From Actinomycetota bacterium (GTDB taxonomy: Bacteria; Actinomycetota; Actinomycetes; S36-B12; CAIYMF01), in NCBI GenBank assembly GCA_026393115.1, contig JAPLAU010000026.1, forward strand, positions 1 to 64,000: a stretch of DNA of 64,000 bases. Direction: 5' to 3'. The notes under the pieces are model-generated. The model searched no databases. It worked only from the letters and a program-made list of their open reading frames with translations, and was not told where the DNA came from. The translations under genes were made by a program, and so were the position numbers. Shown here piece by piece: positions 1 to 64,000 of this stretch (the stretch's first letter is position 1; each line of letters begins with the position of its first letter).

Positions 1-55
1 CTGCGGCGCCGTTGCCGGTGCTAGCGTGGGCACGCCGGTTAAGCAGTCCGGTTGG

Positions 56-139
56 GCGCGAGTGGCGGAATAGGCAGACGCGCACGGTTCAGGTCCGTGT
101 GCCCGAAAGGGCGTGGGGGTTCAACTCCCCCCTCGCGCA
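56..139 (+). tRNA. tRNA-Leu (anticodon CAG)
   Basis: A class II tRNA with a 7-bp acceptor stem (GCGCGAG with CTCGCGC), a long variable arm (GCCCGAAAGGGC) and a T-arm GGGGG-TTCAACT-CCCCC. The anticodon loop is TTCAGGT, giving anticodon CAG, which reads the leucine codon CUG. The discriminator is A139. The next bases are CCC, so the CCA end is not encoded and must be added after transcription. No gene is seen in the 55 bases before it. Confidence 0.95.
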
Positions 140-181
140 CCCAGTAGTTCCCGAGAGTGCATCAGTGAGTGCGGTGATGCC

Positions 182-1009
182 TCATGCATCAGACGACAGC
201 TGCTTCATCAGCTGATCGCGCTCTTCGCGCAGGAGGTTCACTTGCTTGACGAGCAACTCGATCTCGACCGACGGTGTGATCAGCGGCGGCGACTCGGGCA
301 GCCGAGGGGAAGTCGGCGCGTTCCACCCCTTAAACGAGGCCAGAAGGTGGGTGATGTCGTTGCCCGCCAGCAGCCCGTCGAAGGCGGCCTCAGCGTCAGC
401 CGCAGCCACCACCTGCATGAACGCGTAAGGGTCGTGCTCATACGCCGCCCGTGAGGCGTCACTGTCGTGGGCCACTGCAGCAGCGACGTTGCGCGTGGAA
501 CCGACGGCATCGGTTTTCACCACAACTCCGATGCCTAAGTCGACATCGAGAGTGAACCACGGCAGGTCTTGGGCCAGGCACACATCACGGAAGGCCGCGT
601 AGGACTCGCCGCACCACGCTCCCGACTGAAACTCGGTGGCCATTAATTCGCGTGGCGGCAGACAATCGTGCACGAGCATCACTCCCCCCGGGCGCACCAG
701 CTCAAGGCCGAGCTCGAGTCCAGCGGTGGTCGATTCGTAGGTGTGATGCGGATCGGCAATGACGAGGTTGAAGGTGCCCTCGCCATTCATGGCGTGCAGC
801 AGATGAGCAATGTCGGCGGGAGTCTCGCCATGCTCACCGTCGTATGTCACAGCAACCACGAGGCGCGGTCGTCGAAGGTCAAGGTCGCGGAGTGCGGCAT
901 TCCCTGTCGTGCCGGAGGTGATGACGGCGACATGGGTGAGCCCACGCTCGGTGATCAGGTCGTTGGCGAGGTTGGCAAGTCCCGAGTCGGTCACACGTTG
1001 ATTATTCAT
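182..1009 (-). CDS. class I SAM-dependent methyltransferase-like protein
   Basis: A 275-residue protein resembling the Methyltransf_24 class of small-molecule methyltransferases. The central segment reads FNLVIADPHHTYEST and then RPGGVMLVHD, the usual order of the acidic strand, the substrate-side histidines and strand 5 with its Gly-Gly turn. The N-terminal glycine-rich SAM loop is weak (ITSGTTGNAAL), so activity is likely but not certain. The C-terminus is a charged helix (VNLLREERDQLMKQL) that may form a coiled coil. I place the start at the ATG at 1009; a longer frame would run into the gene upstream, which stops at 1030. It follows the MFS transporter on the same strand with a 20-base gap, so the two are probably cotranscribed. 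The methyl acceptor cannot be inferred. Confidence 0.7.
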   Translation of the reverse strand: MNNQRVTDSGLANLANDLITERGLTHVAVITSGTTGNAALRDLDLRRPRLVVAVTYDGEHGETPADIAHLLHAMNGEGTFNLVIADPHHTYESTTAGLELGLELVRPGGVMLVHDCLPPRELMATEFQSGAWCGESYAAFRDVCLAQDLPWFTLDVDLGIGVVVKTDAVGSTRNVAAAVAHDSDASRAAYEHDPYAFMQVVAAADAEAAFDGLLAGNDITHLLASFKGWNAPTSPRLPESPPLITPSVEIELLVKQVNLLREERDQLMKQLSSDA

Positions 1010-1029
1010 GGGCGGGCGATAACGAGTGG

Positions 1030-2592
1030 CTACGTTTCGGCATTGGGGCGTAACGAAGGGTTCGAACCCGGCAGTTCCCTGCGATTGAAGTAGAACGTCG
1101 CTGCCGCGACGCACATGATGATCCCGCCCGCGAGGCCTTGCGCGCGATACGCATCGACCATCGACTGCTTCTGCTCATCGTCAATGGTGTCAACGGTTTC
1201 CAGCGGTACTGAGTATTCCGAGGCGACTTCCTCGCTGCTCGCTCCGCTTCGTAGCGCTGACGAAATCTCGCTTACTTGAGCGGTGCTTTGGCCCGATGCC
1301 GCGAGTTGTGTGGTGAGTGATGCCTCGAATGTTCCGTAGACGATGGCTGTCATGACGACGACGCCGAGCGCCCCACCCAAGTTGTTCGAGGCGCCGCGGA
1401 AGGCCGACATGGTTCCTTCGGCTCCTGGCGGTGCGAGGTTCATCACTGAGTTAGTGAGTGCAATGGCGGCTGCCGTGAGTGCGGCTGAGTACAGGCACAC
1501 AATGGTGAGCGGAATCCACACCGGCATCGTGACCGTCTGCGTCATGCACAGGAAGAGCGACACTGCGAGCGCGATGAGTGCGACGGTACCGGCGAATCGA
1601 AGCCCGCGACTCCTGATGAGTCGCGCTGCGACCGCGGCTCCAACAATTCCCGCGGCCTGCGACGGCATCATCAGCACGGCCGTTTGAAATGCCGTGTAGC
1701 CATACACGTATTGCAAACCTATGGTCAGGTAGAACCACACATTGGTGAACATCATCAGTACGACCACAAGCAGCAGCACACGCACCCCGCCGTGGCGCAG
1801 CATGCTGATGTCGAGAGTCGGTGAGTTCAGACGCCGCATCAGCACGATCAAGGCGCCCGCTGACAGGATTCCGAGCGAAATCCAGACCAACGTCTTTGCC
1901 GATGTCCAACCCGCGGAACTGCCGTTGTTGAGGGTCTCGACGAGGCTGGCAAGAACGAAGCCGGCGAGTGCGGGAGTCCAGAGTTCACCCGAAATGCGAT
2001 CGTCGGCGCGATCGTCGGGTGGCAGCAGCTGGATGGAAGCGATGACGGCACCGATTCCGCTGAGAACCCACAACAACGAGACGGCACGCCAACTGACCCC
2101 CTCCACAAGAGCCCCGGCGATGGTGGGGAAGACCAGGAACACCAGAGGAGTGACCGCTGCGTAGGAAGCGAATCCAGAGGCGCGGGTTTCGTCGTTGGTG
2201 AGCTTGGCGGCGAGCAGTCCGACAACGATGACGAACAGTCCTTGTCGACCCATGCTTCCGAGCAGAAGTCCGGCCGAGGCCAAGCCCATCGTCGGCGCAA
2301 TCGTGACGAGGGCGTAGCCGAGTGACATCAACGCACCGCACCCGATCAGGAAACGCCGAACGCCCACGCGCGGACCGAGTACTCCGGCGAGGAAGATCAC
2401 CATCAGTGCGCCGACGCTGGGCAACTGGCGCAGTAGCGATTGCTGCGTCTCGGTGGCATCAAGGTCGGTCACCATCGGCGCGATGATGTAGTTGAACGTG
2501 GCCAGTGAGATCTGAGCCGCACCAGAAATGAGGCACACGCCGAGGATGATGCGTTGTTCAGCTGCGTTGAGGCCTGCGGTACGCAGCTTCAC
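1030..2592 (-). CDS. MFS drug/metabolite exporter, 14-helix (DHA2) type
   Basis: A 520-residue integral membrane protein of the major facilitator superfamily. The length and alternation of hydrophobic blocks fit about 14 transmembrane helices, as in the DHA2/EmrB group of proton-driven exporters. A segment RVGVRRFLIGCGALMSLGY after helix 2 matches the conserved loop 2-3 region of MFS proteins. An extended soluble loop near residues 430-480 (rich in S, E, T) lies before the last helix, which is common in this group. The start ATG at 2592 lies near a GGAG-like sequence. Substrate unknown; antibiotics or metabolites are typical for the family. The downstream methyltransferase is likely in the same transcript. 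Confidence 0.85.
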   Translation of the reverse strand: MKLRTAGLNAAEQRIILGVCLISGAAQISLATFNYIIAPMVTDLDATETQQSLLRQLPSVGALMVIFLAGVLGPRVGVRRFLIGCGALMSLGYALVTIAPTMGLASAGLLLGSMGRQGLFVIVVGLLAAKLTNDETRASGFASYAAVTPLVFLVFPTIAGALVEGVSWRAVSLLWVLSGIGAVIASIQLLPPDDRADDRISGELWTPALAGFVLASLVETLNNGSSAGWTSAKTLVWISLGILSAGALIVLMRRLNSPTLDISMLRHGGVRVLLLVVVLMMFTNVWFYLTIGLQYVYGYTAFQTAVLMMPSQAAGIVGAAVAARLIRSRGLRFAGTVALIALAVSLFLCMTQTVTMPVWIPLTIVCLYSAALTAAAIALTNSVMNLAPPGAEGTMSAFRGASNNLGGALGVVVMTAIVYGTFEASLTTQLAASGQSTAQVSEISSALRSGASSEEVASEYSVPLETVDTIDDEQKQSMVDAYRAQGLAGGIIMCVAAATFYFNRRELPGSNPSLRPNAET

Positions 2593-2674
2593 CAGTCATC
2601 TCCTCGGTCCTGCAAACAGTTGATTCCACGCACGCTATCGGCATGCTTGCCGCGCCTACTGTCACACTGACGGT

Positions 2675-2869
2675 ATGAACACCACGCCAAGCGACGCCGA
2701 CAAGAGTGCTGACGATCTTCAGAAGGAGAAATTCAAGGCCGCCTTGGACGCCAAGAAGGGTAAGTCGGGGCATGCCGGTGAATCGCACACGTCCACGGGC
2801 TCATCGGGTCACGCGCAGCCCAACCGTTCGGGAGGCAAGAGGGAGTTCCGTCGTAAGAGTGGCGGCTAA
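2675..2869 (+). CDS. DUF5302 family small protein
   Basis: A 64-residue, highly charged protein with the pattern of DUF5302, a small family found in actinobacteria: an acidic start, a basic helix (LQKEKFKAALDAKKGK), a Gly/Ser/His-rich linker and the characteristic end FRRKSGG. It has no membrane segment and is probably partly disordered. Function is unknown for the family. Its stop overlaps the stop of the convergent permease gene by four bases. The TACTGT hexamer at about 2656, close to the ATG, could be a -10 box for a short-leader transcript. Confidence 0.85.
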   Translation: MNTTPSDADKSADDLQKEKFKAALDAKKGKSGHAGESHTSTGSSGHAQPNRSGGKREFRRKSGG

Positions 2870-4320
2870 GCAGTGGGGCGCTCTGGGCGACGTTTGACCC
2901 GTTCACCTGAGGCACGCGCGGCCACGCGACGAGCGGCCGCAGCACGACGAAGTCGCGGTACAACAATCAGCACGTAGGCCGTGGCGACGAGGCCGAGGCA
3001 GATCACGACCAACGCGGGTGCGGCCGAAAACTGAGTCGGATCAGCGGGATCAGAGAATCCGCTCGCGAGCGCAAGTCCGGCGAACAGCACGGTGCCTCCG
3101 CCGGCTAAGACAGGCGCAGCCCTGAGCCGGAAGGAACGGGGCTTGGTGTGCGTACGCCGCAATTTCAGCAGGGCCGCAGATGCGATGGCGAACACCGAGG
3201 CTTCCAGCGCGGCGCCAACCGCTACCAGCAACAACCATTGGCCGGTCGCGAAGATCACCGCACCGACGACGGCTGACGTCACGGCGAGTACCACGACCGC
3301 GAGCCACGGCACGGCACGAATATTGAGTCGCGCGAACGGTCGCGGCAGGTTGTCCTCGCGTGCTGCTGCGTACACAAAGCGCGATGCCACCAGGAATCCG
3401 CCGTTGAAGGTGTTGATGGCGGTGAGCACAGTGACACCGAGCATCCAGATCTCACCGACTCGGCCGAGTGCGGCCGCGCCGAGCAGCAACTGCGGGTACG
3501 CACTTCCGTGAGCGACGTCTTTAGGCACGAGGTGGTCGAGGGCCAGGCTAAACACCGTCGCGGCGAACCAGATGAGCATCGGTGCGATGAACAGCCCGCG
3601 CGTGATCACCCGCGGTGTACGAGCCTCTTCGGCGGTGGTCGTGACCCATTCGAAAGCTGCGAACAAGAACAGCGCAAACGCAATCGCTTGAAATCCTGAC
3701 AGCGCACCGTTTCCGAAGAGTGCGAACGGAGATTCGATCGGCATTCCGGGTTTGGCAATTGCCACGATTGACAACACCACCGTGCCTGCGAGCACCGTGT
3801 ACGTCACGGCCGACTGCACTCGACCGGCCATGGTGATGCCGCGAAGATTGAGTGCGGTGGCGATGGCGAGCAGCACCAGAATCCATACGTAGGCCAGTGC
3901 TGGCGGCTCGTTCAACACATGCTGAATTGCGGCGCCGATCAGGAAGGCATCGGCGGCAATGACGAGCACGACGGTGGTCATATAGGTGAAGGTGGCGATC
4001 AGTGCGAAGCGGCCACCGAATGCGTTGGAAATGTAGAGCCGCACACCGGCCGCTGTTGGCCACATGCTGTTGAGTTCGCTGAACACACCGGCAACGACCA
4101 GTGCGATCAGCCCGCCGATGAGAATCGCAAGCCACGCACTCGAACCCAGCGCGAAAGTGCTGACCGAGACGATGCCTAGGAAGTTGATGGCGGCGAAGGC
4201 CAAGCCGGCTGACGTGGCGGTGGCGGTGAAGACACCGACTGAACGCCTCAGGTGGTGTGGGTGGTGGTCACCGATTACAGGCTGTTCGGCCTCGCTGCTC
4301 GGTGGTGCCAGCTCACTCAC
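2866..4320 (-). CDS. APC-superfamily amino acid/polyamine permease
   Basis: A 484-residue membrane protein with about 12 hydrophobic helices. The N-terminal part carries the APC hallmark in which helix 1 is broken by small residues (FAAINFLGIVS), followed by WPTAAGVRLYISNAFG, corresponding to the conserved helix 2-3 region of amino acid permeases. The C-terminal tail is basic. It is last in an operon with a class III aminotransferase and an SCP2-domain protein; its ATG overlaps the stop of the SCP2 gene (ATGA). This suggests that it imports the amine or amino acid used by the aminotransferase, for example putrescine or GABA. That substrate is inference. Confidence 0.85.
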   Translation of the reverse strand: MSELAPPSSEAEQPVIGDHHPHHLRRSVGVFTATATSAGLAFAAINFLGIVSVSTFALGSSAWLAILIGGLIALVVAGVFSELNSMWPTAAGVRLYISNAFGGRFALIATFTYMTTVVLVIAADAFLIGAAIQHVLNEPPALAYVWILVLLAIATALNLRGITMAGRVQSAVTYTVLAGTVVLSIVAIAKPGMPIESPFALFGNGALSGFQAIAFALFLFAAFEWVTTTAEEARTPRVITRGLFIAPMLIWFAATVFSLALDHLVPKDVAHGSAYPQLLLGAAALGRVGEIWMLGVTVLTAINTFNGGFLVASRFVYAAAREDNLPRPFARLNIRAVPWLAVVVLAVTSAVVGAVIFATGQWLLLVAVGAALEASVFAIASAALLKLRRTHTKPRSFRLRAAPVLAGGGTVLFAGLALASGFSDPADPTQFSAAPALVVICLGLVATAYVLIVVPRLRRAAAARRVAARASGERVKRRPERPTA

Positions 4321-4676
4321 GCGTCGGGCCAGATGACGTAACTAATGGCATCAATTCGCATGATGTCTTCTTGCGAACCGCGTACTTGAATTTCTCCCCG
4401 CAGATACTTCGGCATGGGGTTGAGGTCACCCCAGAACATGTCACAGAAGGTCTCCGAATCGGTGGTGACTACGACGTCGGGAACACCGACATGTCCGGCA
4501 CCAGTACTGATGATTTCACCGGAACGCACGTCCATGGTGAACGTCTCGGCTGTGTCCGAACACACGAAGTGCAGGATGCGGGTCCAGTCTTTCTGCATCT
4601 TGCGTAGCCGCTCGTTGGTGTTGCAGCTGACCGTGTAGTCGTCGAGCGCTTCTTGCAGTTCATCCCAGGTGGCCAT
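4317..4676 (-). CDS. SCP2 sterol-carrier-domain protein
   Basis: A 119-residue protein made of a single SCP2-like domain, which forms a hydrophobic pocket for lipids or acyl chains. Visible family features are the central strands (TFTMDVRSGEI, VVVTTDSETFCDMFWGDL) and the end helix before GEIQVRGSQEDIMRI, which resembles the common 'G.l.v.Gd...'  pattern. No signal peptide is present, so it should be cytoplasmic. It sits between an aminotransferase (32 bases upstream) and a permease (4-base overlap). Its role in an amine-utilisation operon is not obvious; it may bind a hydrophobic intermediate. Confidence 0.8.
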   Translation of the reverse strand: MATWDELQEALDDYTVSCNTNERLRKMQKDWTRILHFVCSDTAETFTMDVRSGEIISTGAGHVGVPDVVVTTDSETFCDMFWGDLNPMPKYLRGEIQVRGSQEDIMRIDAISYVIWPDA

Positions 4677-4708
4677 GCGTTCCTCGATGCTCTCTGAAGA
4701 AAGTCGGA

Positions 4709-6028
4709 TCAGGCTGTCGTGCGTTCGGGTCGTCGTCGTGCGCGAGTAGTGCCGGTGTCGGCAGGTCCGTCACCCGATCGCACGGCCCGCACTGATTCGT
4801 CGAGCGCCGTGAGTAGCAGATCGATCTCATCTGGACCGATCACAAGGCTTGGCATCAGACGCATCACCGACGGCTCGTTACCGCTATAGATCGCGAGCAC
4901 TCCGCGCTGCGACAACTGGTAACTCATCCGAGGACCGTGCGAATCCTCGCGATACTTCAGGCCCGCCATCAGCCCGCGCCCGCGGGTTTCGGCGATCATG
5001 TCGGGATGTGCGGCCGCCAACTCGGTGAGCCCGGCGTGCAGTCGCACGCCCATTGCGGCGGCGTTCTCGACCAGCCCTTCCTGCTCGATTACCTCAAGGG
5101 TTGCCAGTGCGATGGCGCACGCAAGATCGCTGCCACCGAATGTCGATAGGTGAATGAAGGGATGCGGAATGAGGAACTCGCGCACGTCCTCGGTGTAGAT
5201 CGTCGCCGAGATTGCCGCGAGCGATCCGCCGAGCGACTTGGCGACCGTCATGATGTCGGGAACAACGCCTTCGTGCTGCGACGCGAACCACTTGCCCGTG
5301 CGTCCCATGCCGGTTTGAATCTCGTCGAAGATGAGAAGTGCGCCGGCTGCATCGCACGTTTCTCGAGCCGCGGTGAGGTAGCCGTCGGGCGGTACGACGA
5401 TGCCACCTTCACCTTGGATGGGTTCGAGAATCACGGCCGCAGTTGTCTCATCGACTGCTGCGCGCAGGGCGTCGGCGTCGCCGAACGGTACGAACCGGAA
5501 GTCGGGCATCAGGGGTTCGAACGGCTCGCGAAATGCATCGCGGCCACCGGCGCTGAGGGCGAATCCGGTGTGACCGTGATAGCCGTTCACAGTCGACACG
5601 ATCGTCGGGCGTCCGGTTGATCCGCGCGCGAGCTTGAGAGCAAAGTCGATCGCTTCGCCGCCGCCCGTTCCGAATGTCGTACACGACAGATTGCCAGGCG
5701 TGATCTGGACCAGTCGCTCGGCCAGCCGTGCCTTCTGTGCGCTGCACAGCAGGAAGTTTCCGTGGTCGAGGTGATCGAGGGCTTCTTTGGCTGCGGCGAC
5801 AACAGCCGGATGTCTGCGCCCCACGTTGAATGATCCGGCAGAGGTGAAGCAGTCGAGGAAGCGCCGGCCGTCGACGTCCCACACCCACGGGCCCGATCGC
5901 TCACCTTCGACCAGATCGAGACCGGCGGTACGCATCACGCGCACCTTCTGGGGATTGAGGTAGGTGGCGAAGTCGGCGAGTGCGGCGGCTCGTTCTTCTG
6001 GACCCTCAGGAATCGCAAGATCGGACAC
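4709..6028 (-). CDS. class III PLP aminotransferase (putrescine/GABA/ornithine type)
   Basis: A 439-residue fold-type I PLP enzyme of the acetylornithine/putrescine/4-aminobutyrate aminotransferase family. The phosphate-binding GTGGGEA lies near residue 121, the pyridine-nitrogen aspartate is in LIFDEIQTG (D235) and the Schiff-base lysine is K264 in VAKSLGGS. The protein is full length. The basic, Thr-rich tail after about residue 420 is probably disordered. The reaction is transfer of an amino group from an omega-amine or amino acid to a 2-oxo acid. It is first in an operon with an SCP2 protein and an APC permease, and is divergent from a PAS-GGDEF gene across about 240 bases. Confidence 0.88.
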   Translation of the reverse strand: MSDLAIPEGPEERAAALADFATYLNPQKVRVMRTAGLDLVEGERSGPWVWDVDGRRFLDCFTSAGSFNVGRRHPAVVAAAKEALDHLDHGNFLLCSAQKARLAERLVQITPGNLSCTTFGTGGGEAIDFALKLARGSTGRPTIVSTVNGYHGHTGFALSAGGRDAFREPFEPLMPDFRFVPFGDADALRAAVDETTAAVILEPIQGEGGIVVPPDGYLTAARETCDAAGALLIFDEIQTGMGRTGKWFASQHEGVVPDIMTVAKSLGGSLAAISATIYTEDVREFLIPHPFIHLSTFGGSDLACAIALATLEVIEQEGLVENAAAMGVRLHAGLTELAAAHPDMIAETRGRGLMAGLKYREDSHGPRMSYQLSQRGVLAIYSGNEPSVMRLMPSLVIGPDEIDLLLTALDESVRAVRSGDGPADTGTTRARRRPERTTA

Positions 6029-6269
6029 GGTGCCTCCGCGCGGAGATGAGTCGCTCGAGTTGCTTCTCTGTCGCGAGCCTACTCCGCTGACGCGGCCCGT
6101 TTGTGCCTTCGTTCACAGTCGCGCAGACCTTCACTTTCCATGCTGCCCGCAGACGAATGGTGTGATTTCGGACAGTCGGGTAACCCAGTCAGCCCAAAGT
6201 TCTCTTAGACGCCGGTTCAGCCGATTGGCAGTTGTAGCGTCAAAAGGAACACGGGGAAAAGGGACGATT
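6029..6269. other. divergent intergenic region
   Basis: A 241-base non-coding stretch between the aminotransferase and the PAS-GGDEF gene, presumably holding both promoters. I looked for a cyclic-di-GMP riboswitch and clear -35/-10 pairs and found none that I can support. The purine-rich GGGGAAAAGGG just before 6270 serves as the ribosome binding site of the GGDEF gene. Confidence 0.5.
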
Positions 6270-7994
6270 ATGACTGACTTTGATCAGCGGGATCATCGTG
6301 TACAGGTCGGTCGTCGCAACGGTGAAACCAGCGACGTTTCCATGGCCGACCTGATCAACGACCTGCGCGAGGGCGTGGTTGTTCAGGGTGCGGACGGTCG
6401 TATTTTCCTGTCGAACTCCGCTGCGGAGGAGATTCTGGGATTGACGGCTGACCAGATTGCGGGGCGCTCGTCGACTGATTCTCGGTGGCGAGCGATTCAC
6501 GAAGATGGTTCGCCTTTTCCTGGTGATGAGCATCCTGCGATGGTGACTCTTGCTACTGGTGAGGCGGTGCGCGATGTGGTGATGGGGGTGCACAAACCTG
6601 ACGGCACGCTCACGTGGATTCTGATTAACAGCGATCCGATCTGTGCTGAGGGCCAGAGGCAGCCCTATGCCGTCGCGAACTTCTTCACCGATATCACCGC
6701 TGTTCATGCTTTGGAGGGCGCGCTGGAGCGCACGGGGCGCAGTTTCAGACGTGTTTTGGATTCGATGCTCGACCCCGTGGTGTTTTTACATGCTGAGCGC
6801 GATGGGTCGGGGCGTGTGATCGATTTCGTTCACGAGTACGCCAACGATGCTGCGTGCAAATGGTTGGGGCGCGAGTATGAGGATCTGGCTGGTACTCGCC
6901 TGACTGTCTTGTTTCCTGCGCATATGGCGAGCGCGCTGGTCGACTCGTATCGCGAGGTTATTGAAAAGGGCGAGCCGCTCGTCCTGGACAACGTTGCGAT
7001 GGCTCAGGAGCAACTCGACGGAGGTGATTCCCGATTTGATGTGCGCGCGGTCCCACTCGATGGTGGGCTGACCGTTACGTGGCGAGACGTGTCGGCGCGC
7101 AGCGAATGGGTTGAAAGTTTGGCGCGGTCGGAGGAGCGCTACCGGCTACTGATCGCTAACGCCAGCGACGTCGTGGCGCATTTGAGAGGGGGTGTCTTGG
7201 TGTGGGTGTCGCCGTCGGTTCGAAGTGTTCTTGAATGGAACGCCGACGAGATCGTGAACAGTGATTTCATGCAGATCGTGCACGCAGATGATCGGTTTCG
7301 GGCAAGAACAACTCTGGAACGGGTCGAACTGGGGCAGTCGGTGGGTGTCAGAGTGCGGGTCAGCACCCGAGACAACTCGTATCACTGGGTCGACATTCAC
7401 GCTCGACCGTTCCTCAATGCGGCAGGAGAGCCCGATGGGATCTCGGCGTCTATGCGGGTCGTCGACGCAGAGGTCGCTGCCGCAGCCGACTTATGGGAGC
7501 GGGCCACCCACGATGCTCTGACGGGCCTGGCCAATCGCGGAGCAGCAATCGAACGGGTGACGTCGACACTGTCACACGAGCCCCGTACCGGAAGTCTGGC
7601 TGCCTTGCTCTTTTGCGACATTGACAACTTCAAGGCAATCAACGACACGTATGGTCACCTCGCCGGCGACGAAGTTCTGCGCGTCCTGGCCGACAGACTT
7701 GCCCGCACGGTGCGTCAAGGCGACTGGGTGGCCAGATTCGGTGGCGACGAGTTTCTTGTACTCCTCAATGGTGTTCGAGACCCTTCCGATGCCACGCGTG
7801 TGGCAAACGCGATAGCCGCGCGCGCGCGTGAGTCCATTCGCTTGGGTGATGCTGACATCCGAGTCACCGTGAGCATTGGTGTGACGACGGCCGCTGCGGG
7901 CGAAGACGTGGACGCGTTGATGGCCAGAGCAGATGAAGCGATGTACGCGGCGAAAGGAGCCGGCAAGGATCAAGTGGTGACCGTGCTGCGCTGA
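6270..7994 (+). CDS. PAS-PAS-PAS-GGDEF diguanylate cyclase
   Basis: A 574-residue signalling protein without a membrane segment. Three PAS-like domains occupy about residues 25-140, 150-270 and 280-400, followed by a GGDEF domain. The catalytic signature is intact (RFGGDEFLVLL), and an RQGD motif five residues before it matches the RxxD inhibitory site of diguanylate cyclases, so product feedback is expected. The domain entry THDALTGLANR is canonical. It should make cyclic di-GMP in response to a signal sensed by the PAS domains. I chose ATG 6270 because a strong GGGGAAAAGGG lies just before it; the frame is open further upstream but that part looks non-coding. No EAL phosphodiesterase is encoded in the window. 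Confidence 0.9.
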   Translation: MTDFDQRDHRVQVGRRNGETSDVSMADLINDLREGVVVQGADGRIFLSNSAAEEILGLTADQIAGRSSTDSRWRAIHEDGSPFPGDEHPAMVTLATGEAVRDVVMGVHKPDGTLTWILINSDPICAEGQRQPYAVANFFTDITAVHALEGALERTGRSFRRVLDSMLDPVVFLHAERDGSGRVIDFVHEYANDAACKWLGREYEDLAGTRLTVLFPAHMASALVDSYREVIEKGEPLVLDNVAMAQEQLDGGDSRFDVRAVPLDGGLTVTWRDVSARSEWVESLARSEERYRLLIANASDVVAHLRGGVLVWVSPSVRSVLEWNADEIVNSDFMQIVHADDRFRARTTLERVELGQSVGVRVRVSTRDNSYHWVDIHARPFLNAAGEPDGISASMRVVDAEVAAAADLWERATHDALTGLANRGAAIERVTSTLSHEPRTGSLAALLFCDIDNFKAINDTYGHLAGDEVLRVLADRLARTVRQGDWVARFGGDEFLVLLNGVRDPSDATRVANAIAARARESIRLGDADIRVTVSIGVTTAAAGEDVDALMARADEAMYAAKGAGKDQVVTVLR

Positions 7995-8040
7995 CTCCTG
8001 CGGGTCGCCGGGTACCGAATTCGACGAGTCGGTGACAAAG

Positions 8041-8451
8041 TCAACGTTGGAAGTAGTGCCATGGGCTGTACGTCAGCAATGTTGAGTCTGATCGAGGAAC
8101 GGTAACGCGAACCCGATACATCCCGGTGGAAACTGGTGTGCCGCTTGCGCGGAAGTTGCCATCGTCGGTCACGAATCGCGTGCTGGTCTGCCAGCGGACC
8201 CACTTCCCTGAGGCGGATCGACGGTCGAGTTGCACGATGACCCGCGGTGGATTGTGGACCTCGAGCGGCCACGGTTGCACCGTGGGAACGGAAGTGACCG
8301 TGTGCACCACTGAGGCCGGCCTCGAAGGCTGGGGCGCGACGTGGGTAGGGCACCACGGTGTGACGCTGCAGGACTGCTTCGGTTGGTAACCAGAGCAGGT
8401 CCACGAGTGGGTCGTTGAAGGCGAGCCCACCCGCAAACGAGGCTCATCCAC
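8041..8451 (-). CDS. small protein with Ig-like beta-sandwich C-terminus, possibly truncated
   Basis: A 136-residue frame starting with GTG. Its last 70 residues look real: VIVQLDRRSASGKWVRWQ, then a strand ending DDGNFRASG and GMYRVRVTV, the pattern of Ig-like repeat domains at the C-termini of secreted actinobacterial proteins. The N-terminal half is Pro/Ser/Thr-rich with three cysteines and has no signal peptide. An in-frame stop lies at 8464-8466, so the missing export signal cannot be recovered upstream. It is either a truncated secreted protein or a decayed gene. A similar fragment lies at 11797. Confidence 0.45.
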   Translation of the reverse strand: MDEPRLRVGSPSTTHSWTCSGYQPKQSCSVTPWCPTHVAPQPSRPASVVHTVTSVPTVQPWPLEVHNPPRVIVQLDRRSASGKWVRWQTSTRFVTDDGNFRASGTPVSTGMYRVRVTVPRSDSTLLTYSPWHYFQR

Positions 8452-8494
8452 CGCTAACCCAAGTCAGTGAAGAGCTCTCGATCGTTGTACCGAT

Positions 8495-9040
8495 CTACGA
8501 CAACCAATGGACGCGTCGGAGGAGATCGCCCGCGGTGTCGCGTGCGTCGCGGCCGTGATTGCGCAGGGCAGGTAGGTGTAATCCCACTTGCGCTTCGTCG
8601 ATGGCCGGCGCCTCCGCAAGTTCAGCGGGGTTCGCCCGAGCCCGCAGTCGCTTCGTGCGCTCGTCGGCCGGAACTGACAGCCGCATCGCCACCAGTGCTC
8701 CTCCCGCCGCTCGGCGCAGCGATTCAACTTCATGGCGCGTGGTGACAGCACGACAGAGGATGAGCGACTGAATGCCAACAAGCACGTAACGCTCACGCAG
8801 TGACTCGAGATTGTCGCACATCAATGCGAGCAACTGCTCGGAACTCAACGAAGGCCCGGCCCAGCAGAGCCAATCGAGGTCGATCACCGCGTTGGGGACA
8901 CGGACCTCATCGAGCAGTTCGCCCGCAGCAATCGCAACAGCGGTCTTCCCACTGCCGAGGGGCCCGGAAATCAACACGGAACGAGTGGGGGTCACACCCT
9001 GAGTCTCGCACTCTTCGCGAGCGCCGGTGTAATGGCGCAT
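8495..9040 (-). CDS. P-loop NTPase, small-molecule kinase-like
   Basis: A 181-residue protein with a clear Walker A motif (GPLGSGKTA) near the N-terminus and an acidic strand (AVIDLDWLCW) positioned as in AAA_33/chloramphenicol-phosphotransferase-like kinases. A later arginine-rich stretch (ERTKRLRARAN) resembles the lid of nucleotide kinases. Substrate unknown. The ATG at 9040 is preferred, because a longer reading would overlap the methyltransferase stop at 9057. The 16-base gap suggests cotranscription with that methyltransferase. Confidence 0.75.
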   Translation of the reverse strand: MRHYTGAREECETQGVTPTRSVLISGPLGSGKTAVAIAAGELLDEVRVPNAVIDLDWLCWAGPSLSSEQLLALMCDNLESLRERYVLVGIQSLILCRAVTTRHEVESLRRAAGGALVAMRLSVPADERTKRLRARANPAELAEAPAIDEAQVGLHLPALRNHGRDARDTAGDLLRRVHWLS

Positions 9041-9056
9041 CGCCCGCAGGACGGGC

Positions 9057-9851
9057 CTAGCGCACCTTGGCATTCGACGCGACTACTCCGAAGGTGGTGT
9101 GCGTCTTCGTGCGTTCACCCAGTGACTGCAAACCGCGCAGCCAGGTCGACCAGTAAGTGGCGAGATCGACGCGCTCGAAGTGTTCGCGCGCGAGAGTGAG
9201 AATCGCTTCTTCGTCGACTCCATCGCGTACCACGTGATACTCGACCATGTCGGCAGCATTCGTCTCGTCGTACACACCGCGCAACCGGCGCCACCGCGTT
9301 CCGAGTCCTTGTGCGAGATTGCCTTGAGTGGTGCGCCACGCGTAGTAGCCAGCCCGATCGCTGGCCATGTTTGCTTTCGAGCGACGCGGATACCAAAGCG
9401 GGTCTTGCCACGACACAAATCCGCCACCGGGATTGGTGTGTACGAACGCAGTTCGCAGAAACTCGAGGTAGTCGGGAATGTGGTGCAGCACGGAGATGCA
9501 GGCGACGAGATCGAACGATGACGAGATGCCCTCGAGCCAGGTGCCGTCGACATCATGCACGACGTTGACGCGAGGGTTCAAGCGGTAGCGATCTGCGAGT
9601 GCGACCGCTGCGGGACCGCTCATCTCAGTGACGACAACATCTGCGCCGGCTCCGAGCAGAACATCAGTGAAGTCACCGTGGCCGGCCCCGACTTCCAAAA
9701 CTCGACACTGACCGTTGCGCTCAATCGCGTCGGCAACGCTCGCCCGCAGCGACGCGGTGATCATCTCGCGCAATTGCGTGTGCTTGAGGTGAGGCGAGCC
9801 CGACTCGTAGTCGTGCCCTTCGGGATGAGCCTGTTCTTGCAGGTTGTCCAT
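9057..9851 (-). CDS. class I SAM-dependent methyltransferase
   Basis: A 264-residue methyltransferase of the Methyltransf_11/25 type. Motif I is textbook (VLEVGAGHGDFTDVLL), followed by an acidic strand VVVTEMSG for the SAM ribose, and motif IV FDLVACISVLHHIPDYLEFL. The insert after motif V (SWQDPLWYPRRSKANMASD) is rich in aromatic and basic residues and probably forms the acceptor site. ATG 9851 has a GGAGG eight bases upstream; in-frame codons further up are not needed. It precedes a P-loop kinase-like gene. The acceptor cannot be predicted. Confidence 0.85.
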   Translation of the reverse strand: MDNLQEQAHPEGHDYESGSPHLKHTQLREMITASLRASVADAIERNGQCRVLEVGAGHGDFTDVLLGAGADVVVTEMSGPAAVALADRYRLNPRVNVVHDVDGTWLEGISSSFDLVACISVLHHIPDYLEFLRTAFVHTNPGGGFVSWQDPLWYPRRSKANMASDRAGYYAWRTTQGNLAQGLGTRWRRLRGVYDETNAADMVEYHVVRDGVDEEAILTLAREHFERVDLATYWSTWLRGLQSLGERTKTHTTFGVVASNAKVR

Positions 9852-9960
9852 ACCCCGTATCCTCCCCGAGCGATCACTGTTTCCCAAGCATGGTGGCTAC
9901 GTCTTGCGGGTGAAGGACCTTGTAGGTTCTCGACCCTGTCGCTTGCCGCCAGCCGTATAT

Positions 9961-10027
9961 CCCGCGAGTCCATCACTTGCGCGGCCTAACAGGGCCGGAT
10001 AACCCGCCTAGATGATGGACTCGCGGG
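9961..10027. repeat. 15-bp perfect inverted repeat with nested hairpin
   Basis: CCCGCGAGTCCATCA at 9961-9975 is matched exactly in reverse complement by TGATGGACTCGCGGG at 10013-10027. The 37-base loop holds a second small stem (CGGCC...GGCCG around 9983-9998). It lies in the 223-base gap between the stop of the MFS gene and the methyltransferase start, both on the minus strand. There is no T-run after either arm, so a standard terminator is not obvious. It could be an RNA cruciform, an operator or a relic of a miniature element. Confidence 0.7.
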
Positions 10028-10074
10028 CAAGGCGGCTGCGATGTGGTGGTGAGAGGGAACAGTGAGGAAGGGAC

Positions 10075-11352
10075 TCACGAGGCTTCTCCCCTCGCCTGAT
10101 GTTCGCGCTCGGCCTTTACCGCAGCGAAGTGGGGATCGGTGCGCGCGTCGTAGCGCCACAGTGCGGGAAGCGCGGCTGCAGCGACGCCGACACCTGCCAC
10201 ACACAGGATTCCACCACTCGCGAACGCACCCGCCAAACCCAACCTGTTGGCCGCGAATCCAGCACGCGCTTGGCCCAGTGTGGGTCCGACGGCGTAACTG
10301 ATCAGCTCGAGTCCGGCCATGCGGCCGCGCACCTCATCGGGAATCGTCTGGTTCCACATCAGGCCCCGAAAGTGGCCACTGAGCATGTCGAAGTATCCGG
10401 CGACAACGAGTAGCGCGAGGACGACTCCGATGGTGGGGGCCACTGCGATCAGGCCCACCGCCGCTCCCCACGTGGCGGCGGCGAACACGATGAAGCGGCC
10501 GTGATGTCGCGCGCGCGGTGTCCAGCCACTCGTCGCGGCGAACACCAAGCTTCCGACCGCGGCCGCACTGTAAAGCAGCCCGAGCGCCCACGGTGCGTTG
10601 TATTCCTTCACCACAAACGGAAAGAGGGCGTAAGGAAATGCGAAGGTCATGGCCACGAGATCGACCGCATACGTGCCGAGAATGTCGCGTCGACTTCGCG
10701 CGTAGCGCAGCCCATCGCCGATATGTGCAACGACCGATGCGCCATCGTGATCATGACTAGGTGGAATGGGCGGCAAGCGCACCAGCAATCCAATCGACAG
10801 CGCGAATGTGGCGACATCAACGGCATACACGCTTGCGGTGCCGAAGGCAGCAATGAGGAGGCCAGCGATGGCAGGCCCGACGAGTGCTGACGAATCGCGC
10901 ACACCCGACTTCAGCGCGCTCGCAGCAGAGAGACGGTCGTGCGGTACAACACGAGGCAGAATCGCATCAAGCGACGGACGCTGCAGACCATCGAGTGCGG
11001 CGACGGTCATCGCGACGAGGTAGAGCACCGCGGTACTCGGGGTTGGGCTGAGCGCATTCACGAGGAGCACTACCGAGGTGAGCAGCAACGCAATCTCCGT
11101 CAGCACCACCATGCGCCGGCGATCAAGCCGATCGGAGAGTGAGCCACCGAAAAGGCCGAAGATAATGAGCGGCGCCAGTTCGGCAAGGCCAATGAAACCG
11201 ACGGCGACGAACGAGTCGGTGATCTGCGCCATCTGAAACGGAATCGCAACGTACGTCATCATCGATCCGAGCCCGGTAATTCCACCGCTGACGAACAGCA
11301 GGCGAAAGTTGCGCAGGTCGCGCAGCGGACTCAGATCAATGTGCAGTGGCAC
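10075..11352 (-). CDS. MFS transporter (MFS_3, EntS-like exporter)
   Basis: A 425-residue protein with about 12 transmembrane helices. The conserved loop 2-3 motif reads GGSLSDRLDRRRM, and the sequence RPSLDAILPRVVPHDRLSAASAL matches the MFS_3 group, which includes the enterobactin exporter EntS and macrolide pumps. The start is a GTG at 11352; no better ATG is available. It is divergent from a DoxX-family gene across 56 bases. Substrate unknown. Confidence 0.85.
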   Translation of the reverse strand: MPLHIDLSPLRDLRNFRLLFVSGGITGLGSMMTYVAIPFQMAQITDSFVAVGFIGLAELAPLIIFGLFGGSLSDRLDRRRMVVLTEIALLLTSVVLLVNALSPTPSTAVLYLVAMTVAALDGLQRPSLDAILPRVVPHDRLSAASALKSGVRDSSALVGPAIAGLLIAAFGTASVYAVDVATFALSIGLLVRLPPIPPSHDHDGASVVAHIGDGLRYARSRRDILGTYAVDLVAMTFAFPYALFPFVVKEYNAPWALGLLYSAAAVGSLVFAATSGWTPRARHHGRFIVFAAATWGAAVGLIAVAPTIGVVLALLVVAGYFDMLSGHFRGLMWNQTIPDEVRGRMAGLELISYAVGPTLGQARAGFAANRLGLAGAFASGGILCVAGVGVAAAALPALWRYDARTDPHFAAVKAEREHQARGEAS

Positions 11353-11408
11353 TCCCGGATCATTGCACGGAGGGCGCCGAAACCGACGTTCACTGTTAAC
11401 GTGCGCCT

Positions 11409-11813
11409 ATGGCAACCATCGCGCGCTGGGTACTGGCCGCCTTCCTCTTCTTTGCGGGTGTGAGTCACTTCGCGAGCACCGATGCATTCCGAGCGCAAGT
11501 GCCACCATGGATGCCGGCACCCGTCGCTGTCGTCTACGTCTCGGGTGTCATTGAGATAGCCCTCGCGCTGGCGCTCGCCTTTCTTTCCAAGAAACGTGCG
11601 CAGGTGGGGTGGGTAGTAGCGGCTTTCTTTGTGATCGTCTTCCCCGGCAACATTTCCCAGTTCCTCACCCACACCAGCGCCTTCGGTCTTGACACCGATG
11701 CCGCTCGAGCGATTCGTCTGCTCTTTCAGCCTTTGCTGGTGGTGTGGGCCCTGTGGTGCACCGGCGCGTGGAGCACCTGGCGCAGTCGCCGAGTGGCTAC
11801 CGCTTCAGAGTGA
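11409..11813 (+). CDS. DoxX family membrane protein
   Basis: A 134-residue four-helix membrane protein. The N-terminal helix ends in FAGVSHFAS and the second begins with SGVIEIALALALAF, matching the DoxX signature of a conserved histidine or phenylalanine after helix 1 and G..E in helix 2. Helix 3 (AAFFVIVFPGNISQFL) and helix 4 follow. Family members are linked to quinol oxidation or redox defence, but most are uncharacterised. Its 3' end overlaps a minus-strand gene remnant by 17 bases. Confidence 0.82.
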   Translation: MATIARWVLAAFLFFAGVSHFASTDAFRAQVPPWMPAPVAVVYVSGVIEIALALALAFLSKKRAQVGWVVAAFFVIVFPGNISQFLTHTSAFGLDTDAARAIRLLFQPLLVVWALWCTGAWSTWRSRRVATASE

Positions 11814-11946
11814 CGCGTGCGGACGTACCGCTGACGCTGCCCTTGGCGAGCACGACCACCCGATACGTACCCTTCCGAAGATTGATCGCGGCGGGCTCAG
11901 CGGTATCAGCGGGCTCAGCGGTCCGCGGTGGGCTTTCGACGGGTGT
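11797..11946 (-). pseudogene. C-terminal remnant of a secreted Ig-like protein
   Basis: On the minus strand a frame ends at the TAG at 11797-11799 with the peptide INLRKGTYRVVVLAKG, then SVSGTSARVTLKR. This is typical of the last beta-strands of secreted repeat proteins. Before it lies a Pro/Ala/Glu linker with an imperfect repeat (AEPADTAEPA), encoded by the repeated GCGGGCTCAGCGGT. The frame is open up to about 12006 but has no ATG or usable GTG before the domain, so it appears to be the tail of a destroyed gene. Compare 8041-8451. Confidence 0.5.
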
Positions 11947-12065
11947 GCGAAGTAAGTGAAGAAAGATTGCCTTGAGGGTTACTGGAGATTGGCTGAGGGT
12001 CGTCGATCACCTTAAGTAGGCATCCGAATACGAGGTGTCGCTGGTACTTTGGAGGCTCGGTTGTC

Positions 12066-13256
12066 GTGAGCGTTTCGCATTCTGAGGTGATGATGAAGTC
12101 GGCAGTGCGCCGCGGTCCAGCGGTCCACGTGGTGGCCGTGACGGCAGTCGCTGCTGCCCTCATGACCGGCTTCGAATTGCTGCCCAGCGGCGATGTCGTG
12201 CTCTGGATTGCGGTCGTCGCGATTACTTTCATTGCGGTGGCTGTTGGCTATGTGCTTGCCCGGCGCGGCAAGGTTGACTCCGCTGCGGTGCTACTCCTGA
12301 GTGCGTTCGTGCTTGCCCTCTTCATCGGACCGCTGGCTACGGGTGACCTGGGAATTGCGCCGTTCTGGCTCGGCCCGATTGCCGCGGCGGGCCTGCTGGT
12401 TTTGTCGCGACGCTATTTTCCTGCGCTCATCGTGGGGCTCGCACTTGCCCTGGTTGGGCTTCTCCTCGTAGGTCGACCATCGGGGTTCATTACTCCTGAT
12501 TACCTCGCTCTTCTCGTGGGTGGAGCGTTGGTGTCGCTTGCCACGGTGGTTGTCGCTGCGTACGGGGTACATGAGCGCACCTCGTCGCTGCAGCAGGCGC
12601 GGAATCTGACGATGCAGGCCGACGACCTGCTTTCTAGCCACCAGCAGGTACGCGCCGAACTCATGGCGCGGGCAGTCGTCTGTGAAGCGTCGGTTGCCGC
12701 TGTGGTGTCCGAACGCGAGCGGCTGATCGAGAGTTTGAGTGACATGGCCGTGCGCGATCCGAGTACCGGCCTGTTCAATGCGCGGCATCACAAAGAACAG
12801 TGGGCGATGGTGATCGAGGAATCGAAAGTCACCGGCCTTCCGGTGTCGGTGATTGCCCTCGACCTCGACAATTTCGGTCGGGTGAATCGCGAGTACTCGC
12901 ATGAGACTGGGGACCGAGTACTCGAGGAGTTCGCAACCCTCATCCGCCGCCATATCCGTCCGGGAGATATTCCTTACCGACTCGGTCAAGGTGAAGAGTT
13001 CATTGTTCTGCTTCCGCACACTCGATCGCATGAGGCGGTTGCCGTCGCGGAGCGCATTCGCGTGGGTACGCGTAAGCATGGATGGAACGACATGCGTCCC
13101 GAGGATCGGTTGACTCTCAGCGCGGGTGTTTCGGATCGAAGCGCACAATCAAGTGAACGCTGGTCCGATGTTCTCAATCGTGCCGACGCAGCGCTGCTCC
13201 GGTCAAAGGCGGATGGTCGCGATCGGGTAACCGAATCGAACGAGGTAGCTCTGTGA
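12066..13256 (+). CDS. membrane GGDEF protein with altered signature (GQGEEF)
   Basis: A 396-residue protein: about six hydrophobic helices in residues 15-165, a coiled-coil linker (about 170-230) and a GGDEF domain. The entry sequence is DPSTGLFNARH, and DLDNFGRVNREYSHETGD holds the metal and base contacts. The signature is RLGQGEEF: one residue longer than the usual R-x-GGEEF, with the first glycine changed. The RPGD motif before it is at six rather than five residues. Activity is therefore doubtful. The GTG start at 12066 has GGAGG about ten bases upstream. Its stop overlaps the start of the next GGDEF gene (GTGA), so the two are translated together. Confidence 0.85.
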   Translation: MSVSHSEVMMKSAVRRGPAVHVVAVTAVAAALMTGFELLPSGDVVLWIAVVAITFIAVAVGYVLARRGKVDSAAVLLLSAFVLALFIGPLATGDLGIAPFWLGPIAAAGLLVLSRRYFPALIVGLALALVGLLLVGRPSGFITPDYLALLVGGALVSLATVVVAAYGVHERTSSLQQARNLTMQADDLLSSHQQVRAELMARAVVCEASVAAVVSERERLIESLSDMAVRDPSTGLFNARHHKEQWAMVIEESKVTGLPVSVIALDLDNFGRVNREYSHETGDRVLEEFATLIRRHIRPGDIPYRLGQGEEFIVLLPHTRSHEAVAVAERIRVGTRKHGWNDMRPEDRLTLSAGVSDRSAQSSERWSDVLNRADAALLRSKADGRDRVTESNEVAL

Positions 13257-14476
13257 GTGTCACCCTGCCGACAGCGACAACCGCTGTAGAACGACTCGAC
13301 TCTCAGCGCAGGATCGCGGTGCGCAATCGCCTCCTTGAAGTTGGCGCGATCGTTGGAGTTGCTGGAGGTGCGGTACTCGCGCTGAGCCCGACCGCGCCCA
13401 CTGTCGGCGTGGTGGCGATCGCGTGCGGTGTCGGTGCTGCCGTTGTGCGGCTACTCACGCGACGGAGTCCGGGCTGGGCGTCGCTTGCAGCGATCGCGGT
13501 ATTGGTGGCCGCAGTACTGCTCGTGCCAGTAGTTCATACCGGTGCACTCGGTGGGAGCGCTTTCTTCGTGGGAGTGTTCACGCTTGTCGTGATGGCGTCG
13601 GCCCCGCGGACGGTGGCCTGGATTGCGGTGGCAGGCGCGGGCGTGATGCTCATGGCACTTGCCGCCATCACTGCCTTTGGCCGGTTTCCTGAGGCCATCG
13701 ATGGTGATGAGATCACGTGGTGGCGAGTCGCATTCGAGGGGGTTCTTGTCCTGGTGCTTTCGCTCGTCGGAGTGTTCGTACAACTGCGCCTTGTCGCGGC
13801 TGCTGAGGACGATTTGGTGCGAGAGCGAACGCGCGTCGAGGCATTGAGTATTCAACTGGCCGAGCAGAATGCCGCACTTGAGTTGGACGTGGAACAGCAG
13901 GAAGCGAACCTGGCGACGGCGGTGCGTGACCGTGATCAGATGGCAGCCGATTTGCGGGAAGCCAGCAATGTTGATCCCGGTTCGGGTCTACCGAACCAGC
14001 GACGTTGGGAATCGCAACTTCCCGTGATGCTGACGCACGCGCGTACGCAAGGGAGGCCCGTTTGTATTGCGGTAGTCGATCTCGACGAGTTTTCGAAGGT
14101 CAACAACGAACTGGGACACCCAACTGGAAGTGAAGTGATTCGCAGAGTTGCGCAGCGTTTAGCGCGCTCGTCGGCGCCGGGAACCTTCGTCAGCCGCATC
14201 GGTGGTGAGGAGTTTGCCCTCGCGATGCCGGCCGTTGATGAGCGAACTGCCCTTGACCAGCTCACCCTGCTTCAGGCGGCCGTTGCCTCTGAACCGTGGG
14301 CCGAGATCGATGTGCATCTCAACCCCACCTTCAGCGCGGGTGTCTGCGAAGTGTCGCCGGATGCGTTCGGCGACGTCTCGAGCGTGGCACGTGAGGCGTT
14401 GCACCGTGCCGACTTGGCGATGCAGCGAGCCAAACGAAACGGCCGCAACCGAGTGGTCGCGGCCGAATCGCTGTGA
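13253..14476 (+). CDS. membrane GGDEF diguanylate cyclase
   Basis: A 407-residue protein with the same design as the gene before it: about six transmembrane helices (residues 25-185), a coiled coil (about 185-235) and a GGDEF domain. The signature RIGGEEFALAMP is intact. No RxxD inhibitory motif precedes it (SAPGT at that place), so product inhibition through that site is not expected. The GTG start at 13253 sits in a GTGA overlap with the upstream gene. The matching layouts and coupled translation suggest a gene duplication and possibly a heterodimer in which one half is regulatory. Confidence 0.88.
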   Translation: MSVTLPTATTAVERLDSQRRIAVRNRLLEVGAIVGVAGGAVLALSPTAPTVGVVAIACGVGAAVVRLLTRRSPGWASLAAIAVLVAAVLLVPVVHTGALGGSAFFVGVFTLVVMASAPRTVAWIAVAGAGVMLMALAAITAFGRFPEAIDGDEITWWRVAFEGVLVLVLSLVGVFVQLRLVAAAEDDLVRERTRVEALSIQLAEQNAALELDVEQQEANLATAVRDRDQMAADLREASNVDPGSGLPNQRRWESQLPVMLTHARTQGRPVCIAVVDLDEFSKVNNELGHPTGSEVIRRVAQRLARSSAPGTFVSRIGGEEFALAMPAVDERTALDQLTLLQAAVASEPWAEIDVHLNPTFSAGVCEVSPDAFGDVSSVAREALHRADLAMQRAKRNGRNRVVAAESL

Positions 14477-14489
14477 AGTAGCGGCGTAG

Positions 14490-15647
14490 TTACAGCAGTT
14501 CGAGGATGGTGGCGTTGGCCATGCCGCCGCCTTCACACATTGTCTGCAGGCCGTACTTAATACCGTCGCGCTTCATGCGGTGCAGCATGGTGGTCATCAG
14601 GCGGGCACCGGAGGCACCCAGCGGGTGACCAAGGGCAATGGCGCCACCGTTGGGGTTCGTCAGCGCACGGTCGGCGCCCGTCTCGGCGTACCAGGCGCCG
14701 AGCACACACGCGAAGGCCTCGTTGACTTCGAAGGTTCCGATGTCGCTGAGGCGCAGTCCGCTGCGCTCGAGGGCCTTCGCGGTTGCGGGAATCGGACCTG
14801 TCAACATGATCACCGGGTCGACGCCCGCGAGCACCGACGTATGCACGCGCGCAATCGGAGTGAGACCCAACTCAGCAGCCTTCTGTGATGTCGTGATCAG
14901 AAGTGCCGCGGAGCCGTCGGAGATCTGTGAGGCGTTGCCCGCGGTCACGACTCCATCTTCTTGGAACGGAGTCTTGAGACCGGCGAGTGACTCAAGAGTC
15001 GTACCCGCGCGAATGCCCTGATCAACGGAGACGACTCCCTCGGCCGTGGTGATCGGAATGATCTCGTCGGCGAAGAGCCCGGCGTCGGTGGCAGCGGCGG
15101 CGCGCTGCTGCGACTCAACGGCGATGGTGTCGAGGTCTTCGCGCGAGAGATTCCAACGTGCGGCGATCATTTCGGCGCTGATGCCCTGAGGCACAAGAGT
15201 GTTGTTGTAGCGGTCGATCATCATCGGGCCGAACGGGCCATCACCACCCAGTGCGTTTGAGAACATCGGCACGCGGGACATTGACTCGATACCGCCAGCG
15301 ATCACCATGTCGTAGTGACCGGCGATCACTCCTGCAGCGGCGAACATGGCGGCCTGCTGACTGGATCCGCACTGTCGATCGATTGAAACGCCGGGGACGT
15401 TTTCAGGGAAGCCTGCCGCGAGCGCGGCATTGCGACCGACATTAAATGCCTGCTCGCCCACCTGTGAGACACAACCCCAAATCACGTCTTCAACGTTTAC
15501 GGGGTCGACACCAGTGCGGGCCATCAAACCCTGCAGCACGTGCGCCGAAAGGTCTATCGGGTGGATTCCGCTGAGCGCGCCCTTCACCGGCTTACCAACA
15601 CCCACTGGTGATCGAACAGCTCCAACGATGACAGCGTCGCGTGACAT
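14490..15647 (-). CDS. acetyl-CoA C-acyltransferase (thiolase)
   Basis: A 385-residue degradative-type thiolase that cleaves 3-oxoacyl-CoA to acetyl-CoA and a shortened acyl-CoA. The acyl-accepting cysteine is C93 (DRQCGSS), the catalytic histidine is H341 (ALGHPLGAS) and the second cysteine is C371 (CEGGGMAN). NEAF, the conserved Asn-Glu motif, is present before them. Length is normal. It is last in a probable operon with an acyl-CoA dehydrogenase and an APH-fold kinase. A 13-bp hairpin lies between it and the dehydrogenase gene. Confidence 0.93.
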   Translation of the reverse strand: MSRDAVIVGAVRSPVGVGKPVKGALSGIHPIDLSAHVLQGLMARTGVDPVNVEDVIWGCVSQVGEQAFNVGRNAALAAGFPENVPGVSIDRQCGSSQQAAMFAAAGVIAGHYDMVIAGGIESMSRVPMFSNALGGDGPFGPMMIDRYNNTLVPQGISAEMIAARWNLSREDLDTIAVESQQRAAAATDAGLFADEIIPITTAEGVVSVDQGIRAGTTLESLAGLKTPFQEDGVVTAGNASQISDGSAALLITTSQKAAELGLTPIARVHTSVLAGVDPVIMLTGPIPATAKALERSGLRLSDIGTFEVNEAFACVLGAWYAETGADRALTNPNGGAIALGHPLGASGARLMTTMLHRMKRDGIKYGLQTMCEGGGMANATILELL

Positions 15648-15682
15648 GAATCCTCCTGGCGGTGGTGTGTGTGTTTGTAAGT

Positions 15683-15711
15683 CTGCCGTGGGAATGGGAT
15701 TCCCACGGCAG
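15683..15711 (-). terminator. 13-bp perfect hairpin, terminator or attenuator
   Basis: CTGCCGTGGGAAT and ATTCCCACGGCAG pair perfectly around a three-base loop. The hairpin begins six bases after the acyl-CoA dehydrogenase stop codon and lies 35 bases before the thiolase start. On the minus strand it is followed by ACTTACAAACACAC, not by a U-run. It may partly terminate transcription or mark an mRNA processing site that lowers thiolase expression relative to the upstream genes. Confidence 0.6.
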
Positions 15712-15716
15712 TCGGG

Positions 15717-16940
15717 TTAGGGCAGGTAGCGGCGCAATTCCTCACGAGCGATCGACCGCAGGTGAACCTCATCGGGGCCGTCGGCGAGGCGTAGCGTGCG
15801 CAGGCCGGCCCAGCCTTCAGCCAAGGGTGTGTCGGCCGAAACTCCGGCGGCACCAAAGGTCTGAATCGCCTTGTCGAGAACGAAGAGAGCGACGTTCGGA
15901 GCCACGACCTTGATGGCAGCAACCTCGGTGCGTGCTTCTTTGGCACCGACGGTGTCGATCAGCCAGGCGGCCTTGAGAGTGAGTAGTCGCGCCTGCTCAA
16001 TCTGAATGCGGCACTGTGCGATCCATTCACGGATGACGCCTTGCTTGGCCAGCACACTTCCGAATGCCGTACGCGTCATGGCGCGTTCGCACATCAACTC
16101 CAGCGCTCGCTCAGCAAGTCCGAGGCTGCGCATGCAGTGGTGAATGCGTCCGGGGCCAAGGCGCGCCTGGGCCATCATGAATCCGCCGCCGCGCGGGCCG
16201 AGCAGGTTCGAAACCGGAACGCGTACGTTGGTGAAGCTGATCTCGCCGTGGCCGCCATGGGCGCCGTCGTCGTAGCCGAAGACGCTGGTTGAGCGCTCGA
16301 TGGTGACGCCGGGGGTATCGAGCGGAACGAGCACCATCGACTGGCGCTGGTGGCGATCGGCCTCAGGGTCGGTCACGCCCATTACGATCGACACCTTGCA
16401 CTCAGGACGCATGGCACCGGTCGACCACCACTTGCGACCATTGAGCACGAATTCGTCGCCGTCGGTCTCGATGGACATCGAAATGTTGGTGGCATCCGAT
16501 GATGCGATGCCGGGTTCGGTCATCGAAAAGCATGAGCGCATTTCGCCTGCGAGTAGCGGAACGAGCCACTGCGCGCGCTGCTCGGGCGTGGCGAACATGT
16601 CGAGGAGTTCCATGTTGCCGGTATCGGGAGCGCTGCAGTTCATCGCTTCAGGCGCGAGTGCCATCGATCGACCCGACAGCTCAGCAAGCGGTGCGTACTC
16701 GAGCACGCTGAGGCCCGCGCCGTTCTCTGAGTGCGGCAGGAACAAGTTCCACAGCCCGCGGCTTTGCCCGGCTACCTTGAGATCGGCCATGAGCGCCGGC
16801 GTGCGGAACGGTGTGCCGGCAGCGTTGTTAGCCTTCACCTGCTCTTCGAAGGTGTGCTCGGCGGGGTAGATCACCTCATCGAGAAAGGCTTGCACCTTCG
16901 ATTGCAGTTCACGCGATCGGTCGCTGTGGGTGAAGTCCAT
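15717..16940 (-). CDS. acyl-CoA dehydrogenase, ACAD10/11-like
   Basis: A 407-residue FAD-dependent acyl-CoA dehydrogenase. The middle segment ([17 protein letters not shown]) is the FAD/substrate loop, and [14 protein letters not shown] and the C-terminal [17 protein letters not shown] match the ACAD10/11 subgroup, where the tail differs from the YEGT motif of beta-oxidation enzymes. ATG 16940 is chosen because GAGGAG lies just upstream; the longer frame reads through a repeated intergenic sequence. It follows an APH-type phosphotransferase, the same pairing that is fused in ACAD10/11 and separate in LvaA/LvaC of Pseudomonas. Confidence 0.88.
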
Positions 16941-16974
16941 TGCTACTCCTCGTTGTCGATGGTGCTGCCTGCTG

Positions 16975-17020
16975 ATGTTCAGGGATGGTCGGGGATGTTC
17001 AGGGATCGTCAGGGATGGTC
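16975..17020. repeat. short imperfect direct repeats
   Basis: Four to five copies of a degenerate (T/C)AGGGATSGTC-like unit, including two TGTTCAGGGAT copies, fill the gap between the kinase stop at 17009 and the dehydrogenase start. They overlap the last codons of the kinase gene. The origin is probably local slippage; no function can be assigned. Confidence 0.5.
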
Positions 17021-18028
17021 GAGTGCTTCGAGGGCTGAATTGAGTAGCAGCGGTACCCACGTTCCGAACGTGTCGAAGCCGGTACCGACGGTGTGGCCCT
17101 GCAGGAATCGGTAGTGAATGCCCTGGGCAATGACGGCGAGCTTGAAGTAGCCGAAGCCGATGTACCAGTCGAGGTGGCTCAGATCGCGGGTGCTGCCGGC
17201 CGCGTAGCGCTGCACCATCTGGTCGGGCGTCAGGAATCCTTCGGCCGCGTCGGCGTGCGGCATCGTGAAGCCACCGCTGTTGGTCAGCGATTGGTACACA
17301 ACGAGCAGGCCGACGTCAGCGAGCGGATCTCCGATGGTGGCCATCTCCCAATCGACGACCGCAGCGATGCGGCTGACATCGGGCGTGTACATCACGTTGG
17401 TAAGGCGGTAATCGCCGTGCACGATGCCGGGGGGAGTCTGCTCGGGAAGCGTGTCGGTGAGGCGTGAGATGAGTTCAGGCAGTACCGGCTGCGTCTCGGT
17501 TTCCGACGATTCCCACTGGGTGCGCCACCGCTTGAGTTGGCGGGCAAGGAAACCTTCGGGTCGGCCGAATTCGGCGAGTCCGATTGAGGCAGGCTCGAGA
17601 GCGTGAAGTGCGAGCAGCGTGTCGACGAGTTGCTCGCACGAACGACGGGCCGTTGCGTGGTCGAGTGTGGCCAGGGTTTCCGGCTGATCGAGTACCACGC
17701 CGTCGATGAATGACATCAAGTAGAAGGGCGCGCCAAGGACCTCGGGATCTTGGCACAGCACGATCGGAGTAGCAACGGGAACATCGGTGTCGCACAGTGC
17801 ACTGATCACGGTGAACTCACGCGTCATATCGTGCGCGGTCGGAAGTGCGTGACCGAGAGGCGGGCGACGTAACGCCCAGGTGGTGGTTCCGTCACTGACG
17901 CGGTAGGTCAGGTTCGACTTTCCGCCTGCGATCACAGTCGCTGTGAGAGCGCCGGTGCGTAGACCCGGGTGCGTGCTGTCGAGCCAGCCGCGCAGTTCGC
18001 CGAGATCGAGCCCGGGGGTTTCACTCAC
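17009..18028 (-). CDS. APH-fold phosphotransferase (LvaA/ACAD10-11 kinase-domain-like)
   Basis: A 339-residue aminoglycoside-phosphotransferase-fold kinase. The nucleotide loop is [10 protein letters not shown], the catalytic loop is [11 protein letters not shown] with aspartate and asparagine, and the metal-binding motif is [17 protein letters not shown]. These are the exact features of the phosphotransferase family that partners acyl-CoA dehydrogenases in ACAD10/ACAD11. In the characterised Pseudomonas Lva pathway such a kinase phosphorylates 4-hydroxyacyl-CoA. A similar role here is an inference from the neighbour. The start is GTG at 18028. Confidence 0.85.
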
Positions 18029-18078
18029 AGTGCGAGCCTATCCCCGTGAAGCGTGAGGTGCGTGGGCGTACCTACCCG

Positions 18079-20436
18079 CTAGCGACTGGTCCACGTTCGG
18101 GTCCAGATCGCGGACGCCCGCCATCCCTTTACTCCTGACTTGGGCACTGCTTGCAAGGTCACCACGATGCGGATTGGCCGGTAAAAGCGCGGTGTCACTG
18201 TGACCGAACCGCCACTTGCGATTGCGTACGTGCAGTAGGTCAGATCGCCGGTGGTAGCGACGTTTGCCGGTGTACAACGCACACTGCGCACGACGGTTCC
18301 GTACGAACTAGTCGATGACGATTTCACCAGCGTGGAGGCATGACCGCGCTTCGGGTGGGCTCCCGTTGACAGGGCTGACACGGTCAACGGCAATGTTCCG
18401 ACCGGCGTTGCCACGGTCATTCCCAATCGGCTCACCGTGCCGTCGGGCCAGGTGGCGAACACCCCAAGTTGGTACGTGGTCCCGTTCGTCAGGCCCGGAA
18501 TGACCGTGGTGCGACCGATGATTCCACTTGGTCCGGGAATCCAGGTGGTCGTTCCGCGTGGTCGGTACAGCACCGTGTACGTCGGACTTCCGGAGTGGCC
18601 CGCCGCGCTGGACGCGGTCCACGAGAGACTGACCTGCAATGACCCGGGCTTTGCTGTGGGGATCGGTTTGCCCACGCTGCCGAGCGGTGTTGCGGTCACG
18701 GTGTTGGACGTGGGTCCGGTGCCATCGGTGCTGGTGGCGGCGACAGTGCAGTCGTAGGTGACGCCGTTAGTGACACCGGTGATTCGTCCAGAGAGCGTGG
18801 TGGCTCCGGCAAACGCAACGGTGATCGGTGTGCCAGAGGGTTGCGGTGTGCACACCACCGAGTACCCCGTCACGGCAACGATGTTCGAGGGGTCAGATGG
18901 CCGACTCCAGGAGAGGTCGAGGTAGCCGCTGCCAACGCCCACGAATGTGAGGTGGGGGGCCAAGGTCAATTGAACGGCACCAATGTTGCGGCGGTTGTTG
19001 CCTGTGTCCCACCTGGAATTACCCAATGCGTCCATAGTGATGCAACTGGAGTCGATCGGATTGATCAACTTGTTGGCATCAGTGCCCAAAGTGCACGTCG
19101 AGTTGTCGATGATGTCCAGTAGTGCGCCGGGGCTGCCGATCATCGGAGTGACGGTCGCCGGGTAGTCGAAGAAGCCGGGGTCGGCAACGGTGGGCAATCC
19201 GGGCGGCGTGGTGAGAAGGGATGGCTGACCGAAAATCGACTGAAGCGCTGCGGCGTTTTGCTGAGCGACCGGGAGTACCCACGTTTGGGTATCAGCCGTG
19301 AGCGTTCCGCCATCGGTTCCTGCGACGACGTCGCCTGCAGCAGTGTCGTCAATGATTCCGACTCCGACTGCGCTCTGCACAAGGTTCAGTGCAGCGCCAT
19401 CCGTGGCCACAATGAAACCGTTCGGAGTCACCGAGCAGCCGCCGAGAATGGGATCGGTGTTGCACTTGGGGCCTGACGCTTTGATGGTGCTGGCTTTCAC
19501 GTTCAATACCGCGCCCGTGTCGGCAACGACGCGATCGACGACGGTGCGACTTCCGAGCACTCCCATGTTGACGATCGAGTTGACCAGATTGGCGGTTCCT
19601 GCACCAACCATGTAAACACCGCCCGACTCACTCAATTGACTTGAGACGATGTTGGCGGTCTTGCCACCAGAGACGGTCCACGTGATAGCGCCGGGGTAGT
19701 TGTTGGTGGTGAAGGTTGTTGACGCAACAGTGAGGTTGCCAGGTCCGCCGAGAATCAGTGAGGCACCGATTCCGTTGATTGCGGAATCCCAGTTGATGCC
19801 ACGGTCAAACGACGAGTTGGTGATCGTCAGGTTCGCGCCAGTTTGCGATTCGATTGCAGAGCGTACGCAGAACGGGTCTGTGAGGCCCTGCGCGTGAACG
19901 TTGTCGAGAGTGACCGAGGCGTTGTCATTGATCAGCAGAAGGGAGTTGGCGCCGGCAACTGTCAGATCGGAGATCGTCACATCAATTGCCGAGTTGTCTG
20001 CATTGGCCACGCCCACCGCAAACGCTGCGGCCGTGGTGTCCAGCAGGATGTTGCCGGTCACCCTTGTCGGGCAAGAGCCATTGGGATTGAGGGTGCCGTC
20101 ACTGGCCACCCAGGTGGGGATACCCGACAACGTGTGGCCGTTACCGATGATGGTGACCGATTCGGTAATCTGCATCGCCCAGATGTTGCCAGGCACGCTC
20201 GTGCCGCTGCAGTTGCCGACATAGAGATCATTGATGTCGACCTGAATATCGATGGAGTCCGCGCCCGAATGCGCGTTTGCGGCGGCGATGGCAGCCTGCA
20301 GACTTCCCGTTCCGCTGCATGACGCGCTGGTAACGGTGTAGGTCGGAAATGCCTGGACTGCCGGTGCCGTGAGCATGGCCGCGACAAGCAGTGCCCCGGT
20401 GACAGCAGGGATGAAACGCAGGGAGTGAGTATTCAT
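18079..20436 (-). CDS. secreted beta-helix protein with fibronectin type III domains
   Basis: A 785-residue exported protein. The first 31 residues form a signal peptide (basic start, hydrophobic core ALLVAAMLTAP, cleavage after VQA). Residues about 35-440 resemble a right-handed parallel beta-helix: it opens with a LQAAIAAANAHSGADS element like the CSLREA-type start and continues with repeated short strands (ANLVNSIVNMG, LTITNSSF). Two fibronectin type III domains follow (about 450-645), then a Thr/Ser-rich C-terminal domain with two cysteines. No sorting motif is seen. It is probably a cell-surface or released adhesin or carbohydrate-binding protein. ATG 20436 has GAGGAG upstream. Confidence 0.85.
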   Translation of the reverse strand: MNTHSLRFIPAVTGALLVAAMLTAPAVQAFPTYTVTSASCSGTGSLQAAIAAANAHSGADSIDIQVDINDLYVGNCSGTSVPGNIWAMQITESVTIIGNGHTLSGIPTWVASDGTLNPNGSCPTRVTGNILLDTTAAAFAVGVANADNSAIDVTISDLTVAGANSLLLINDNASVTLDNVHAQGLTDPFCVRSAIESQTGANLTITNSSFDRGINWDSAINGIGASLILGGPGNLTVASTTFTTNNYPGAITWTVSGGKTANIVSSQLSESGGVYMVGAGTANLVNSIVNMGVLGSRTVVDRVVADTGAVLNVKASTIKASGPKCNTDPILGGCSVTPNGFIVATDGAALNLVQSAVGVGIIDDTAAGDVVAGTDGGTLTADTQTWVLPVAQQNAAALQSIFGQPSLLTTPPGLPTVADPGFFDYPATVTPMIGSPGALLDIIDNSTCTLGTDANKLINPIDSSCITMDALGNSRWDTGNNRRNIGAVQLTLAPHLTFVGVGSGYLDLSWSRPSDPSNIVAVTGYSVVCTPQPSGTPITVAFAGATTLSGRITGVTNGVTYDCTVAATSTDGTGPTSNTVTATPLGSVGKPIPTAKPGSLQVSLSWTASSAAGHSGSPTYTVLYRPRGTTTWIPGPSGIIGRTTVIPGLTNGTTYQLGVFATWPDGTVSRLGMTVATPVGTLPLTVSALSTGAHPKRGHASTLVKSSSTSSYGTVVRSVRCTPANVATTGDLTYCTYAIASGGSVTVTPRFYRPIRIVVTLQAVPKSGVKGWRASAIWTRTWTSR

Positions 20437-20506
20437 GGGGCTCCTCAACTCAAACGCCACGCATGCGGCGATTGCGACGATACGGGAATCGCTGTAACGG
20501 AAGTAG

Positions 20507-20528
20507 TCGCGTCACCCGACTGACGCGA
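20507..20528 (-). terminator. 8-bp hairpin after acyl-CoA dehydrogenase gene
   Basis: TCGCGTCA pairs with TGACGCGA around a six-base loop (CCCGAC), two bases after the TAA of the dehydrogenase gene. There is no U-run, so termination is only probable. It separates the leucine-degradation gene from the secreted-protein gene. Confidence 0.45.
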
Positions 20529-20530
20529 AC

Positions 20531-21682
20531 TTAGAGGCCTAACTCGCGCGCAATAAGCATGCGCTGCACTTCATTGGTTCCTTCACCGATTTCGAGCACC
20601 TTGCAGTCGCGCCAGAATCTCGCGACCGCGTACTCGTTCATGTAGCCGTTACCGCCGAACACCTGAGTGGCGTCGCGTGCGTTGTCGACAGCGATCCCTG
20701 ATGAGTAGAGCTTGGCAATGGCCGCTTCGTGCTTGAACGGCTCGCCGGCGAGCATGCGCGCACCCGCGTCGTGATAGGCAGTGCGCGCCACGTGCGTGCG
20801 CATTTCCATGTCGGCGATCATGAATGCGATCGACTGATACGAACCGATCGGGCGACCGAACGACTGGCGCTCACCGGCATAACGCACGCACTCATCAACG
20901 CAACCCTGAGCGAGCCCGACTGCGAGAGCAGAAATAGCAATGCGGCCCTCGTCGAGAATGCGCAGGAATTGCGCGTACCCGCGCCCGCGCTCGCCGACGA
21001 GGTTGGCGGCCGGAACACGGCAGTCGACAAAGCCGAGTTCGTGGGTGTCGGAGGCATTCCAGCCGACCTTCGAATACTTCGGGGCGACCGTGAATCCGGG
21101 CGTTCCCGAGGGCACCAGAATCGTTGAAATCTCTTTGCGACCGTCGGGTCGTGTCCCAGTAACAGCCGTGACAGTCACGAAGCCAGTGATGTCGGTGCCT
21201 GAGTTTGTGATGAACGACTTGCTGCCGTTGATCACCCACTGGCCGCCCTCGAGAATGGCTGTCGTTCGCGTACCTCCAGCGTCACTACCGGCCTCAGGCT
21301 CGGTGAGTCCGAAGCCGCCGAGCATGCGACCGCTGGTGAGTTCAGGAAGCCACTGACGCTTCTGCTCCTCGCTACCGAATCGGTAGAGGGGCATCGCGCC
21401 AAGGGAAACTCCTGCCTCAAGCGTGATGGCCACCGAAGAGTCGACGCGCGCCAGTTCCTCGATAGCCAGGCACAGGGCGAAGTAGTCGCCGCCCTGGCCG
21501 CCGTACTCCTCGGGGAAGGGCAAACCGAACAAGCCAAGTTCACCCATGCCCGCGATGACTTCATACGGAAAGGTCTGCGCTTCGTAGTGGCCGGCGATCA
21601 CCGGGGCGACCACATCATGAGCGAACTGCTCCACGGTGCTGCGCAACAGTTCGTAGTCTTCGGAAAGTCGGGCGCGGGACAT
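20531..21682 (-). CDS. liuA: acyl-CoA dehydrogenase (probable isovaleryl-CoA dehydrogenase)
   Basis: A 383-residue FAD enzyme that oxidises an acyl-CoA to the 2-enoyl-CoA. GGFGLTEPEAGSDAGGTRT is the FAD-binding signature, ITNSGTDI the adjacent loop, RQSFGRPIGSYQSIAFMIADM the conserved arginine helix, and IGEGTNEVQRML the C-terminal motif with its glutamate. The assignment to isovaleryl-CoA comes from the neighbours: methylcrotonyl-CoA carboxylase and HMG-CoA lyase lie across a shared divergent promoter. ATG 21682 has GAGGTG upstream; the alternative GTG at 21688 is less well placed. Confidence 0.85.
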   Translation of the reverse strand: MSRARLSEDYELLRSTVEQFAHDVVAPVIAGHYEAQTFPYEVIAGMGELGLFGLPFPEEYGGQGGDYFALCLAIEELARVDSSVAITLEAGVSLGAMPLYRFGSEEQKRQWLPELTSGRMLGGFGLTEPEAGSDAGGTRTTAILEGGQWVINGSKSFITNSGTDITGFVTVTAVTGTRPDGRKEISTILVPSGTPGFTVAPKYSKVGWNASDTHELGFVDCRVPAANLVGERGRGYAQFLRILDEGRIAISALAVGLAQGCVDECVRYAGERQSFGRPIGSYQSIAFMIADMEMRTHVARTAYHDAGARMLAGEPFKHEAAIAKLYSSGIAVDNARDATQVFGGNGYMNEYAVARFWRDCKVLEIGEGTNEVQRMLIARELGL

Positions 21683-21710
21683 GGTCACCTCACGGATATA
21701 GACAGCCGCT

Positions 21711-21726
21711 GTTAACGATCGTTAAT
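21711..21726. promoter_or_regulatory. TetR-type operator, copy 1
   Basis: GTTAACGATCGTTAAT contains the 14-bp perfect palindrome TTAACGATCGTTAA at 21712-21725. It lies in the divergent promoter between the acyl-CoA dehydrogenase and ligase genes and overlaps a TAATGT hexamer that could be the -10 box of the ligase promoter. A second near-identical copy lies at 23981. The TetR gene between them is the likely binder. Confidence 0.8.
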
Positions 21727-21763
21727 GTACCGCTTAGGAGTTGAAAAAGCATCGGGAGGCGCA

Positions 21764-23407
21764 GTGCCAGATCTGTCGCAGACGGCGGGTGAGGTCGACG
21801 CCACGCTCCTCGACCAGACGGTAGGCGACAATCTTGCCGAGACGGCCTCGCGCTTTCCGGAGCGCCCGGCGTTGAGTGATCTGACCGCGGGCGTCCGATT
21901 GTCGTACGCGGCTTTTGACGCCGAAGTCACTCGAATCGCCCGCGCACTGGTGGCGCGGGGGTTGGCCGTCGGCGACCGAGTGGGCGTGTGGTCGCCGAAC
22001 TGTGCTGAGTGGACGTTGGTGCAGTACGCGACCGCGCGCGCCGGCATCATCTTGGTGACGATCAATCCGGCCTACCGATCACATGAGTTGGTGTACGCCC
22101 TTAACCAGTCGGGCTGCCGCTGGGTGTTCGCACCGGAGCAGTACCGCACGAGCGCGTATCGCGAGATGCTTGAGGAGTCGCAATCCGAATTGCCGACCGT
22201 CGAGCAGGTCGTGTATTTCGGTACGGATGACTGGAGTGCCCTGATCGCCGACGGCGATCGCGCAGACGATGATGCTCTGGAAGTCCGCATGGTGGGGCTC
22301 AGCCCCGATGACCCGATCAACATTCAGTACACATCGGGAACCACAGGGTTTCCGAAGGGTGCCACCTTGACGCATCGCAATATCCTCAACAACGGCTACT
22401 TCGTCGGTGAGTTGTGCGGGTACACCGAGCATGATGTGGTCTGCATTCCAGTGCCGCTGTACCACTGCTTTGGCATGGTGATGGGCAACCTCGGTAGCAC
22501 CACGCACGGCTCGGCGATGGTGATCCCCGCGCCCACCTTTGATGCCGAGGCGACGCTGCGGGCCGTTGAATCCGAGCGCTGCACCTCGCTCTACGGTGTT
22601 CCGACGATGTTCATCGCCGAACTGTCGCACGCTGATTTCGATTCCTACGACCTGTCGACCCTGCGTACCGGAATCATGGCGGGCGCCCCCTGCCCGGTCG
22701 AGGTAATGAAGCAGGTGGTCGCGCGGATGAACATGCGCGAAGTCACCATTTGCTACGGCATGACCGAGACCTCACCGGTGTCGACACAGACCCGTGCTGA
22801 CGATTCTCTTGAGCGCCGGGTCTCGACAGTCGGTCGCGTGCATCCGCACGTGGAGGTGCGGGTGATCACCCCCGGTACCGACACCGTCGTCGAGCGGGGC
22901 GAGCCGGGCGAACTGTGCACCCGTGGCTATTCAGTGATGCAGGGTTACTGGGCGCAGGAGGAGCGCACCCGTGAAGTGATCGATGCCGAAGGGTGGATGC
23001 ACACCGGTGATCTCGCCGTGATGGATGCGGACGGCTACCTCAACATTGTGGGACGGATCAAGGATCTGGTGATTCGTGGTGGTGAAAACATTTACCCTCG
23101 CGAAATCGAAGAATTTCTTCTTACTCATCCCGATGTTCTAGACGCGCACGTGGTGGGTGTTCCGGATGAGCGCTATGGCGAAGAACTGTGCGCGTGGGTT
23201 CGCCGTCAGCCTGGCTCGACCCTTTCGGAAGATGAGGTGCGTTCCTTCTGTCGGGAGAGACTGGCCCGCTTTAAAGTTCCGCGCTATGTGCACTTCACCG
23301 ATGAGTTTCCGATGACGGTCACCGGCAAGGTGCAGAAGTACCTCATGCGCGAGCAGTCGATTGCCGAACTCGGCTTACAAGTGGCCGCTTCGATTGAAAA
23401 TGCTTGA
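21764..23407 (+). CDS. AMP-forming acyl-CoA synthetase
   Basis: A 547-residue ANL-superfamily ligase that activates a carboxylic acid through an acyl-adenylate. The phosphate loop is [11 protein letters not shown], the A5 motif is CYGMTETSP, the hinge is [20 protein letters not shown]-like, and the C-terminal catalytic lysine lies in [14 protein letters not shown] 21764 is chosen because GGGAGG lies just before it; an ATG at 21725 would sit inside the operator. In leucine-degradation clusters such ligases activate isovalerate or a related short acid. It is first in a plus-strand operon, and its stop overlaps the TetR start (TGATG). Confidence 0.88.
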
Positions 23408-23979
23408 TGACAGCACGACGTGACCGGCGCAGCGAAATTCTCGCCACCGCGGCCCGAATGTTCGCGGTGTCGGGATTTCATGGCGTGTCGATTGACGATT
23501 TGGGCGCTGAACTCGGAATCTCGGGGCCAGCCATCTACCGTTACTTCCCCGGCAAGGAAGCGATTCTCTCGGACCTTTTGATCGACATCAGCCGGCGCTT
23601 GCTCGACGGGGCTCGTGAACGCGTGTCGGCATCGGATGATGCGGATACACAGCTGGCTGCGCTCATCGACTTCCACATCGCCTTTGCATTCGGTGAGCCC
23701 GACCTGATCGCCGTGCAGTTCCGCGATCTGGGCAGTGTGCCCGAATCTGAGCGCCGCACGGTGCGCTCGTTGCAGCGGCAGTACGTCGGAATCTGGGTCG
23801 ACGTCTTGATGCAGGTGTATCCCACGGTGGACCGGCCGCGTGCACAGTCGGCGGCTCAGGCGGTGTTCGGTCTCCTCAACTCCACTCCGCACAGTGTTCG
23901 CGCGGGTGAACCGCATTTGCCGGAGGTTTTGCAGGCGATGGCGGCCGCTGCTCTTGCCGCGGGCTGCGCATCAGAGTAA
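23407..23979 (+). CDS. TetR/AcrR family transcriptional regulator
   Basis: A 190-residue repressor. The N-terminal HTH is canonical: ILATAARMFAVSGFHGVSIDDLGAELG-type helices followed by GPAIYRYFPGKEAIL, the YRYF recognition helix signature. The C-terminal ligand domain is alanine-rich and variable. It sits in the leucine/isovalerate operon and is flanked by two copies of a palindrome (21711 and 23981). I infer that it represses both divergent transcripts and is released by a pathway acyl-CoA. It has the same role as the MerR-type LiuR of proteobacteria but belongs to another family. Confidence 0.9.
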   Translation: MTARRDRRSEILATAARMFAVSGFHGVSIDDLGAELGISGPAIYRYFPGKEAILSDLLIDISRRLLDGARERVSASDDADTQLAALIDFHIAFAFGEPDLIAVQFRDLGSVPESERRTVRSLQRQYVGIWVDVLMQVYPTVDRPRAQSAAQAVFGLLNSTPHSVRAGEPHLPEVLQAMAAAALAAGCASE

Positions 23980-23980
23980 C

Positions 23981-23996
23981 GTGAACGATCGTTAAC
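23981..23996. promoter_or_regulatory. TetR-type operator, copy 2
   Basis: GTGAACGATCGTTAAC is a 16-bp palindrome with one mismatch and shares its ACGATCGTTAA core with the copy at 21711. It starts one base after the TetR stop codon and ends 18 bases before the GTG of the carboxyltransferase gene, so it can block an internal promoter for the carboxylase and lyase genes. The combined consensus is GTTAACGATCGTTAAC. Confidence 0.8.
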
Positions 23997-24013
23997 TAAG
24001 GTAGGAGTTTTGC

Positions 24014-25621
24014 GTGGCTGTCATCCACTCCGCGGTCGACTCGAATTCCGAGTCGTTCGGCACGAACGCGTCGCGTATGGCGGGTTTGGTCGACGAATTG
24101 CGCGACCGCCTTGCCCTGACGAGTGTGGGAGGTTCGCAGGCCACTCGAGAGCGCCACGTTGAGCGCGGCAAGATGCTCACGCGCGACCGCGTTGATGCGC
24201 TACTCGATCCCGGAACCGCCTTCCTTGAACTCTCTCCGCTGGCCGCATTCGGTCTCTACAACGACGAGGCACCTGCCGCGGGCATTGTCACGGGTGTGGG
24301 GGTGGTCAACGGTCGCGAGGTAGTCGTTGTCGCCAACGATCCGACGGTCAAGGGCGGTACGTACTACCCGCTCACCGTGAAGAAGCATCTGCGCGCGCAG
24401 GAAGTCGCGCTGCACAACAACCTTCCGTGTCTGTACTTGGTTGATTCCGGTGGTGCGTTCCTTCCGATGCAGGACGACGTGTTTCCTGATCGCGATCACT
24501 TCGGTCGGATCTTCTTCAACCAGGCGACGATGTCGGCGCGCGGAATTCCGCAGATCGCTGCCGTACTCGGATCGTGTACCGCGGGCGGTGCCTACGTTCC
24601 GGCGATGAGCGATGAGGCGATCATCGTGCGCAATCAAGGCACGATCTTCCTGGGTGGACCGCCGCTGGTGAAGGCAGCCACCGGCGAGACGGTGAGCGCT
24701 GAAGATCTCGGCGGCGGCGATTTGCACTCACGCGTATCCGGTGTCACCGATCACCTTGCGCACGACGATGCGCATGCATTGCAGATGATGCGCGACATCG
24801 TGGCGACGTTTGGGCCGACCAACACGGCGCCGTGGCAGATGCGTGAGTCACGTGAACCGCTGCGTTCGCCGAGCGAGCTTGGTGGCGTCATTCCCGCCGA
24901 TGCCCGCACGTCGTACGACGTACGCGAAGTGATCGCACGCATTGTCGACGGCAGTGAGTTTCACGAGTTCAAGACTGAATTCGGAACGACGGTGGTCACC
25001 GGGTTCGCGCACATTCACGGGCACCCAGTGGGCATCATCGCGAACAACGGTGTGCTGTTCTCGGAGTCCGCGCAGAAGGCCGCGCACTTCATCGAATTGT
25101 GTGATCGGCGAAGCACTCCCTTGGTCTTCCTGCAGAACATCTCCGGCTTCATGGTGGGTCGTGAGTACGAGGCGGGTGGAATTGCCAAGCACGGCGCCAA
25201 GATGGTGACCGCTGTGGCGTGTGCGCGTGTTCCGAAGTTCACCGTCGTCATCGGCGGGTCGTACGGGGCGGGTAACTACTCGATGTGTGGCCGCGCGTAT
25301 TCGCCGCGATTCCTGTGGATGTGGCCCAATGCACGCATCTCGGTGATGGGTGGCGAGCAGGCGGCCACGGTGCTGGCAACCGTGCGGCGCGACCAAGCGG
25401 AGGCTCGCGGTGTCGACTGGCCCGCCGATGAAGAAGAGTCGTTCCGTTCGACTATTCGCGATCAATACGAACAGGCAGGTAGTCCTTACTACGCGACGGC
25501 GCGGTTGTGGGACGACGGCATCATTGATCCCGCCGATACACGCACGGTGCTGGGGCTCGGTCTTGAGGCCGCGTCGCGGGCACCGCTGGAGCCAATCTCC
25601 TACGGCGTCTTCCGGATGTGA
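24014..25621 (+). CDS. liuB: methylcrotonyl-CoA carboxylase, beta (carboxyltransferase) subunit
   Basis: A 535-residue carboxyltransferase, the usual length of methylcrotonyl-CoA carboxylase beta. It transfers CO2 from biotin to 3-methylcrotonyl-CoA. Both crotonase-fold halves are present: the N-half oxyanion loop [16 protein letters not shown] and the C-half [18 protein letters not shown], with [10 protein letters not shown] between, all characteristic of the MCC group rather than propionyl-CoA carboxylase. The GTG start has AGGAG upstream and follows operator copy 2. Its stop overlaps the alpha subunit start (TGATG). Confidence 0.93.
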
Positions 25622-27603
25622 TGACGATGTTTGAGACTGTGCTGGTTGCTAATCGTGGCGAGATCGCCGTGCGCGTCGTGCGCACATTGCGAGCGATGGG
25701 AATTCGTTCGGTGGCCGTGTTCAGCGAGGTCGATGCGAACGCACCGCATGTGGTGGCTGCTGATGAGGCGGTGCTGCTCGGACCGGCCGATGCGGCGAGC
25801 AGCTACCTATCGATAGAACGGGTGCTCGCGGCGGCGGCAGCCACAGGCGCTCAGGCGATTCACCCGGGGTATGGGTTTCTTGCTGAGAACGCCTACTTCG
25901 CGGCGGCGTGTGAAGCCGCTGGGCTGGTGTTCATTGGCCCGACGAGCGACACGATCGCTGCCATGGGTGACAAGCGTGCGGCGAAGGAGTTGGCGCACTC
26001 TTTGGGTATTGCAGTTGTGCCAGGCTTCCATGGCGCCGACGCCAGTGACTCCGAACTCGTTGCCGCAGCAGGGGATGTGGGATTTCCGTTGCTCGTCAAG
26101 CCGGCGGCCGGTGGTGGCGGTAAGGGTATGAAGGTCGTGTGCGCGCTCTCCGAATTGCCTGATGCCTTGGCGTCGGCGAGGCGCGAAGCAACCGCCGCAT
26201 TCGGTGACGATTCACTTCTGCTCGAGCGTTACATTCGGGCCGCGCGCCACATTGAGGTGCAGGTGCTCGGTGATGGCAGCGGGAAGGTGCTGCACCTTGG
26301 CGATCGCGAATGTAGCCTGCAGCGCAGACACCAGAAGGTGATTGAAGAGGCCCCCGCTCCGGCACTTGACGATGACGTGCGCGCTGCGATGGCGTCGGCC
26401 GCGGTCACTCTTGCGTGCGCGGTGAACTATCGCGGGGTCGGAACGGTTGAATTCATCCTCGATGCGACAGACGGCCGCACCTGGTTTTTCCTTGAGATGA
26501 ATACGCGACTGCAGGTTGAGCACCCAGTGACCGAGTTGGTGACCGGACTTGATCTCGTGGAGTTGCAACTGCGCGTTGCAGCAGGCGAAGGAATTGCGTT
26601 CGCTCAAGACGATGTGCGCGTGAGCGGGCATGCTGTCGAGGCGCGAGTATGTGCCGAAGACGGACACCACGGCTTCCTTCCGTCGTCGGGATGGTTGGTG
26701 GCCTATCGCGAACCGTCGGGTGTGCGCATTGACTCAGGGGTGCGCGAAGGTTCTGTCGTCGCCACGCACTACGACCCTTTGCTGCTCAAGGTGATTGCGC
26801 ATGCGCCGTCACGCGACGGTGCGCTCGATGCCGTTTCGGCAGGACTCAGTGAACTCGTTGCCTTGGGTGTGGCGCATAACGTCGGTGCGCTGCGGACACT
26901 GTTGGCGGATCCTCGTGTGCGTGCGGCCGCGATGACTACATCGTTGATTGATGAGCTGCAGTGGACAAGCACAGGTAGTTCGATGCGCGCTGTTGCGGCG
27001 GCTCTTCTTGTCGGAACTCGACGCGAAGAGCTGGCTGAGTCGTCACTATGGGGTCGCGCAACGGGCTGGCGAATTGGCGCTCAAGCACCCGCCCTGACGC
27101 GCCTTGTTGACGATGACGGCGACGCCACCGTGGTTGCGGTGTACGGCCGAGTTGCCGACTGTCGGGTGTCGATCGATGGCGGTGAACGAGTGTCGGCGGC
27201 GCTTGCGCGCGTCGGTGGTGGGCCCTTTCTCACTGTGAATGTCGGCGGCGATGTTCATCGCTACTCGGCGGTATTCGATGAGGCTGATCGCGACCCGTGC
27301 GTCTGGGTGGGTGAAGCGGGTGATTCCTGGCAGTACCGCGTTGTCGCAGCGCGGGCGAATGCGGGCTCGGCCGCTTTCGATGCCGACGGTGAAATTCGTT
27401 CGCCGATGCCAGGATCCATTGTCGTGCTCGATCGTGCGGTAGGCGATGCCGTGAGTGAAGGCGATGTGGTGGCGGTCGTTGAGGCGATGAAGATGGAATA
27501 CCCGGTGCGGGCACCGTTTGATGGAGTGGTGACGCAACTGCTCGCGTCCAAGGGCGGTCAGGTCACTCGCAATCAGGTACTGGCTGTGGTGGAGGCTCGG
27601 TGA
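25621..27603 (+). CDS. liuD: methylcrotonyl-CoA carboxylase, alpha (biotin carboxylase/carrier) subunit
   Basis: A 660-residue subunit with a biotin carboxylase part (residues 1-445) and a C-terminal biotinyl domain. Motifs are ANRGEIAVRVVR at the start, the ATP loop KPAAGGGGKGM, EMNTRLQVEHPVTE in the active site, and AMKM with biotin-accepting K624. The segment between (about 450-585) is the BT-like linker that binds the beta subunit. It carboxylates biotin with ATP and bicarbonate. Its stop overlaps the HMG-CoA lyase start (GTGA). Confidence 0.93.
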   Translation: MTMFETVLVANRGEIAVRVVRTLRAMGIRSVAVFSEVDANAPHVVAADEAVLLGPADAASSYLSIERVLAAAAATGAQAIHPGYGFLAENAYFAAACEAAGLVFIGPTSDTIAAMGDKRAAKELAHSLGIAVVPGFHGADASDSELVAAAGDVGFPLLVKPAAGGGGKGMKVVCALSELPDALASARREATAAFGDDSLLLERYIRAARHIEVQVLGDGSGKVLHLGDRECSLQRRHQKVIEEAPAPALDDDVRAAMASAAVTLACAVNYRGVGTVEFILDATDGRTWFFLEMNTRLQVEHPVTELVTGLDLVELQLRVAAGEGIAFAQDDVRVSGHAVEARVCAEDGHHGFLPSSGWLVAYREPSGVRIDSGVREGSVVATHYDPLLLKVIAHAPSRDGALDAVSAGLSELVALGVAHNVGALRTLLADPRVRAAAMTTSLIDELQWTSTGSSMRAVAAALLVGTRREELAESSLWGRATGWRIGAQAPALTRLVDDDGDATVVAVYGRVADCRVSIDGGERVSAALARVGGGPFLTVNVGGDVHRYSAVFDEADRDPCVWVGEAGDSWQYRVVAARANAGSAAFDADGEIRSPMPGSIVVLDRAVGDAVSEGDVVAVVEAMKMEYPVRAPFDGVVTQLLASKGGQVTRNQVLAVVEAR

Positions 27604-28535
27604 ATTCCTTTGGACCCAAGGTTGCGGTGAGTCGCAGCGATCTCCCTGCCCGCGTCACCGTGTGGGAAGTCGGTGCGCGTGACGGATTGCAGAATGAGTC
27701 GACTGTGATCGACACTTCAAGCAAAGTCGAGTTCATCGATCGACTCACCGATGCCGGACTACCTGTTGTTGAAGCCACCAGTTTCGTGCGAGCTGACCGC
27801 ATTCCACAGCTGGCCGATGCCGCCGACGTGATGGCGGCTATTGATCGGAAACCGGGTGTACGTTACCCCGCGCTCGTTCCAAATCTGCGCGGACTTGAGT
27901 CAGCGATTGCCAGCGGCGTAACCGATATCGCGGTGTTCGCCAGCGCGACCGACACCTTCGCGCAGCGCAACCTAGGCAGACCGATAGCCGAGCAGATGGC
28001 GATGTTTACGCCGGTGATTGAGGCGGCTCGGGCACAGGGTCTTGTCGTGCGCGGCTACGTGTCGATGTGTTTTGGCGATCCGTGGGAAGGCGCGGTCGAC
28101 GCCGGGCAGGTCGTGGGAGTGTGCAACGAGTTGGTCGCGGCTGGCTGCACCGAGTTGAGTTTGGGAGACACCATCGGCGTCGCGACTGCGGGTCAGGTGC
28201 GGGAGGTGTTGGGGCGGCTCGACGCAAGTGGCGTGAGCACTGACACGGTGGGCGTGCACTTCCACGACACCTACGGGCAGGCGTTGGCCAACACACTCGC
28301 CGCTCTGGAATGCGGAATCAGCACAGTCGATTCGTCAGCGGGTGGCTTGGGCGGGTGTCCCTACGCCGAGTCGGCGACGGGCAATCTCGCGACGGAGGAC
28401 CTCGTGTGGATGCTCGATGGACTCGGCATTGAAACTGGTGTCGACCTCGAGAAATTAGTCGCAACATCGGTTTGGATGGCGCAAAAGTTGGGGCGTCCGC
28501 CAGCCTCACGAGTCGTCCGTGCGCTGTCGCGCTGA
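27600..28535 (+). CDS. liuE: hydroxymethylglutaryl-CoA lyase
   Basis: A 311-residue TIM-barrel lyase splitting HMG-CoA into acetoacetate and acetyl-CoA. VGARDGLQNE is the metal and substrate site at the first strand, LGDTIGVA and VHFHDTYGQA give the other metal ligands, and GLGGCPYA contains the signature catalytic cysteine. The GTG start has GGAGG upstream. It ends the leucine-degradation operon. No methylglutaconyl-CoA hydratase or acetoacetate-activating enzyme is encoded nearby, so these steps must come from elsewhere. Confidence 0.93.
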   Translation: MNSFGPKVAVSRSDLPARVTVWEVGARDGLQNESTVIDTSSKVEFIDRLTDAGLPVVEATSFVRADRIPQLADAADVMAAIDRKPGVRYPALVPNLRGLESAIASGVTDIAVFASATDTFAQRNLGRPIAEQMAMFTPVIEAARAQGLVVRGYVSMCFGDPWEGAVDAGQVVGVCNELVAAGCTELSLGDTIGVATAGQVREVLGRLDASGVSTDTVGVHFHDTYGQALANTLAALECGISTVDSSAGGLGGCPYAESATGNLATEDLVWMLDGLGIETGVDLEKLVATSVWMAQKLGRPPASRVVRALSR

Positions 28536-28537
28536 CC

Positions 28538-29416
28538 TCACATCGGGACTGGGTCAGCTTCTTCCGGCATACCCTTGCGCGTCGCCATCCACGAGCCGAT
28601 AAGTACCAGCGGAAAGCCCACGATCATTCCGGTCGTGATCGCTTCACCGAGCAGTAGCACTCCAAGGAACAGCGCTACTACCGGATTGAGGTAGGTGATC
28701 ACCGTCATGCGGGCCGGCCCTACTTCGTTAACGAGTTGGAAGAAGAAAATGAACGCGACCGCGGTGCACACGACGCCGAGCAGTACCACGCACCACCACG
28801 CCTGCGCAGGTACCGGCTCGGTGGGGCGCGTGGCGATGGCGAAGGGCGCGAAGACGACCGTGTTGATCAGCAGTGACACTGCGATGACACCCATGCTCGG
28901 AACGCCAACGAGCCGCTGCGAGATCACCACGGGACCGAACGCGTAGCCAACGACGGTGATCATCAGTAGGACCACCGACGGAAGATAGATCTCGCCGAAG
29001 TCCAAGCCCACCAGCGCTGCGACACCGGCGATGCCGATGAACAGTCCGAGTAGTCGTGTTCCTGTGAAGCGGTCGAGACCCAGTCGAACAGCAATGAGGG
29101 CCGCGACCAGCGGCACGGCGGAGATCATCAGCGCGGTGAACGAACTGGTGAGGTGCTGCTCGGCGAAGGTAACAGCCGGCCACGTGATCATGATTTCGAC
29201 AACGGCGAAGACCGCGATCCAGCCGAGGTAGCCGCGAAGTTGTTTGAGTTCGCCGCGGGCGGCTGCGATAGGAAGCAGGATGGCCGCGCCAATGGCGACT
29301 CGCGCGAACACGACGAACCACGGCGACATCGATTCCACGGCGACGCGGATCATCAGGTACGGGATTCCCCAGATGATCGACAGGCTGATGAACAGCACCC
29401 AGCCGCGGCGAGACAT
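28538..29416 (-). CDS. EamA/DMT-superfamily transporter
   Basis: A 292-residue membrane protein with about ten helices in two EamA repeats. The N-terminal SIIWGIPYLMIRVAVE and the repeat-ending WPAVTFAEQHLTSSF, then ALIAVRLGLDRF, are typical of drug/metabolite exporters that release amino acids or related solutes. Convergent with the HMG-CoA lyase gene with only two bases between stops. Substrate unknown. Confidence 0.85.
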   Translation of the reverse strand: MSRRGWVLFISLSIIWGIPYLMIRVAVESMSPWFVVFARVAIGAAILLPIAAARGELKQLRGYLGWIAVFAVVEIMITWPAVTFAEQHLTSSFTALMISAVPLVAALIAVRLGLDRFTGTRLLGLFIGIAGVAALVGLDFGEIYLPSVVLLMITVVGYAFGPVVISQRLVGVPSMGVIAVSLLINTVVFAPFAIATRPTEPVPAQAWWCVVLLGVVCTAVAFIFFFQLVNEVGPARMTVITYLNPVVALFLGVLLLGEAITTGMIVGFPLVLIGSWMATRKGMPEEADPVPM

Positions 29417-29466
29417 AGCGCCATTGTGTCGGGCCGGTGGCTACCGCGACCTCCCGGTACCGGACA

Positions 29467-31944
29467 CTACGAACGAATCCGCTCGCTCGTGGGGTCATAC
29501 CAAGGCCTGAGTGACGCAGATGCTGCGATGCGCTCGCAGGCGACCTCTATTTGGTACGTTCCCTCGATCACCCACTCGTTCGAGATCGGTGCATCTTCAG
29601 ATCGCACGTAGCCCATCCCAAGAGACGCGCCAACGGTGTGCCCGTGCATGCCGGAGGTAATACGTCCAACGATCGTTCCATCACGCCAGATCGGTTCGTT
29701 GTGGTACATCAGAGCATCGGAATCGGTGAGTTGGAATTGAACAAGTCGTTGGAGCATTCCTTCATCGCGACGTCGAAGTAGCGCCTCGCGACCGATGAAT
29801 CCTCCTGGCTTATCCCAGGCGACTGCAAACCCGAGCCCGGCTTCAAGGGGAGTTTCATCGGTGGAAATATCGTGACCCCAGTGTCGGTAGCCCTTCTCCA
29901 TGCGCAGTGAATTCAGTGCGTGGTAGCCAGCGGGTCTCAATCCGTGGTCGGCGCCGACTGCCCAGATCGCGTCGAAGACTCCGGCGGCGAATTCAGTGGG
30001 CACATACAGTTCCCAACCGAGCTCGCCGACGTAGGTGATTCGGCTTGCACGAACCCGCGCGTACCCAAGGTCGATCTGGCGAGAGTGGCTGAAAGGAAAC
30101 GCCTCATTGGAAAGGTCCTCAGACGTCAGTTGCGAAAGTAGGGCGCGAGAGTTCGGACCCATAATGCCCAGCACTGCCTGCGCACTTGTCACATCGACGG
30201 CGGCGCATCTCGCGTCGTTGGGGATATGGCGACGTAACCACGTGAGGTCACGTATCTGCGTCGCGGCCGCCGTCACCACCAGGAATCGGTCGTCGGCTTC
30301 GCGCGTGATCGTGAGGTCGGCCTCGATCGTGCCGCGCTCATTGAGCCATTGCGTGTACACGACCCGTCCGGGCTCGACGGCAATATTGTTCGCGCACACC
30401 TGATTCAACACAGCTTCGGCGTCGGGCCCCTGCACCACATATTTCCCGAACGAAGATTGGTCGAAAATGCCGACCGCCTCGCGTACCGCCGCGTGCTCTG
30501 CCGCTGAGTACCCGAACCAGTTCTGCCGACCGTAGGAATACTCGTACGTCGGTTCTACATCGGGTGGCGCGAACCAGTTCGCGCGCTCCCAACCTGCTGT
30601 CTCGCCAAAGCAAGCACCGAGTGCTGTCAGCCGGTCATGCAGGGTTGAGCGCCGCACTCCGCGGGCGGTCGCTGGCTGACGGAACGGCCAGTGCATGTCG
30701 TAGAGCAAGCCGAGCGTTTCCACTGTTCGGTCGTGAAGGTAAGAGGCATTGTGCTGAAAGGGCATCATTCGACGGACGTCGACATCCCACAGATCCATGG
30801 GGGGATGCCCGTCGATGATCCAGTCTGCCAGCACCGTGCCGGCTCCTCCGGACGACTGAATACCAATCGAGTTGAATCCGCACGCCATGAATAGACCCGG
30901 TACGTCAGGTGACTCCCCCAACAGATATCGGTCATCAGGGGTGAACGATTCAGGGCCATTGAAAAACAAACGGATGCCTGTGTCGGCTAGAACCGGCATG
31001 CGATGGATTGCGGACTCTAATTGCGGAGTGATGTGATCGATGTCCGGTGGCAGTGTTCCGAAGCTGAAGTCAGCGGGAATTCCGCTCGACTGGCCCTTCG
31101 CCGCCATTCCCCATGGCTTGGCAACTGGTTCGAACCAGCCGACGAGTAGTTTCCCGGCCTCTTCCTTGAAGTAGGCGAATCCATCTGGATCGCGCAACAC
31201 GGGCATGCTCGGAGAGATTTCGGCGAGCTCCTCGGTAACGATGTAGAAATGCTCGGCGGCATGCAGTGGCACTGTGGCGCCGGCCGGACCACCAAGTTCG
31301 CGGGCCCACATACCCGCCGCGTTCACTACTACGTCAGCGCGCAATTCCCCGCGCTCGCCGTCGAGTGTGTATTCGACCCCCACCGCTCGTCCGCCCTCGA
31401 CCACGATGCGCTCGACGCGGATATGTTCACGAATGATGACCCCGCGATCACGCGCGCCCTTGGCAAGTGAGCGGGTGGTGTCGACAGGGTTCGTGACTCC
31501 GTCACCAGGTAGATGTACTGCACCGACTAGGTCATTGATGTTGGCGAGAGGCACGAGTTCCTTCGCCTCACCTGGTGTCAAGACATTCACCTCGAGGCCG
31601 AAGACACGCGCCATGCTTGCGCCCCGCTTGAGTTCCTCGAACCGTGCAGGGGTGGTGGCCACGGAAACCGAACCCCGCTGCTGGAAGCCGGTGGCCTGCC
31701 CGGTGTCGGCCTCGAGATTTGCGAACAGTTGAGTGGTGTACTGCGCAAGGCGGGTCAGATTATGTGTGGCGCGCAGTTGACCGACGAGACCTGCTGCGTG
31801 CCACGTTGTTCCGCTGGTGAGCTCGGATCGCTCCAGCAGCACAACGTCGGTTACTCCCCGCTTGGCGAGGTGATAGGCCACGCTGCACCCGATGATGCCG
31901 CCGCCAATGATGACAACGCGCGCGTGGTCCGGCAAATCGTTCAT
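29467..31944 (-). CDS. dimethylglycine/sarcosine dehydrogenase-like flavoprotein
   Basis: An 825-residue two-part enzyme. Residues 1-370 are a DAO-type FAD domain with VVIIGGGIIGCSVAYHLAKRG, and H49 in SGTTWHAAGL matches the histidine that binds FAD covalently in dimethylglycine dehydrogenase. After the FAO_M linker, residues 430-800 are a GcvT-like folate domain (SFGKYVVQGPDAE, ITYVGELGWELYVP, MEKGYRHWGHDI). Family members remove an N-methyl group and pass it to tetrahydrofolate. It is the last gene of the minus arm; its ATG overlaps the alcohol dehydrogenase stop. The exact N-methyl substrate is unknown. Confidence 0.88.
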   Translation of the reverse strand: MNDLPDHARVVIIGGGIIGCSVAYHLAKRGVTDVVLLERSELTSGTTWHAAGLVGQLRATHNLTRLAQYTTQLFANLEADTGQATGFQQRGSVSVATTPARFEELKRGASMARVFGLEVNVLTPGEAKELVPLANINDLVGAVHLPGDGVTNPVDTTRSLAKGARDRGVIIREHIRVERIVVEGGRAVGVEYTLDGERGELRADVVVNAAGMWARELGGPAGATVPLHAAEHFYIVTEELAEISPSMPVLRDPDGFAYFKEEAGKLLVGWFEPVAKPWGMAAKGQSSGIPADFSFGTLPPDIDHITPQLESAIHRMPVLADTGIRLFFNGPESFTPDDRYLLGESPDVPGLFMACGFNSIGIQSSGGAGTVLADWIIDGHPPMDLWDVDVRRMMPFQHNASYLHDRTVETLGLLYDMHWPFRQPATARGVRRSTLHDRLTALGACFGETAGWERANWFAPPDVEPTYEYSYGRQNWFGYSAAEHAAVREAVGIFDQSSFGKYVVQGPDAEAVLNQVCANNIAVEPGRVVYTQWLNERGTIEADLTITREADDRFLVVTAAATQIRDLTWLRRHIPNDARCAAVDVTSAQAVLGIMGPNSRALLSQLTSEDLSNEAFPFSHSRQIDLGYARVRASRITYVGELGWELYVPTEFAAGVFDAIWAVGADHGLRPAGYHALNSLRMEKGYRHWGHDISTDETPLEAGLGFAVAWDKPGGFIGREALLRRRDEGMLQRLVQFQLTDSDALMYHNEPIWRDGTIVGRITSGMHGHTVGASLGMGYVRSEDAPISNEWVIEGTYQIEVACERIAASASLRPWYDPTSERIRS

Positions 31945-32984
31945 GACGTCACCGTACGTGCTGCGAGTTGTGGTAGCACGACTGCGCGTCCGCTGATGGT
32001 TCCCGAGCGCAGATCGTCGATCGCGTGATTGATGTCCTCGAGTGAGTAGGTGGTCAATGGCATCGTGAGTCGGTGAGTCTGGGCAAGCCGAACTACCTCG
32101 TGCAGGTCGCTGAGAGTGCCGGCGACCACCGTGGTGAGGGTCACTTCGGGAGCGAGCGATTCGAAGCCGTACGACAGATGACCACCGGAAAGGCCCAGCA
32201 GTGCAATCACGCCGCGGGTGCCGGTGATCTGCGCCGCTAGCGCGAGAGTCTGGTCGCTCCCCACGAAATCGATCACCGCCCGGCAGCCTTCCCCCGCCGT
32301 GTAGTCGAGAATCTCAGCGGCTACTTGTTCGTGCGAGAGAACGCAATGATGAGCGCCGGCTTCGGCTGCGCGCGTCAGCGCTGATGGTCGTTGATCGACA
32401 GCAATGACGATGGCATCGCTCAGGCTGCGCAGATAGTGCAGGGCGTATTGGCCGAGTCCGCCGGCTCCCACTACGGTCACCGCGCTGCCAGCCGTCAGCC
32501 AAGGAAGTACCCGTTGCACAGCCGCATAGGCGCACAGCGCAGCGCATCCGAAGGGTGTTCCTTCCACAGCAGAGATGTTTCCGAGCGGGACAACATGCCG
32601 TGCGTGTGGAACCAAGACATATTCGGCGAAACCGCCATCCGCGGTCGATCCCGCCTCCAGCCCCTGAGGACATAGTTGCTCGTATCCGGTCAGACACCAC
32701 TGGCATCGCCCGCAGCCCCAGCCCACCATCACCGCCACCGGTGTTCCGATATCGAGACCCTGTACGTCCGGGCCCACCGCGTCGACAACGCCAGCAATCT
32801 CATGCCCTGGGGTCACGGGACGGCGAACGAGGTGTTCGAACTGCCCGTCGAGCACGTGAAGATCGGAATGGCAGATCCCCGCGCCCATCACTGCCACCCG
32901 CACCGAGTCGTTCGTGGGAACAGGTGTGGTCAGGTCAATCACTTCAAGCGTGGTGGCGTTCGGGAATAGCCGGGCGGCTCTCAT
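31941..32984 (-). CDS. zinc-dependent medium-chain alcohol dehydrogenase
   Basis: A 347-residue MDR-family NAD(P)-dependent dehydrogenase. The catalytic zinc site is seen in GAGICHSDLHV and TPGHEIAGVV, the structural zinc is held by four cysteines in CGRCQWCLTGYEQLC, and the cofactor loop is VVGAGGLGQYAL. It oxidises an alcohol or reduces an aldehyde. Its ATG overlaps the amidohydrolase stop by one base (TAATG), so it is in the minus-arm operon. The substrate may be an alcohol or carbinolamine formed by the upstream enzymes, which is inference. Confidence 0.9.
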   Translation of the reverse strand: MRAARLFPNATTLEVIDLTTPVPTNDSVRVAVMGAGICHSDLHVLDGQFEHLVRRPVTPGHEIAGVVDAVGPDVQGLDIGTPVAVMVGWGCGRCQWCLTGYEQLCPQGLEAGSTADGGFAEYVLVPHARHVVPLGNISAVEGTPFGCAALCAYAAVQRVLPWLTAGSAVTVVGAGGLGQYALHYLRSLSDAIVIAVDQRPSALTRAAEAGAHHCVLSHEQVAAEILDYTAGEGCRAVIDFVGSDQTLALAAQITGTRGVIALLGLSGGHLSYGFESLAPEVTLTTVVAGTLSDLHEVVRLAQTHRLTMPLTTYSLEDINHAIDDLRSGTISGRAVVLPQLAARTVTS

Positions 32985-34543
32985 TAGCTGCCCTGCCAGA
33001 CACGAGCTCCACCGACATACGTGGCCAGTACTTCTATCTCACCCGCCGGCGGTGCGTTCGGCGCCAGTGGATCATCTGTCAGTAGCGCGAAGTCAGCGAA
33101 TGAACCTGGGGCGATGCAGCCGGCCACCCCTTCGGAGAATCCGCCGAAGGCAGAGCCGGATGTAAACAGCGCCAGAGCGTCGCGGACGTCGAGAGCCTCT
33201 TGCGGGTGGAAGGTGCTTCCATCGCGGCGCTGACGGGCCACGGCGGTGTCGACGTTTCCCAGTATTGACACACTTGAAGGGACGGTTCCGGTGCTGTCGG
33301 TTCCACCCACGAGTCGAATTCCGGCGGCAAGCAAAGTGCGTAGCGGTGCTCGCGGCCCGGAGGGATCGGCGGTCATACTGTGCAGAAATTGCGGAGTGGT
33401 GACAAGCAGCGCACCTGAATCCCGAACGGCTGGGAGATCGTCGAGGTCAATGAAGTCTCCGCCGTGTTCGATGCGGTGGCGTCGCGGGTTACTGCCATCG
33501 GGAGTCGACAGGTAGATCGCTTCGGCGGCCATTCGAACGCCTCGCGAATTGAGCGAGTGCAACCAGACCTGGAAACCCCTCGAGTCGGCATCACGCACGA
33601 ACGAGTTCAGTGACTCTTGAGTCCACTTGGGGTCGTCAAGCGGAACACCGAGTCCGTCATGAGCGCATCCGTTCACGAAGACTTTGATGCCACCGAAACG
33701 GAATGAGTCGCTCGTGGCGTCGATGCGTGCGAGTTCATCGGCCTCGTCGAGTGTCGCGACGCCAGGTGAGATCAGGTAGTAACGCTGTCGCAGTGACATC
33801 GCGTTTGCTTGGTGCAACGTTCGTAGTTGCTCGACCTGATGAAGGTTCTCCGGCATGGTGTGCACCGTCGTCGTGCCGGCTGCGTTGAACATGTCTCGGC
33901 CGTGGGTGATCACTGCGTGGTCAAAGCCCTCGGGCGTCACCGGTGGAGGCACCATCATGAAGATTTCGGTCACGACGCCGGTAGGAACTCCGGCAGAATC
34001 TCGATGCACTACGCCGTGGAAGGGATGAATCGAATCGGGCTCCCATAAACCCAGACGATGGAAGCCTGCGGTGTTGAGGGAAGCAACGTGCAGACTTGCG
34101 AACACGGCGAGCGGTCGGTCGGAGCAAATGGCGTCGAGTTCTTCGCGTGAGAACAGTCGCTGCTCCTCGACCTTTTCGTTCATAGCAAACGACGACCGAC
34201 AGAGCAGCCAATCCCAGTCGCCGCGGGGTCGGTCAAGTGAGGCGCGGATCTGTTCGGCCACTTCCGACAGTGAACGGTACGGAGGTGTATGGACAGGAAC
34301 CCAGCCATCGGTGGTGACGCAGGTGATTTCAAAGTGGCAGTGACCGTCAACGAAGCCCGGAACCACCGCGGCTCCGGCGCAATCGATCACATCGGCGTCA
34401 CCCGCGCGAGCCAGTACTTCCGTCAGCGAACCGACCGCAGTGATGACACCGTTCTCCGCGAGGAAGGCAGTGCTTCGGGGGACTGACTCGGGTTGAGCCA
34501 CGAGTCGAGCGTTGACCACCGCTACGCGCCTAGCGGTCAACAT
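32984..34543 (-). CDS. amidohydrolase (YtcJ-like, Amidohydro_3)
   Basis: A 519-residue metal-dependent hydrolase. Metal ligands appear in order: VDGHCHFE (HxH), the lysine candidate in GGIKVFVNG, VWLHSLNSRG, RIEHGGDF and the aspartate in VGGTDSTG. The C-terminal beta-sandwich returns with GSFADFALLTDDPL and ends VGGARVW, typical of exoenzyme-like amidohydrolases such as YtcJ. Relatives cut N-formyl, amide or cyclic amide bonds. The start overlaps the end of the M20 peptidase by seven bases. No signal peptide, so cytoplasmic. Confidence 0.87.
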   Translation of the reverse strand: MLTARRVAVVNARLVAQPESVPRSTAFLAENGVITAVGSLTEVLARAGDADVIDCAGAAVVPGFVDGHCHFEITCVTTDGWVPVHTPPYRSLSEVAEQIRASLDRPRGDWDWLLCRSSFAMNEKVEEQRLFSREELDAICSDRPLAVFASLHVASLNTAGFHRLGLWEPDSIHPFHGVVHRDSAGVPTGVVTEIFMMVPPPVTPEGFDHAVITHGRDMFNAAGTTTVHTMPENLHQVEQLRTLHQANAMSLRQRYYLISPGVATLDEADELARIDATSDSFRFGGIKVFVNGCAHDGLGVPLDDPKWTQESLNSFVRDADSRGFQVWLHSLNSRGVRMAAEAIYLSTPDGSNPRRHRIEHGGDFIDLDDLPAVRDSGALLVTTPQFLHSMTADPSGPRAPLRTLLAAGIRLVGGTDSTGTVPSSVSILGNVDTAVARQRRDGSTFHPQEALDVRDALALFTSGSAFGGFSEGVAGCIAPGSFADFALLTDDPLAPNAPPAGEIEVLATYVGGARVWQGS

Positions 34544-35820
34544 GAGGCGAGGAACCTGTCTAGTACGCGAACTCCGAATTCCAGCGACTCCACTGGTACT
34601 CGCTCGTCAATTCCGTGGAAGAGGGCACTGAAGTCAAGGTCAGGAGGAAGTTGGAGAGGGACAAAGCCGAAGCAGCGAATGCCGAGCTCAGAAAAGACTT
34701 TGGCGTCGGTGCCACCGGTGAGTAGGTACGGGACTGGAATAGCCGAGGCGTCCTCGGCTCGGAGCGCGGCACACATCGCGTCGACCAGCGCCCCTTCGAA
34801 TTCGGTTTGCACGGATATCCCGTGAGTCATGACTTCGACCTGCACTGAATCACCGGCAAGTCGCACCACGTCATCCATCAAGTCTTGCTCGTATCCGGGC
34901 AAGAAGCGCGCATCGATAATTGCGGTGGCCTCCGAAGGCACCACGTTGCTTTGGTATCCGGCGTCGAGCCGAGTGGGGTTGGCCGTGTTACGCAGGCATG
35001 CTCCAACCATCCGAGCGAGGCCCCCTAGTTCGGGTAGCCATTCCTCCGCCTGTGCTGGGTCGAGTTCATGCCCGACGATCGGCTCCAGTTCCCGTAGCAG
35101 GACAGCGACTTCTGGGATGACATGAATGGGGAAGTCGTGGGATCCGATGCGCGAGACCGCACCGGCCAATCGTGTGACTGCGTTATCTGGGTGAATCATT
35201 GACCCGTGGCCGGGTCGACCGGTCGCGCGTAGCTTGAGCCACGCGATTCCTTTCTCGGCCGTCTGCAGCAAATACAGTCGGGCGGTATCGCCGAGCGAGA
35301 CGCTAAACCCACCGACTTCCCCAATCGCCTCAGTACAGTCCGCGAAGAGGTCGGCATGATTGGCCGCGAGCCAGCGCGACCCGGCAGGGCTTCCCATCTC
35401 TTCATCGGCCAGGAACGCAACAACAAGGTCGCGCGGTGGTCGGATACCCTCGCGGGCCCATCGACGTAGCACGGTGATCACCATGGCGTCCATATCTTTC
35501 ATATCAACAGCACCGCGACCCCAGACGTATCCATCGCGCACTTCACCACTGAATGGATGAACCGACCACTCCCCGGCCTGAGCGGGAACGACATCGAGGT
35601 GGCCCTGAATGAGCAGCGGCGGCCTACGTGGGTCGGTACCCTCAATCCGCGCGATCACATTGGATCGCCCGGGTTCCCCCTCGAGAATTGTCGATTCGAT
35701 CCCCACTTCGTCGAACAGGGCGGCGATGTACTCGGCTGCCGGCCTCTCCGGCATTCCGGGATTGCTGGTGTCAAAGCGAATGAGGTCGCTAAGAATGGTG
35801 ACCACTTCAGACGTCGTCAC
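34537..35820 (-). CDS. M20-family metallopeptidase/amidase
   Basis: A 427-residue zinc amidohydrolase of the M20 (ACY1/DapE/CPG2) family. Metal ligands and the general base are visible: IQGHLDVVPA, WGRGAVDMKD, LADEEMGSP and the late LFHGIDERVP histidine. The dimerisation domain is inserted at about residues 195-320 (ATGRPGHGSM start). Enzymes of this type hydrolyse dipeptides, N-acyl or N-carbamoyl amino acids. The GTG start has AGGAGG upstream and overlaps the stop of the cytosolic binding-protein gene (GTGA). Confidence 0.9.
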   Translation of the reverse strand: MTTSEVVTILSDLIRFDTSNPGMPERPAAEYIAALFDEVGIESTILEGEPGRSNVIARIEGTDPRRPPLLIQGHLDVVPAQAGEWSVHPFSGEVRDGYVWGRGAVDMKDMDAMVITVLRRWAREGIRPPRDLVVAFLADEEMGSPAGSRWLAANHADLFADCTEAIGEVGGFSVSLGDTARLYLLQTAEKGIAWLKLRATGRPGHGSMIHPDNAVTRLAGAVSRIGSHDFPIHVIPEVAVLLRELEPIVGHELDPAQAEEWLPELGGLARMVGACLRNTANPTRLDAGYQSNVVPSEATAIIDARFLPGYEQDLMDDVVRLAGDSVQVEVMTHGISVQTEFEGALVDAMCAALRAEDASAIPVPYLLTGGTDAKVFSELGIRCFGFVPLQLPPDLDFSALFHGIDERVPVESLEFGVRVLDRFLASC

Positions 35821-37328
35821 GCGTCCTCCTGGTGTGCGGATCTCTCGCTGCGGCGGCTATCGCCCGTCATTCGCAGGTCGCCGTAGAGGGGGTACAACGT
35901 GCGTGGTGAGAGTCCGAAGTTGGTGGCAGCGCGATCGACTGCGAGCGTTTCGGTGGGGGAGCACAGGGGTAGGTACGGCAGGTTCTCCATGAAGAGCCGC
36001 TGGGCGTTCTCAGCGGCTCCGCGCAGTTCGCCTTCGCGCGCGCGCAGGAAACTGTCGAAAGCGTCGTCAACGGCAGGAATCATCGAGCGCTGCCAGTTAC
36101 CTCCTGCGGGCTCGATGCAATCTGAACTCGAGAAGCCCATCGCTGCTTCCATTCCGTCTTGCCACAGCCACTTGCTCAGGAAGGAATCCGGACCGTCGGC
36201 TACGGAACGATAGAAGTCTTCAAAGGGTTGGTGGTAATTGAAACGCAACCGAATTCCGAACGGCGCTAGTTGCTGTGTCAATTCGTTCGCCAGCCGTCTG
36301 AAAACGGCAGTGTCTTGAGTGGCGCACTCGAGATCGAGTACGAAGCCGTCGCGCTCAAGAATCCCGTCGGCGCCGGGCCGGAAACCCATCGTCGCCAACT
36401 CCTGCGTGGCCTGCGCGCGCGCCAAGGACTGATCGACAGTGGGGGTGTAATCCCCGGCGAATTCGTCGATGACAGGAAGCGGTGAAGTCGCGGGATGGCC
36501 GGCGCCATTCAGCGCTGAGGCGACAAGGGCATCACGATCGATGAGCCCGTAAACGGCACGGCGCAATGGGAGATGGTCGAAGCCGGCGGGAAAACTCAGG
36601 GCTAGATAGAACTGCGAGGCTTGCGGCTGCGAGTCAATTCTCCACCGTGCATCGTCGGAGGAAACGAAAGTCGCCGGCACCTCTCGTACCGCGTCAAACT
36701 GCCGTGAACTCAGACAGTGCGCTCGTTCTTCGTCGTCGACCACCGAGCTCCACCGAAGTGTGTGAGGCTGGCCGATTTGTCGCGTGCCGACAAGTTCGGC
36801 CGTCACCGCCGTGGGCGAGAAACTCACTAGCCGGTAGAGACCCGTTCCGTCGGCAGCGGTGACGCCGAAGTCGTCGCCCCATTCACGCCAGGTTCGGGGG
36901 TTCGCGATCGCGGTGTGTGTTCCCCAAAGCAACACTGGAAGGCGAGCGCAAGGAAAGAGGAGCCGTACTTCAACGGTGAGGTCATCGAGCGACCGCACCG
37001 AATCGACCGGATCCCAATACCAGACCTGGCGGGGTAGGCCTTCTCCCCACCGACAGAGTTCGAGAGCCTCGACGACTGCGCGTGAATCACACGGATCTCC
37101 CGAGTGGAAGCGCGCTCCTTCACGCAATCGCAGTCGCCACGACATTCCGTCGGCGCTGATCTGCCAGTTCTGTGCCAGTCCCGGTGCGGGAAGTCCATCG
37201 GGCCCCTTGGTCAAGAGCGTTTCGTAGATTGCGACGCTGGGGGGATCAATGTGGTCACCTCGTACCGGATCGAGTCGGGTAAACCCGTACTCGAAGACTT
37301 CCTCGAAGTCGGCGCGAGGGCCGGTCAT
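35817..37328 (-). CDS. family 5 solute-binding protein lacking an export signal
   Basis: A 503-residue protein of the peptide/nickel binding family (SBP_bac_5). The mature fold begins at once: FEYGFTRLDPV near residue 12 and the family hallmark LREGARFHSGD at about 69-78. There is no signal peptide, twin arginine or lipobox cysteine, and the upstream gene overlaps the ATG, so none can be hidden upstream. It is a paralogue of the Tat lipoprotein at 41832: both have FHSG, a KWLW motif (386-389 here) and a matching C-terminal pattern ending LYP-Y-D. It probably acts in the cytoplasm, perhaps as a carrier or scaffold for the M20 enzyme translated with it. Confidence 0.88.
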   Translation of the reverse strand: MTGPRADFEEVFEYGFTRLDPVRGDHIDPPSVAIYETLLTKGPDGLPAPGLAQNWQISADGMSWRLRLREGARFHSGDPCDSRAVVEALELCRWGEGLPRQVWYWDPVDSVRSLDDLTVEVRLLFPCARLPVLLWGTHTAIANPRTWREWGDDFGVTAADGTGLYRLVSFSPTAVTAELVGTRQIGQPHTLRWSSVVDDEERAHCLSSRQFDAVREVPATFVSSDDARWRIDSQPQASQFYLALSFPAGFDHLPLRRAVYGLIDRDALVASALNGAGHPATSPLPVIDEFAGDYTPTVDQSLARAQATQELATMGFRPGADGILERDGFVLDLECATQDTAVFRRLANELTQQLAPFGIRLRFNYHQPFEDFYRSVADGPDSFLSKWLWQDGMEAAMGFSSSDCIEPAGGNWQRSMIPAVDDAFDSFLRAREGELRGAAENAQRLFMENLPYLPLCSPTETLAVDRAATNFGLSPRTLYPLYGDLRMTGDSRRSERSAHQEDA

Positions 37329-38068
37329 CAGATCACGTTCTTCGGAACGCCGAGTCGACTAAAAACCTGAGCAGCGTCGTCGACGTGTCGCTTGCCATTC
37401 GTCATCGAGAGCATCAGATGTCCGGGTAGGAGAGCGTCGAATTCGAGTTCGGCAAGGCGTGACATTGACTGCGCGCATGCCTGCAGGTCGCAGTCAGGGA
37501 TGTTCTGCAACAGAATCTGACCGCCGACGAACACTTGGTCGCCACTGAAAAGCAGTCCGCCCGCGCCATCAGTGACATGGAAGCAGAGATGGCCATGGCA
37601 GTGCCCCGGCGTCTCAATAGCGGTGATGGTGGTCTCTCCAGCAGTGACCTGCCATCCGTCGCGCACCCTGTCGTCGACTACGCATGGTTCCAGCGAGAAG
37701 TCAGCGGGGTAATAGCCCAACTCACGTGCACGGGCCAGTGAGTTGGCTGTCTCATCTCCGCGACCAATCTCATCTGCCACGTCATGTGCCACTGCAATCA
37801 AGACATGAGGGAGTGCGCGACGCAGTTGCGCGAGGGCGCCGGCATGGTCGGCGTGGGAGTGGGTGATGAACACGCGTGTGATGTCTGCTGGTTCAAGTCC
37901 GTCGGCGCGGGCGTTCGACAGGATCATGTCGAACGAGTTGAGCCCCACATCGATGAGCCAAATTCCTTCGGAAGTCGACAGCGCGTAGACGTTTGAGTCG
38001 ATCGAGCCAGAGAGTCCGAATCCGGCATCTCCACCCCCGATAACAAAGAGTGTGTCCGAAAGGCGCAT
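37328..38068 (-). CDS. metallo-beta-lactamase-fold hydrolase (minus-arm copy)
   Basis: A 246-residue MBL-fold protein. The first metal motif is THSHADHAG (H70, H72, D74, H75), followed by TPGHCHGH, FSGDQVF and LPGHL for the remaining ligands, so a two-metal site is complete. Members hydrolyse thioesters, lactones or amides. It is paralogous to the protein at 50586: the same start pattern (VIGGGDAGF versus VGGGDYGYN) and the same GGQILLQNI/GGKIILQNV strand. In both arms it follows an SDR gene. Its stop overlaps the next start (TGATG). Confidence 0.88.
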   Translation of the reverse strand: MRLSDTLFVIGGGDAGFGLSGSIDSNVYALSTSEGIWLIDVGLNSFDMILSNARADGLEPADITRVFITHSHADHAGALAQLRRALPHVLIAVAHDVADEIGRGDETANSLARARELGYYPADFSLEPCVVDDRVRDGWQVTAGETTITAIETPGHCHGHLCFHVTDGAGGLLFSGDQVFVGGQILLQNIPDCDLQACAQSMSRLAELEFDALLPGHLMLSMTNGKRHVDDAAQVFSRLGVPKNVI

Positions 38069-38070
38069 GG

Positions 38071-38871
38071 CTACAAGGTCCCAACGGGATTGACGAAGAC
38101 GGTCGCATGATTGCCACCGTCGATGACGAGGTTTTGTCCGGTGGTGTATCCCGCGTCATCGCTCGCGAGATAGGCGTACGCAGCGGCGATCTCCTCGGGC
38201 AGCCCCAGTCGCCCCATCGGAACGAGAGGGTAGTGAGCGCGCGCGGCCTCCATCGCTTCGTCACTGCCGAGTAGTGCGCGAGAGAGCGGGGTGTCGAGCG
38301 GTCCAGGACTCACGCAGTTCACTCGGATGCGGTGCTGCACCAGTTCGATGGCCATGGTCTGAACCAAGTTGATGATGCCCGCCTTCGAGACTCCGTAGTG
38401 CGCGTCACCGTCGGAAGCACCCATGCCTGAAATGGAGGCCGTGAAGAGAATGGACCCGCCCTTTCCGTCGGCCACCATGGCGCGAGCGGCGATCTGGCCG
38501 AGAACGAATGACGCGGTGAGATTTACGTTGATCACGCGATGCCATTCGTCGTCACTCATTTCAAGGAAGGGTGCGTCGCCATCGGCACCAGCGTTACTCA
38601 CGAGTACGTCGAGGCGCCCGTGACTGGCAATGACCGCGTCGGCAGCCGCCTGACACAGTGAGCGTGAAGTCACGTCTCCTGGCAGAGCAAGGGCGGAGGT
38701 TCCGAACGTTTCGAGCTCAGCAACTACTGCAGCGAGAGCGCTCTCGTCGCGGTCGAAGAGTCCGATTGTGGATGCGCCCTCCTGTGCAAATCGGAGTGCG
38801 GTCGCGCGGCCAACGCCGCTGCCTCCACCGGTGATGAGAGCCGACTTTCCCTTCAGGCGGTCACACGCCAT
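38071..38871 (-). CDS. short-chain dehydrogenase/reductase (minus-arm copy)
   Basis: A 266-residue classical SDR. The cofactor motif is TGGGSGVGRATA, the NAG motif is VSNAGADG, and the catalytic residues are serine in SISGMG with YGVSK (Tyr-x3-Lys). The adenine-side residue pattern (GLFDRDES) with an aspartate after strand 2 favours NAD(H). It is a paralogue of the protein at 49780, sharing FLEM, IVNLVQTMAIELV-like and SPGPLDTP segments. It reduces or oxidises a ketone or alcohol of the island pathway. Two bases separate it from the MBL gene. Confidence 0.9.
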   Translation of the reverse strand: MACDRLKGKSALITGGGSGVGRATALRFAQEGASTIGLFDRDESALAAVVAELETFGTSALALPGDVTSRSLCQAAADAVIASHGRLDVLVSNAGADGDAPFLEMSDDEWHRVINVNLTASFVLGQIAARAMVADGKGGSILFTASISGMGASDGDAHYGVSKAGIINLVQTMAIELVQHRIRVNCVSPGPLDTPLSRALLGSDEAMEAARAHYPLVPMGRLGLPEEIAAAYAYLASDDAGYTTGQNLVIDGGNHATVFVNPVGTL

Positions 38872-38875
38872 CGAT

Positions 38876-40042
38876 TCAACCTCCGTTTGAGCGAGTCAAG
38901 GAGGCATAGGCGGCGGTAAGCCGTGTGACCCCCTCGACGATGACGTCATCAGATGCGGCCAGCGTGAGGCGAAGGAATCCCTCTCCGCCTGCTCCAAATG
39001 CCAGACCTGGAACCGTGCCCACGGAGGCCTCTCGGAGCATGTGGTGGGCGAGCGACCAGGAGTCCATTTGCGTTGCGCGACCGTCGACCATGAGGAAGAA
39101 AGCGCCGTGTGGCATCACGAATGGAACGTCCCCGGACTCAAGGATTTCGACCGCGATTCCTCGCCTTCGCCGGTAGGCGGCGACCATGTCATCGACGCAG
39201 TCTTGGGGTCCTTTCAGTGCGGCCAGCGCGGCATGCTGCGACACGGTCGACGCACAGGAAACCACTGGCTCCTGATGAAGAGAGAGTTGCCGAATGAAGT
39301 CGGAAGGTCCGGTGGTGTAACCGACTCTCCAGCCAGTCATGGCGTAGGTCTTAGAAAATGTAAAGATGCTGATGACTCGGTCGCTGCCCCCCAAACTTGC
39401 TGTCGACACTGCGGGAGCATCAAACACGAGTTGGTCGTATGCCTCGTCCGAGATGATCCACAGATCATGTCGCTCTGCGATGTCGAGTACTTGGCGAAGA
39501 GACTCAGCCGACTCCACACAGCCAGTTGGATTGCTCGGCGTATTCACCAAGATTGCTCGGGTTCGCGGCGTAATGGAGGCCTCTAACGCCTCTATGTCGA
39601 TACTCCAACCCTCATCGGGTTGCAATGGGTACGCGACGGGAACAGCGTTGAGCACGTGAACCATGGCGGCGTAGTTAGACCAACCCGGATCGGGAATGAG
39701 TAGCTCATCGCCTGGATCGAGCAGCACCATCAGGGTGGTGTAGAGCCCACCGCAGGCGCCGGTAGTGATGCAGACCTGATCGGCCGCCACGTGGATGTTG
39801 TTGATACGGCCCAGTTTTTCGGCACTCGCCTCTCGCAAGGTCATGAGCCCATCACCTGGCGAATACCCGGTTCCCCCAGCACGTGCCGCCGCCGCTGCGC
39901 CGTCGATGATGTGTTCAGGTGTGGTGAAATTCGGGTCGCCGTTGATCAGCATCACCGGATTGTCGACGTCGCGCGCGTACTCAAGCATCCGTCGAATGCC
40001 GGAGTGGGGCGTGTCGAGAACCCATGGGCGCACCTGAGGCAT
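38876..40042 (-). CDS. class I/II PLP aminotransferase
   Basis: A 388-residue fold-type I aminotransferase. NTPSNPTG (N171) contacts the PLP ring, ISDEAYDQL holds D199 and Y202, and the Schiff-base lysine is K231 in FTFSKTYAMTGWRVGY. The substrate-carboxylate arginine is in FLRLTLA near the C-terminus. The subgroup resembles aspartate/aromatic aminotransferases. It lies second in the minus arm, three bases after the EthD-like gene, and probably removes the amino group from a pathway amino acid to give a 2-oxo acid, a possible substrate for the E1 enzyme of the other arm. Confidence 0.9.
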   Translation of the reverse strand: MPQVRPWVLDTPHSGIRRMLEYARDVDNPVMLINGDPNFTTPEHIIDGAAAAARAGGTGYSPGDGLMTLREASAEKLGRINNIHVAADQVCITTGACGGLYTTLMVLLDPGDELLIPDPGWSNYAAMVHVLNAVPVAYPLQPDEGWSIDIEALEASITPRTRAILVNTPSNPTGCVESAESLRQVLDIAERHDLWIISDEAYDQLVFDAPAVSTASLGGSDRVISIFTFSKTYAMTGWRVGYTTGPSDFIRQLSLHQEPVVSCASTVSQHAALAALKGPQDCVDDMVAAYRRRRGIAVEILESGDVPFVMPHGAFFLMVDGRATQMDSWSLAHHMLREASVGTVPGLAFGAGGEGFLRLTLAASDDVIVEGVTRLTAAYASLTRSNGG

Positions 40043-40045
40043 CTG

Positions 40046-40744
40046 CTAGACCTCGAGGATTCCGGGGCCAGTCACGGGAGGTTCGATGATTACGGACTCG
40101 GTCATCAACCAGAACGCGGTGCCGGTTGTCATCGCGTAGTTGCCGACGTCCTTCCAAGCCGCCTGAGCCGGCTCGGTTGATTGGGCATCGTTGAAAGCCT
40201 GTTCATCGACGTACCACTGTGCGATCAGCGCATCCGCTGATTCTTCGCCAAGTTGGCCCTCGTGGGCTCGCGATACGACATAGCCACCAACGCCAGGCAC
40301 GCTCCCGCCGATCGGCGCATGCACGTTGGTCCAGTAGTCGAAGAAGGCGTCGGGCTCAAAGTCCTCTCGCCGAAAGGCGGTTCCGGCGAGCTTGATCGAC
40401 CACGGTGAACCGTCGCGGGCGAAGTCGCGAACCTCCTTGAACACGATCTCCGAGCACGTGGCAGCGGTGACGTTGAGATTCTCGGTGTCACGCAGGCCGA
40501 GAGTGATTGTTTGGCCAGTGAGTTCAGCGCCGACACCGTCACCCCAGACCTCAATCAGTGCCATGAGCGGGTCGTTGTCGGCGAATGGTTTGACCACACG
40601 CGACACCACGAGTCCGGTCACAGCAGGCTCGACCGTGGTGAGGGCCTGAGCGGCTGCCTCGACATGCGGCCAGACCGCATCGCGCCACTCCTGCGTTGCC
40701 GAACCCGTGGAGGACCGAACCAGTGCGACAACTTTGTTCATCAT
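40046..40744 (-). CDS. EthD-like dimeric alpha-beta barrel protein (minus arm)
   Basis: A 232-residue protein that appears to contain two ferredoxin-like alpha-beta halves. The second half (FEPDAFFDYWTNVHAPIGGSVPGVGGYVVSR) shows the EthD pattern of a W...H.P....PG...Y helix-strand element. Such domains bind or transform hydrophobic ligands, but most are uncharacterised. Two ATG codons (40744, 40741) and a GTG (40747) follow GGGAGGGGAG; I take 40744. It is the first gene of the minus arm, with a clear promoter at 40783-40812. A single-domain relative opens the second half of the plus arm (51439). Confidence 0.75.
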   Translation of the reverse strand: MMNKVVALVRSSTGSATQEWRDAVWPHVEAAAQALTTVEPAVTGLVVSRVVKPFADNDPLMALIEVWGDGVGAELTGQTITLGLRDTENLNVTAATCSEIVFKEVRDFARDGSPWSIKLAGTAFRREDFEPDAFFDYWTNVHAPIGGSVPGVGGYVVSRAHEGQLGEESADALIAQWYVDEQAFNDAQSTEPAQAAWKDVGNYAMTTGTAFWLMTESVIIEPPVTGPGILEV

Positions 40745-40782
40745 CACTCCCCTCCCACGCCTTCACGGGCGTACATGCTGGG

Positions 40783-40812
40783 AATCTAGCCGAGGAACGC
40801 CGCGACTGTCAA
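40783..40812 (-). promoter_or_regulatory. sigma-70-type promoter of the minus arm
   Basis: Reading the minus strand, TTGACA (40812-40807) is followed after 18 bases by TAGATT (40788-40783). A transcript would start near 40776, about 30 bases before the first gene. Just upstream lies the palindrome ATCTCGAGAT (40817-40826), at about -45, where a regulator such as the adjacent GntR protein could bind. Confidence 0.65.
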
Positions 40813-40832
40813 CGAAATCTCGAGATATGGCG

Positions 40833-41528
40833 TCAATCTCGGGAAGACGTACGCGTACTGAGTTCGGTGCGATGGTCCTTCAGAATGAGCATTGTCGTGA
40901 GTTCAATGTGCTGCCGAAGTGCCTCGACCGCTGCGTCAGCATCGCGGCCGATCGATAACTCGCACAGCCTGCGGTGATTGACCACGTGATCCTCGGGAGT
41001 GATTTCGCCGGGTCGGTCGGCCCACTGGCGGTACACCTCGCCCGCGTCGCGCAGCGACGACGCGACTCCTTTGAGCCGCTCGTTACTGCAACCGTCGAGG
41101 AGGGCGAGATGGAAGCGAGTGTGGGCAACCGACCAGTCTTCGTTGATCTCCCCATCCTCGCTGCGCAGATCGAGCCTGCTGAGGTGATGGTGGGTGGCCA
41201 ATACGCTGGCTTCCCAGGCGAGGGATCCGTCGGCGATGGACTTGCGCAGGACTAGCGTTTCCACCTCGATCTCGGCTTCGGTGAGCTGCTCGAGATCGGC
41301 GGGGTCAACCGACACGACTCGGACTCCTCGCTGCGGGGTCGCAACAGCCAATCCTTGGCCGACCAGACGCGGTAAAGCCTCGCGAATCACGCCGCTACTT
41401 AAACCGTAGGTATCGGCAAGGGCCTCCACCCGCAGCCGTGCTCCGGGCGCGATGCGCCCGTGGAGGATGTCGGCACGCAACAGCTCGTATGCCTGATCGG
41501 CGCGCGTCGGGCTATTCGCAGAAGTCAC
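40833..41528 (-). CDS. GntR-family regulator (FCD/FadR subfamily)
   Basis: A 231-residue regulator. The N-terminal winged helix reads AYELLRADILHGRIAPGARL, then LADTYGLSSGVIREALPRL, the standard GntR recognition region. The C-terminal FCD domain is all-helical with metal/ligand residues in HTRFHLALLDGCSN and HVVNHRRLCELS. The GTG at 41528 is chosen because a TTGACG-17-TGTAAT promoter ends six bases before it, which fits a leaderless transcript. The gene lies between the two arms of the island; I infer that it controls the minus arm, and perhaps itself. Confidence 0.88.
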   Translation of the reverse strand: MTSANSPTRADQAYELLRADILHGRIAPGARLRVEALADTYGLSSGVIREALPRLVGQGLAVATPQRGVRVVSVDPADLEQLTEAEIEVETLVLRKSIADGSLAWEASVLATHHHLSRLDLRSEDGEINEDWSVAHTRFHLALLDGCSNERLKGVASSLRDAGEVYRQWADRPGEITPEDHVVNHRRLCELSIGRDADAAVEALRQHIELTTMLILKDHRTELSTRTSSRD

Positions 41529-41534
41529 GCTTTC

Positions 41535-41563
41535 ATTACACCGAGGTCGCCAGTCCGCGTCAA
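41535..41563 (-). promoter_or_regulatory. likely leaderless promoter of the GntR gene
   Basis: On the minus strand TTGACG (41563-41558) is followed after 17 bases by TGTAAT (41540-41535). Six bases later comes the GTG start of the GntR gene, so transcription and translation should begin at nearly the same base. No ribosome binding site is seen, which agrees with a leaderless message. Confidence 0.6.
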
Positions 41564-41753
41564 TTCTACTGAATTCCAGACAATGCGCCGATTTGAATCG
41601 AAGACTGTCGAACAGACAGGCACCTATCAATTAATTGCGAGAATCTGTTGACATTGCGAGACAACCCGCCTTCAATAGCGCTACGGCATCGCGTGCGTCA
41701 ACAGGTCAGCGCGACCGGGTTACTGAAGTCGGGAAAGTGCTGAGCCTAGGTGC

Positions 41754-41781
41754 TTGACTAGAACAAGCGCTTGTCTATAGT
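41754..41781 (+). promoter_or_regulatory. ABC-operon promoter
   Basis: TTGACT (41754-41759) and TATAGT (41776-41781) are separated by 16 bases. The transcript should begin near 41788 and leave about 45 bases of leader before the ATG at 41832. The spacer is almost entirely occupied by a palindromic operator. Confidence 0.7.
41761..41776. promoter_or_regulatory. LacI-type operator, copy 1
   Basis: GAACAAGCGCTTGTCT contains the 12-bp perfect palindrome ACAAGCGCTTGT centred on CG, the centre usual for LacI-family sites. It fills the spacer between -35 and -10, so binding would block RNA polymerase. The first ten bases are identical to the copy at 52833. Confidence 0.75.
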
Positions 41782-41831
41782 TTCGACCCGAGCCGCTACT
41801 GGGTAGTCGTCGCTGAGAAATGGAGTTGGAC

Positions 41832-43547
41832 ATGAGCGAAGACCAGCAGGATCTCCGAAAGAATCTCAAGGCCTACACCGAAGGGACGCTCACTCGACGC
41901 AGTTTCCTTACCAAGATGGCTGCGATGGGAGTAGGCGCGGCCGCTGCGGGTAGCCTTCTGGCCGCTTGCTCGAGTAACAGCGGCGGCACGAGTTCATCCT
42001 CGGCGCCGGCGTCAGACTCCGCGAGCGCCTCGGCCTCAGCTTCGGCGAGTGCTTCGGCGAGTGCCGCGCCCGTCAGTGGTGGCATCTTCAAAGAGGGCTA
42101 CGACCGCGCGCCAACTCCGCCGGACCCGGTTCGTAACGCCTGGGCCGACCCCGACTTCAATGCGTTCTATGAGGCATTGGTCGTGCGTGATCCGCAGGCG
42201 GCCATCGTTCCTGCTCTTGCCAGTGCCTTTGCTAACAACGGCACAAACTGGACCTTTGAGTTGCGTGATGGTCTGAGTTTCCACTCGGGTGCCAAGTGCA
42301 CGCCCGAGATTGTCGTGAAGGACATGAACCTTTTCCGTGATCCCAACGTGGGACAGAACGGAATCTTCTGGACCCCAGTCACTTCCATTACGAATAAGGG
42401 TCAGCAGATTATCGTCGCGACGGCGCATCCGTTCGCGGCCTTCCAAGAAACCATTACCACTGAGTATTCGTACATTCTCAACCCTGCGGCGCGCGAAAAG
42501 GCCGGTGATAAGTACGGCGCAGAAGTGATCGACGGAACCGGCCCGTTTGAGTTGGATTCCTTCAGCACCAACGAAGTTAAGGCCAAGCGCTGGGAAAGCT
42601 ACCCCGGATCGGTTACGCCCTTCTTCTCCAACAAGGGTAAGGCGTATCTCGACGGAATCACGTGGGTGTCGATCACCGAGGCGTCGCAGCGAGCGAACGA
42701 AATTGAAACCAGCAACGTCGACGCCATCAAGAATCCGCCGCCGCAAGACGTCGATCGACTCAAGGGTAACGCCGACCTTGTCGTGCAGGAGTTTCAGGAG
42801 CTCTCGAACTTCTTCTTGTCGGTTAACATCGGCAACAAGGAACTCGGCTTCGATGACCTCAGGGTTCGTCAGGCGATCTCGCAGGCAATCGACCGCGAAG
42901 GAATCGTGCAGTCGATCTTCTTGGGTCACGCCGCAGCCACGTATGGTCCGGTGATGCCGGGATACGTCTGGTACAACCCGGCCGTCGAGCAGTACAACCA
43001 GTACAACCCGGATTCGGCCGCGAAGTTACTTGACGACGCAGGTTGGAAACTAGGTACTGACGGAGTTCGTGAGAAGGGTGGCAAGAAACTCTCCTTCACG
43101 ACGATTCAACATCCGGACACTGTTGAGCAGCAGGTGATGCAGGCCGTGGTCGAGATGCTCAAGGCCGTCGGTATCGACATGAAGGCCCAAGTACTTGACG
43201 ACGCAGCTTTCTATCCCAAGTTGACTCCTGACTTGACTTCATATGCGTTCAAGTGGCTGTGGTCCAGTCCGATCGACGTCGTGGCGTTGTTCATCGACTT
43301 CTACCAGCCCAAGAGTCCTCAGCTCGATGAAGTGAATGCCGCCTTTGCTGAATGGCAAAATGCAGCGGACACTGACGGTCTGAAGGCCGCGGCATTCAAG
43401 GTGCAGGAGTTGGTCGCCAAGCAGCTCCAAATCATCCCGCTCTATACACCCAACACCATTTGGGTGAACCGCAATAACGTCATGGGTTGGGCGCCAAACC
43501 AAGCCAATCTGTACCCGTTCTACAACGACGTGTGGCTTGCCAAATAG
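41832..43547 (+). CDS. Tat-exported lipoprotein, family 5 solute-binding protein
   Basis: A 571-residue binding protein of a peptide-type ABC importer. The N-terminus has a twin-arginine motif (TRRSFLTK), a hydrophobic helix and a lipobox LLAAC with the lipidated cysteine at 46, followed by a flexible Ser-Ala repeat linker. The SBP_bac_5 hallmark LRDGLSFHSGAKCTPE is clear. The cysteine implies folding before Tat export or lipid anchoring at the membrane. ATG 41832 is taken over 41820 because GGAG lies seven bases before it. It heads the ABC operon and has a signal-less paralogue at 35817. Confidence 0.92.
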   Translation: MSEDQQDLRKNLKAYTEGTLTRRSFLTKMAAMGVGAAAAGSLLAACSSNSGGTSSSSAPASDSASASASASASASASAAPVSGGIFKEGYDRAPTPPDPVRNAWADPDFNAFYEALVVRDPQAAIVPALASAFANNGTNWTFELRDGLSFHSGAKCTPEIVVKDMNLFRDPNVGQNGIFWTPVTSITNKGQQIIVATAHPFAAFQETITTEYSYILNPAAREKAGDKYGAEVIDGTGPFELDSFSTNEVKAKRWESYPGSVTPFFSNKGKAYLDGITWVSITEASQRANEIETSNVDAIKNPPPQDVDRLKGNADLVVQEFQELSNFFLSVNIGNKELGFDDLRVRQAISQAIDREGIVQSIFLGHAAATYGPVMPGYVWYNPAVEQYNQYNPDSAAKLLDDAGWKLGTDGVREKGGKKLSFTTIQHPDTVEQQVMQAVVEMLKAVGIDMKAQVLDDAAFYPKLTPDLTSYAFKWLWSSPIDVVALFIDFYQPKSPQLDEVNAAFAEWQNAADTDGLKAAAFKVQELVAKQLQIIPLYTPNTIWVNRNNVMGWAPNQANLYPFYNDVWLAK

Positions 43548-43599
43548 TCCATCGCCCAAGGCACTGACAGACGCGACCGTCCGTAGGAGACTGACGTTC

Positions 43600-43641
43600 G
43601 TGACGAGTGACCGAGAAGCCGAGCCAAGACGGGCGGGATGA
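43600..43641 (+). CDS. possible 13-codon leader peptide
   Basis: GTG at 43600, ten bases after AGGAG, opens a 13-codon frame (MTSDREAEPRRAG) whose TGA overlaps the ATG of the permease gene (ATGA). It may only serve to couple translation. It could equally be chance, since the sequence is short. Confidence 0.25.
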   Translation: MTSDREAEPRRAG

Positions 43642-44579
43642 CGATGTCATACGTCATCAAAAGAATCGGCTATGCGATTCTCATTATGTTTTTGGCGTCA
43701 TTGGTAACCTTCGCGGCGCTGCGGGTGGCGCCTGGCAGCGCCGTCACGTCGATTCTCGATCCTGCTCGTACCCCACCCGAGGTCATTGAGCGGTACAAGG
43801 AAGAACTCGGCCTTAATCTGCCCATCTGGCAGCAGTACGTGAACTACATGGCCAATGTTCTTCGTGGGAATTTCGGTACCTCGTTGTTCGATCGGCGCCC
43901 AGTGTTTGACCTCATTGCCGACGCCGCCCTGTACACGGTGGTGCTTGCGTTTGCTGCCTTCGTTCTTGCCTTCGGGCTGGGGGTGCCGGCAGGCGTCATC
44001 GCCGCGCTGAACCGCGGAGGTTGGTTTGACCGAGTGATTCGGTGGGTCACGAGTGCCTTCATGTCGATCCCGAACTTCGTGCTTGCGCTCTTGCTGGTGG
44101 CCATCTTGGGCGTAAAACTGAGATTCCTTCCAGTCTCAGGAGCTTCGGGACCGGCCAATCTCATTCTCCCGGCACTTGTTCTGGCAGCCGACCCATGGTC
44201 GCTGACCACTCGCGTCACTCGCACCGCTGTCGTTGAGCAACTAGGTGCCGACTACACGCGAACTCTTCGTGCGCGAGGGGTGTCGCGCACGCGCATCAAC
44301 TGGCGCCACGTGCTTCGCAATGCACTCACTCCGGTGGTGTCGTTGGGTTCGGTGCAGATTCGAACATTGCTGGGTTACACCCTCATTGTTGAGGTGATCT
44401 TCCGTTGGCCGGGCATGGGTTCTCAACTCGTGCAGGCCATCCTCAAGCGCGACTACCCCGTCGCATCGGCGCTCGCACTGCTTCTTGCTCTGGTGGTGGT
44501 GATCGCGAGCACCGTTGGTGACCTGCTACTTCGAGCGGTTGACCCGCGCATTCGAAGTAATCAGGCGGTGATCTCCTGA
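43638..44579 (+). CDS. ABC transporter permease, DppB type
   Basis: A 313-residue inner-membrane permease with about six helices. The N-terminus YVIKRIGYAILIMFL, then LRVAPGS, and the motif RTLRARGVSRTRINWRHVLRNAL (EAA loop that docks the ATPase) identify the DppB/OppB type. It pairs with the DppC-type subunit that starts in its stop codon (TGATG). The imported ligand is unknown; the family covers peptides, nickel, opines and sugars. Confidence 0.92.
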   Translation: MTMSYVIKRIGYAILIMFLASLVTFAALRVAPGSAVTSILDPARTPPEVIERYKEELGLNLPIWQQYVNYMANVLRGNFGTSLFDRRPVFDLIADAALYTVVLAFAAFVLAFGLGVPAGVIAALNRGGWFDRVIRWVTSAFMSIPNFVLALLLVAILGVKLRFLPVSGASGPANLILPALVLAADPWSLTTRVTRTAVVEQLGADYTRTLRARGVSRTRINWRHVLRNALTPVVSLGSVQIRTLLGYTLIVEVIFRWPGMGSQLVQAILKRDYPVASALALLLALVVVIASTVGDLLLRAVDPRIRSNQAVIS

Positions 44580-45469
44580 TGGTGACCTCACTGGTCATCG
44601 CGCCCGTCGATGTTCCTGAATCCCGCCGTCACAAGAAACGTATCGGTGGTATCACGATCCCCACGTGGATTGGGGTGGGTCTACTCGCGTTATGCGCCCT
44701 GCTCGGCCTTGTGGTGTTGCTCGCGCCTGCTTTCCGGAATCTCTGGACCGCACAAGATCTGCGCGCAACATTCCTGCCACCGTTGAGTTCGGGTCACCCG
44801 TTTGGAACCGACAATCTGGGGCGCGACCTGATGTGGCGCACTCTTGCCGGACTGGGTGTATCGGTTGCGGTGGGTCTCGGAGTTGCCTTTCTGGCGGTAA
44901 CGCTCGGCCTCATGGTGGGAATCGTTGGCGGCTACTTCGGGCGTGCGGCCGATGTCACCTCAAACATCGTCATTGACGTCACATGGGCCTTCCCTGCGAT
45001 TTTGCTGGCGGTTGTTTTTGCCGGTTGGCTCGGCCCTGGATTGCTCACGGTGGTTTTGGCACTGGCACTCACCGAGTGGGCCGGCTTTTCCCGAATCATC
45101 AGGGGTGAAGTGCTGTCTCTGAGAGAGCGCGACTACGTCTCTGCCGCGCGAGTTCTGGGGCGCAACAAAGTGGCAATCAGCCTGCGTCACTTTGTGCCGA
45201 ACCTGCTGCCGGTGACCCTGGTTCTGGCGGTCTATTTTGTCGCAGGCGCCATCGTGGCGGAAGCGGGCTTGTCTTTCCTTGGAATCGGAGCGCAGCCTCC
45301 CACTCCGAGTCTTGGCTCAACGCTGGCGCAGGGGCGTGACTATCTCACGCGTACGTGGTGGCCCGTGATTCTCGCCGGTGGTGTCTTGACCCTGACAGTG
45401 CTTCTTCTGAACAGCGTGAGTGACCAGTTGCGCGAGCACTTCGACCCAAGAATCGGCAGACGTCGATGA
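44579..45469 (+). CDS. ABC transporter permease, DppC type
   Basis: A 296-residue permease with about six helices. LSSGHPFGTDNLGRDLMWR is the typical start of DppC/OppC proteins, and the ATPase-docking loop is VLSLRERDYVSAARVLG, followed by NLLPVTLVLAVYF. It forms the channel with the preceding permease. The next gene starts within its stop codon (ATGA). Confidence 0.92.
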   Translation: MVTSLVIAPVDVPESRRHKKRIGGITIPTWIGVGLLALCALLGLVVLLAPAFRNLWTAQDLRATFLPPLSSGHPFGTDNLGRDLMWRTLAGLGVSVAVGLGVAFLAVTLGLMVGIVGGYFGRAADVTSNIVIDVTWAFPAILLAVVFAGWLGPGLLTVVLALALTEWAGFSRIIRGEVLSLRERDYVSAARVLGRNKVAISLRHFVPNLLPVTLVLAVYFVAGAIVAEAGLSFLGIGAQPPTPSLGSTLAQGRDYLTRTWWPVILAGGVLTLTVLLLNSVSDQLREHFDPRIGRRR

Positions 45470-46440
45470 GCGCGCCCGTCATCGAGTTCAAGAATTTCTC
45501 CTTGGGCCGTGACATCGGAACATCATGGGAGCCGCTCGTCACAGATATGACGCTGCAGTTGCAGCCGGGGGAGATACTCGGGCTCGTCGGTGAGAGCGGC
45601 TCTGGCAAAAGTCTTTCGGCGTTGTCGTGTTTAGGATTGCTACCTGCCAAGGTGCGTCCGCTCGGTGGGCAATTGAACATCCTTGGGCGCGATTCCTCGA
45701 CTTTCGGCGACGAAGAGTGGCGCGAGGTACGAGGCGCACAGGTGTCGATGATTTTCCAAGATCCCATGACCAGTCTTGACCCCTGCTTCACCGTAGGCAG
45801 CCAAATTGTCGAGGCCATCAGGGCGCATGAAGATACGTCAGCGAAAGAAGCACAAGGTCGAGCCCTTGAGATGCTCAGACTGGTCGGTATCACTGATCCA
45901 GAGCAACGATTCGGAGCCTTCCCGCATGAATTGTCGGGAGGTTTGCGGCAGCGGGCGATGATTGCGGCAGCGCTGGTGATGAAGCCGACCGTGCTCGTCG
46001 CAGATGAGCCGACAACCGCACTTGATGTCACGACCCAGGCCGCGATCATCGAGCAAGTCGTGCAGCTCCAACAGCAACTCGGCATGACCGTGCTGTGGAT
46101 CTCCCATGACCTAGGAGTGGTGGCGAACTTGGCCGACCGGGTCGCTGTCATGTACGCCGGTGAGCTTGTTGAGGTAGCTGACACCAAGCGGCTCTTCGCA
46201 GATCCTCAGCATCCGTACACGATGGGCCTGATCAACAGCGCGCGAGTACGAAGTGCCGGTGAACCCTTTGATTTCATCAGTGGCTCAGTACCCGAGCCCA
46301 GCACGTGGCCCGAGGGCTGCCGATTTGCGCCGCGGTGCTCGCGGCCCACGTCCGTCTGCCAAGAGCATCCTGCGATGACGCAGCCAGATTCTGGCGGCAG
46401 TCTTCGGTGCTTCCATCCGGGAATGGCGGTGGTGTCGTGA
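45466..46440 (+). CDS. ABC transporter ATP-binding protein, DppD type
   Basis: A 324-residue ATPase with Walker A GESGSGKSL, Q-loop in MIFQDPMTSLD, signature LSGGLRQRAMIA, Walker B VLVADEPTTALD and H-loop WISHDLGV. The C-terminal oligopeptide domain has the four-cysteine-type end (EGCRFAPRCSRPTSVCQEHP, then LRCFHPG) that in this family can hold an iron-sulfur cluster. It couples ATP hydrolysis to import. The overlap with the next gene is GTGA. Confidence 0.92.
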   Translation: MSAPVIEFKNFSLGRDIGTSWEPLVTDMTLQLQPGEILGLVGESGSGKSLSALSCLGLLPAKVRPLGGQLNILGRDSSTFGDEEWREVRGAQVSMIFQDPMTSLDPCFTVGSQIVEAIRAHEDTSAKEAQGRALEMLRLVGITDPEQRFGAFPHELSGGLRQRAMIAAALVMKPTVLVADEPTTALDVTTQAAIIEQVVQLQQQLGMTVLWISHDLGVVANLADRVAVMYAGELVEVADTKRLFADPQHPYTMGLINSARVRSAGEPFDFISGSVPEPSTWPEGCRFAPRCSRPTSVCQEHPAMTQPDSGGSLRCFHPGMAVVS

Positions 46441-47207
46441 GCCCTATCGTGGTCGTCGAGAATCTCACCAAGGATTACGCCGGGCCTTCGAAGTCAGTCA
46501 GGCGCGCTGTAGACGACGTGTCTTTTCACGTGAACGAGCAAGAGATTTTCGGGATCGTCGGTGAAAGTGGCAGCGGCAAAACTACGGTGGCCCGCGTGCT
46601 CCTGCGACTCACCCGCCCGACTGGGGGGCACGTCAGTGTGGCCGGTATTGACCCGTGGAGTGCAAGTCGCGAAGACAGAAGGCGCTACCACGAAGTAATC
46701 CAAGTGGTATTCCAAGATCCCTACTCGTCAATGGATCCTCGAATGAGAATCGGTGCTGTCGTCACTGAAGGATTACGTTCTCGTCGCACCCACGATCGGC
46801 CGGTACCCACCGTTGCAGAACTTCTCGATCTAGTTGGCCTGCCTGCTTCCTATGAACGTATGTATCCCCATGAACTGTCAGGGGGTCAGCGCCAGCGGGC
46901 CGCGATCGCTCGCGCTTTGGCGATGGGACCGCAGGTACTGGTGGCCGATGAGCCCGTGAGTGCTCTCGACGTCTCGATGCGGGGACAAGTACTCAACCTG
47001 CTCACGTCTCTTCAGGTTGAGTTGGGACTGACGGTGTTGTTTATCAGCCACGACTTAGGCATCGTCCAGCAGATGTGCAATCGCGTGGCCGTCATGCACA
47101 ACGGACGGATAGTCGAGACCGGCGATCCAGTGGAAACCTTCGAGAACCCTTCTGATCCGTACACTCAGCGACTCGTTGCTTCGGTACCAAGAATCCCCGT
47201 GTCATGA
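46437..47207 (+). CDS. ABC transporter ATP-binding protein, DppF type
   Basis: A 256-residue ATPase with Walker A GESGSGKTT, Q-loop VFQDPYSSMDPRM, signature LSGGQRQRAAIARAL, Walker B VLVADEPVSALDVSM and H-loop FISHDLGIV. It lacks the cysteine-rich C-terminal domain of DppD-type proteins and ends shortly after the core, which is short for DppF. The start is GTG 46437 in a GTGA overlap. It completes a five-part importer. Confidence 0.9.
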   Translation: MSPIVVVENLTKDYAGPSKSVRRAVDDVSFHVNEQEIFGIVGESGSGKTTVARVLLRLTRPTGGHVSVAGIDPWSASREDRRRYHEVIQVVFQDPYSSMDPRMRIGAVVTEGLRSRRTHDRPVPTVAELLDLVGLPASYERMYPHELSGGQRQRAAIARALAMGPQVLVADEPVSALDVSMRGQVLNLLTSLQVELGLTVLFISHDLGIVQQMCNRVAVMHNGRIVETGDPVETFENPSDPYTQRLVASVPRIPVS

Positions 47208-47875
47208 GTACCGCATCGAACGGCCCAGGCGCGGTGGAACTGCTATTGGACAACGGCACTAGGTGTATGGGTGAGCAGATCTCAGTCGAAGGCGCCCTTG
47301 CGGTCTGCCTACTGCTGCATGATCGGCATGGTGACATTGATCAAATGCGAGGTTTAGCTGACGCGGTTCGTCGCTATTCAATGTCGGTGCTTTTGATCGA
47401 CCTTCCCGGTCATGGACTCAGTGATGGTGATGTCGATGTCGATGCAATGGCGGCTCTCGCGATGGCGATGTCGTACAGCGCAGAGTTGGCTACGCCGCTG
47501 TGCGTGATCGCCGAGGGATCCAGTGCCGATCTACTACTCCGGTCACGACCTACTGTGTCGGTAGCCGGCTATGCACTTCTGTCGCCGCGGTCGGACTTCA
47601 GCGAGGCGGACTTTGACGCAAGCCCCTGGAGTCGCACTGCGTCGATATCGATTCTGGATCCCCATGATCAGCGAGCGGATGCGGTGGCGTCGCTGATTGC
47701 GCGTCGAACCCACGCTGTCGCCGGACGTGTGTATGCGCATAAGTCGGCAACATTGGGCACTGGACGCGCATCGTGGCCAATGCAGGCAGCCCAATCGTCT
47801 GCACAGTTTCTAGCTGAGCGTGCGGCATTTGCCGGCGCCGCTGCCGCGCGCGATGAGAAGGAAGGAACGCGATGA
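47204..47875 (+). CDS. degenerate alpha/beta-hydrolase-like protein
   Basis: A 223-residue protein with the layout of an alpha/beta-hydrolase: VCLLLHDRHGDIDQM where the HG oxyanion motif would be, VLLIDLPGHGLSDG (strand 4 loop) and then CVIAEGSSADLLL at the nucleophile elbow. The usual G-x-S-x-G is replaced by A-E-G-S-S, so the nucleophile position is glycine. It is probably not a normal esterase. It sits just before E1 alpha; in acetoin operons the E2 protein AcoC carries an alpha/beta-hydrolase domain, so this may be a derived relic without the lipoyl part. That is inference. Confidence 0.6.
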   Translation: MSTASNGPGAVELLLDNGTRCMGEQISVEGALAVCLLLHDRHGDIDQMRGLADAVRRYSMSVLLIDLPGHGLSDGDVDVDAMAALAMAMSYSAELATPLCVIAEGSSADLLLRSRPTVSVAGYALLSPRSDFSEADFDASPWSRTASISILDPHDQRADAVASLIARRTHAVAGRVYAHKSATLGTGRASWPMQAAQSSAQFLAERAAFAGAAAARDEKEGTR

Positions 47876-48804
47876 TGGCTGCCGAGGTCGATGACTACCG
47901 CGACATGCTTCGCATCCGGTTGATCGAAGAAGAGTTGCTCAAGTGTGTGCAGGATGGCCGCGTTATTGGCTCTGCCCACCTATGTATTGGCCAAGAAGCG
48001 ATTCCTGTGGGTGCCTGCCGTGCGCTGAAGTCCGATGACCCAGTTGTGGCGACGTACCGCGGTCACGGTTGGGCACTTGCCAAGGGTGTACCTCCGGTGC
48101 AATTCATCGGCGAAGTTATGGGGCGTGATTCGACGCTCAATGGTGGGCGAGGCGGATCGGCGTATCTGTCGTCTCCCGATCATGCATTTATGGGCGAAAA
48201 CTCAATCGTTGGCGGGGGGCTTCCCATGACTCTGGGACTTGCGATGGCGCACCAGCGTCGTGCAACCGGACTTATCCCCGCGGTGTCCATCGGCGACGGC
48301 GCCATGAATCAGGGCAACGTTCACGAGTCACTCAATATGGGTTCGGTCCTAGGCATTCCCTTCATCGTCATTGTCGAGAACAACGGCTACGCCGAAATGA
48401 CCCCGTCGACCGATTTGACGGCAACGCCTGCAGCAGTGCGAGCGGCTGCATATGCCATCGAGGCGATCGAAGTGGACGGAAACAGCGCCTCAGCAGTTGC
48501 TGAGGCAACGCGCCGTGCCCGTGAGCTGGCTATCTCGACTCAGCGGCCAGTCATGGTTGAAGCCCACACCAGACGCCTCGGCGGACACTATTCAGGTGAT
48601 GCGCAGGCGTATCGACCGAAGGGCGAGTTGGAAGAGTGGGGACGATTGGACCCACTCACACGCGCCCGATCGTTACTCGACCCCACTGTGGCGGAAGCGA
48701 CCTATCAGCAGGTTGTCGCTGAGGTGGCGGATGCGTTTGCGCGAGCGGCGCAGTTGCCTGCACCGTTAGAGGAGGAGGCGATGAAGCATGTCTACGCCAA
48801 CTGA
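47872..48804 (+). CDS. thiamin-dependent 2-oxoacid/acetoin dehydrogenase E1 alpha subunit
   Basis: A 310-residue E1 alpha. The thiamin diphosphate motif runs from GDGAMNQGNVHES (141 onward) to VENNGYAE (169-171 NN). IGQEAIPVGACRAL and YRGHGWALAKG are the family's substrate-side elements, and RRLGGHYSGDAQAYRP is the phosphorylation-loop region. Closest type by pattern: acetoin or branched-chain E1. Together with E1 beta it decarboxylates a 2-oxo acid or cleaves an acyloin. No E2 or E3 is encoded in the island. It overlaps E1 beta by 17 bases. Confidence 0.9.
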   Translation: MMAAEVDDYRDMLRIRLIEEELLKCVQDGRVIGSAHLCIGQEAIPVGACRALKSDDPVVATYRGHGWALAKGVPPVQFIGEVMGRDSTLNGGRGGSAYLSSPDHAFMGENSIVGGGLPMTLGLAMAHQRRATGLIPAVSIGDGAMNQGNVHESLNMGSVLGIPFIVIVENNGYAEMTPSTDLTATPAAVRAAAYAIEAIEVDGNSASAVAEATRRARELAISTQRPVMVEAHTRRLGGHYSGDAQAYRPKGELEEWGRLDPLTRARSLLDPTVAEATYQQVVAEVADAFARAAQLPAPLEEEAMKHVYAN

Positions 48805-49777
48805 CGCTGAGGCGATCACCTACATTCGCGCCATCAATCTTGCGCTCGACGATGCACTAGCGGCTGATGACTCTGTGATTGTCTTTGGCGAGGACGTGGG
48901 AATTCCCAATGGACCCTTTGGAGCGTCGAAGGGGCTCAGAGCGGCTTACGGTGACCGAGTTTTCGATACCCCGATCTCCGAATCGGCCATGATTGGCGCG
49001 GCATTGGGGTCGTCCATGGCGGGACTTCGTCCCGTGGTTGAGGTGATGTACGCCGACTTCCTTCTTGTTGCCATGGATCAAATCGTTAATCAGGTGGCCA
49101 ATACCCGCTACGTCTCACGCGGGCGACTCACAGCGCCGATGGTGATTCGCACCCAGCAGGGCAGCACTCCGGGATCGTGCGCCCAGCACAGTCAAAGCCT
49201 TGAGGCCCTGTTTGCACATATTCCAGGACTTCGTGTCGCAGTGCCTTCGACGCCTCAGGATGCCTACTCGGTCCTTCGGGGCGCCATTTCCAGTGATGAT
49301 CCGGTCATGGTCTTTGAGTCGCGGCGACTGTATCCCAGCAAGGGCCACGTGCGACGTGATGCTGATGCACGAATCGGTGTCGCCGATGTGGTGCGGCAGG
49401 GCTCCGCGGTCACGGTGGTCACGTGGGGCACATCTCGACCGTTGTGCGAAGAGGCGGTCGATTCTCTGGCCTTGCAAGGTTACGAATGTGAACTCATTGA
49501 TCTGCGGTGGATCTCGCCGTGGGATACCGAAACCGTCCTTGCTTCTGCGGCCCGCACCGGTCGACTGGTGGTGGTGCACGAAGCCGTTCGCAACGCCGGC
49601 TTCGGCGCCGAAGTGGTAAGTACCGTGGCCGAGTCGCTCGGGGGTCAATTGCAAGCGTGTCGTCGCGTTGGCACGTTGGCGTCACCCATTCCCTCATCGC
49701 CGGTTCTCTCGGCTCAGTTGCTGCCTTCTGTTGACACCATCACACGCGCAATTCTCGACACGATTGGAGAGAAGTAA
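48788..49777 (+). CDS. thiamin-dependent 2-oxoacid/acetoin dehydrogenase E1 beta subunit
   Basis: A 329-residue E1 beta. VIVFGEDVGIPNGPFGASKGL carries the glutamate that activates thiamin (FGEDVG), DTPISESAMIGAALG and VVEVMYADFLLVAMDQIVNQ follow, and the C-terminal transketolase-like domain (VTVVTWGTS, ELIDLRWISPWD, VVVHEAVRNAGFGAEV) is complete. It forms an alpha2beta2 enzyme with the preceding gene. The AGGAGG start signal lies inside the E1 alpha gene. Confidence 0.92.
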   Translation: MSTPTDAEAITYIRAINLALDDALAADDSVIVFGEDVGIPNGPFGASKGLRAAYGDRVFDTPISESAMIGAALGSSMAGLRPVVEVMYADFLLVAMDQIVNQVANTRYVSRGRLTAPMVIRTQQGSTPGSCAQHSQSLEALFAHIPGLRVAVPSTPQDAYSVLRGAISSDDPVMVFESRRLYPSKGHVRRDADARIGVADVVRQGSAVTVVTWGTSRPLCEEAVDSLALQGYECELIDLRWISPWDTETVLASAARTGRLVVVHEAVRNAGFGAEVVSTVAESLGGQLQACRRVGTLASPIPSSPVLSAQLLPSVDTITRAILDTIGEK

Positions 49778-49779
49778 CC

Positions 49780-50589
49780 ATGAGTTGCACAAGACTTGTC
49801 GGTAAGACAGCCCTCATCACCGGAGGCGCAAGTGGAGTCGGCCGCGCTACGGCGCACCGGTTCGGCCAGGAGGGGGTGGCCAACCTCCTCCTTGCTGACA
49901 AGAACGAGAAGTTGCTGCCCGTTGTTGTCGAAGAAGTGAGAAAGGCGACCGGCGCCAATGTCGTCGGATTACTAGGGGACGTATCTGTCGATGCTGACTG
50001 CGAGCGCTTTGTCAGCACCGCCGTCAACGACTTCGGCGCGATTGACATTCTCGTCAGTAACGCACCGGCTCACTCGTCAGCACCGTTTCTGGAAATGGAG
50101 CGAGACGATTGGGACCGCGTCATGAGTGTGATGCTGAGGGCGAGTTTCGTCCTAGGGCAAGAGACCGCACGAGCGATGGTGGCGAAGGGAACGCGAGGGT
50201 CCATCCTCTACACCGCATCCGTGTCATCATTGGGCGCCTCTATCACCTACGCCCACTACGGCGCAGCCAAGGCTGGCATCGTCAACCTTGTGCAGACCAT
50301 GGCGATCGAACTCGTCGATTACGGAATCAGAGTGAACGCTGTAAGCCCGGGACCGCTCGATACTCCCCAGTCACGTGATGTGTTGGGCAGCGATGAGGCG
50401 ATGGAGGCTGCACGCAAACATTGGCCACTCGTACCAATGAAGCGCTTGGGAAAGCCCGAAGAGATAGCCGCTACCTATGCATTCTTGGCTTCGGAAGACG
50501 CGGGCTACATCACGGGGCAGAACATCATCGTGGATGGAGGGCTGAGAGCCCACTCCTACTCGATTCCTGAGGAGCTGATCGCGAAGTGA
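49780..50589 (+). CDS. short-chain dehydrogenase/reductase (plus-arm copy)
   Basis: A 269-residue classical SDR with TGGASGVGRATA for the cofactor, LLADKN after strand 2 (NAD-type aspartate), VSNAPAHS in place of NAG, and catalytic YGAAK preceded by SVSSLG. It is a paralogue of the minus-arm SDR at 38071; shared blocks include FLEM, VQTMAIELV, SPGPLDTP and GSDEAMEAAR. The change of NAG to NAP is a small oddity at the active-site edge. It is two bases after E1 beta and overlaps the MBL gene (GTGA). Confidence 0.9.
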   Translation: MSCTRLVGKTALITGGASGVGRATAHRFGQEGVANLLLADKNEKLLPVVVEEVRKATGANVVGLLGDVSVDADCERFVSTAVNDFGAIDILVSNAPAHSSAPFLEMERDDWDRVMSVMLRASFVLGQETARAMVAKGTRGSILYTASVSSLGASITYAHYGAAKAGIVNLVQTMAIELVDYGIRVNAVSPGPLDTPQSRDVLGSDEAMEAARKHWPLVPMKRLGKPEEIAATYAFLASEDAGYITGQNIIVDGGLRAHSYSIPEELIAK

Positions 50590-51329
50590 AGATCAACGAG
50601 CACTTGTACATAGTGGGTGGTGGCGACTATGGCTACAACTTGTCGAATCGACTCGACAGCAACAGTTACGTCATCGACACCGGTGATGAACTGTGGATGG
50701 TTGATGCCGGATTCGACGGAGGTCACCGAGTCATCGACAACATGAAGGCCGATGGCCTTGACCCGGGACGAGTTACCCGGCTCTTCGTCACGCATTATCA
50801 CGCTGATCACGCTGGCGCCCTCGCCTACATGCGTACGACCATCGGTGATCACTTGCAGATAGCGATATCGGAGTTGGAAGCGCCCGCGATTCGCGAGGCT
50901 GACGAAGACATCATCGGCCTGACGTGGGCGAAGTCGTTCGGCTTCTACCCTGATGACTTTGTCTGGGAACCGTGCGAAATCGATGTTGAATTGACGCACA
51001 ACCAGATAGTCAAGCAAGGGGATTTCGAGTTAACCGCTGTGCTGACCAATGGCCACTGCAATGGCCATATGAACTTCCTCGTTTCCGGCGAAGGAAAGAG
51101 CTATTTGTTCAGTGGCGATCACGTTTTCTGGGGCGGAAAGATCATTCTGCAAAACGTGGCTGACTCGAGCGTTCAGGACTACGCGGCATCGATGAACAAA
51201 CTGCTCGAGTACGAATTCCAAGCACTCATGCCCGGCCACCTCAATTTCTCACTAGAAAACGGGCGGCGGCACGTTCAGTCTGCCGCGGATCAGTTCAATC
51301 GAATCGGACTTCCACCCAGTCTCCTGTGA
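50586..51329 (+). CDS. metallo-beta-lactamase-fold hydrolase (plus-arm copy)
   Basis: A 247-residue MBL-fold protein with THYHADHAG, TNGHCNGHM, FSGDHVF and MPGHL, so all metal ligands are present. It parallels the protein at 37328 along its length (GGKIILQNV, ADGLDPGRVTRLFVTH, NGRRHV). The same SDR-then-MBL order in both arms argues that the two proteins work on the same kind of molecule: for example, the SDR makes or uses a ketone and the MBL opens an ester, thioester or lactone. The specific reaction is unknown. Confidence 0.88.
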   Translation: MKINEHLYIVGGGDYGYNLSNRLDSNSYVIDTGDELWMVDAGFDGGHRVIDNMKADGLDPGRVTRLFVTHYHADHAGALAYMRTTIGDHLQIAISELEAPAIREADEDIIGLTWAKSFGFYPDDFVWEPCEIDVELTHNQIVKQGDFELTAVLTNGHCNGHMNFLVSGEGKSYLFSGDHVFWGGKIILQNVADSSVQDYAASMNKLLEYEFQALMPGHLNFSLENGRRHVQSAADQFNRIGLPPSLL

Positions 51330-51376
51330 ATCCGCATCTTGTAGATGTCAGTCACTGACTGAGTAAGGGGGTAGCT

Positions 51377-51442
51377 GTGAGCGCTGGCAGTGTCGTTGGT
51401 CGCGGCGGTCGGGCAGTCTCAACGAGTACGGCGACGCGATGA
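51377..51442 (+). CDS. possible 21-codon leader peptide
   Basis: GTG at 51377, preceded by AAGGGGGT, opens a 21-codon frame (ending STSTATR) whose TGA overlaps the ATG of the EthD-like gene (ATGA). It mirrors the short frame at 43600. It may be a coupling leader or chance. A 13-bp palindrome, GTCAGTCACTGAC, lies just upstream (51347-51359). Confidence 0.22.
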   Translation: MSAGSVVGRGGRAVSTSTATR

Positions 51443-51765
51443 TCCGCTACGTCGTGGTTCTTCGTCGCCGTGAGGATTTCACCAGAGAACAGTTTCTTGA
51501 CGTGTGGCTTTCGGAGCATCTACCGATGGCTCAGTCGCTCCCTGGAGTCCGGGCTGTGGCGTTTCATCCTGCTGCTCGGTCTGATGGTGAGTTTGATGGA
51601 ATGGGAACGCTCGACTTCGACGATCTCGAGTCGCTTGAAGCGTGCTTGGCCAGTCAAGCGGCCATGGAGTTGCGGGCACACACCTCCACCTTCGCTGACT
51701 CGGACGGTTCGGTTCGCGTGGTGGTAGACACGAACGCAACGTCGACGGTTAAACGCCGAGACTAG
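51439..51765 (+). CDS. EthD-like dimeric alpha-beta barrel protein (plus arm)
   Basis: A 108-residue single-domain protein of the EthD type. MIRYVVVLRRREDFTREQFLDVWLSEHLPMAQSLPGVRA shows the family pattern: first strand, F...W...H.P.....PG. It should form a dimer with a central cavity. The minus arm begins with a two-domain relative (40046). It follows the MBL gene after about 110 bases and precedes the LacI gene by ten. Confidence 0.8.
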   Translation: MIRYVVVLRRREDFTREQFLDVWLSEHLPMAQSLPGVRAVAFHPAARSDGEFDGMGTLDFDDLESLEACLASQAAMELRAHTSTFADSDGSVRVVVDTNATSTVKRRD

Positions 51766-51775
51766 AGTCGTTGGA

Positions 51776-52825
51776 ATGGTAGCCAAGCGTGCGCGAGGCG
51801 GTGGGCGCGTCAGCGTGACCCTCGCCGATGTGGCGCGTGAGGCTGGAGTCGACCAGTCGACGGTGTCGCGGGTGTTACGAGACGACCATCGAACGAAGGC
51901 GACTGAAGAGACTCGAGCGCGAATTCGCGACGCGGCCGTACGACTGGGATACGTCCCGAATGCCACTGCGCGCAGTCTCGCGATGAGACGAACCTCGACC
52001 ATCGCGCTGCTTATTCCGCAGATGGGGTTCATCTACACGGACATCATCAAGGGAGCTGGTGATGCAGCCCGACAGTTGGGTTACGTGCTCGTGGTCGCTG
52101 ATGGCTCGGAGTTGGGTCGAGCCAAGGATGCGATTCGCACTCTGGTGCTGGAGGGGCGGGTTGATGGGTTGCTTCTGGCGAGTGGAACTCTCACGGACGA
52201 AGTTGCGGACGATCTCGTGGGTACCTTTGGAAACATCGTGGTGCTCAATCGCCAGATTGCGAGCAGGATCCCTCGAATCATTGAGGACGACGAGCACGGA
52301 ATGTATCTCGGTACACGCGAGCTCATCGACGCAGGACATCGACGTATTGCCTTTCTTGCCGGGCCCAAGGACGTCGACACCTCACGACGGCGCATCGTTG
52401 GCTATCGCAAAGCGCTCAAGGAGGCGGGGATACCGGTTTCACGAAGTCTGTTGGTTCACGACGAGTTCGATGAGGCAGGGGGGCGAGCGGGAATGCTCCG
52501 TCTCCTCGCACTGGCGACACCTCCAACGGCGGTAGCCGCCGCGAGTCTGGCAGGGGCCGTGGGAGCCATGGCGGCAGCTCGGGACAAGGGACTAACAATC
52601 CCTGACGACCTGTCCATCGTCGCCTTCCACGACTCACCGCTCGCTGACTATTTGGCGCCGGCCCTCACCACAATTGCCATGCCCTTGCGTGAGCTCGGCA
52701 AGCAGGCCGTCGAGATGCTGCACCGACAAATAGTGGGCGAAGCAGGGCCGCAGGCTGTGACGGTTCATGATCCTGAGCCGCGGATTATTCGTCGCGCTTC
52801 CGTTGGACCGCCTCGGTCGCTCTAA
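51776..52825 (+). CDS. LacI-family transcriptional regulator
   Basis: A 349-residue regulator. The DNA-binding head is VTLADVAREAGVDQSTVSRVL, then ARIRDAAVRLGYVPNATARSL with the hinge helix (PNATARSL) that inserts into the minor groove at a CG centre. The periplasmic-binding-like core follows (IALLIPQMGFIY onward, VDGLLLASG, STDR-equivalent DDLSIVAFHDS). Two copies of a CG-centred palindrome (41761 and 52833) lie in front of the ABC operon and of the next gene, and are its likely operators. The inducer is probably the imported compound or its first product. Confidence 0.9.
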   Translation: MVAKRARGGGRVSVTLADVAREAGVDQSTVSRVLRDDHRTKATEETRARIRDAAVRLGYVPNATARSLAMRRTSTIALLIPQMGFIYTDIIKGAGDAARQLGYVLVVADGSELGRAKDAIRTLVLEGRVDGLLLASGTLTDEVADDLVGTFGNIVVLNRQIASRIPRIIEDDEHGMYLGTRELIDAGHRRIAFLAGPKDVDTSRRRIVGYRKALKEAGIPVSRSLLVHDEFDEAGGRAGMLRLLALATPPTAVAAASLAGAVGAMAAARDKGLTIPDDLSIVAFHDSPLADYLAPALTTIAMPLRELGKQAVEMLHRQIVGEAGPQAVTVHDPEPRIIRRASVGPPRSL

Positions 52826-52832
52826 TCATTTC

Positions 52833-52848
52833 GAACAAGCGCATGTTC
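52833..52848. promoter_or_regulatory. LacI-type operator, copy 2
   Basis: GAACAAGCGCATGTTC is a palindrome with one mismatched pair at the centre-right (consensus GAACAAGCGCTTGTTC). It starts eight bases after the LacI stop and ends 29 bases before the GTG at 52878. A TAGCCT hexamer (52866-52871), six bases before that GTG, could be a leaderless -10 box, which would place the operator over the -35 region. Confidence 0.75.
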
Positions 52849-52877
52849 CGGGGCCTTTGGCTCGGTAGCCTCAGACT

Positions 52878-54941
52878 GTGATCAATGCCTATCTTGACTC
52901 GCTGAGCGTTCACCCCGGCGACTGCATCCGTGTGCATGCGAGTGAACTGACAGCTCGTCTGTCCGTTCGCCAATGGTTTCACTCAGACCCTCATGCGCTG
53001 GGGCCCGGCGTGAGGGTGAATGAGTGTGAGTGGGGTAGCGGCGAAGTGGCGGGTGACTGGGCGCCGACGTCCGTCGGCTCCTGGATTCACGCGCCCGACG
53101 TGCTCACGGGTGATGCCGACTTCACTGTGTCGGCCTGGATATTGCCGACGGATCTTTCCCTGGACTCGGTTGCCATTTCCTGGCACACGCTGTGGGGCAC
53201 TCTGACCCTCGAGGTCGCTGCACGCGAACTCGTGGTGCGTCTGAGCCGCGGTGATGAAGTGCAGACAGTGCGGAGTGCACAACGCGTGACCGAGCGTCAG
53301 TGGAGTTTCGTCGGCCTGGTCGTGAATGCTCGCGAAGGTCGCATCACCATGTTCTCGGCCCCCTGGGGCCGCACAGGGGGGACCTTCGTTTCGGATTCGG
53401 ACGTTGATGGTGCGCGGATGGTGCCCGATCGAGGCGAACTCTTCGTGGGGAGAGATGCGGGTGCAAGTCAAGGGTCCTTCGATGGGCACATCGCAGGTCT
53501 GAGAGTGCACGCGCGGGCCTTGGACATCGTTGAGTTGATGGATGTGATGAACGGGCTGGGTTTCCCTGCGGATCATGAATGGCAGTTTGACGACCGTTCA
53601 GATCCGGACACGGTGCCTTCTGTCTCGAGAGGCACTTCCTCAATGGCATTGATTAATGCGCCGGCGTGGAGTGCGCTGGCGCCTCCACCGGTTGATTCCA
53701 AGGGGCGACCGTTGACGCTGCCTGGCTCGATGCATCTGCATCGCGATGACGTCGAGGACTGCGACTGGCCCGTCGTGGCCGACGTGGTGGTTCCTCTCGG
53801 TGCGCCCACTGGCGTCTACACACTGTGCGTCACGACAGCTGAGGAGCAGCGCGAGCTTCCATTCGTCGTGATGGGGACCTCACGTGTGGTTCTTCAGGTA
53901 CCAACCTTGACGTGGCAGGCGTATGGAAACTTGGGGAGAGACCCCGAACACTGGCCGGGACGTTCGCACTATTCGCTCCATTCCGATGGATCTGCGGTGA
54001 TTGTCACGACGAGTCGACGGCCGTGTGACACGTTCTCACCACATGCGCGCCTCGAGGTAGATGGGCACGATGGTTTTGCGGGTGCAGATGTGGTGACACA
54101 CCTGTTGATGGCCGATCTCTACGCGTGGCAGTGGCTCGTCGCCGAGGGAGTTGGACCGGCTCTGATCGACGATCGGGAACTCCATCTGGCGGGAATCGAG
54201 GCGTTGGAAGGTGTTGATGTGCTGGTGCTTTCGGCGCACCCTGAGTATTGGACTACTCAGATGCTCGACGCACTGCAGACGTATCTTGATCGAGGTGGCA
54301 GCGTCATCTATCTCGGTGGCAACGGCCTCTACTGGGTCACATCGCTGCACCCGACGAAGCCGCATCTGATGGAAGTACGACGATGGGGCGGATCGCAAAC
54401 GTGTTCGGTTGCCGAGAATGACCGCATCCACCAATTCGAGTCTGTTCAAGGAGGGTTGTGGGCGGAGGCGGGCAGGCCCCCGAATGCCATGGTGGGAGTG
54501 GGATTCACGGGATTCGGCGCGGGGCCCTCACTTGAGTTTGAAAGAACAGACGCGAGCTACTCACCGGAATGGGCGTGGGCGTTCGACGGAGTGGAGACCT
54601 CACGATTCGGTGCGGAGGGAATCAACGCCGGTGCGGGCAATGAATACGACCGCGTTGATCTGACGCTGCCGAGTCCGGGCCCGCTCACGGTATTGGCCAG
54701 TGCCGTTCCCCAAACTCCCGATCATTTCGGGGCATTTGAGTACGGTCTCGCTCGAGCACCCCACCCCTCGGTTCGTGCGGACATGATCGCAACTGCGACC
54801 GAATCGGGAGGAATGGTCTTTTCGACCAGTGCGGTATCTGTGAGCGGATGTCTGATCGTCGAGCATGCGGACGCGCCCATGAAGCGTGTTGTGTCCAATG
54901 TCCTGCGCCGGATGCTCGACAATCAATCGCATGATGGGTGA
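52878..54941 (+). CDS. N,N-dimethylformamidase large-subunit-like protein
   Basis: A 687-residue protein with the domain order of the dimethylformamidase large (beta) subunit: an N-terminal region with a LamG-like beta-sandwich (about 65-215, WIHAPDVLTGDADFTVSAW, then FDGHIAGLRVHARAL) and the C-terminal dimethylformamidase-type domain (about 335-685). The characterised enzyme binds one iron through two tyrosines and a glutamate; here HPEYW at 454-458 supplies a glutamate-tyrosine pair, with further tyrosines at 349, 415 and 485. The small subunit of the classical enzyme is not recognisable nearby. The real amide substrate may differ from dimethylformamide. GTG start, probable leaderless promoter. 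Confidence 0.82.
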   Translation: MINAYLDSLSVHPGDCIRVHASELTARLSVRQWFHSDPHALGPGVRVNECEWGSGEVAGDWAPTSVGSWIHAPDVLTGDADFTVSAWILPTDLSLDSVAISWHTLWGTLTLEVAARELVVRLSRGDEVQTVRSAQRVTERQWSFVGLVVNAREGRITMFSAPWGRTGGTFVSDSDVDGARMVPDRGELFVGRDAGASQGSFDGHIAGLRVHARALDIVELMDVMNGLGFPADHEWQFDDRSDPDTVPSVSRGTSSMALINAPAWSALAPPPVDSKGRPLTLPGSMHLHRDDVEDCDWPVVADVVVPLGAPTGVYTLCVTTAEEQRELPFVVMGTSRVVLQVPTLTWQAYGNLGRDPEHWPGRSHYSLHSDGSAVIVTTSRRPCDTFSPHARLEVDGHDGFAGADVVTHLLMADLYAWQWLVAEGVGPALIDDRELHLAGIEALEGVDVLVLSAHPEYWTTQMLDALQTYLDRGGSVIYLGGNGLYWVTSLHPTKPHLMEVRRWGGSQTCSVAENDRIHQFESVQGGLWAEAGRPPNAMVGVGFTGFGAGPSLEFERTDASYSPEWAWAFDGVETSRFGAEGINAGAGNEYDRVDLTLPSPGPLTVLASAVPQTPDHFGAFEYGLARAPHPSVRADMIATATESGGMVFSTSAVSVSGCLIVEHADAPMKRVVSNVLRRMLDNQSHDG

Positions 54942-55062
54942 TCCGGGGCCCTGCCCTTCGTGCGAATCTGCTGACCTCCAACGCCGTGGCGGCAAGGACA
55001 TGTGCCCCCACTGCTACTACATCCAGCCGTGCTGCGACGGCGGAGAATGCTCGATCGGCTAG
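54931..55062 (+). CDS. 43-residue zinc-ribbon-like protein
   Basis: A short frame (ATG 54931, or 54934) overlapping the end of the dimethylformamidase-like gene by 11 bases. It contains CPSC at the start, then GGKDMCPHCYY, PCC and a last C near the end: two CxxC knuckles of a zinc ribbon followed by a CC-x5-C cluster. Spacing, overlap and a compact cysteine pattern argue that it is real. Its close coupling suggests that it helps to assemble or stabilise the large protein or acts as its partner. No function is known to me. Confidence 0.7.
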   Translation: MMGDPGPCPSCESADLQRRGGKDMCPHCYYIQPCCDGGECSIG

Positions 55063-55122
55063 GCCCTGGGGTAGAAAAACTGCGTCTATGCGTGCTGAAT
55101 GTCCCCCCATGCGGAAAAACAA

Positions 55123-55194
55123 GGGGGTGCGGGGGGTGCAGGGGGTGCGGGGGTGTGGGGGTGCGGCGGGTGCGGGGGCGGGTTGGTTGGTGGG
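55123..55194 (+). repeat. G-rich tandem tract, potential G-quadruplex
   Basis: Eight or more runs of three to six G, spaced by TGC, TGCA, TGT or TGCGGC, occur in 72 bases on the plus strand (unit GGGGGTGC). It lies between the zinc-ribbon stop and the Ada-like gene, about 50 bases before the latter's start. Such a tract can form G-quadruplexes in DNA or RNA and may block polymerase or translation. Confidence 0.75.
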
Positions 55195-55244
55195 TGTCTG
55201 GAATCGGAATGACGGGGGCATCGGCGCCGGCCTAGGGTTCTGGA

Positions 55245-56117
55245 ATGACCCCATCAGCAGCAGACATCGCGCGTGAGCGCGTCCTGACCTGTGTGCGAGC
55301 GATGGATGAGGCGGGCGGACCCGTCGCCGCTGCCACCCTCGCGGCCACCGCAGCATGCAGCGAACGCCAGTTGACCCGCTCGTTTCGCGATGTCCTCGGC
55401 ATCACTCCACGCGAGTACGGCGAGGCAGTGCGCACGGGCAACGCGCGCCAACTCTTACGCGAACACGATTCGGTGCTCGATGCCGCCTATGAAGCCGGGT
55501 ACGGCTCAAGCCGCGCCTTCTACGAGGAAACCGGCCAGCGCCTGGGGATGCCACCGGCCGCGTATGCGCGGGGCGCGCAAGGCCGCGTGCTCGTGTGGTC
55601 GAGCGTTCCGGTGACCATCGGTGAAAACGATCGCTGGCTGGTGGCCGTGGCCTCCCCCGAGGGTCTGTGCGCCGTGCGCATCGGAAGCGACCTGGCGGTG
55701 CTCGAAGCCGAACTCAGTGCCGAATTCCCGGCAGCCTCACTCGCGCGTGACGATGAGGCATTGGCCGATGTGATGCGGGCACTCGCGCTGCTGGCGCGCG
55801 GCGAACCGGCGCAGTCACATATTCCACTCGACGTGCAAGGCACCGCGTTCCAAGCGCGCGTCTGGGACGCGCTGGTTCGCATTCCCCGGGGCGAAACTCG
55901 CTCGTACTCGGAGGTGGCCGGTGAAATCGGACGCCCCACTGCCGTCCGTGCCGTCGCGCGCGCCTGCGCGACCAACCCCGTGGCACTCGTGGTTCCGTGT
56001 CATCGCGTGGTGCGCAGTGACGGATCGCTCAGCGGATACCGCTGGGGACTGGAAATCAAGAGCAGCCTGCTTGAGGCCGAAGGGCGCGATTTCGCGGTAC
56101 CCGCGACAATGGTCTAG
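55245..56117 (+). CDS. Ada-like methylated-DNA-protein-cysteine methyltransferase with AraC HTH
   Basis: A 290-residue protein with an AraC-type HTH (about 10-110; TLAATAACSERQLTRSFRDVLGITPREY) fused to an O6-alkylguanine transferase domain (about 130-280). The active cysteine is C252 in VVPCHRVV, with RAVARACATNP the DNA-binding helix. The N-terminal Ada zinc domain that senses methylphosphotriesters is missing, so it repairs O6-methylguanine but cannot act as a classical adaptive-response switch by that route. It overlaps the following gene by one base (TAGTG). Confidence 0.9.
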   Translation: MTPSAADIARERVLTCVRAMDEAGGPVAAATLAATAACSERQLTRSFRDVLGITPREYGEAVRTGNARQLLREHDSVLDAAYEAGYGSSRAFYEETGQRLGMPPAAYARGAQGRVLVWSSVPVTIGENDRWLVAVASPEGLCAVRIGSDLAVLEAELSAEFPAASLARDDEALADVMRALALLARGEPAQSHIPLDVQGTAFQARVWDALVRIPRGETRSYSEVAGEIGRPTAVRAVARACATNPVALVVPCHRVVRSDGSLSGYRWGLEIKSSLLEAEGRDFAVPATMV

Positions 56118-57355
56118 TGACTGCCGAACTTGAGACCGACGTCCTCGTGGTTGGCGCCGGTCCGGCGGGTTCGTCCGCTGCGACGTGGGCGGCCCGCGGG
56201 GGTCGCGAGGTGTTGCTCGTCGATGCTGAAACCTTCCCGCGCGATAAGCCGTGCGGTGACGGACTCACACCGCGGGCGATCGCTGAACTCGATTCGCTCG
56301 GCCTCTCCCCCTGGCTTACCGGTCGTGCGGTGAACCAAGGACTGCGCGCACACGGATTTGGCCAGACACTCGAACTTCCGTGGCCCGGTGGCTCGCTGCC
56401 CAGTCGTGGCGGCGCCGCTCCGCGTCTTGAACTCGATGCGGCCATTCGTCAGGTGGCACTCGATTCAGGCGTGTCGGCGATGGAAGGTGCACGCGCTGTC
56501 GACGCGGTGCGTGACAGCGGTCGAGTAAGTGCGGTGCGTTTCCGAACTGCCGAAGGCGACACCGAAGTGCGCTGCCGCCAACTCGTGGTGGCCGATGGAG
56601 TGCGCTCGCAACTTGGCCGAGTGCTCGGTCGAACGTGGCATCGCGATACCGCCTACGGCATTGCGGCGCGCGGCTACATCGCCTCCAACCGTTCCGACGA
56701 TCCGTGGATCACCTCGCACCTTGAACTTCGTGACGAATCCAACGAAATCCTTTCGGGGTACGGCTGGATCTTCCCCTTGGGCGATGGCGAAGTGAACGTC
56801 GGTGTCGGAACACTCGCGACGGCCAAACACCCAGCCGATGTGAACCTGCGCCGACTGATTGATGTGTACGCCGATCAGCAGCGCAGCAGTTGGGGTTTCG
56901 AAGGCGCTATTCGTGCCCCATGGTCGGCGATGTTGCCGATGGGTGGCGCGGTGTCGGGTGTTGCCGGTTCTAACTGGGTACTCGTGGGCGACGCGGCCGG
57001 ATGCGTGAATCCGCTCAACGGTGAGGGTATTGACTACGGACTTGAAACCGGACGCCTCGCTGCCGAGCTGATGGGCGATGGGACACCTGATCTGAGTGCG
57101 GCATGGCCCGCATTGCTCATCGAGCATTACGGTCTGGCGTTCTCGATCGCGCGTCGGTTGGCGGGCATCCTCACCATTCCCGGATTCCTTGCCAAAGCGG
57201 GTCCGATCGGAATGCGCAGTGAGCGCCTGATGACTGTGGCACTGCGGGTGATGGGCAACCTGATCACCCCTGAAGATTGCGATACTGTGGCGCGCTTGTG
57301 GCGCGCGTCGGGGCGGCTGTCGGTTCGCCTTGATGGACGACCCCCATTTAGCTAG
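56117..57355 (+). CDS. geranylgeranyl reductase-family flavoprotein
   Basis: A 412-residue FAD-dependent reductase. VLVVGAGPAGSSAATWAARGG is the N-terminal dinucleotide loop (residues 8 onward), FPRDKPCGDGLTPRA the family hallmark, and VGDAAGCVNPLNGEGIDYGLETG the second FAD site. In actinobacteria such enzymes (MenJ-like) saturate an isoprene unit of menaquinone, or reduce archaeal-type or carotenoid side chains. The respiratory role is the most likely but not proven. GTG start overlapping the Ada-like stop. Confidence 0.88.
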   Translation: MTAELETDVLVVGAGPAGSSAATWAARGGREVLLVDAETFPRDKPCGDGLTPRAIAELDSLGLSPWLTGRAVNQGLRAHGFGQTLELPWPGGSLPSRGGAAPRLELDAAIRQVALDSGVSAMEGARAVDAVRDSGRVSAVRFRTAEGDTEVRCRQLVVADGVRSQLGRVLGRTWHRDTAYGIAARGYIASNRSDDPWITSHLELRDESNEILSGYGWIFPLGDGEVNVGVGTLATAKHPADVNLRRLIDVYADQQRSSWGFEGAIRAPWSAMLPMGGAVSGVAGSNWVLVGDAAGCVNPLNGEGIDYGLETGRLAAELMGDGTPDLSAAWPALLIEHYGLAFSIARRLAGILTIPGFLAKAGPIGMRSERLMTVALRVMGNLITPEDCDTVARLWRASGRLSVRLDGRPPFS

Positions 57356-57392
57356 GTGCTGAGTGGTCCGTTGTTCGACGTAGGCTGACCTC

Positions 57393-58355
57393 ATGGGTCA
57401 GGGGGATTCCCACGATGAGGTGCCGCGCTCACCAACGGGACGTGTGCCGAAGTGGGTGATGGACGAAGCCGCTGGAAACTCGCCCACGGAAGCGGTTCCC
57501 TTCCGCGCCGCGCCGAGCACGAGCACTCCACTTCTTGCCTCCCCTCGACCACGACGTCGGTTTCTCGGCGTCGTGGCTTTGGTCGTCGCCATTGCGCTCG
57601 TACTCGGCGTCGCTTGGTCGATGAAGGGGATAGTGACTCAGTCGCGCGACACGGCCGCGGCACTACCGGCACCAGCTCAGCGATCCGCCCCACCGCCGGG
57701 GGTGGAAGAGTCGCCGACCCGACTGGCACCGGTACCTGTTGTGGCGAAGCCGGCGAGTAAGTCCTTCCGTTTCCTGGTGAATCAGCCCGAAAGCACGACA
57801 CCGGCCACGTGGTCGCCGTGCCGACCGATTCACTACACGGTTCGTCCCCTCCATGCGCCGAAAGGCGGTGACACCCTCATCACCGACTCGATCGCTGAAC
57901 TTTCGGCGGCCACCGGACTCACCTTCATTCGCGACTCGCCGACATCAGAGGCTCCCAGTAATGATCGGTCGGCGTATCAACCGAAAACCTACGGAGACCG
58001 TTGGGCACCGGTGCTCATCACGTGGGCCACCGCTGACGAGGTACCTGATTTCGGCATTGATGTGGCCGGAGAAGCCGGACCCATCGCTGTTGTGAGCCCG
58101 AACGGAAGTCGCACTTTCGTTTCAGGAACAGTCGCGCTTGATCCGGTGAAGTTTGCCCAAGCCAAGCAGGTCGGTGGCACTGCATCCGAGCAAGCGATTC
58201 TTCTGCACGAACTGGGCCACCTAGTGGGCCTAGCTCATGTGAATGACAAGAAGCAGCTGATGTTTCCGAGTGCGGGCAAGGTGACCACCTACCAAGCAGG
58301 TGACCTCGCTGGCCTGGCGAAATTGGGTTCTGGTCCGTGTGCACCTAGCGTCTAG
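57393..58355 (+). CDS. membrane-anchored matrixin-like metalloprotease
   Basis: A 320-residue protein with a cytoplasmic N-terminus, one transmembrane helix (about 57-76, preceded by RPRRR), a Pro-rich linker and an external domain of about 190 residues. HELGHLVGLAH (272-282) is the extended zinc motif HExxHxxGxxH of matrixins, followed by LMFPS, the methionine-turn region. The domain resembles actinobacterial 'peptidase M10' proteins without known substrates. It ends one base before the convergent CoA-transferase gene. Confidence 0.82.
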   Translation: MGQGDSHDEVPRSPTGRVPKWVMDEAAGNSPTEAVPFRAAPSTSTPLLASPRPRRRFLGVVALVVAIALVLGVAWSMKGIVTQSRDTAAALPAPAQRSAPPPGVEESPTRLAPVPVVAKPASKSFRFLVNQPESTTPATWSPCRPIHYTVRPLHAPKGGDTLITDSIAELSAATGLTFIRDSPTSEAPSNDRSAYQPKTYGDRWAPVLITWATADEVPDFGIDVAGEAGPIAVVSPNGSRTFVSGTVALDPVKFAQAKQVGGTASEQAILLHELGHLVGLAHVNDKKQLMFPSAGKVTTYQAGDLAGLAKLGSGPCAPSV

Positions 58356-58356
58356 G

Positions 58357-59592
58357 TCAGTAGTCGCGTACGAGTCCCATCTCGCCTGCTGCTTCCCACA
58401 ACTCGGCGCGCGCGTCAGGGTGCGCCGCCTTTTCGATCAACTGGTACGCCTGTTCGCGCTGCGTGTTTCCAAACACGCGCGCAAGACCCTGCTCAGTCAC
58501 AACAGCACTGTGTTGGAAACTTGTGACAGGTCCGGTGATCAGAGGCACGATCGTCGAAACCGCTGCGCGCGGATGCCACGAAGGTAGCGCCATGTAGGCC
58601 CGACCTCCGCGTGAGTGCAGTGCGCCGACAATGAAGTCGGTTGAGCCGCCGAATCCGCTGTAGATGCGGCCTTTGATGCGACTGGCATTCGCTTGGCCGT
58701 AGAGGTCGACCTGCAGTGCTGCGTTGACGCTGGTCATCTTCGGCTGGCGGGCGATCTGCGCCGGGTCGTTGGTGCGCTCAGTGCGCAGCATGTGCACGCG
58801 TTTGTTGAGGTTCACGAAGTCGTAGAGGTCGCGGCTTCCGAACAAGAAACTCGACGTCAGCGGAATCTCCGGGTCGAAGCATCCTTCTTGGTCGAGCGTG
58901 AGAATGCCGTCGCTGAACATCTCAGTCCAGACGCGCATTCCGCGTCGTTCGCGTAGGGCGACTAACACGGCATCAGGCACCGAGCCGATTCCGAGTTGCA
59001 GCGTGGAGCCGTCTTCGATGTGCTCGGCGATGCGTGCGCCGATCTGCTGGGAGATCGCGTCGGGCGTGGTGGCCGTGACTGTCGACAGCGGCTCGTCAAT
59101 GTCGATGATGTAGTCGATCTCGTGCTCGTAGATCTGCGCATCGCCGTAGGTGTAGGGCATCTGCGGATTGCTGGCCACGATGACTAGTCCGCCGCGTTCG
59201 CGCACCGCCTCAATGGCAGCAGGAAGAACGTTGACCTCAATACCCAGTGACACGGTGTCGTGGCGCGGCGCGGACGCGTGAAGCAACACCACGTCAGGCG
59301 GGGTCGCTGATCGGTACAGAACAGGAAGCAGGCTTAGCCGGGAGGGAACGTACGAGAGGCGTTCGGCACCGCGCATTCCGGGGCCCACGAAGGCCGTCTC
59401 GTAGATGACGCCTTCGCGGTCGGGGAGTCCGGGCTGAGCGTTGAGCGTGTGCAGGATGTACTCAGGAACGGCGGCGTCGAACGCGGCGAGCAGGGTGCGC
59501 GGAGTGGCGAAGTTACCACTCACCACCACACGCGGGCGGGCGGGAAGAGACGAAACGATCGACGGCAATTGTTCCAAGGTGACGCGTTTCAT
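58357..59592 (-). CDS. acetyl-CoA hydrolase/4-hydroxybutyrate CoA-transferase family protein
   Basis: A 411-residue class I CoA-transferase. The two-domain pattern is complete: LQLGIGSVPDAVLVAL in the first half, the active-site glutamate in WTEMFSDGIL, and GFGGSTDFIVGAL, then VTEQGLARVFG in the second half. It moves CoA between carboxylic acids such as acetate and 4-hydroxybutyrate, or hydrolyses acetyl-CoA. ATG 59592 starts the conserved region; upstream codons look non-coding. Convergent with the metalloprotease gene and divergent from the glycosylase gene. Confidence 0.87.
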   Translation of the reverse strand: MKRVTLEQLPSIVSSLPARPRVVVSGNFATPRTLLAAFDAAVPEYILHTLNAQPGLPDREGVIYETAFVGPGMRGAERLSYVPSRLSLLPVLYRSATPPDVVLLHASAPRHDTVSLGIEVNVLPAAIEAVRERGGLVIVASNPQMPYTYGDAQIYEHEIDYIIDIDEPLSTVTATTPDAISQQIGARIAEHIEDGSTLQLGIGSVPDAVLVALRERRGMRVWTEMFSDGILTLDQEGCFDPEIPLTSSFLFGSRDLYDFVNLNKRVHMLRTERTNDPAQIARQPKMTSVNAALQVDLYGQANASRIKGRIYSGFGGSTDFIVGALHSRGGRAYMALPSWHPRAAVSTIVPLITGPVTSFQHSAVVTEQGLARVFGNTQREQAYQLIEKAAHPDARAELWEAAGEMGLVRDY

Positions 59593-59669
59593 ACCCCCAT
59601 TGTCCCTGATTGCCGTACTGGCACCGCACACCCCCGATCCACCGTGAGTCGGGCATGCAGAATGGGCAC

Positions 59670-60560
59670 GTGCCGGAACTTCCTGAGGTTGAGGCGATTG
59701 CGCTCTTCCTTGGCGAGCGCATTGTCGGAACTCGCGTGGCCAAGGTCGATCTCGCGTCTATCGCCGCCCTCAAGACCTTTGACCCGCCACTTGCCGATCT
59801 CGAAGGGCGCCTCGTCACGAGCGTGCACCGACGGGGGAAGTTCCTACTCGTCGAGTCCGGCGATTCACAGCAGCCGTTGATACTGGCAACCCACCTCGCT
59901 CGCGCCGGCTGGCTGCAATGGCGCGACCAACCACCCGCAACCCCCCCGCGGCCCGGAAAAGGACCGCTCGCGCTGCGCGTGTCGTTTGTGACCACCGATG
60001 GTGAACCGTGTGGTGGCTTTGACATCACCGAAGCGGGAACGCGTAAGTCGCTGGCGATCTGGCTCGTGCGCGATGAATCAACAATCCCTCGCCTAGCCAC
60101 TCTCGGGCCCGAACCCTTGGCACCTGAGTTCACGCCGGGAGCTCTCGCGGAGATTCTGCATTCGGCCGGCGGTGCTCAGATCAAGGGAGTGCTGCGCGAT
60201 CAAAGTCGCATTGCCGGAATCGGTAATGCGTACAGCGACGAGATCCTTCACGTCGCGCGGCTCAGTCCATTCACTCCATGCAAGTCGCTGACCGATGACT
60301 CCATCACTGCTCTGCATGCGGCCATCGATGCGACACTGCGTGATGCGATTTCACGCAGTGCTGGTCAGAAGCCAGCCTTGCTCAAATCAGAGAAGCGAGC
60401 GGGAATGCGCGTGCACGGAAGAGCCGGTCAACCATGTCCGGTGTGCAACGACACCGTGCGCGAAGTGAGTTTCGCCGACTCGGCACTGCAGTACTGCCCC
60501 ACCTGTCAGACGGGTGGCAAGTTGCTTGCCGACCGACGACTGTCGAAGTTCGTCAAGTGA
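59670..60560 (+). CDS. Fpg/Nei-family DNA glycosylase
   Basis: A 296-residue base-excision glycosylase and AP lyase. The GTG start gives MPELPEVE, with the catalytic proline at position 2 and glutamate at 3 after removal of Met. HRRGKFLLVE contains the beta-hairpin lysine, GIGNAYSDEIL the H2TH region, and the C-terminal zinc finger is CPVC...CPTC. The end (GGKLLADRRLSKFVK) is unlike the RTT-YC-CQ end of classical MutM, so it belongs to an actinobacterial side branch. It repairs oxidised bases. Confidence 0.88.
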   Translation: MPELPEVEAIALFLGERIVGTRVAKVDLASIAALKTFDPPLADLEGRLVTSVHRRGKFLLVESGDSQQPLILATHLARAGWLQWRDQPPATPPRPGKGPLALRVSFVTTDGEPCGGFDITEAGTRKSLAIWLVRDESTIPRLATLGPEPLAPEFTPGALAEILHSAGGAQIKGVLRDQSRIAGIGNAYSDEILHVARLSPFTPCKSLTDDSITALHAAIDATLRDAISRSAGQKPALLKSEKRAGMRVHGRAGQPCPVCNDTVREVSFADSALQYCPTCQTGGKLLADRRLSKFVK

Positions 60561-60570
60561 GCCTTCCGTG

Positions 60571-61056
60571 ATGCCAGTGCACTCGGTTCTCGTGGTCTGC
60601 GCGGCCAATATTTGCCGTTCCCCTTCTGCAGCCGAACTCCTCGCCACACTTCTGCGTGAGCGGGGTTCGCGCATCGTCGTTGTGAGTGCGGGAGTCACGG
60701 CGGTTGGTGATCGTCCTGCGTGCGATCTCGCACTGTCACTCGTTGGGCACGCGACCACGAGGCGGTATGCCTTTGAGGGAATCGAAGATGTGAGCTCGCA
60801 CGCGGGTTCGCACCGATCAAGACGCATCACGTCGACCGACATCGAAACCGCGGACGTCATCGTGGTGATGGAACAGTGGCACGCAGATGAAGTGCTGGCG
60901 CTCGCTCCCGATGCTGACGTGCGGCTACTCGATCCCAGCGGCGACATTCCCGATCCACACGCGATCGGGTACGAGTCGCACGCGGCGGTTTTTGGAAGAC
61001 TGCGGGCCGCCGTAGCGGTTGTCGCCGACGAATTGGCCGGCGCGAACAGCTATTAG
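60571..61056 (+). CDS. low-molecular-weight protein tyrosine phosphatase
   Basis: A 161-residue phosphatase with the active-site loop CAANICRS (C10-x5-R16) and the general-acid loop DIPDP in its late part. The fold and motif order match bacterial LMW-PTPs such as PtpA/Wzb, which act on protein tyrosine phosphate, often in polysaccharide export. Ten bases after the glycosylase gene; its stop overlaps the stop of the convergent epimerase by four bases. Confidence 0.88.
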   Translation: MPVHSVLVVCAANICRSPSAAELLATLLRERGSRIVVVSAGVTAVGDRPACDLALSLVGHATTRRYAFEGIEDVSSHAGSHRSRRITSTDIETADVIVVMEQWHADEVLALAPDADVRLLDPSGDIPDPHAIGYESHAAVFGRLRAAVAVVADELAGANSY

Positions 61057-61655
61057 AGCGCGCGCAATTCGGCGTAACGACGTTGACAGTCGTCGTAGTT
61101 CGGAAGAAGCCCAGCGACTCTCGCCTCGTCGAGCGTTGGAGCCGCCGCGTCCTTTTCCGACAACACGGGTTCGACATCGGCCGGCCACGTGATGCCGAGC
61201 GCTGGGTCGAGTGGGTGAATGCCGTGCTCGGCGGTCGGGTTGTAGCCAGTGCTGCACAGGTACATCACCGTGGAATGGTCATCGAGTGCGATAAACGCGT
61301 GTCCAAGACCTTCCGGAATATAGAGGGCGCGACGGTCGACAGTGTCGAGTAGCACCGAGTCACTCACGCCGAAGGTCGGCGAGCCGACGCGCAGATCGAC
61401 CACCACGTCGAGAACCGCACCGGTAACGCACGTGACGTACTTGGCCTGACCTGGCGGAACCGAGGCGAAGTGCACTCCGCGCAGCACTCCGCGCGAGGAC
61501 ACTGAACAATTCGCCTGGGCCAGTTCAAGTGCATGACCGGTGGCCGCGCGCAGTGAGGTCTCGGTGAACCATTCGAGGAATAGGCCGCGTGGGTCGTTGA
61601 ACTGCCGAGGGGTAAGGACGACGGCATCAAGAACGGCCATCGATTCGGTCTGCAC
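61053..61655 (-). CDS. rmlC: dTDP-4-dehydrorhamnose 3,5-epimerase (RmlC-like)
   Basis: A 200-residue cupin epimerase. DPRGLFLEWF and CSVSSRGVLRGVHFA are the nucleotide-sugar binding segments, with the catalytic histidine in RGVHF, and LDVVVDLR and IPEGLGHAFIAL follow. It epimerises dTDP-4-keto-6-deoxyglucose for rhamnose synthesis; no other rhamnose gene is in the window. The frame opens with GTG 61655; ATG 61640 (MAVLD) is an alternative. Confidence 0.87.
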   Translation of the reverse strand: MQTESMAVLDAVVLTPRQFNDPRGLFLEWFTETSLRAATGHALELAQANCSVSSRGVLRGVHFASVPPGQAKYVTCVTGAVLDVVVDLRVGSPTFGVSDSVLLDTVDRRALYIPEGLGHAFIALDDHSTVMYLCSTGYNPTAEHGIHPLDPALGITWPADVEPVLSEKDAAAPTLDEARVAGLLPNYDDCQRRYAELRAL

Positions 61656-61706
61656 GCCTCCACCCTAGCCACGAATGCGCGCCACCGCCGGTGCCATACT
61701 GTGCCC

Positions 61707-62012
61707 ATGTTTGGGCCTAGCATTCCGGAAGTCTCCCCAGCCAACGTGCCTGACGGCGCCTATCTCGTTGACGTTCGCGAGGTGAACGAGTGGGAACAGG
61801 GTCATGCGCCGTCGGCGGTGCTCGTTCCCATGTCGCAAATCACCGGCCGCCTCGACGAGATTCCGAGCGATGGCACTGTCTACGTCATCTGCGCTGGCGG
61901 CGTGCGATCAGCGGAAGTGGCTGCCTGGCTCATTCGACAAGGCCGTGACGCCGTGAATGTCGCCGGTGGCATGAATGACTGGATGACGCTCGGTTTGCCG
62001 GTAGTCAGGTGA
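61707..62012 (+). CDS. rhodanese-like sulfurtransferase
   Basis: A 101-residue single-domain rhodanese. YLVDVREVNEWEQGH is the conserved entry, and the active loop is CAGGVRS with C62. GGMNDWMTLGLPVV is the standard end. It can transfer persulfide sulfur. The start is ATG 61707, since a GTG six bases before adds nothing. A TACTGT hexamer close to the ATG may be the -10 box. It overlaps the next gene (GTGA). Confidence 0.87.
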   Translation: MFGPSIPEVSPANVPDGAYLVDVREVNEWEQGHAPSAVLVPMSQITGRLDEIPSDGTVYVICAGGVRSAEVAAWLIRQGRDAVNVAGGMNDWMTLGLPVVR

Positions 62013-63379
62013 ACGACTCGGCTGTCGATCCGCTGGTCGATGTGCTCGCGAGGATCGTTGGTATCGACCACGTGGTAACTGATCCGGATGTGATGGCCGA
62101 CTACGTCATCGACTGGTCGCGACGATTCACCGGCAGCGCGCGCATGGTGGTGCGACCGGCATCGACCGACGAAGTGGCGGCCGTCGTTCGTGCCTGTGTG
62201 CAGGCGGGTGCACCACTTCACCCCCAAGGTGGAAACACGGGGCTGGTAGGCGGCTCAGTGCCGTCGATGCAGCACGGAGTGGCCGGCGCCCCGGTCGTTC
62301 TGAGTACGCGTCGACTCCAGCGCTGTGATGCCGTAGATCAAACGGCGGGGCAAGTCACGGTGGGCGCAGGCGTCACTCTGGCGAATCTGCGTCGCCATGC
62401 CAGCGACGCTGGCTGGGAGTACGGCGTTGATCTCGCCGGCCGCGACTCGGCCACGATCGGCGGCAACCTCGCCACGAACGCGGGCGGCATCCGGGTGTGT
62501 TGTTACGGAATGACGCGGGCACAGGTCACCGGAGTCGAAGCGGTCATGCCGGACGGTTCGGTGATCTCGCATCTTGCCGGTCTAGATAAAGACAACACCG
62601 GTTACGACCTCGCGTCACTGCTGGTTGGAAGTGAAGGGACGCTCGGTGTCATCACCGCGGCTCGCCTTCGCTTGCACCGACCTCCCGGTGAGTCGACCCT
62701 GGTGATGATTGGTGTCACCAGCTTCGATCAGGCACTGGCTCTCGTGCGCGATGCGATCGTGCCCGGTGTGCGCATGCTCGCTGCCGAGATGATCGATGAT
62801 GTCGGGATGCACGCGATCATGGCGCTTGACTCGTTGCCGTGGCCGCTCGAACAACCGTGGCCCTATGTCCTGCTGTTGGAAGTAGAAGACGGCGGATCAG
62901 GTGAGGGGTTGATTCTCGACGACGCACTCGATGTGGTTGCCGCTGTTGATCCCGCCGACGTGCGTCGCATGTGGCGTTACCGCGAAGGTCAGGGTGAGGC
63001 CTTCGGTTCGCTAGGAGTTACGCATCGCCTCGATGTGTCCATCCCCTTCGAGCACCTGGCGCGCGTCGCCGACGCGGTGCGCGTTGCCTTCGACGATCGT
63101 GTTGACGTGACACATGTCGGAGTGTTCGGGCATCTGGCCGACGGCAATCTTCATATCGAAGTAATCGGCCCGGCCGAGGATGACAGTTCTGCAGATGAAC
63201 GGGTGCTGCGCCTCGTGACAGAGGTCGGTGGATCGATCTCCGCCGAACATGGTGTGGGTCGCCAGAAGGCGCCGTACTTGGGTTGGTGCCGCTCCCCTGC
63301 TGAATTGGCGGCCATGCGCGCGATCAAGAACGCCCTCGATCCCCAAGGACTATTCGCACCGGGAGTGATCTGGGAATGA
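62009..63379 (+). CDS. FAD-linked oxidase, D-2-hydroxyacid dehydrogenase (GlcD) type
   Basis: A 456-residue FAD-binding PCMH-type enzyme. LHPQGGNTGLVGGSVPS and GRDSATIGGNLATNAGGIR are the two FAD loops, GSEGTLGVITAARL the third, and HLADGNLHIEV with AEHGVGRQK the substrate end, as in glycolate, D-lactate and D-2-hydroxyglutarate dehydrogenases. Electrons usually go to a flavoprotein or quinone. Overlaps the following gene (ATGA). Confidence 0.9.
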   Translation: MNDSAVDPLVDVLARIVGIDHVVTDPDVMADYVIDWSRRFTGSARMVVRPASTDEVAAVVRACVQAGAPLHPQGGNTGLVGGSVPSMQHGVAGAPVVLSTRRLQRCDAVDQTAGQVTVGAGVTLANLRRHASDAGWEYGVDLAGRDSATIGGNLATNAGGIRVCCYGMTRAQVTGVEAVMPDGSVISHLAGLDKDNTGYDLASLLVGSEGTLGVITAARLRLHRPPGESTLVMIGVTSFDQALALVRDAIVPGVRMLAAEMIDDVGMHAIMALDSLPWPLEQPWPYVLLLEVEDGGSGEGLILDDALDVVAAVDPADVRRMWRYREGQGEAFGSLGVTHRLDVSIPFEHLARVADAVRVAFDDRVDVTHVGVFGHLADGNLHIEVIGPAEDDSSADERVLRLVTEVGGSISAEHGVGRQKAPYLGWCRSPAELAAMRAIKNALDPQGLFAPGVIWE

Positions 63380-64000
63380 CGCCACTGGTTGTTGCACATC
63401 GTGGTGCTAGTGCTGACTTTGCTGAACACACCGTGGCCGCCTACGAGAATGCGATTGCTGTGGGCGCTGATGCACTGGAATGCGATGTGCGGCTGACTGC
63501 TGACGGCGAGTTGGTGTGCGTACATGATGCGCGTATCGATCGCGTGTCGAACGGAACAGTGGCTGTCGACAGCAGCACTCTCGCCGAACTGCGGCAGTGG
63601 GATTTCACCTCGTGGAAGTCGGGCGCCGAACCGGTACCACGTGGTGAGGTCGAGGCGCGGGACTCGGTACTCACTCTTGACACTCTGCTCGAACTCGCAA
63701 CCTCAGCCGGGCGACCGGTCGGGTTATCGATTGAAACGAAGCACCCCACGCGGCAGTCACTTCGAGTTGAAGCCGTGCTCACGGTGGCGTTGAAGCGATT
63801 CGGGCTCATTCCTGCGGGAAGAGTGCCTGCCGATCCTCACGCGCCTGGTGCAGTGCGCATGATGTCGTTCTCCATGGCGGCGCTGCAACGCATGCGTGCA
63901 CTGGTACCCAGCCTGCCCACTGTCTTCTTGACTTCAGCCGTTCCTGATCGTTACAGCAACGGCACACTTCCTTACGGCGCGGTAGTGGCAGGTCCCTGGC
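63376..64000 (+). CDS. glycerophosphodiester phosphodiesterase (partial, cut by window end)
   Basis: The frame starts with ATG 63376 and is still open at the window end, so only the first 208 residues are seen. LVVAHRGASADFAEHT is the GDPD metal and active-site start, ALECDVRLTADGELVCVHD supplies the acidic ligands and the histidine, and GLSIETKH the next conserved strand. It hydrolyses glycerophosphodiesters to glycerol 3-phosphate. There is no signal peptide. Confidence 0.9.
   Translation, partial: MTPLVVAHRGASADFAEHTVAAYENAIAVGADALECDVRLTADGELVCVHDARIDRVSNGTVAVDSSTLAELRQWDFTSWKSGAEPVPRGEVEARDSVLTLDTLLELATSAGRPVGLSIETKHPTRQSLRVEAVLTVALKRFGLIPAGRVPADPHAPGAVRMMSFSMAALQRMRALVPSLPTVFLTSAVPDRYSNGTLPYGAVVAGPW

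Follow-up and report, generated by a model that had tools for sequence, protein, structure and literature searches.

The window analysed here, which is the whole stretch of 64,000 nucleotides from an Actinomycetota bacterium, encodes a solute-binding protein (SBP) of family 5 that has no export leader and belongs to a conserved clade of leaderless proteins (lSBPs), encoded in a rare family of catabolic gene clusters. From sequence comparisons we propose, with a confidence slightly short of even, that lSBP is a cytosolic ligand-binding protein that would serve the short-chain dehydrogenase (SDR), and with it the metallo-beta-lactamase-fold hydrolase (MBL), among the enzymes acting on an imported substrate.

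Genomic context of the leaderless binding protein

The window contains the following features around the lSBP gene.

29467-31944, minus strand: FAD oxidoreductase with GcvT domains (PF01266, PF01571), an architecture which we take to be dimethylglycine-dehydrogenase-like
31941-32984, minus strand: protein of the zinc alcohol dehydrogenase family (PF08240, PF00107)
32984-34543, minus strand: amidohydrolase (Amidohydro_3; PF07969, 6.5e-41)
34537-35820, minus strand: M20 hydrolase with a GTG start (PF01546, 6.2e-34; NF005913, 661.1 bits for a cut-off of 382)
35817-37328, minus strand: lSBP, 503 amino acids, ATG at 37328 and TGA at 35817 (PF00496)
37328-38068, minus strand: MBL with the metal motif HSHADH (PF00753, 7.2e-27)
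38071-38871, minus strand: SDR (PF13561, 9.8e-62)
38876-40042, minus strand: PLP aminotransferase, in the same operon as lSBP (PF00155, 3.6e-68)
40046-40747, minus strand: EthD-domain protein (PF07110, 1e-5)
40833-41630, minus strand: GntR/FCD regulator at the divergent centre (PF00392, PF07729)
41820-43547, plus strand: Tat-type exported binding lipoprotein (RRSFL...LAAC, leader as read), paralogue of lSBP
43638-44579 and 44579-45469, plus strand: two permease genes, as read from the sequence, of the transporter of the Tat lipoprotein
45466-46440 and 46305-47207, plus strand: two ABC ATPases, as read from the sequence (start of the second uncertain)
49780-50589, plus strand: second SDR, 61% identical to the first copy
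50586-51329, plus strand: second MBL, 44% identical to the first copy

Along the minus strand, the genes run in the order EthD, aminotransferase, SDR, MBL, lSBP, M20, amidohydrolase, alcohol dehydrogenase and FAD/GcvT protein, and the enzymes encoded around lSBP are themselves without leader. The stop codon of the MBL gene overlaps the lSBP ATG by one base (TGATG), and the lSBP stop codon overlaps by four bases (GTGA) the GTG start of the M20 gene, which is preceded by AGGAGG. Given these overlaps, the three genes are probably translated together. The transporter with the Tat lipoprotein is divergent from the lSBP operon, both in the window and in genome G082, and homologues of the window permeases adjoin the Tat SBPs of related clusters. 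The second SDR and MBL (49780 to 51329) form a partial duplicate of the enzyme set without lSBP; a search for a relic of a second lSBP between 51000 and 52000 detected none (best E value 0.1 with a word size of 2).

A Pfam search identifies SBP_bac_5 as the sole domain of lSBP (1.4e-37, residues 48 to 388), and the score of 130.1 bits against PF00496, for a cut-off of 32.4, places the protein in this family. None of the 10 in-frame codons that separate the ATG from the upstream stop is a start codon, and in the predicted fold the first strand starts from residue 8. Two observations of the first-pass annotation, namely that lSBP begins directly at its mature fold without a leader and that the upstream gene overlaps its ATG, thus hold on closer inspection.

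Distribution of lSBPs and absence of leaders

Close homologues of lSBP were detected in four (own genome included) of the 119 genomes of relatives searched. Each of the three other genomes carries one homologue at 54-56% identity and a second one at 42-44%, and all six start at the mature fold. Scanning genome contigs with the single lSBP protein returned 24 pattern matches and no relative, while a scan with a 7-row alignment (A1) returned 10 loci, with new occurrences in an Acidimicrobiaceae bin, another actinomycetote, a Chloroflexia bin, two Thermomicrobiales bins and, as a fragment, a Lentisphaerae bin. All named relatives are metagenome bins. The dataset thus assembled contains 12 full-length lSBPs (that of the window included) from nine genomes of Actinomycetota and Chloroflexota/Thermomicrobiota. 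They are rare: in samples that overlap in part, the A1 profile found lSBPs in three of 394 genomes sampled from the class, one of the three being the own, in one of 396 genomes of the phylum (the own) and in three of 158 genomes from the class of G477. The profile also separates them clearly, as the 12 lSBPs score 606-831 bits versus at most 304 for the leadered proteins of the same loci; two further relatives, scoring 358 and 341 bits, each bear an obvious Tat leader.

Leaders were called from start codons, a hydropathy scan and Shine-Dalgarno matches. By these means no credible Sec or Tat signal peptide or lipobox was found on any of the 12 full-length lSBPs. The first-pass annotation had named orthologues with an intact signal peptide as the finding that would reveal a local truncation; we looked for such orthologues and found none, with the caveat of a weak alternative in L019. 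In most lSBPs, the open frame before the fold contains no start, or starts that yield no uncharged hydrophobic stretch. Exceptions (on the Kyte-Doolittle scale, where full leaders of the leadered relatives reach 1.56-2.02) are a weak hydrophobic stretch in L012 B (0.75), starts located at least 58 codons upstream in L013 (1.70, inside a neighbouring DMFase-like ORF), a TTG giving eight residues in L024 (1.42), and an in-frame TTG in L019, 26 codons before the inner ATG, which yields the lipobox-like MGAMVITACSS (1.45). The latter lacks a charged n-region, and the inner ATG has a perfect AGGAGG. Conversely, L044 carries a Tat leader on reading, which was missed by the cut of the hydropathy script. 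In the alignment, the starts of lSBPs (LREGFDYPLSRLDP in L022) coincide with the points at which the mature parts of leadered relatives begin (GGTLREGYDLDFSKMDP in L046).

Most other family 5 members read in lSBP genomes carry a leader. There are 36 PF00496 places in four lSBP genomes (G000, G003, G009 and G082), of which 30 were read (three of the other six are lSBPs already known): 25 have a hydrophobic leader, four are lSBPs and one (L087) is broken, its open frame cutting into the fold.

Origin of lSBPs

The Tat lipoprotein encoded at 41820-43547 is a paralogue of lSBP. Both proteins are 27% identical over 501 columns (E value 4e-43) and have in common FHSG, KWLW and similar C-termini (LYPLYGDL and LYPFYNDV, respectively), so that the paralogy first noticed from these motifs is confirmed. 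The motifs differ in weight. F74, H75 and G77 of FHxG are near-invariant among 40 family members, and FHxG is therefore a general family feature that says little about paralogy; K386 of KWLW is found in six of nine near and in none of 19 far leadered relatives. A close exported paralogue is present in eight of the nine lSBP genomes (none was seen in G475). The alignment of 40 family members leaves out the own duplicate L028 and the fragment, and several of its starts were set by hand.

In an IQ-TREE phylogeny of 41 rows, the 12 lSBPs and the Lentisphaerae fragment form one clade (100/100) with a base branch of 0.8, and this clade joins eight leadered SBPs from the lSBP genomes (90/83). L046 comes next outside, and other family 5 proteins are outermost (100/100). 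The tree omits L021 and L026 (partial or fragment), as well as the leadered L065 and L066. As there is a single lSBP clade beside the Tat-exported SBPs of the same clusters, the leader would most simply have been lost once, provided that the tree is rooted among the other family 5 proteins. Our script counted two changes of leader state instead of one, because L040 (a second copy of the fragment, which sits within the leaderless clade) had been labelled 'leadered' owing to its low score.

Enzymes associated with lSBPs

We counted by tblastn the partners present in the same locus as each lSBP. MBL is found in all 12 loci (11 times within 5 kb, and once, in G009 A, at 10.4 kb) and SDR in 11 of them, the remaining locus (G082 B) ending with its contig. 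SDR lies within 210 nt of lSBP in six loci; seven of the 12 lSBPs have SDR or MBL within this distance, and five have neither. By comparison, M20 and Amidohydro_3 are each found in three loci (G000, G003 and G082 for M20), and M20 touches lSBP in the window only. The special tie to the M20 peptidase that had been suggested for this gene pair is thus not borne out.

Gene order is SDR-lSBP-MBL-M20 in G003 and G082, and MBL-PPOX-lSBP-SDR in the Chloroflexia and Thermomicrobiales loci. Duplicated sets also occur: a single contig of G003 carries two lSBPs, both equipped with an SDR and an MBL of their own, and G009 and G082 each have two lSBPs accompanied by SDR and/or MBL (the first lSBP of G009 comes with an SDR but lacks an MBL of its own, and the second lSBP of G082 is on another contig). 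The other enzymes vary among clusters (amidohydrolases, M20, E1-type dehydrogenase, aldolase, Dak1). SDR and MBL are both large families.

Three related clusters that carry only leadered SBPs help to tell the two partners apart. A PPOX homologue is present in all three and MBL in two (L067 and L068, but not L072), while no SDR above 32% identity was found in any of them. SDR is thus the more specific neighbour of lSBP, and MBL could be a companion of the transporter instead of lSBP. Altogether, as judged from gene neighbourhoods, lSBP would be tied to the SDR-MBL set more closely than to M20, and SDR would be its most specific companion.

Composition, selection and predicted fold

The 12 lSBPs contain 5.8 cysteines per 500 amino acids, about four times the figure for nine near leadered relatives (1.35); 19 far ones have 0.9 (Mann-Whitney p = 2.8e-7, a value that does not stand for independent events, as the sequences are related). 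Counts were made on mature parts, so that the lipobox cysteine, at most one per protein, is left uncounted. Cytosolic enzymes of the window mostly have 2-13 cysteines per 500 amino acids, and its LacI protein has none. Isoelectric points range from 4.8 to 5.4 in lSBPs, and from 4.1 to 4.8 in 27 of 28 leadered proteins (8.3 in the last one). From the missing leaders, the cysteine content and the operon partners, we infer that lSBP resides in the cytosol, in line with the first-pass annotation.

The closest lSBP pair (L024/L025, Thermomicrobiales) has a dN/dS of 0.052, close to the values for SBP-Tat (0.045), MBL (0.053) and SDR (0.051), and a more distant pair (L022/L025) has 0.15, all of these being rough values as synonymous sites are heavily changed. 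At the level of these coding sequences, the pair L024/L025 shows purifying selection.

AlphaFold2 predicts a complete binding-protein fold for lSBP (pLDDT 91.6, pTM 0.90) from a 40-row alignment, which was used in place of a poor model obtained with seven rows (pLDDT 64.5). The best fold match is AapF (Z 37.0, rmsd 2.8, 457 aligned residues, 19% identity), followed closely, within a few Z units, by DppA, AppA, MppA, NikA and others. The fold by itself does not reveal the ligand.

Conservation in at least 11 of the 12 lSBPs is found in 113 columns: 48 of these are common to at least eight of the nine near leadered relatives, and 38 occur in at most one of them. Fourteen of these 38 lSBP-specific columns lie at 100-106 (R100, Q101, W103, Y104, D106) and 129-140 (R129, L130, L133, W135 to A140), corresponding to the loop motifs RQxWYWDP and LLWGTHTA, which are absent from exported relatives. 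Some of the specific columns are to be read with care: D391 and N411 also occur widely in far family members, and most near leadered rows have gaps at Q101, F369, N411 and W412 (eight of nine rows at Q101). In Brucella NikA, the aligned counterparts of R100 and W103 are the R and W of 'PRHNW'. The loops that align with 100-106 and 129-140 presumably contact the ligand in NikA and CntA, and we infer that the changed loops line the ligand cleft. The alignment shows loops that changed once and are now conserved.

Possible functions of lSBP

Proteins of this type usually work outside the bacterial cell, where they supply a pump with nutrients. How could a binding protein be of use inside the cell? 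Under our preferred reading, that of a cytosolic ligand binder serving SDR, lSBP would descend from the same line as the Tat-exported SBP of the neighbouring transporter and would have lost its leader right where the mature fold begins, as both tree and alignment support. Retained inside the cell, it would have kept its predicted binding-protein fold while its loops changed, and it would most probably bind an intermediate derived from the imported substrate, which it would hold for, or hand to, the SDR and probably the MBL. It may conceivably deliver or shield a reactive intermediate, as the first-pass annotation had suggested. A fuller scenario, which we consider possible but doubtful, is that of a dedicated intracellular metabolite carrier: after duplication of an SBP and a single leader loss, the outside SBP would catch the substrate, and the inside paralogue would hold the next intermediate and pass it to SDR and MBL, enzymes and carrier being later duplicated together in some clusters.

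A conserved cleft would be just as compatible with an enzyme or a sensor. lSBP may be a new enzyme, in which the SBP fold would have become catalytic and would perform a step beside SDR and MBL, an option that we consider unlikely. Cyclohexadienyl dehydratase and MqnD belong to binding-protein families other than family 5, and we know of no family 5 enzyme. Several polar lSBP-specific residues (H26, R100, Q101, D106, H138 and T139, present in at least 11 of 12 lSBPs and at most one of nine near leadered relatives) are candidates for such a role, and the long branch at the clade base (0.8) fits a change of function; however, no catalytic signature is recognisable, and these residues are also compatible with a new ligand. 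There are earlier cases of binding proteins that turned into enzymes, and cyclohexadienyl dehydratase and MqnD resemble lSBP as binding-protein folds turned to another function (PMC7683729; MqnD from its reference list).

Alternatively, and with slightly less probability still, lSBP might be a ligand sensor controlling the cluster, like AmiC or the solute-binding domain of SgrR. AmiC, from the amidase operon of Pseudomonas, is a member of another binding-protein family (Peripla_BP_6) and acts through the ANTAR protein AmiR. Pfam finds no Peripla_BP_6-type domain on lSBP. ANTAR genes occur at 16 places in eight of the nine genomes, but on none of the cluster-bearing contigs, some of which are short, and an AmiC-AmiR-type pairing was rejected on this ground. 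Both AmiC, a single-domain binding-protein fold in the cytosol (PMC9602780), and the SgrR-like DsvR, in which an SBP_bac5 domain follows a helix-turn-helix (HTH; PMC13060122), resemble lSBP as precedents for a cytosolic binding domain. Unlike SgrR and DsvR, lSBP shows no DNA-binding domain: Pfam detects neither an N-terminal domain of this kind nor an HTH, and the SgrR family model gives 23.2 bits for a cut-off of 476. GntR and LacI regulators are present in the clusters, but these GntR/FCD and LacI proteins carry ligand domains themselves, and lSBP sits among enzymes without one fixed regulator as neighbour.

It appears very improbable that lSBP is exported, whether by riding along with its Tat-signalled paralogue without a leader of its own or through some other non-classical pathway. 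Tat transports proteins in the folded state and can take leaderless partners along, a Tat leader is present on the paralogue, and L019 has its weak alternative; yet the cysteine content of lSBP is cytosol-like, and lSBP is encoded among leaderless enzymes, divergently from the transporter in the window and G082. One paper that mentions twin-arginine, hitchhiker and substrate-binding protein together opens its abstract with the production of foreign proteins. Finally, ordinary decay by recent leader loss, or a mis-annotated start, is scarcely credible: the broken L087 tells us that such cases occur in a related genome, but 12 full-length leaderless members in one clade, with a nearly identical start conserved across at least two phyla and a dN/dS of about 0.05 in the closest pair, contradict it and rule out a local truncation or wrong start.

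Relation to known binding proteins

lSBP shares its domain, sequence relatedness and whole fold with the family 5 SBPs of transporters (GsiB, NikA/NikZ, CntA, DppA, AapF). It differs from them in lacking a signal peptide or lipobox, in being encoded in an operon of leaderless enzymes and in having loops of its own, while a separate Tat-leadered SBP adjoins the transporter or permeases. A binding-protein fold in the cytosol has precedents in AmiC and the SgrR domain, and AmiC differs from lSBP in acting via AmiR. In the open-access literature, searched with a few terms, we found no free-standing family 5 protein without leader that is associated with enzymes. According to an SBP survey (PMC9602780), SBP Pfam profiles also match cytosolic proteins with other functions, about 1% of the retrieved proteins were predicted to be cytosolic, sequences without signal peptide were sent to manual curation, and the AmiC-AmiR structure is cited (reference 28) for cytosolic single-domain proteins.

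Leaderless proteins with an SBP domain are thus easily set aside in surveys. lSBP offers a natural experiment, with one duplication and one apparent loss of export, conserved over at least two phyla, and a close exported paralogue in most of the genomes concerned. It raises a testable question, namely whether binding proteins may serve as intracellular metabolite carriers, or whether lSBP would represent a new route from binder to enzyme.

Enzyme genes of the window cluster

The enzymes accompanying the leaderless family 5 solute-binding protein (lSBP) include a short-chain dehydrogenase (SDR) and a metallo-beta-lactamase-fold hydrolase (MBL), and a second such pair is present in the other arm:

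47872-49777, E1 alpha and E1 beta genes (TPP-dependent dehydrogenase)
49780-51329, another SDR (61% identity to the first copy) together with another MBL (44% to its counterpart)
52878-54941, one protein whose C-terminus is N,N-dimethylformamidase beta-like (PF20254) and which also has a laminin-G domain

The SDR and MBL enzymes are duplicated inside a single cluster. Homologues of the E1 genes are carried by several actinobacterial clusters, and no E2 or E3 gene was recognised adjoining the window copies. Separately, the window encodes an Ada-like protein (55245-56117), in which a methylguanine methyltransferase domain is fused to an AraC-type HTH.

Related loci

Three related transporter clusters (L067 in G595, L068 in G629, and L072 in G477) have a leadered binding protein without an adjoining lSBP; all three contain a PPOX-type protein and two an MBL. 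A further family 5 binding protein (L087, G009:C229) has an open frame starting within its own fold, and is either a broken gene or an assembly frameshift. In the Lentisphaerae bin, only the first ~210 residues of lSBP are present (L026:9992-10633, 48-57% identity) and no homologues of window cluster genes were found in the locus; this piece is a fragment or a stray contig.

Homologues of the dimethylformamidase-like protein occur in five lSBP loci (L012, L013, L016, L019, and L020). In L019, from an Acidimicrobiaceae bin, other genes adjoin lSBP:

L019:6429-9899, genes for a class II aldolase, a HAD hydrolase and Dak1

These neighbours point to sugar-like chemistry in the L019 cluster.
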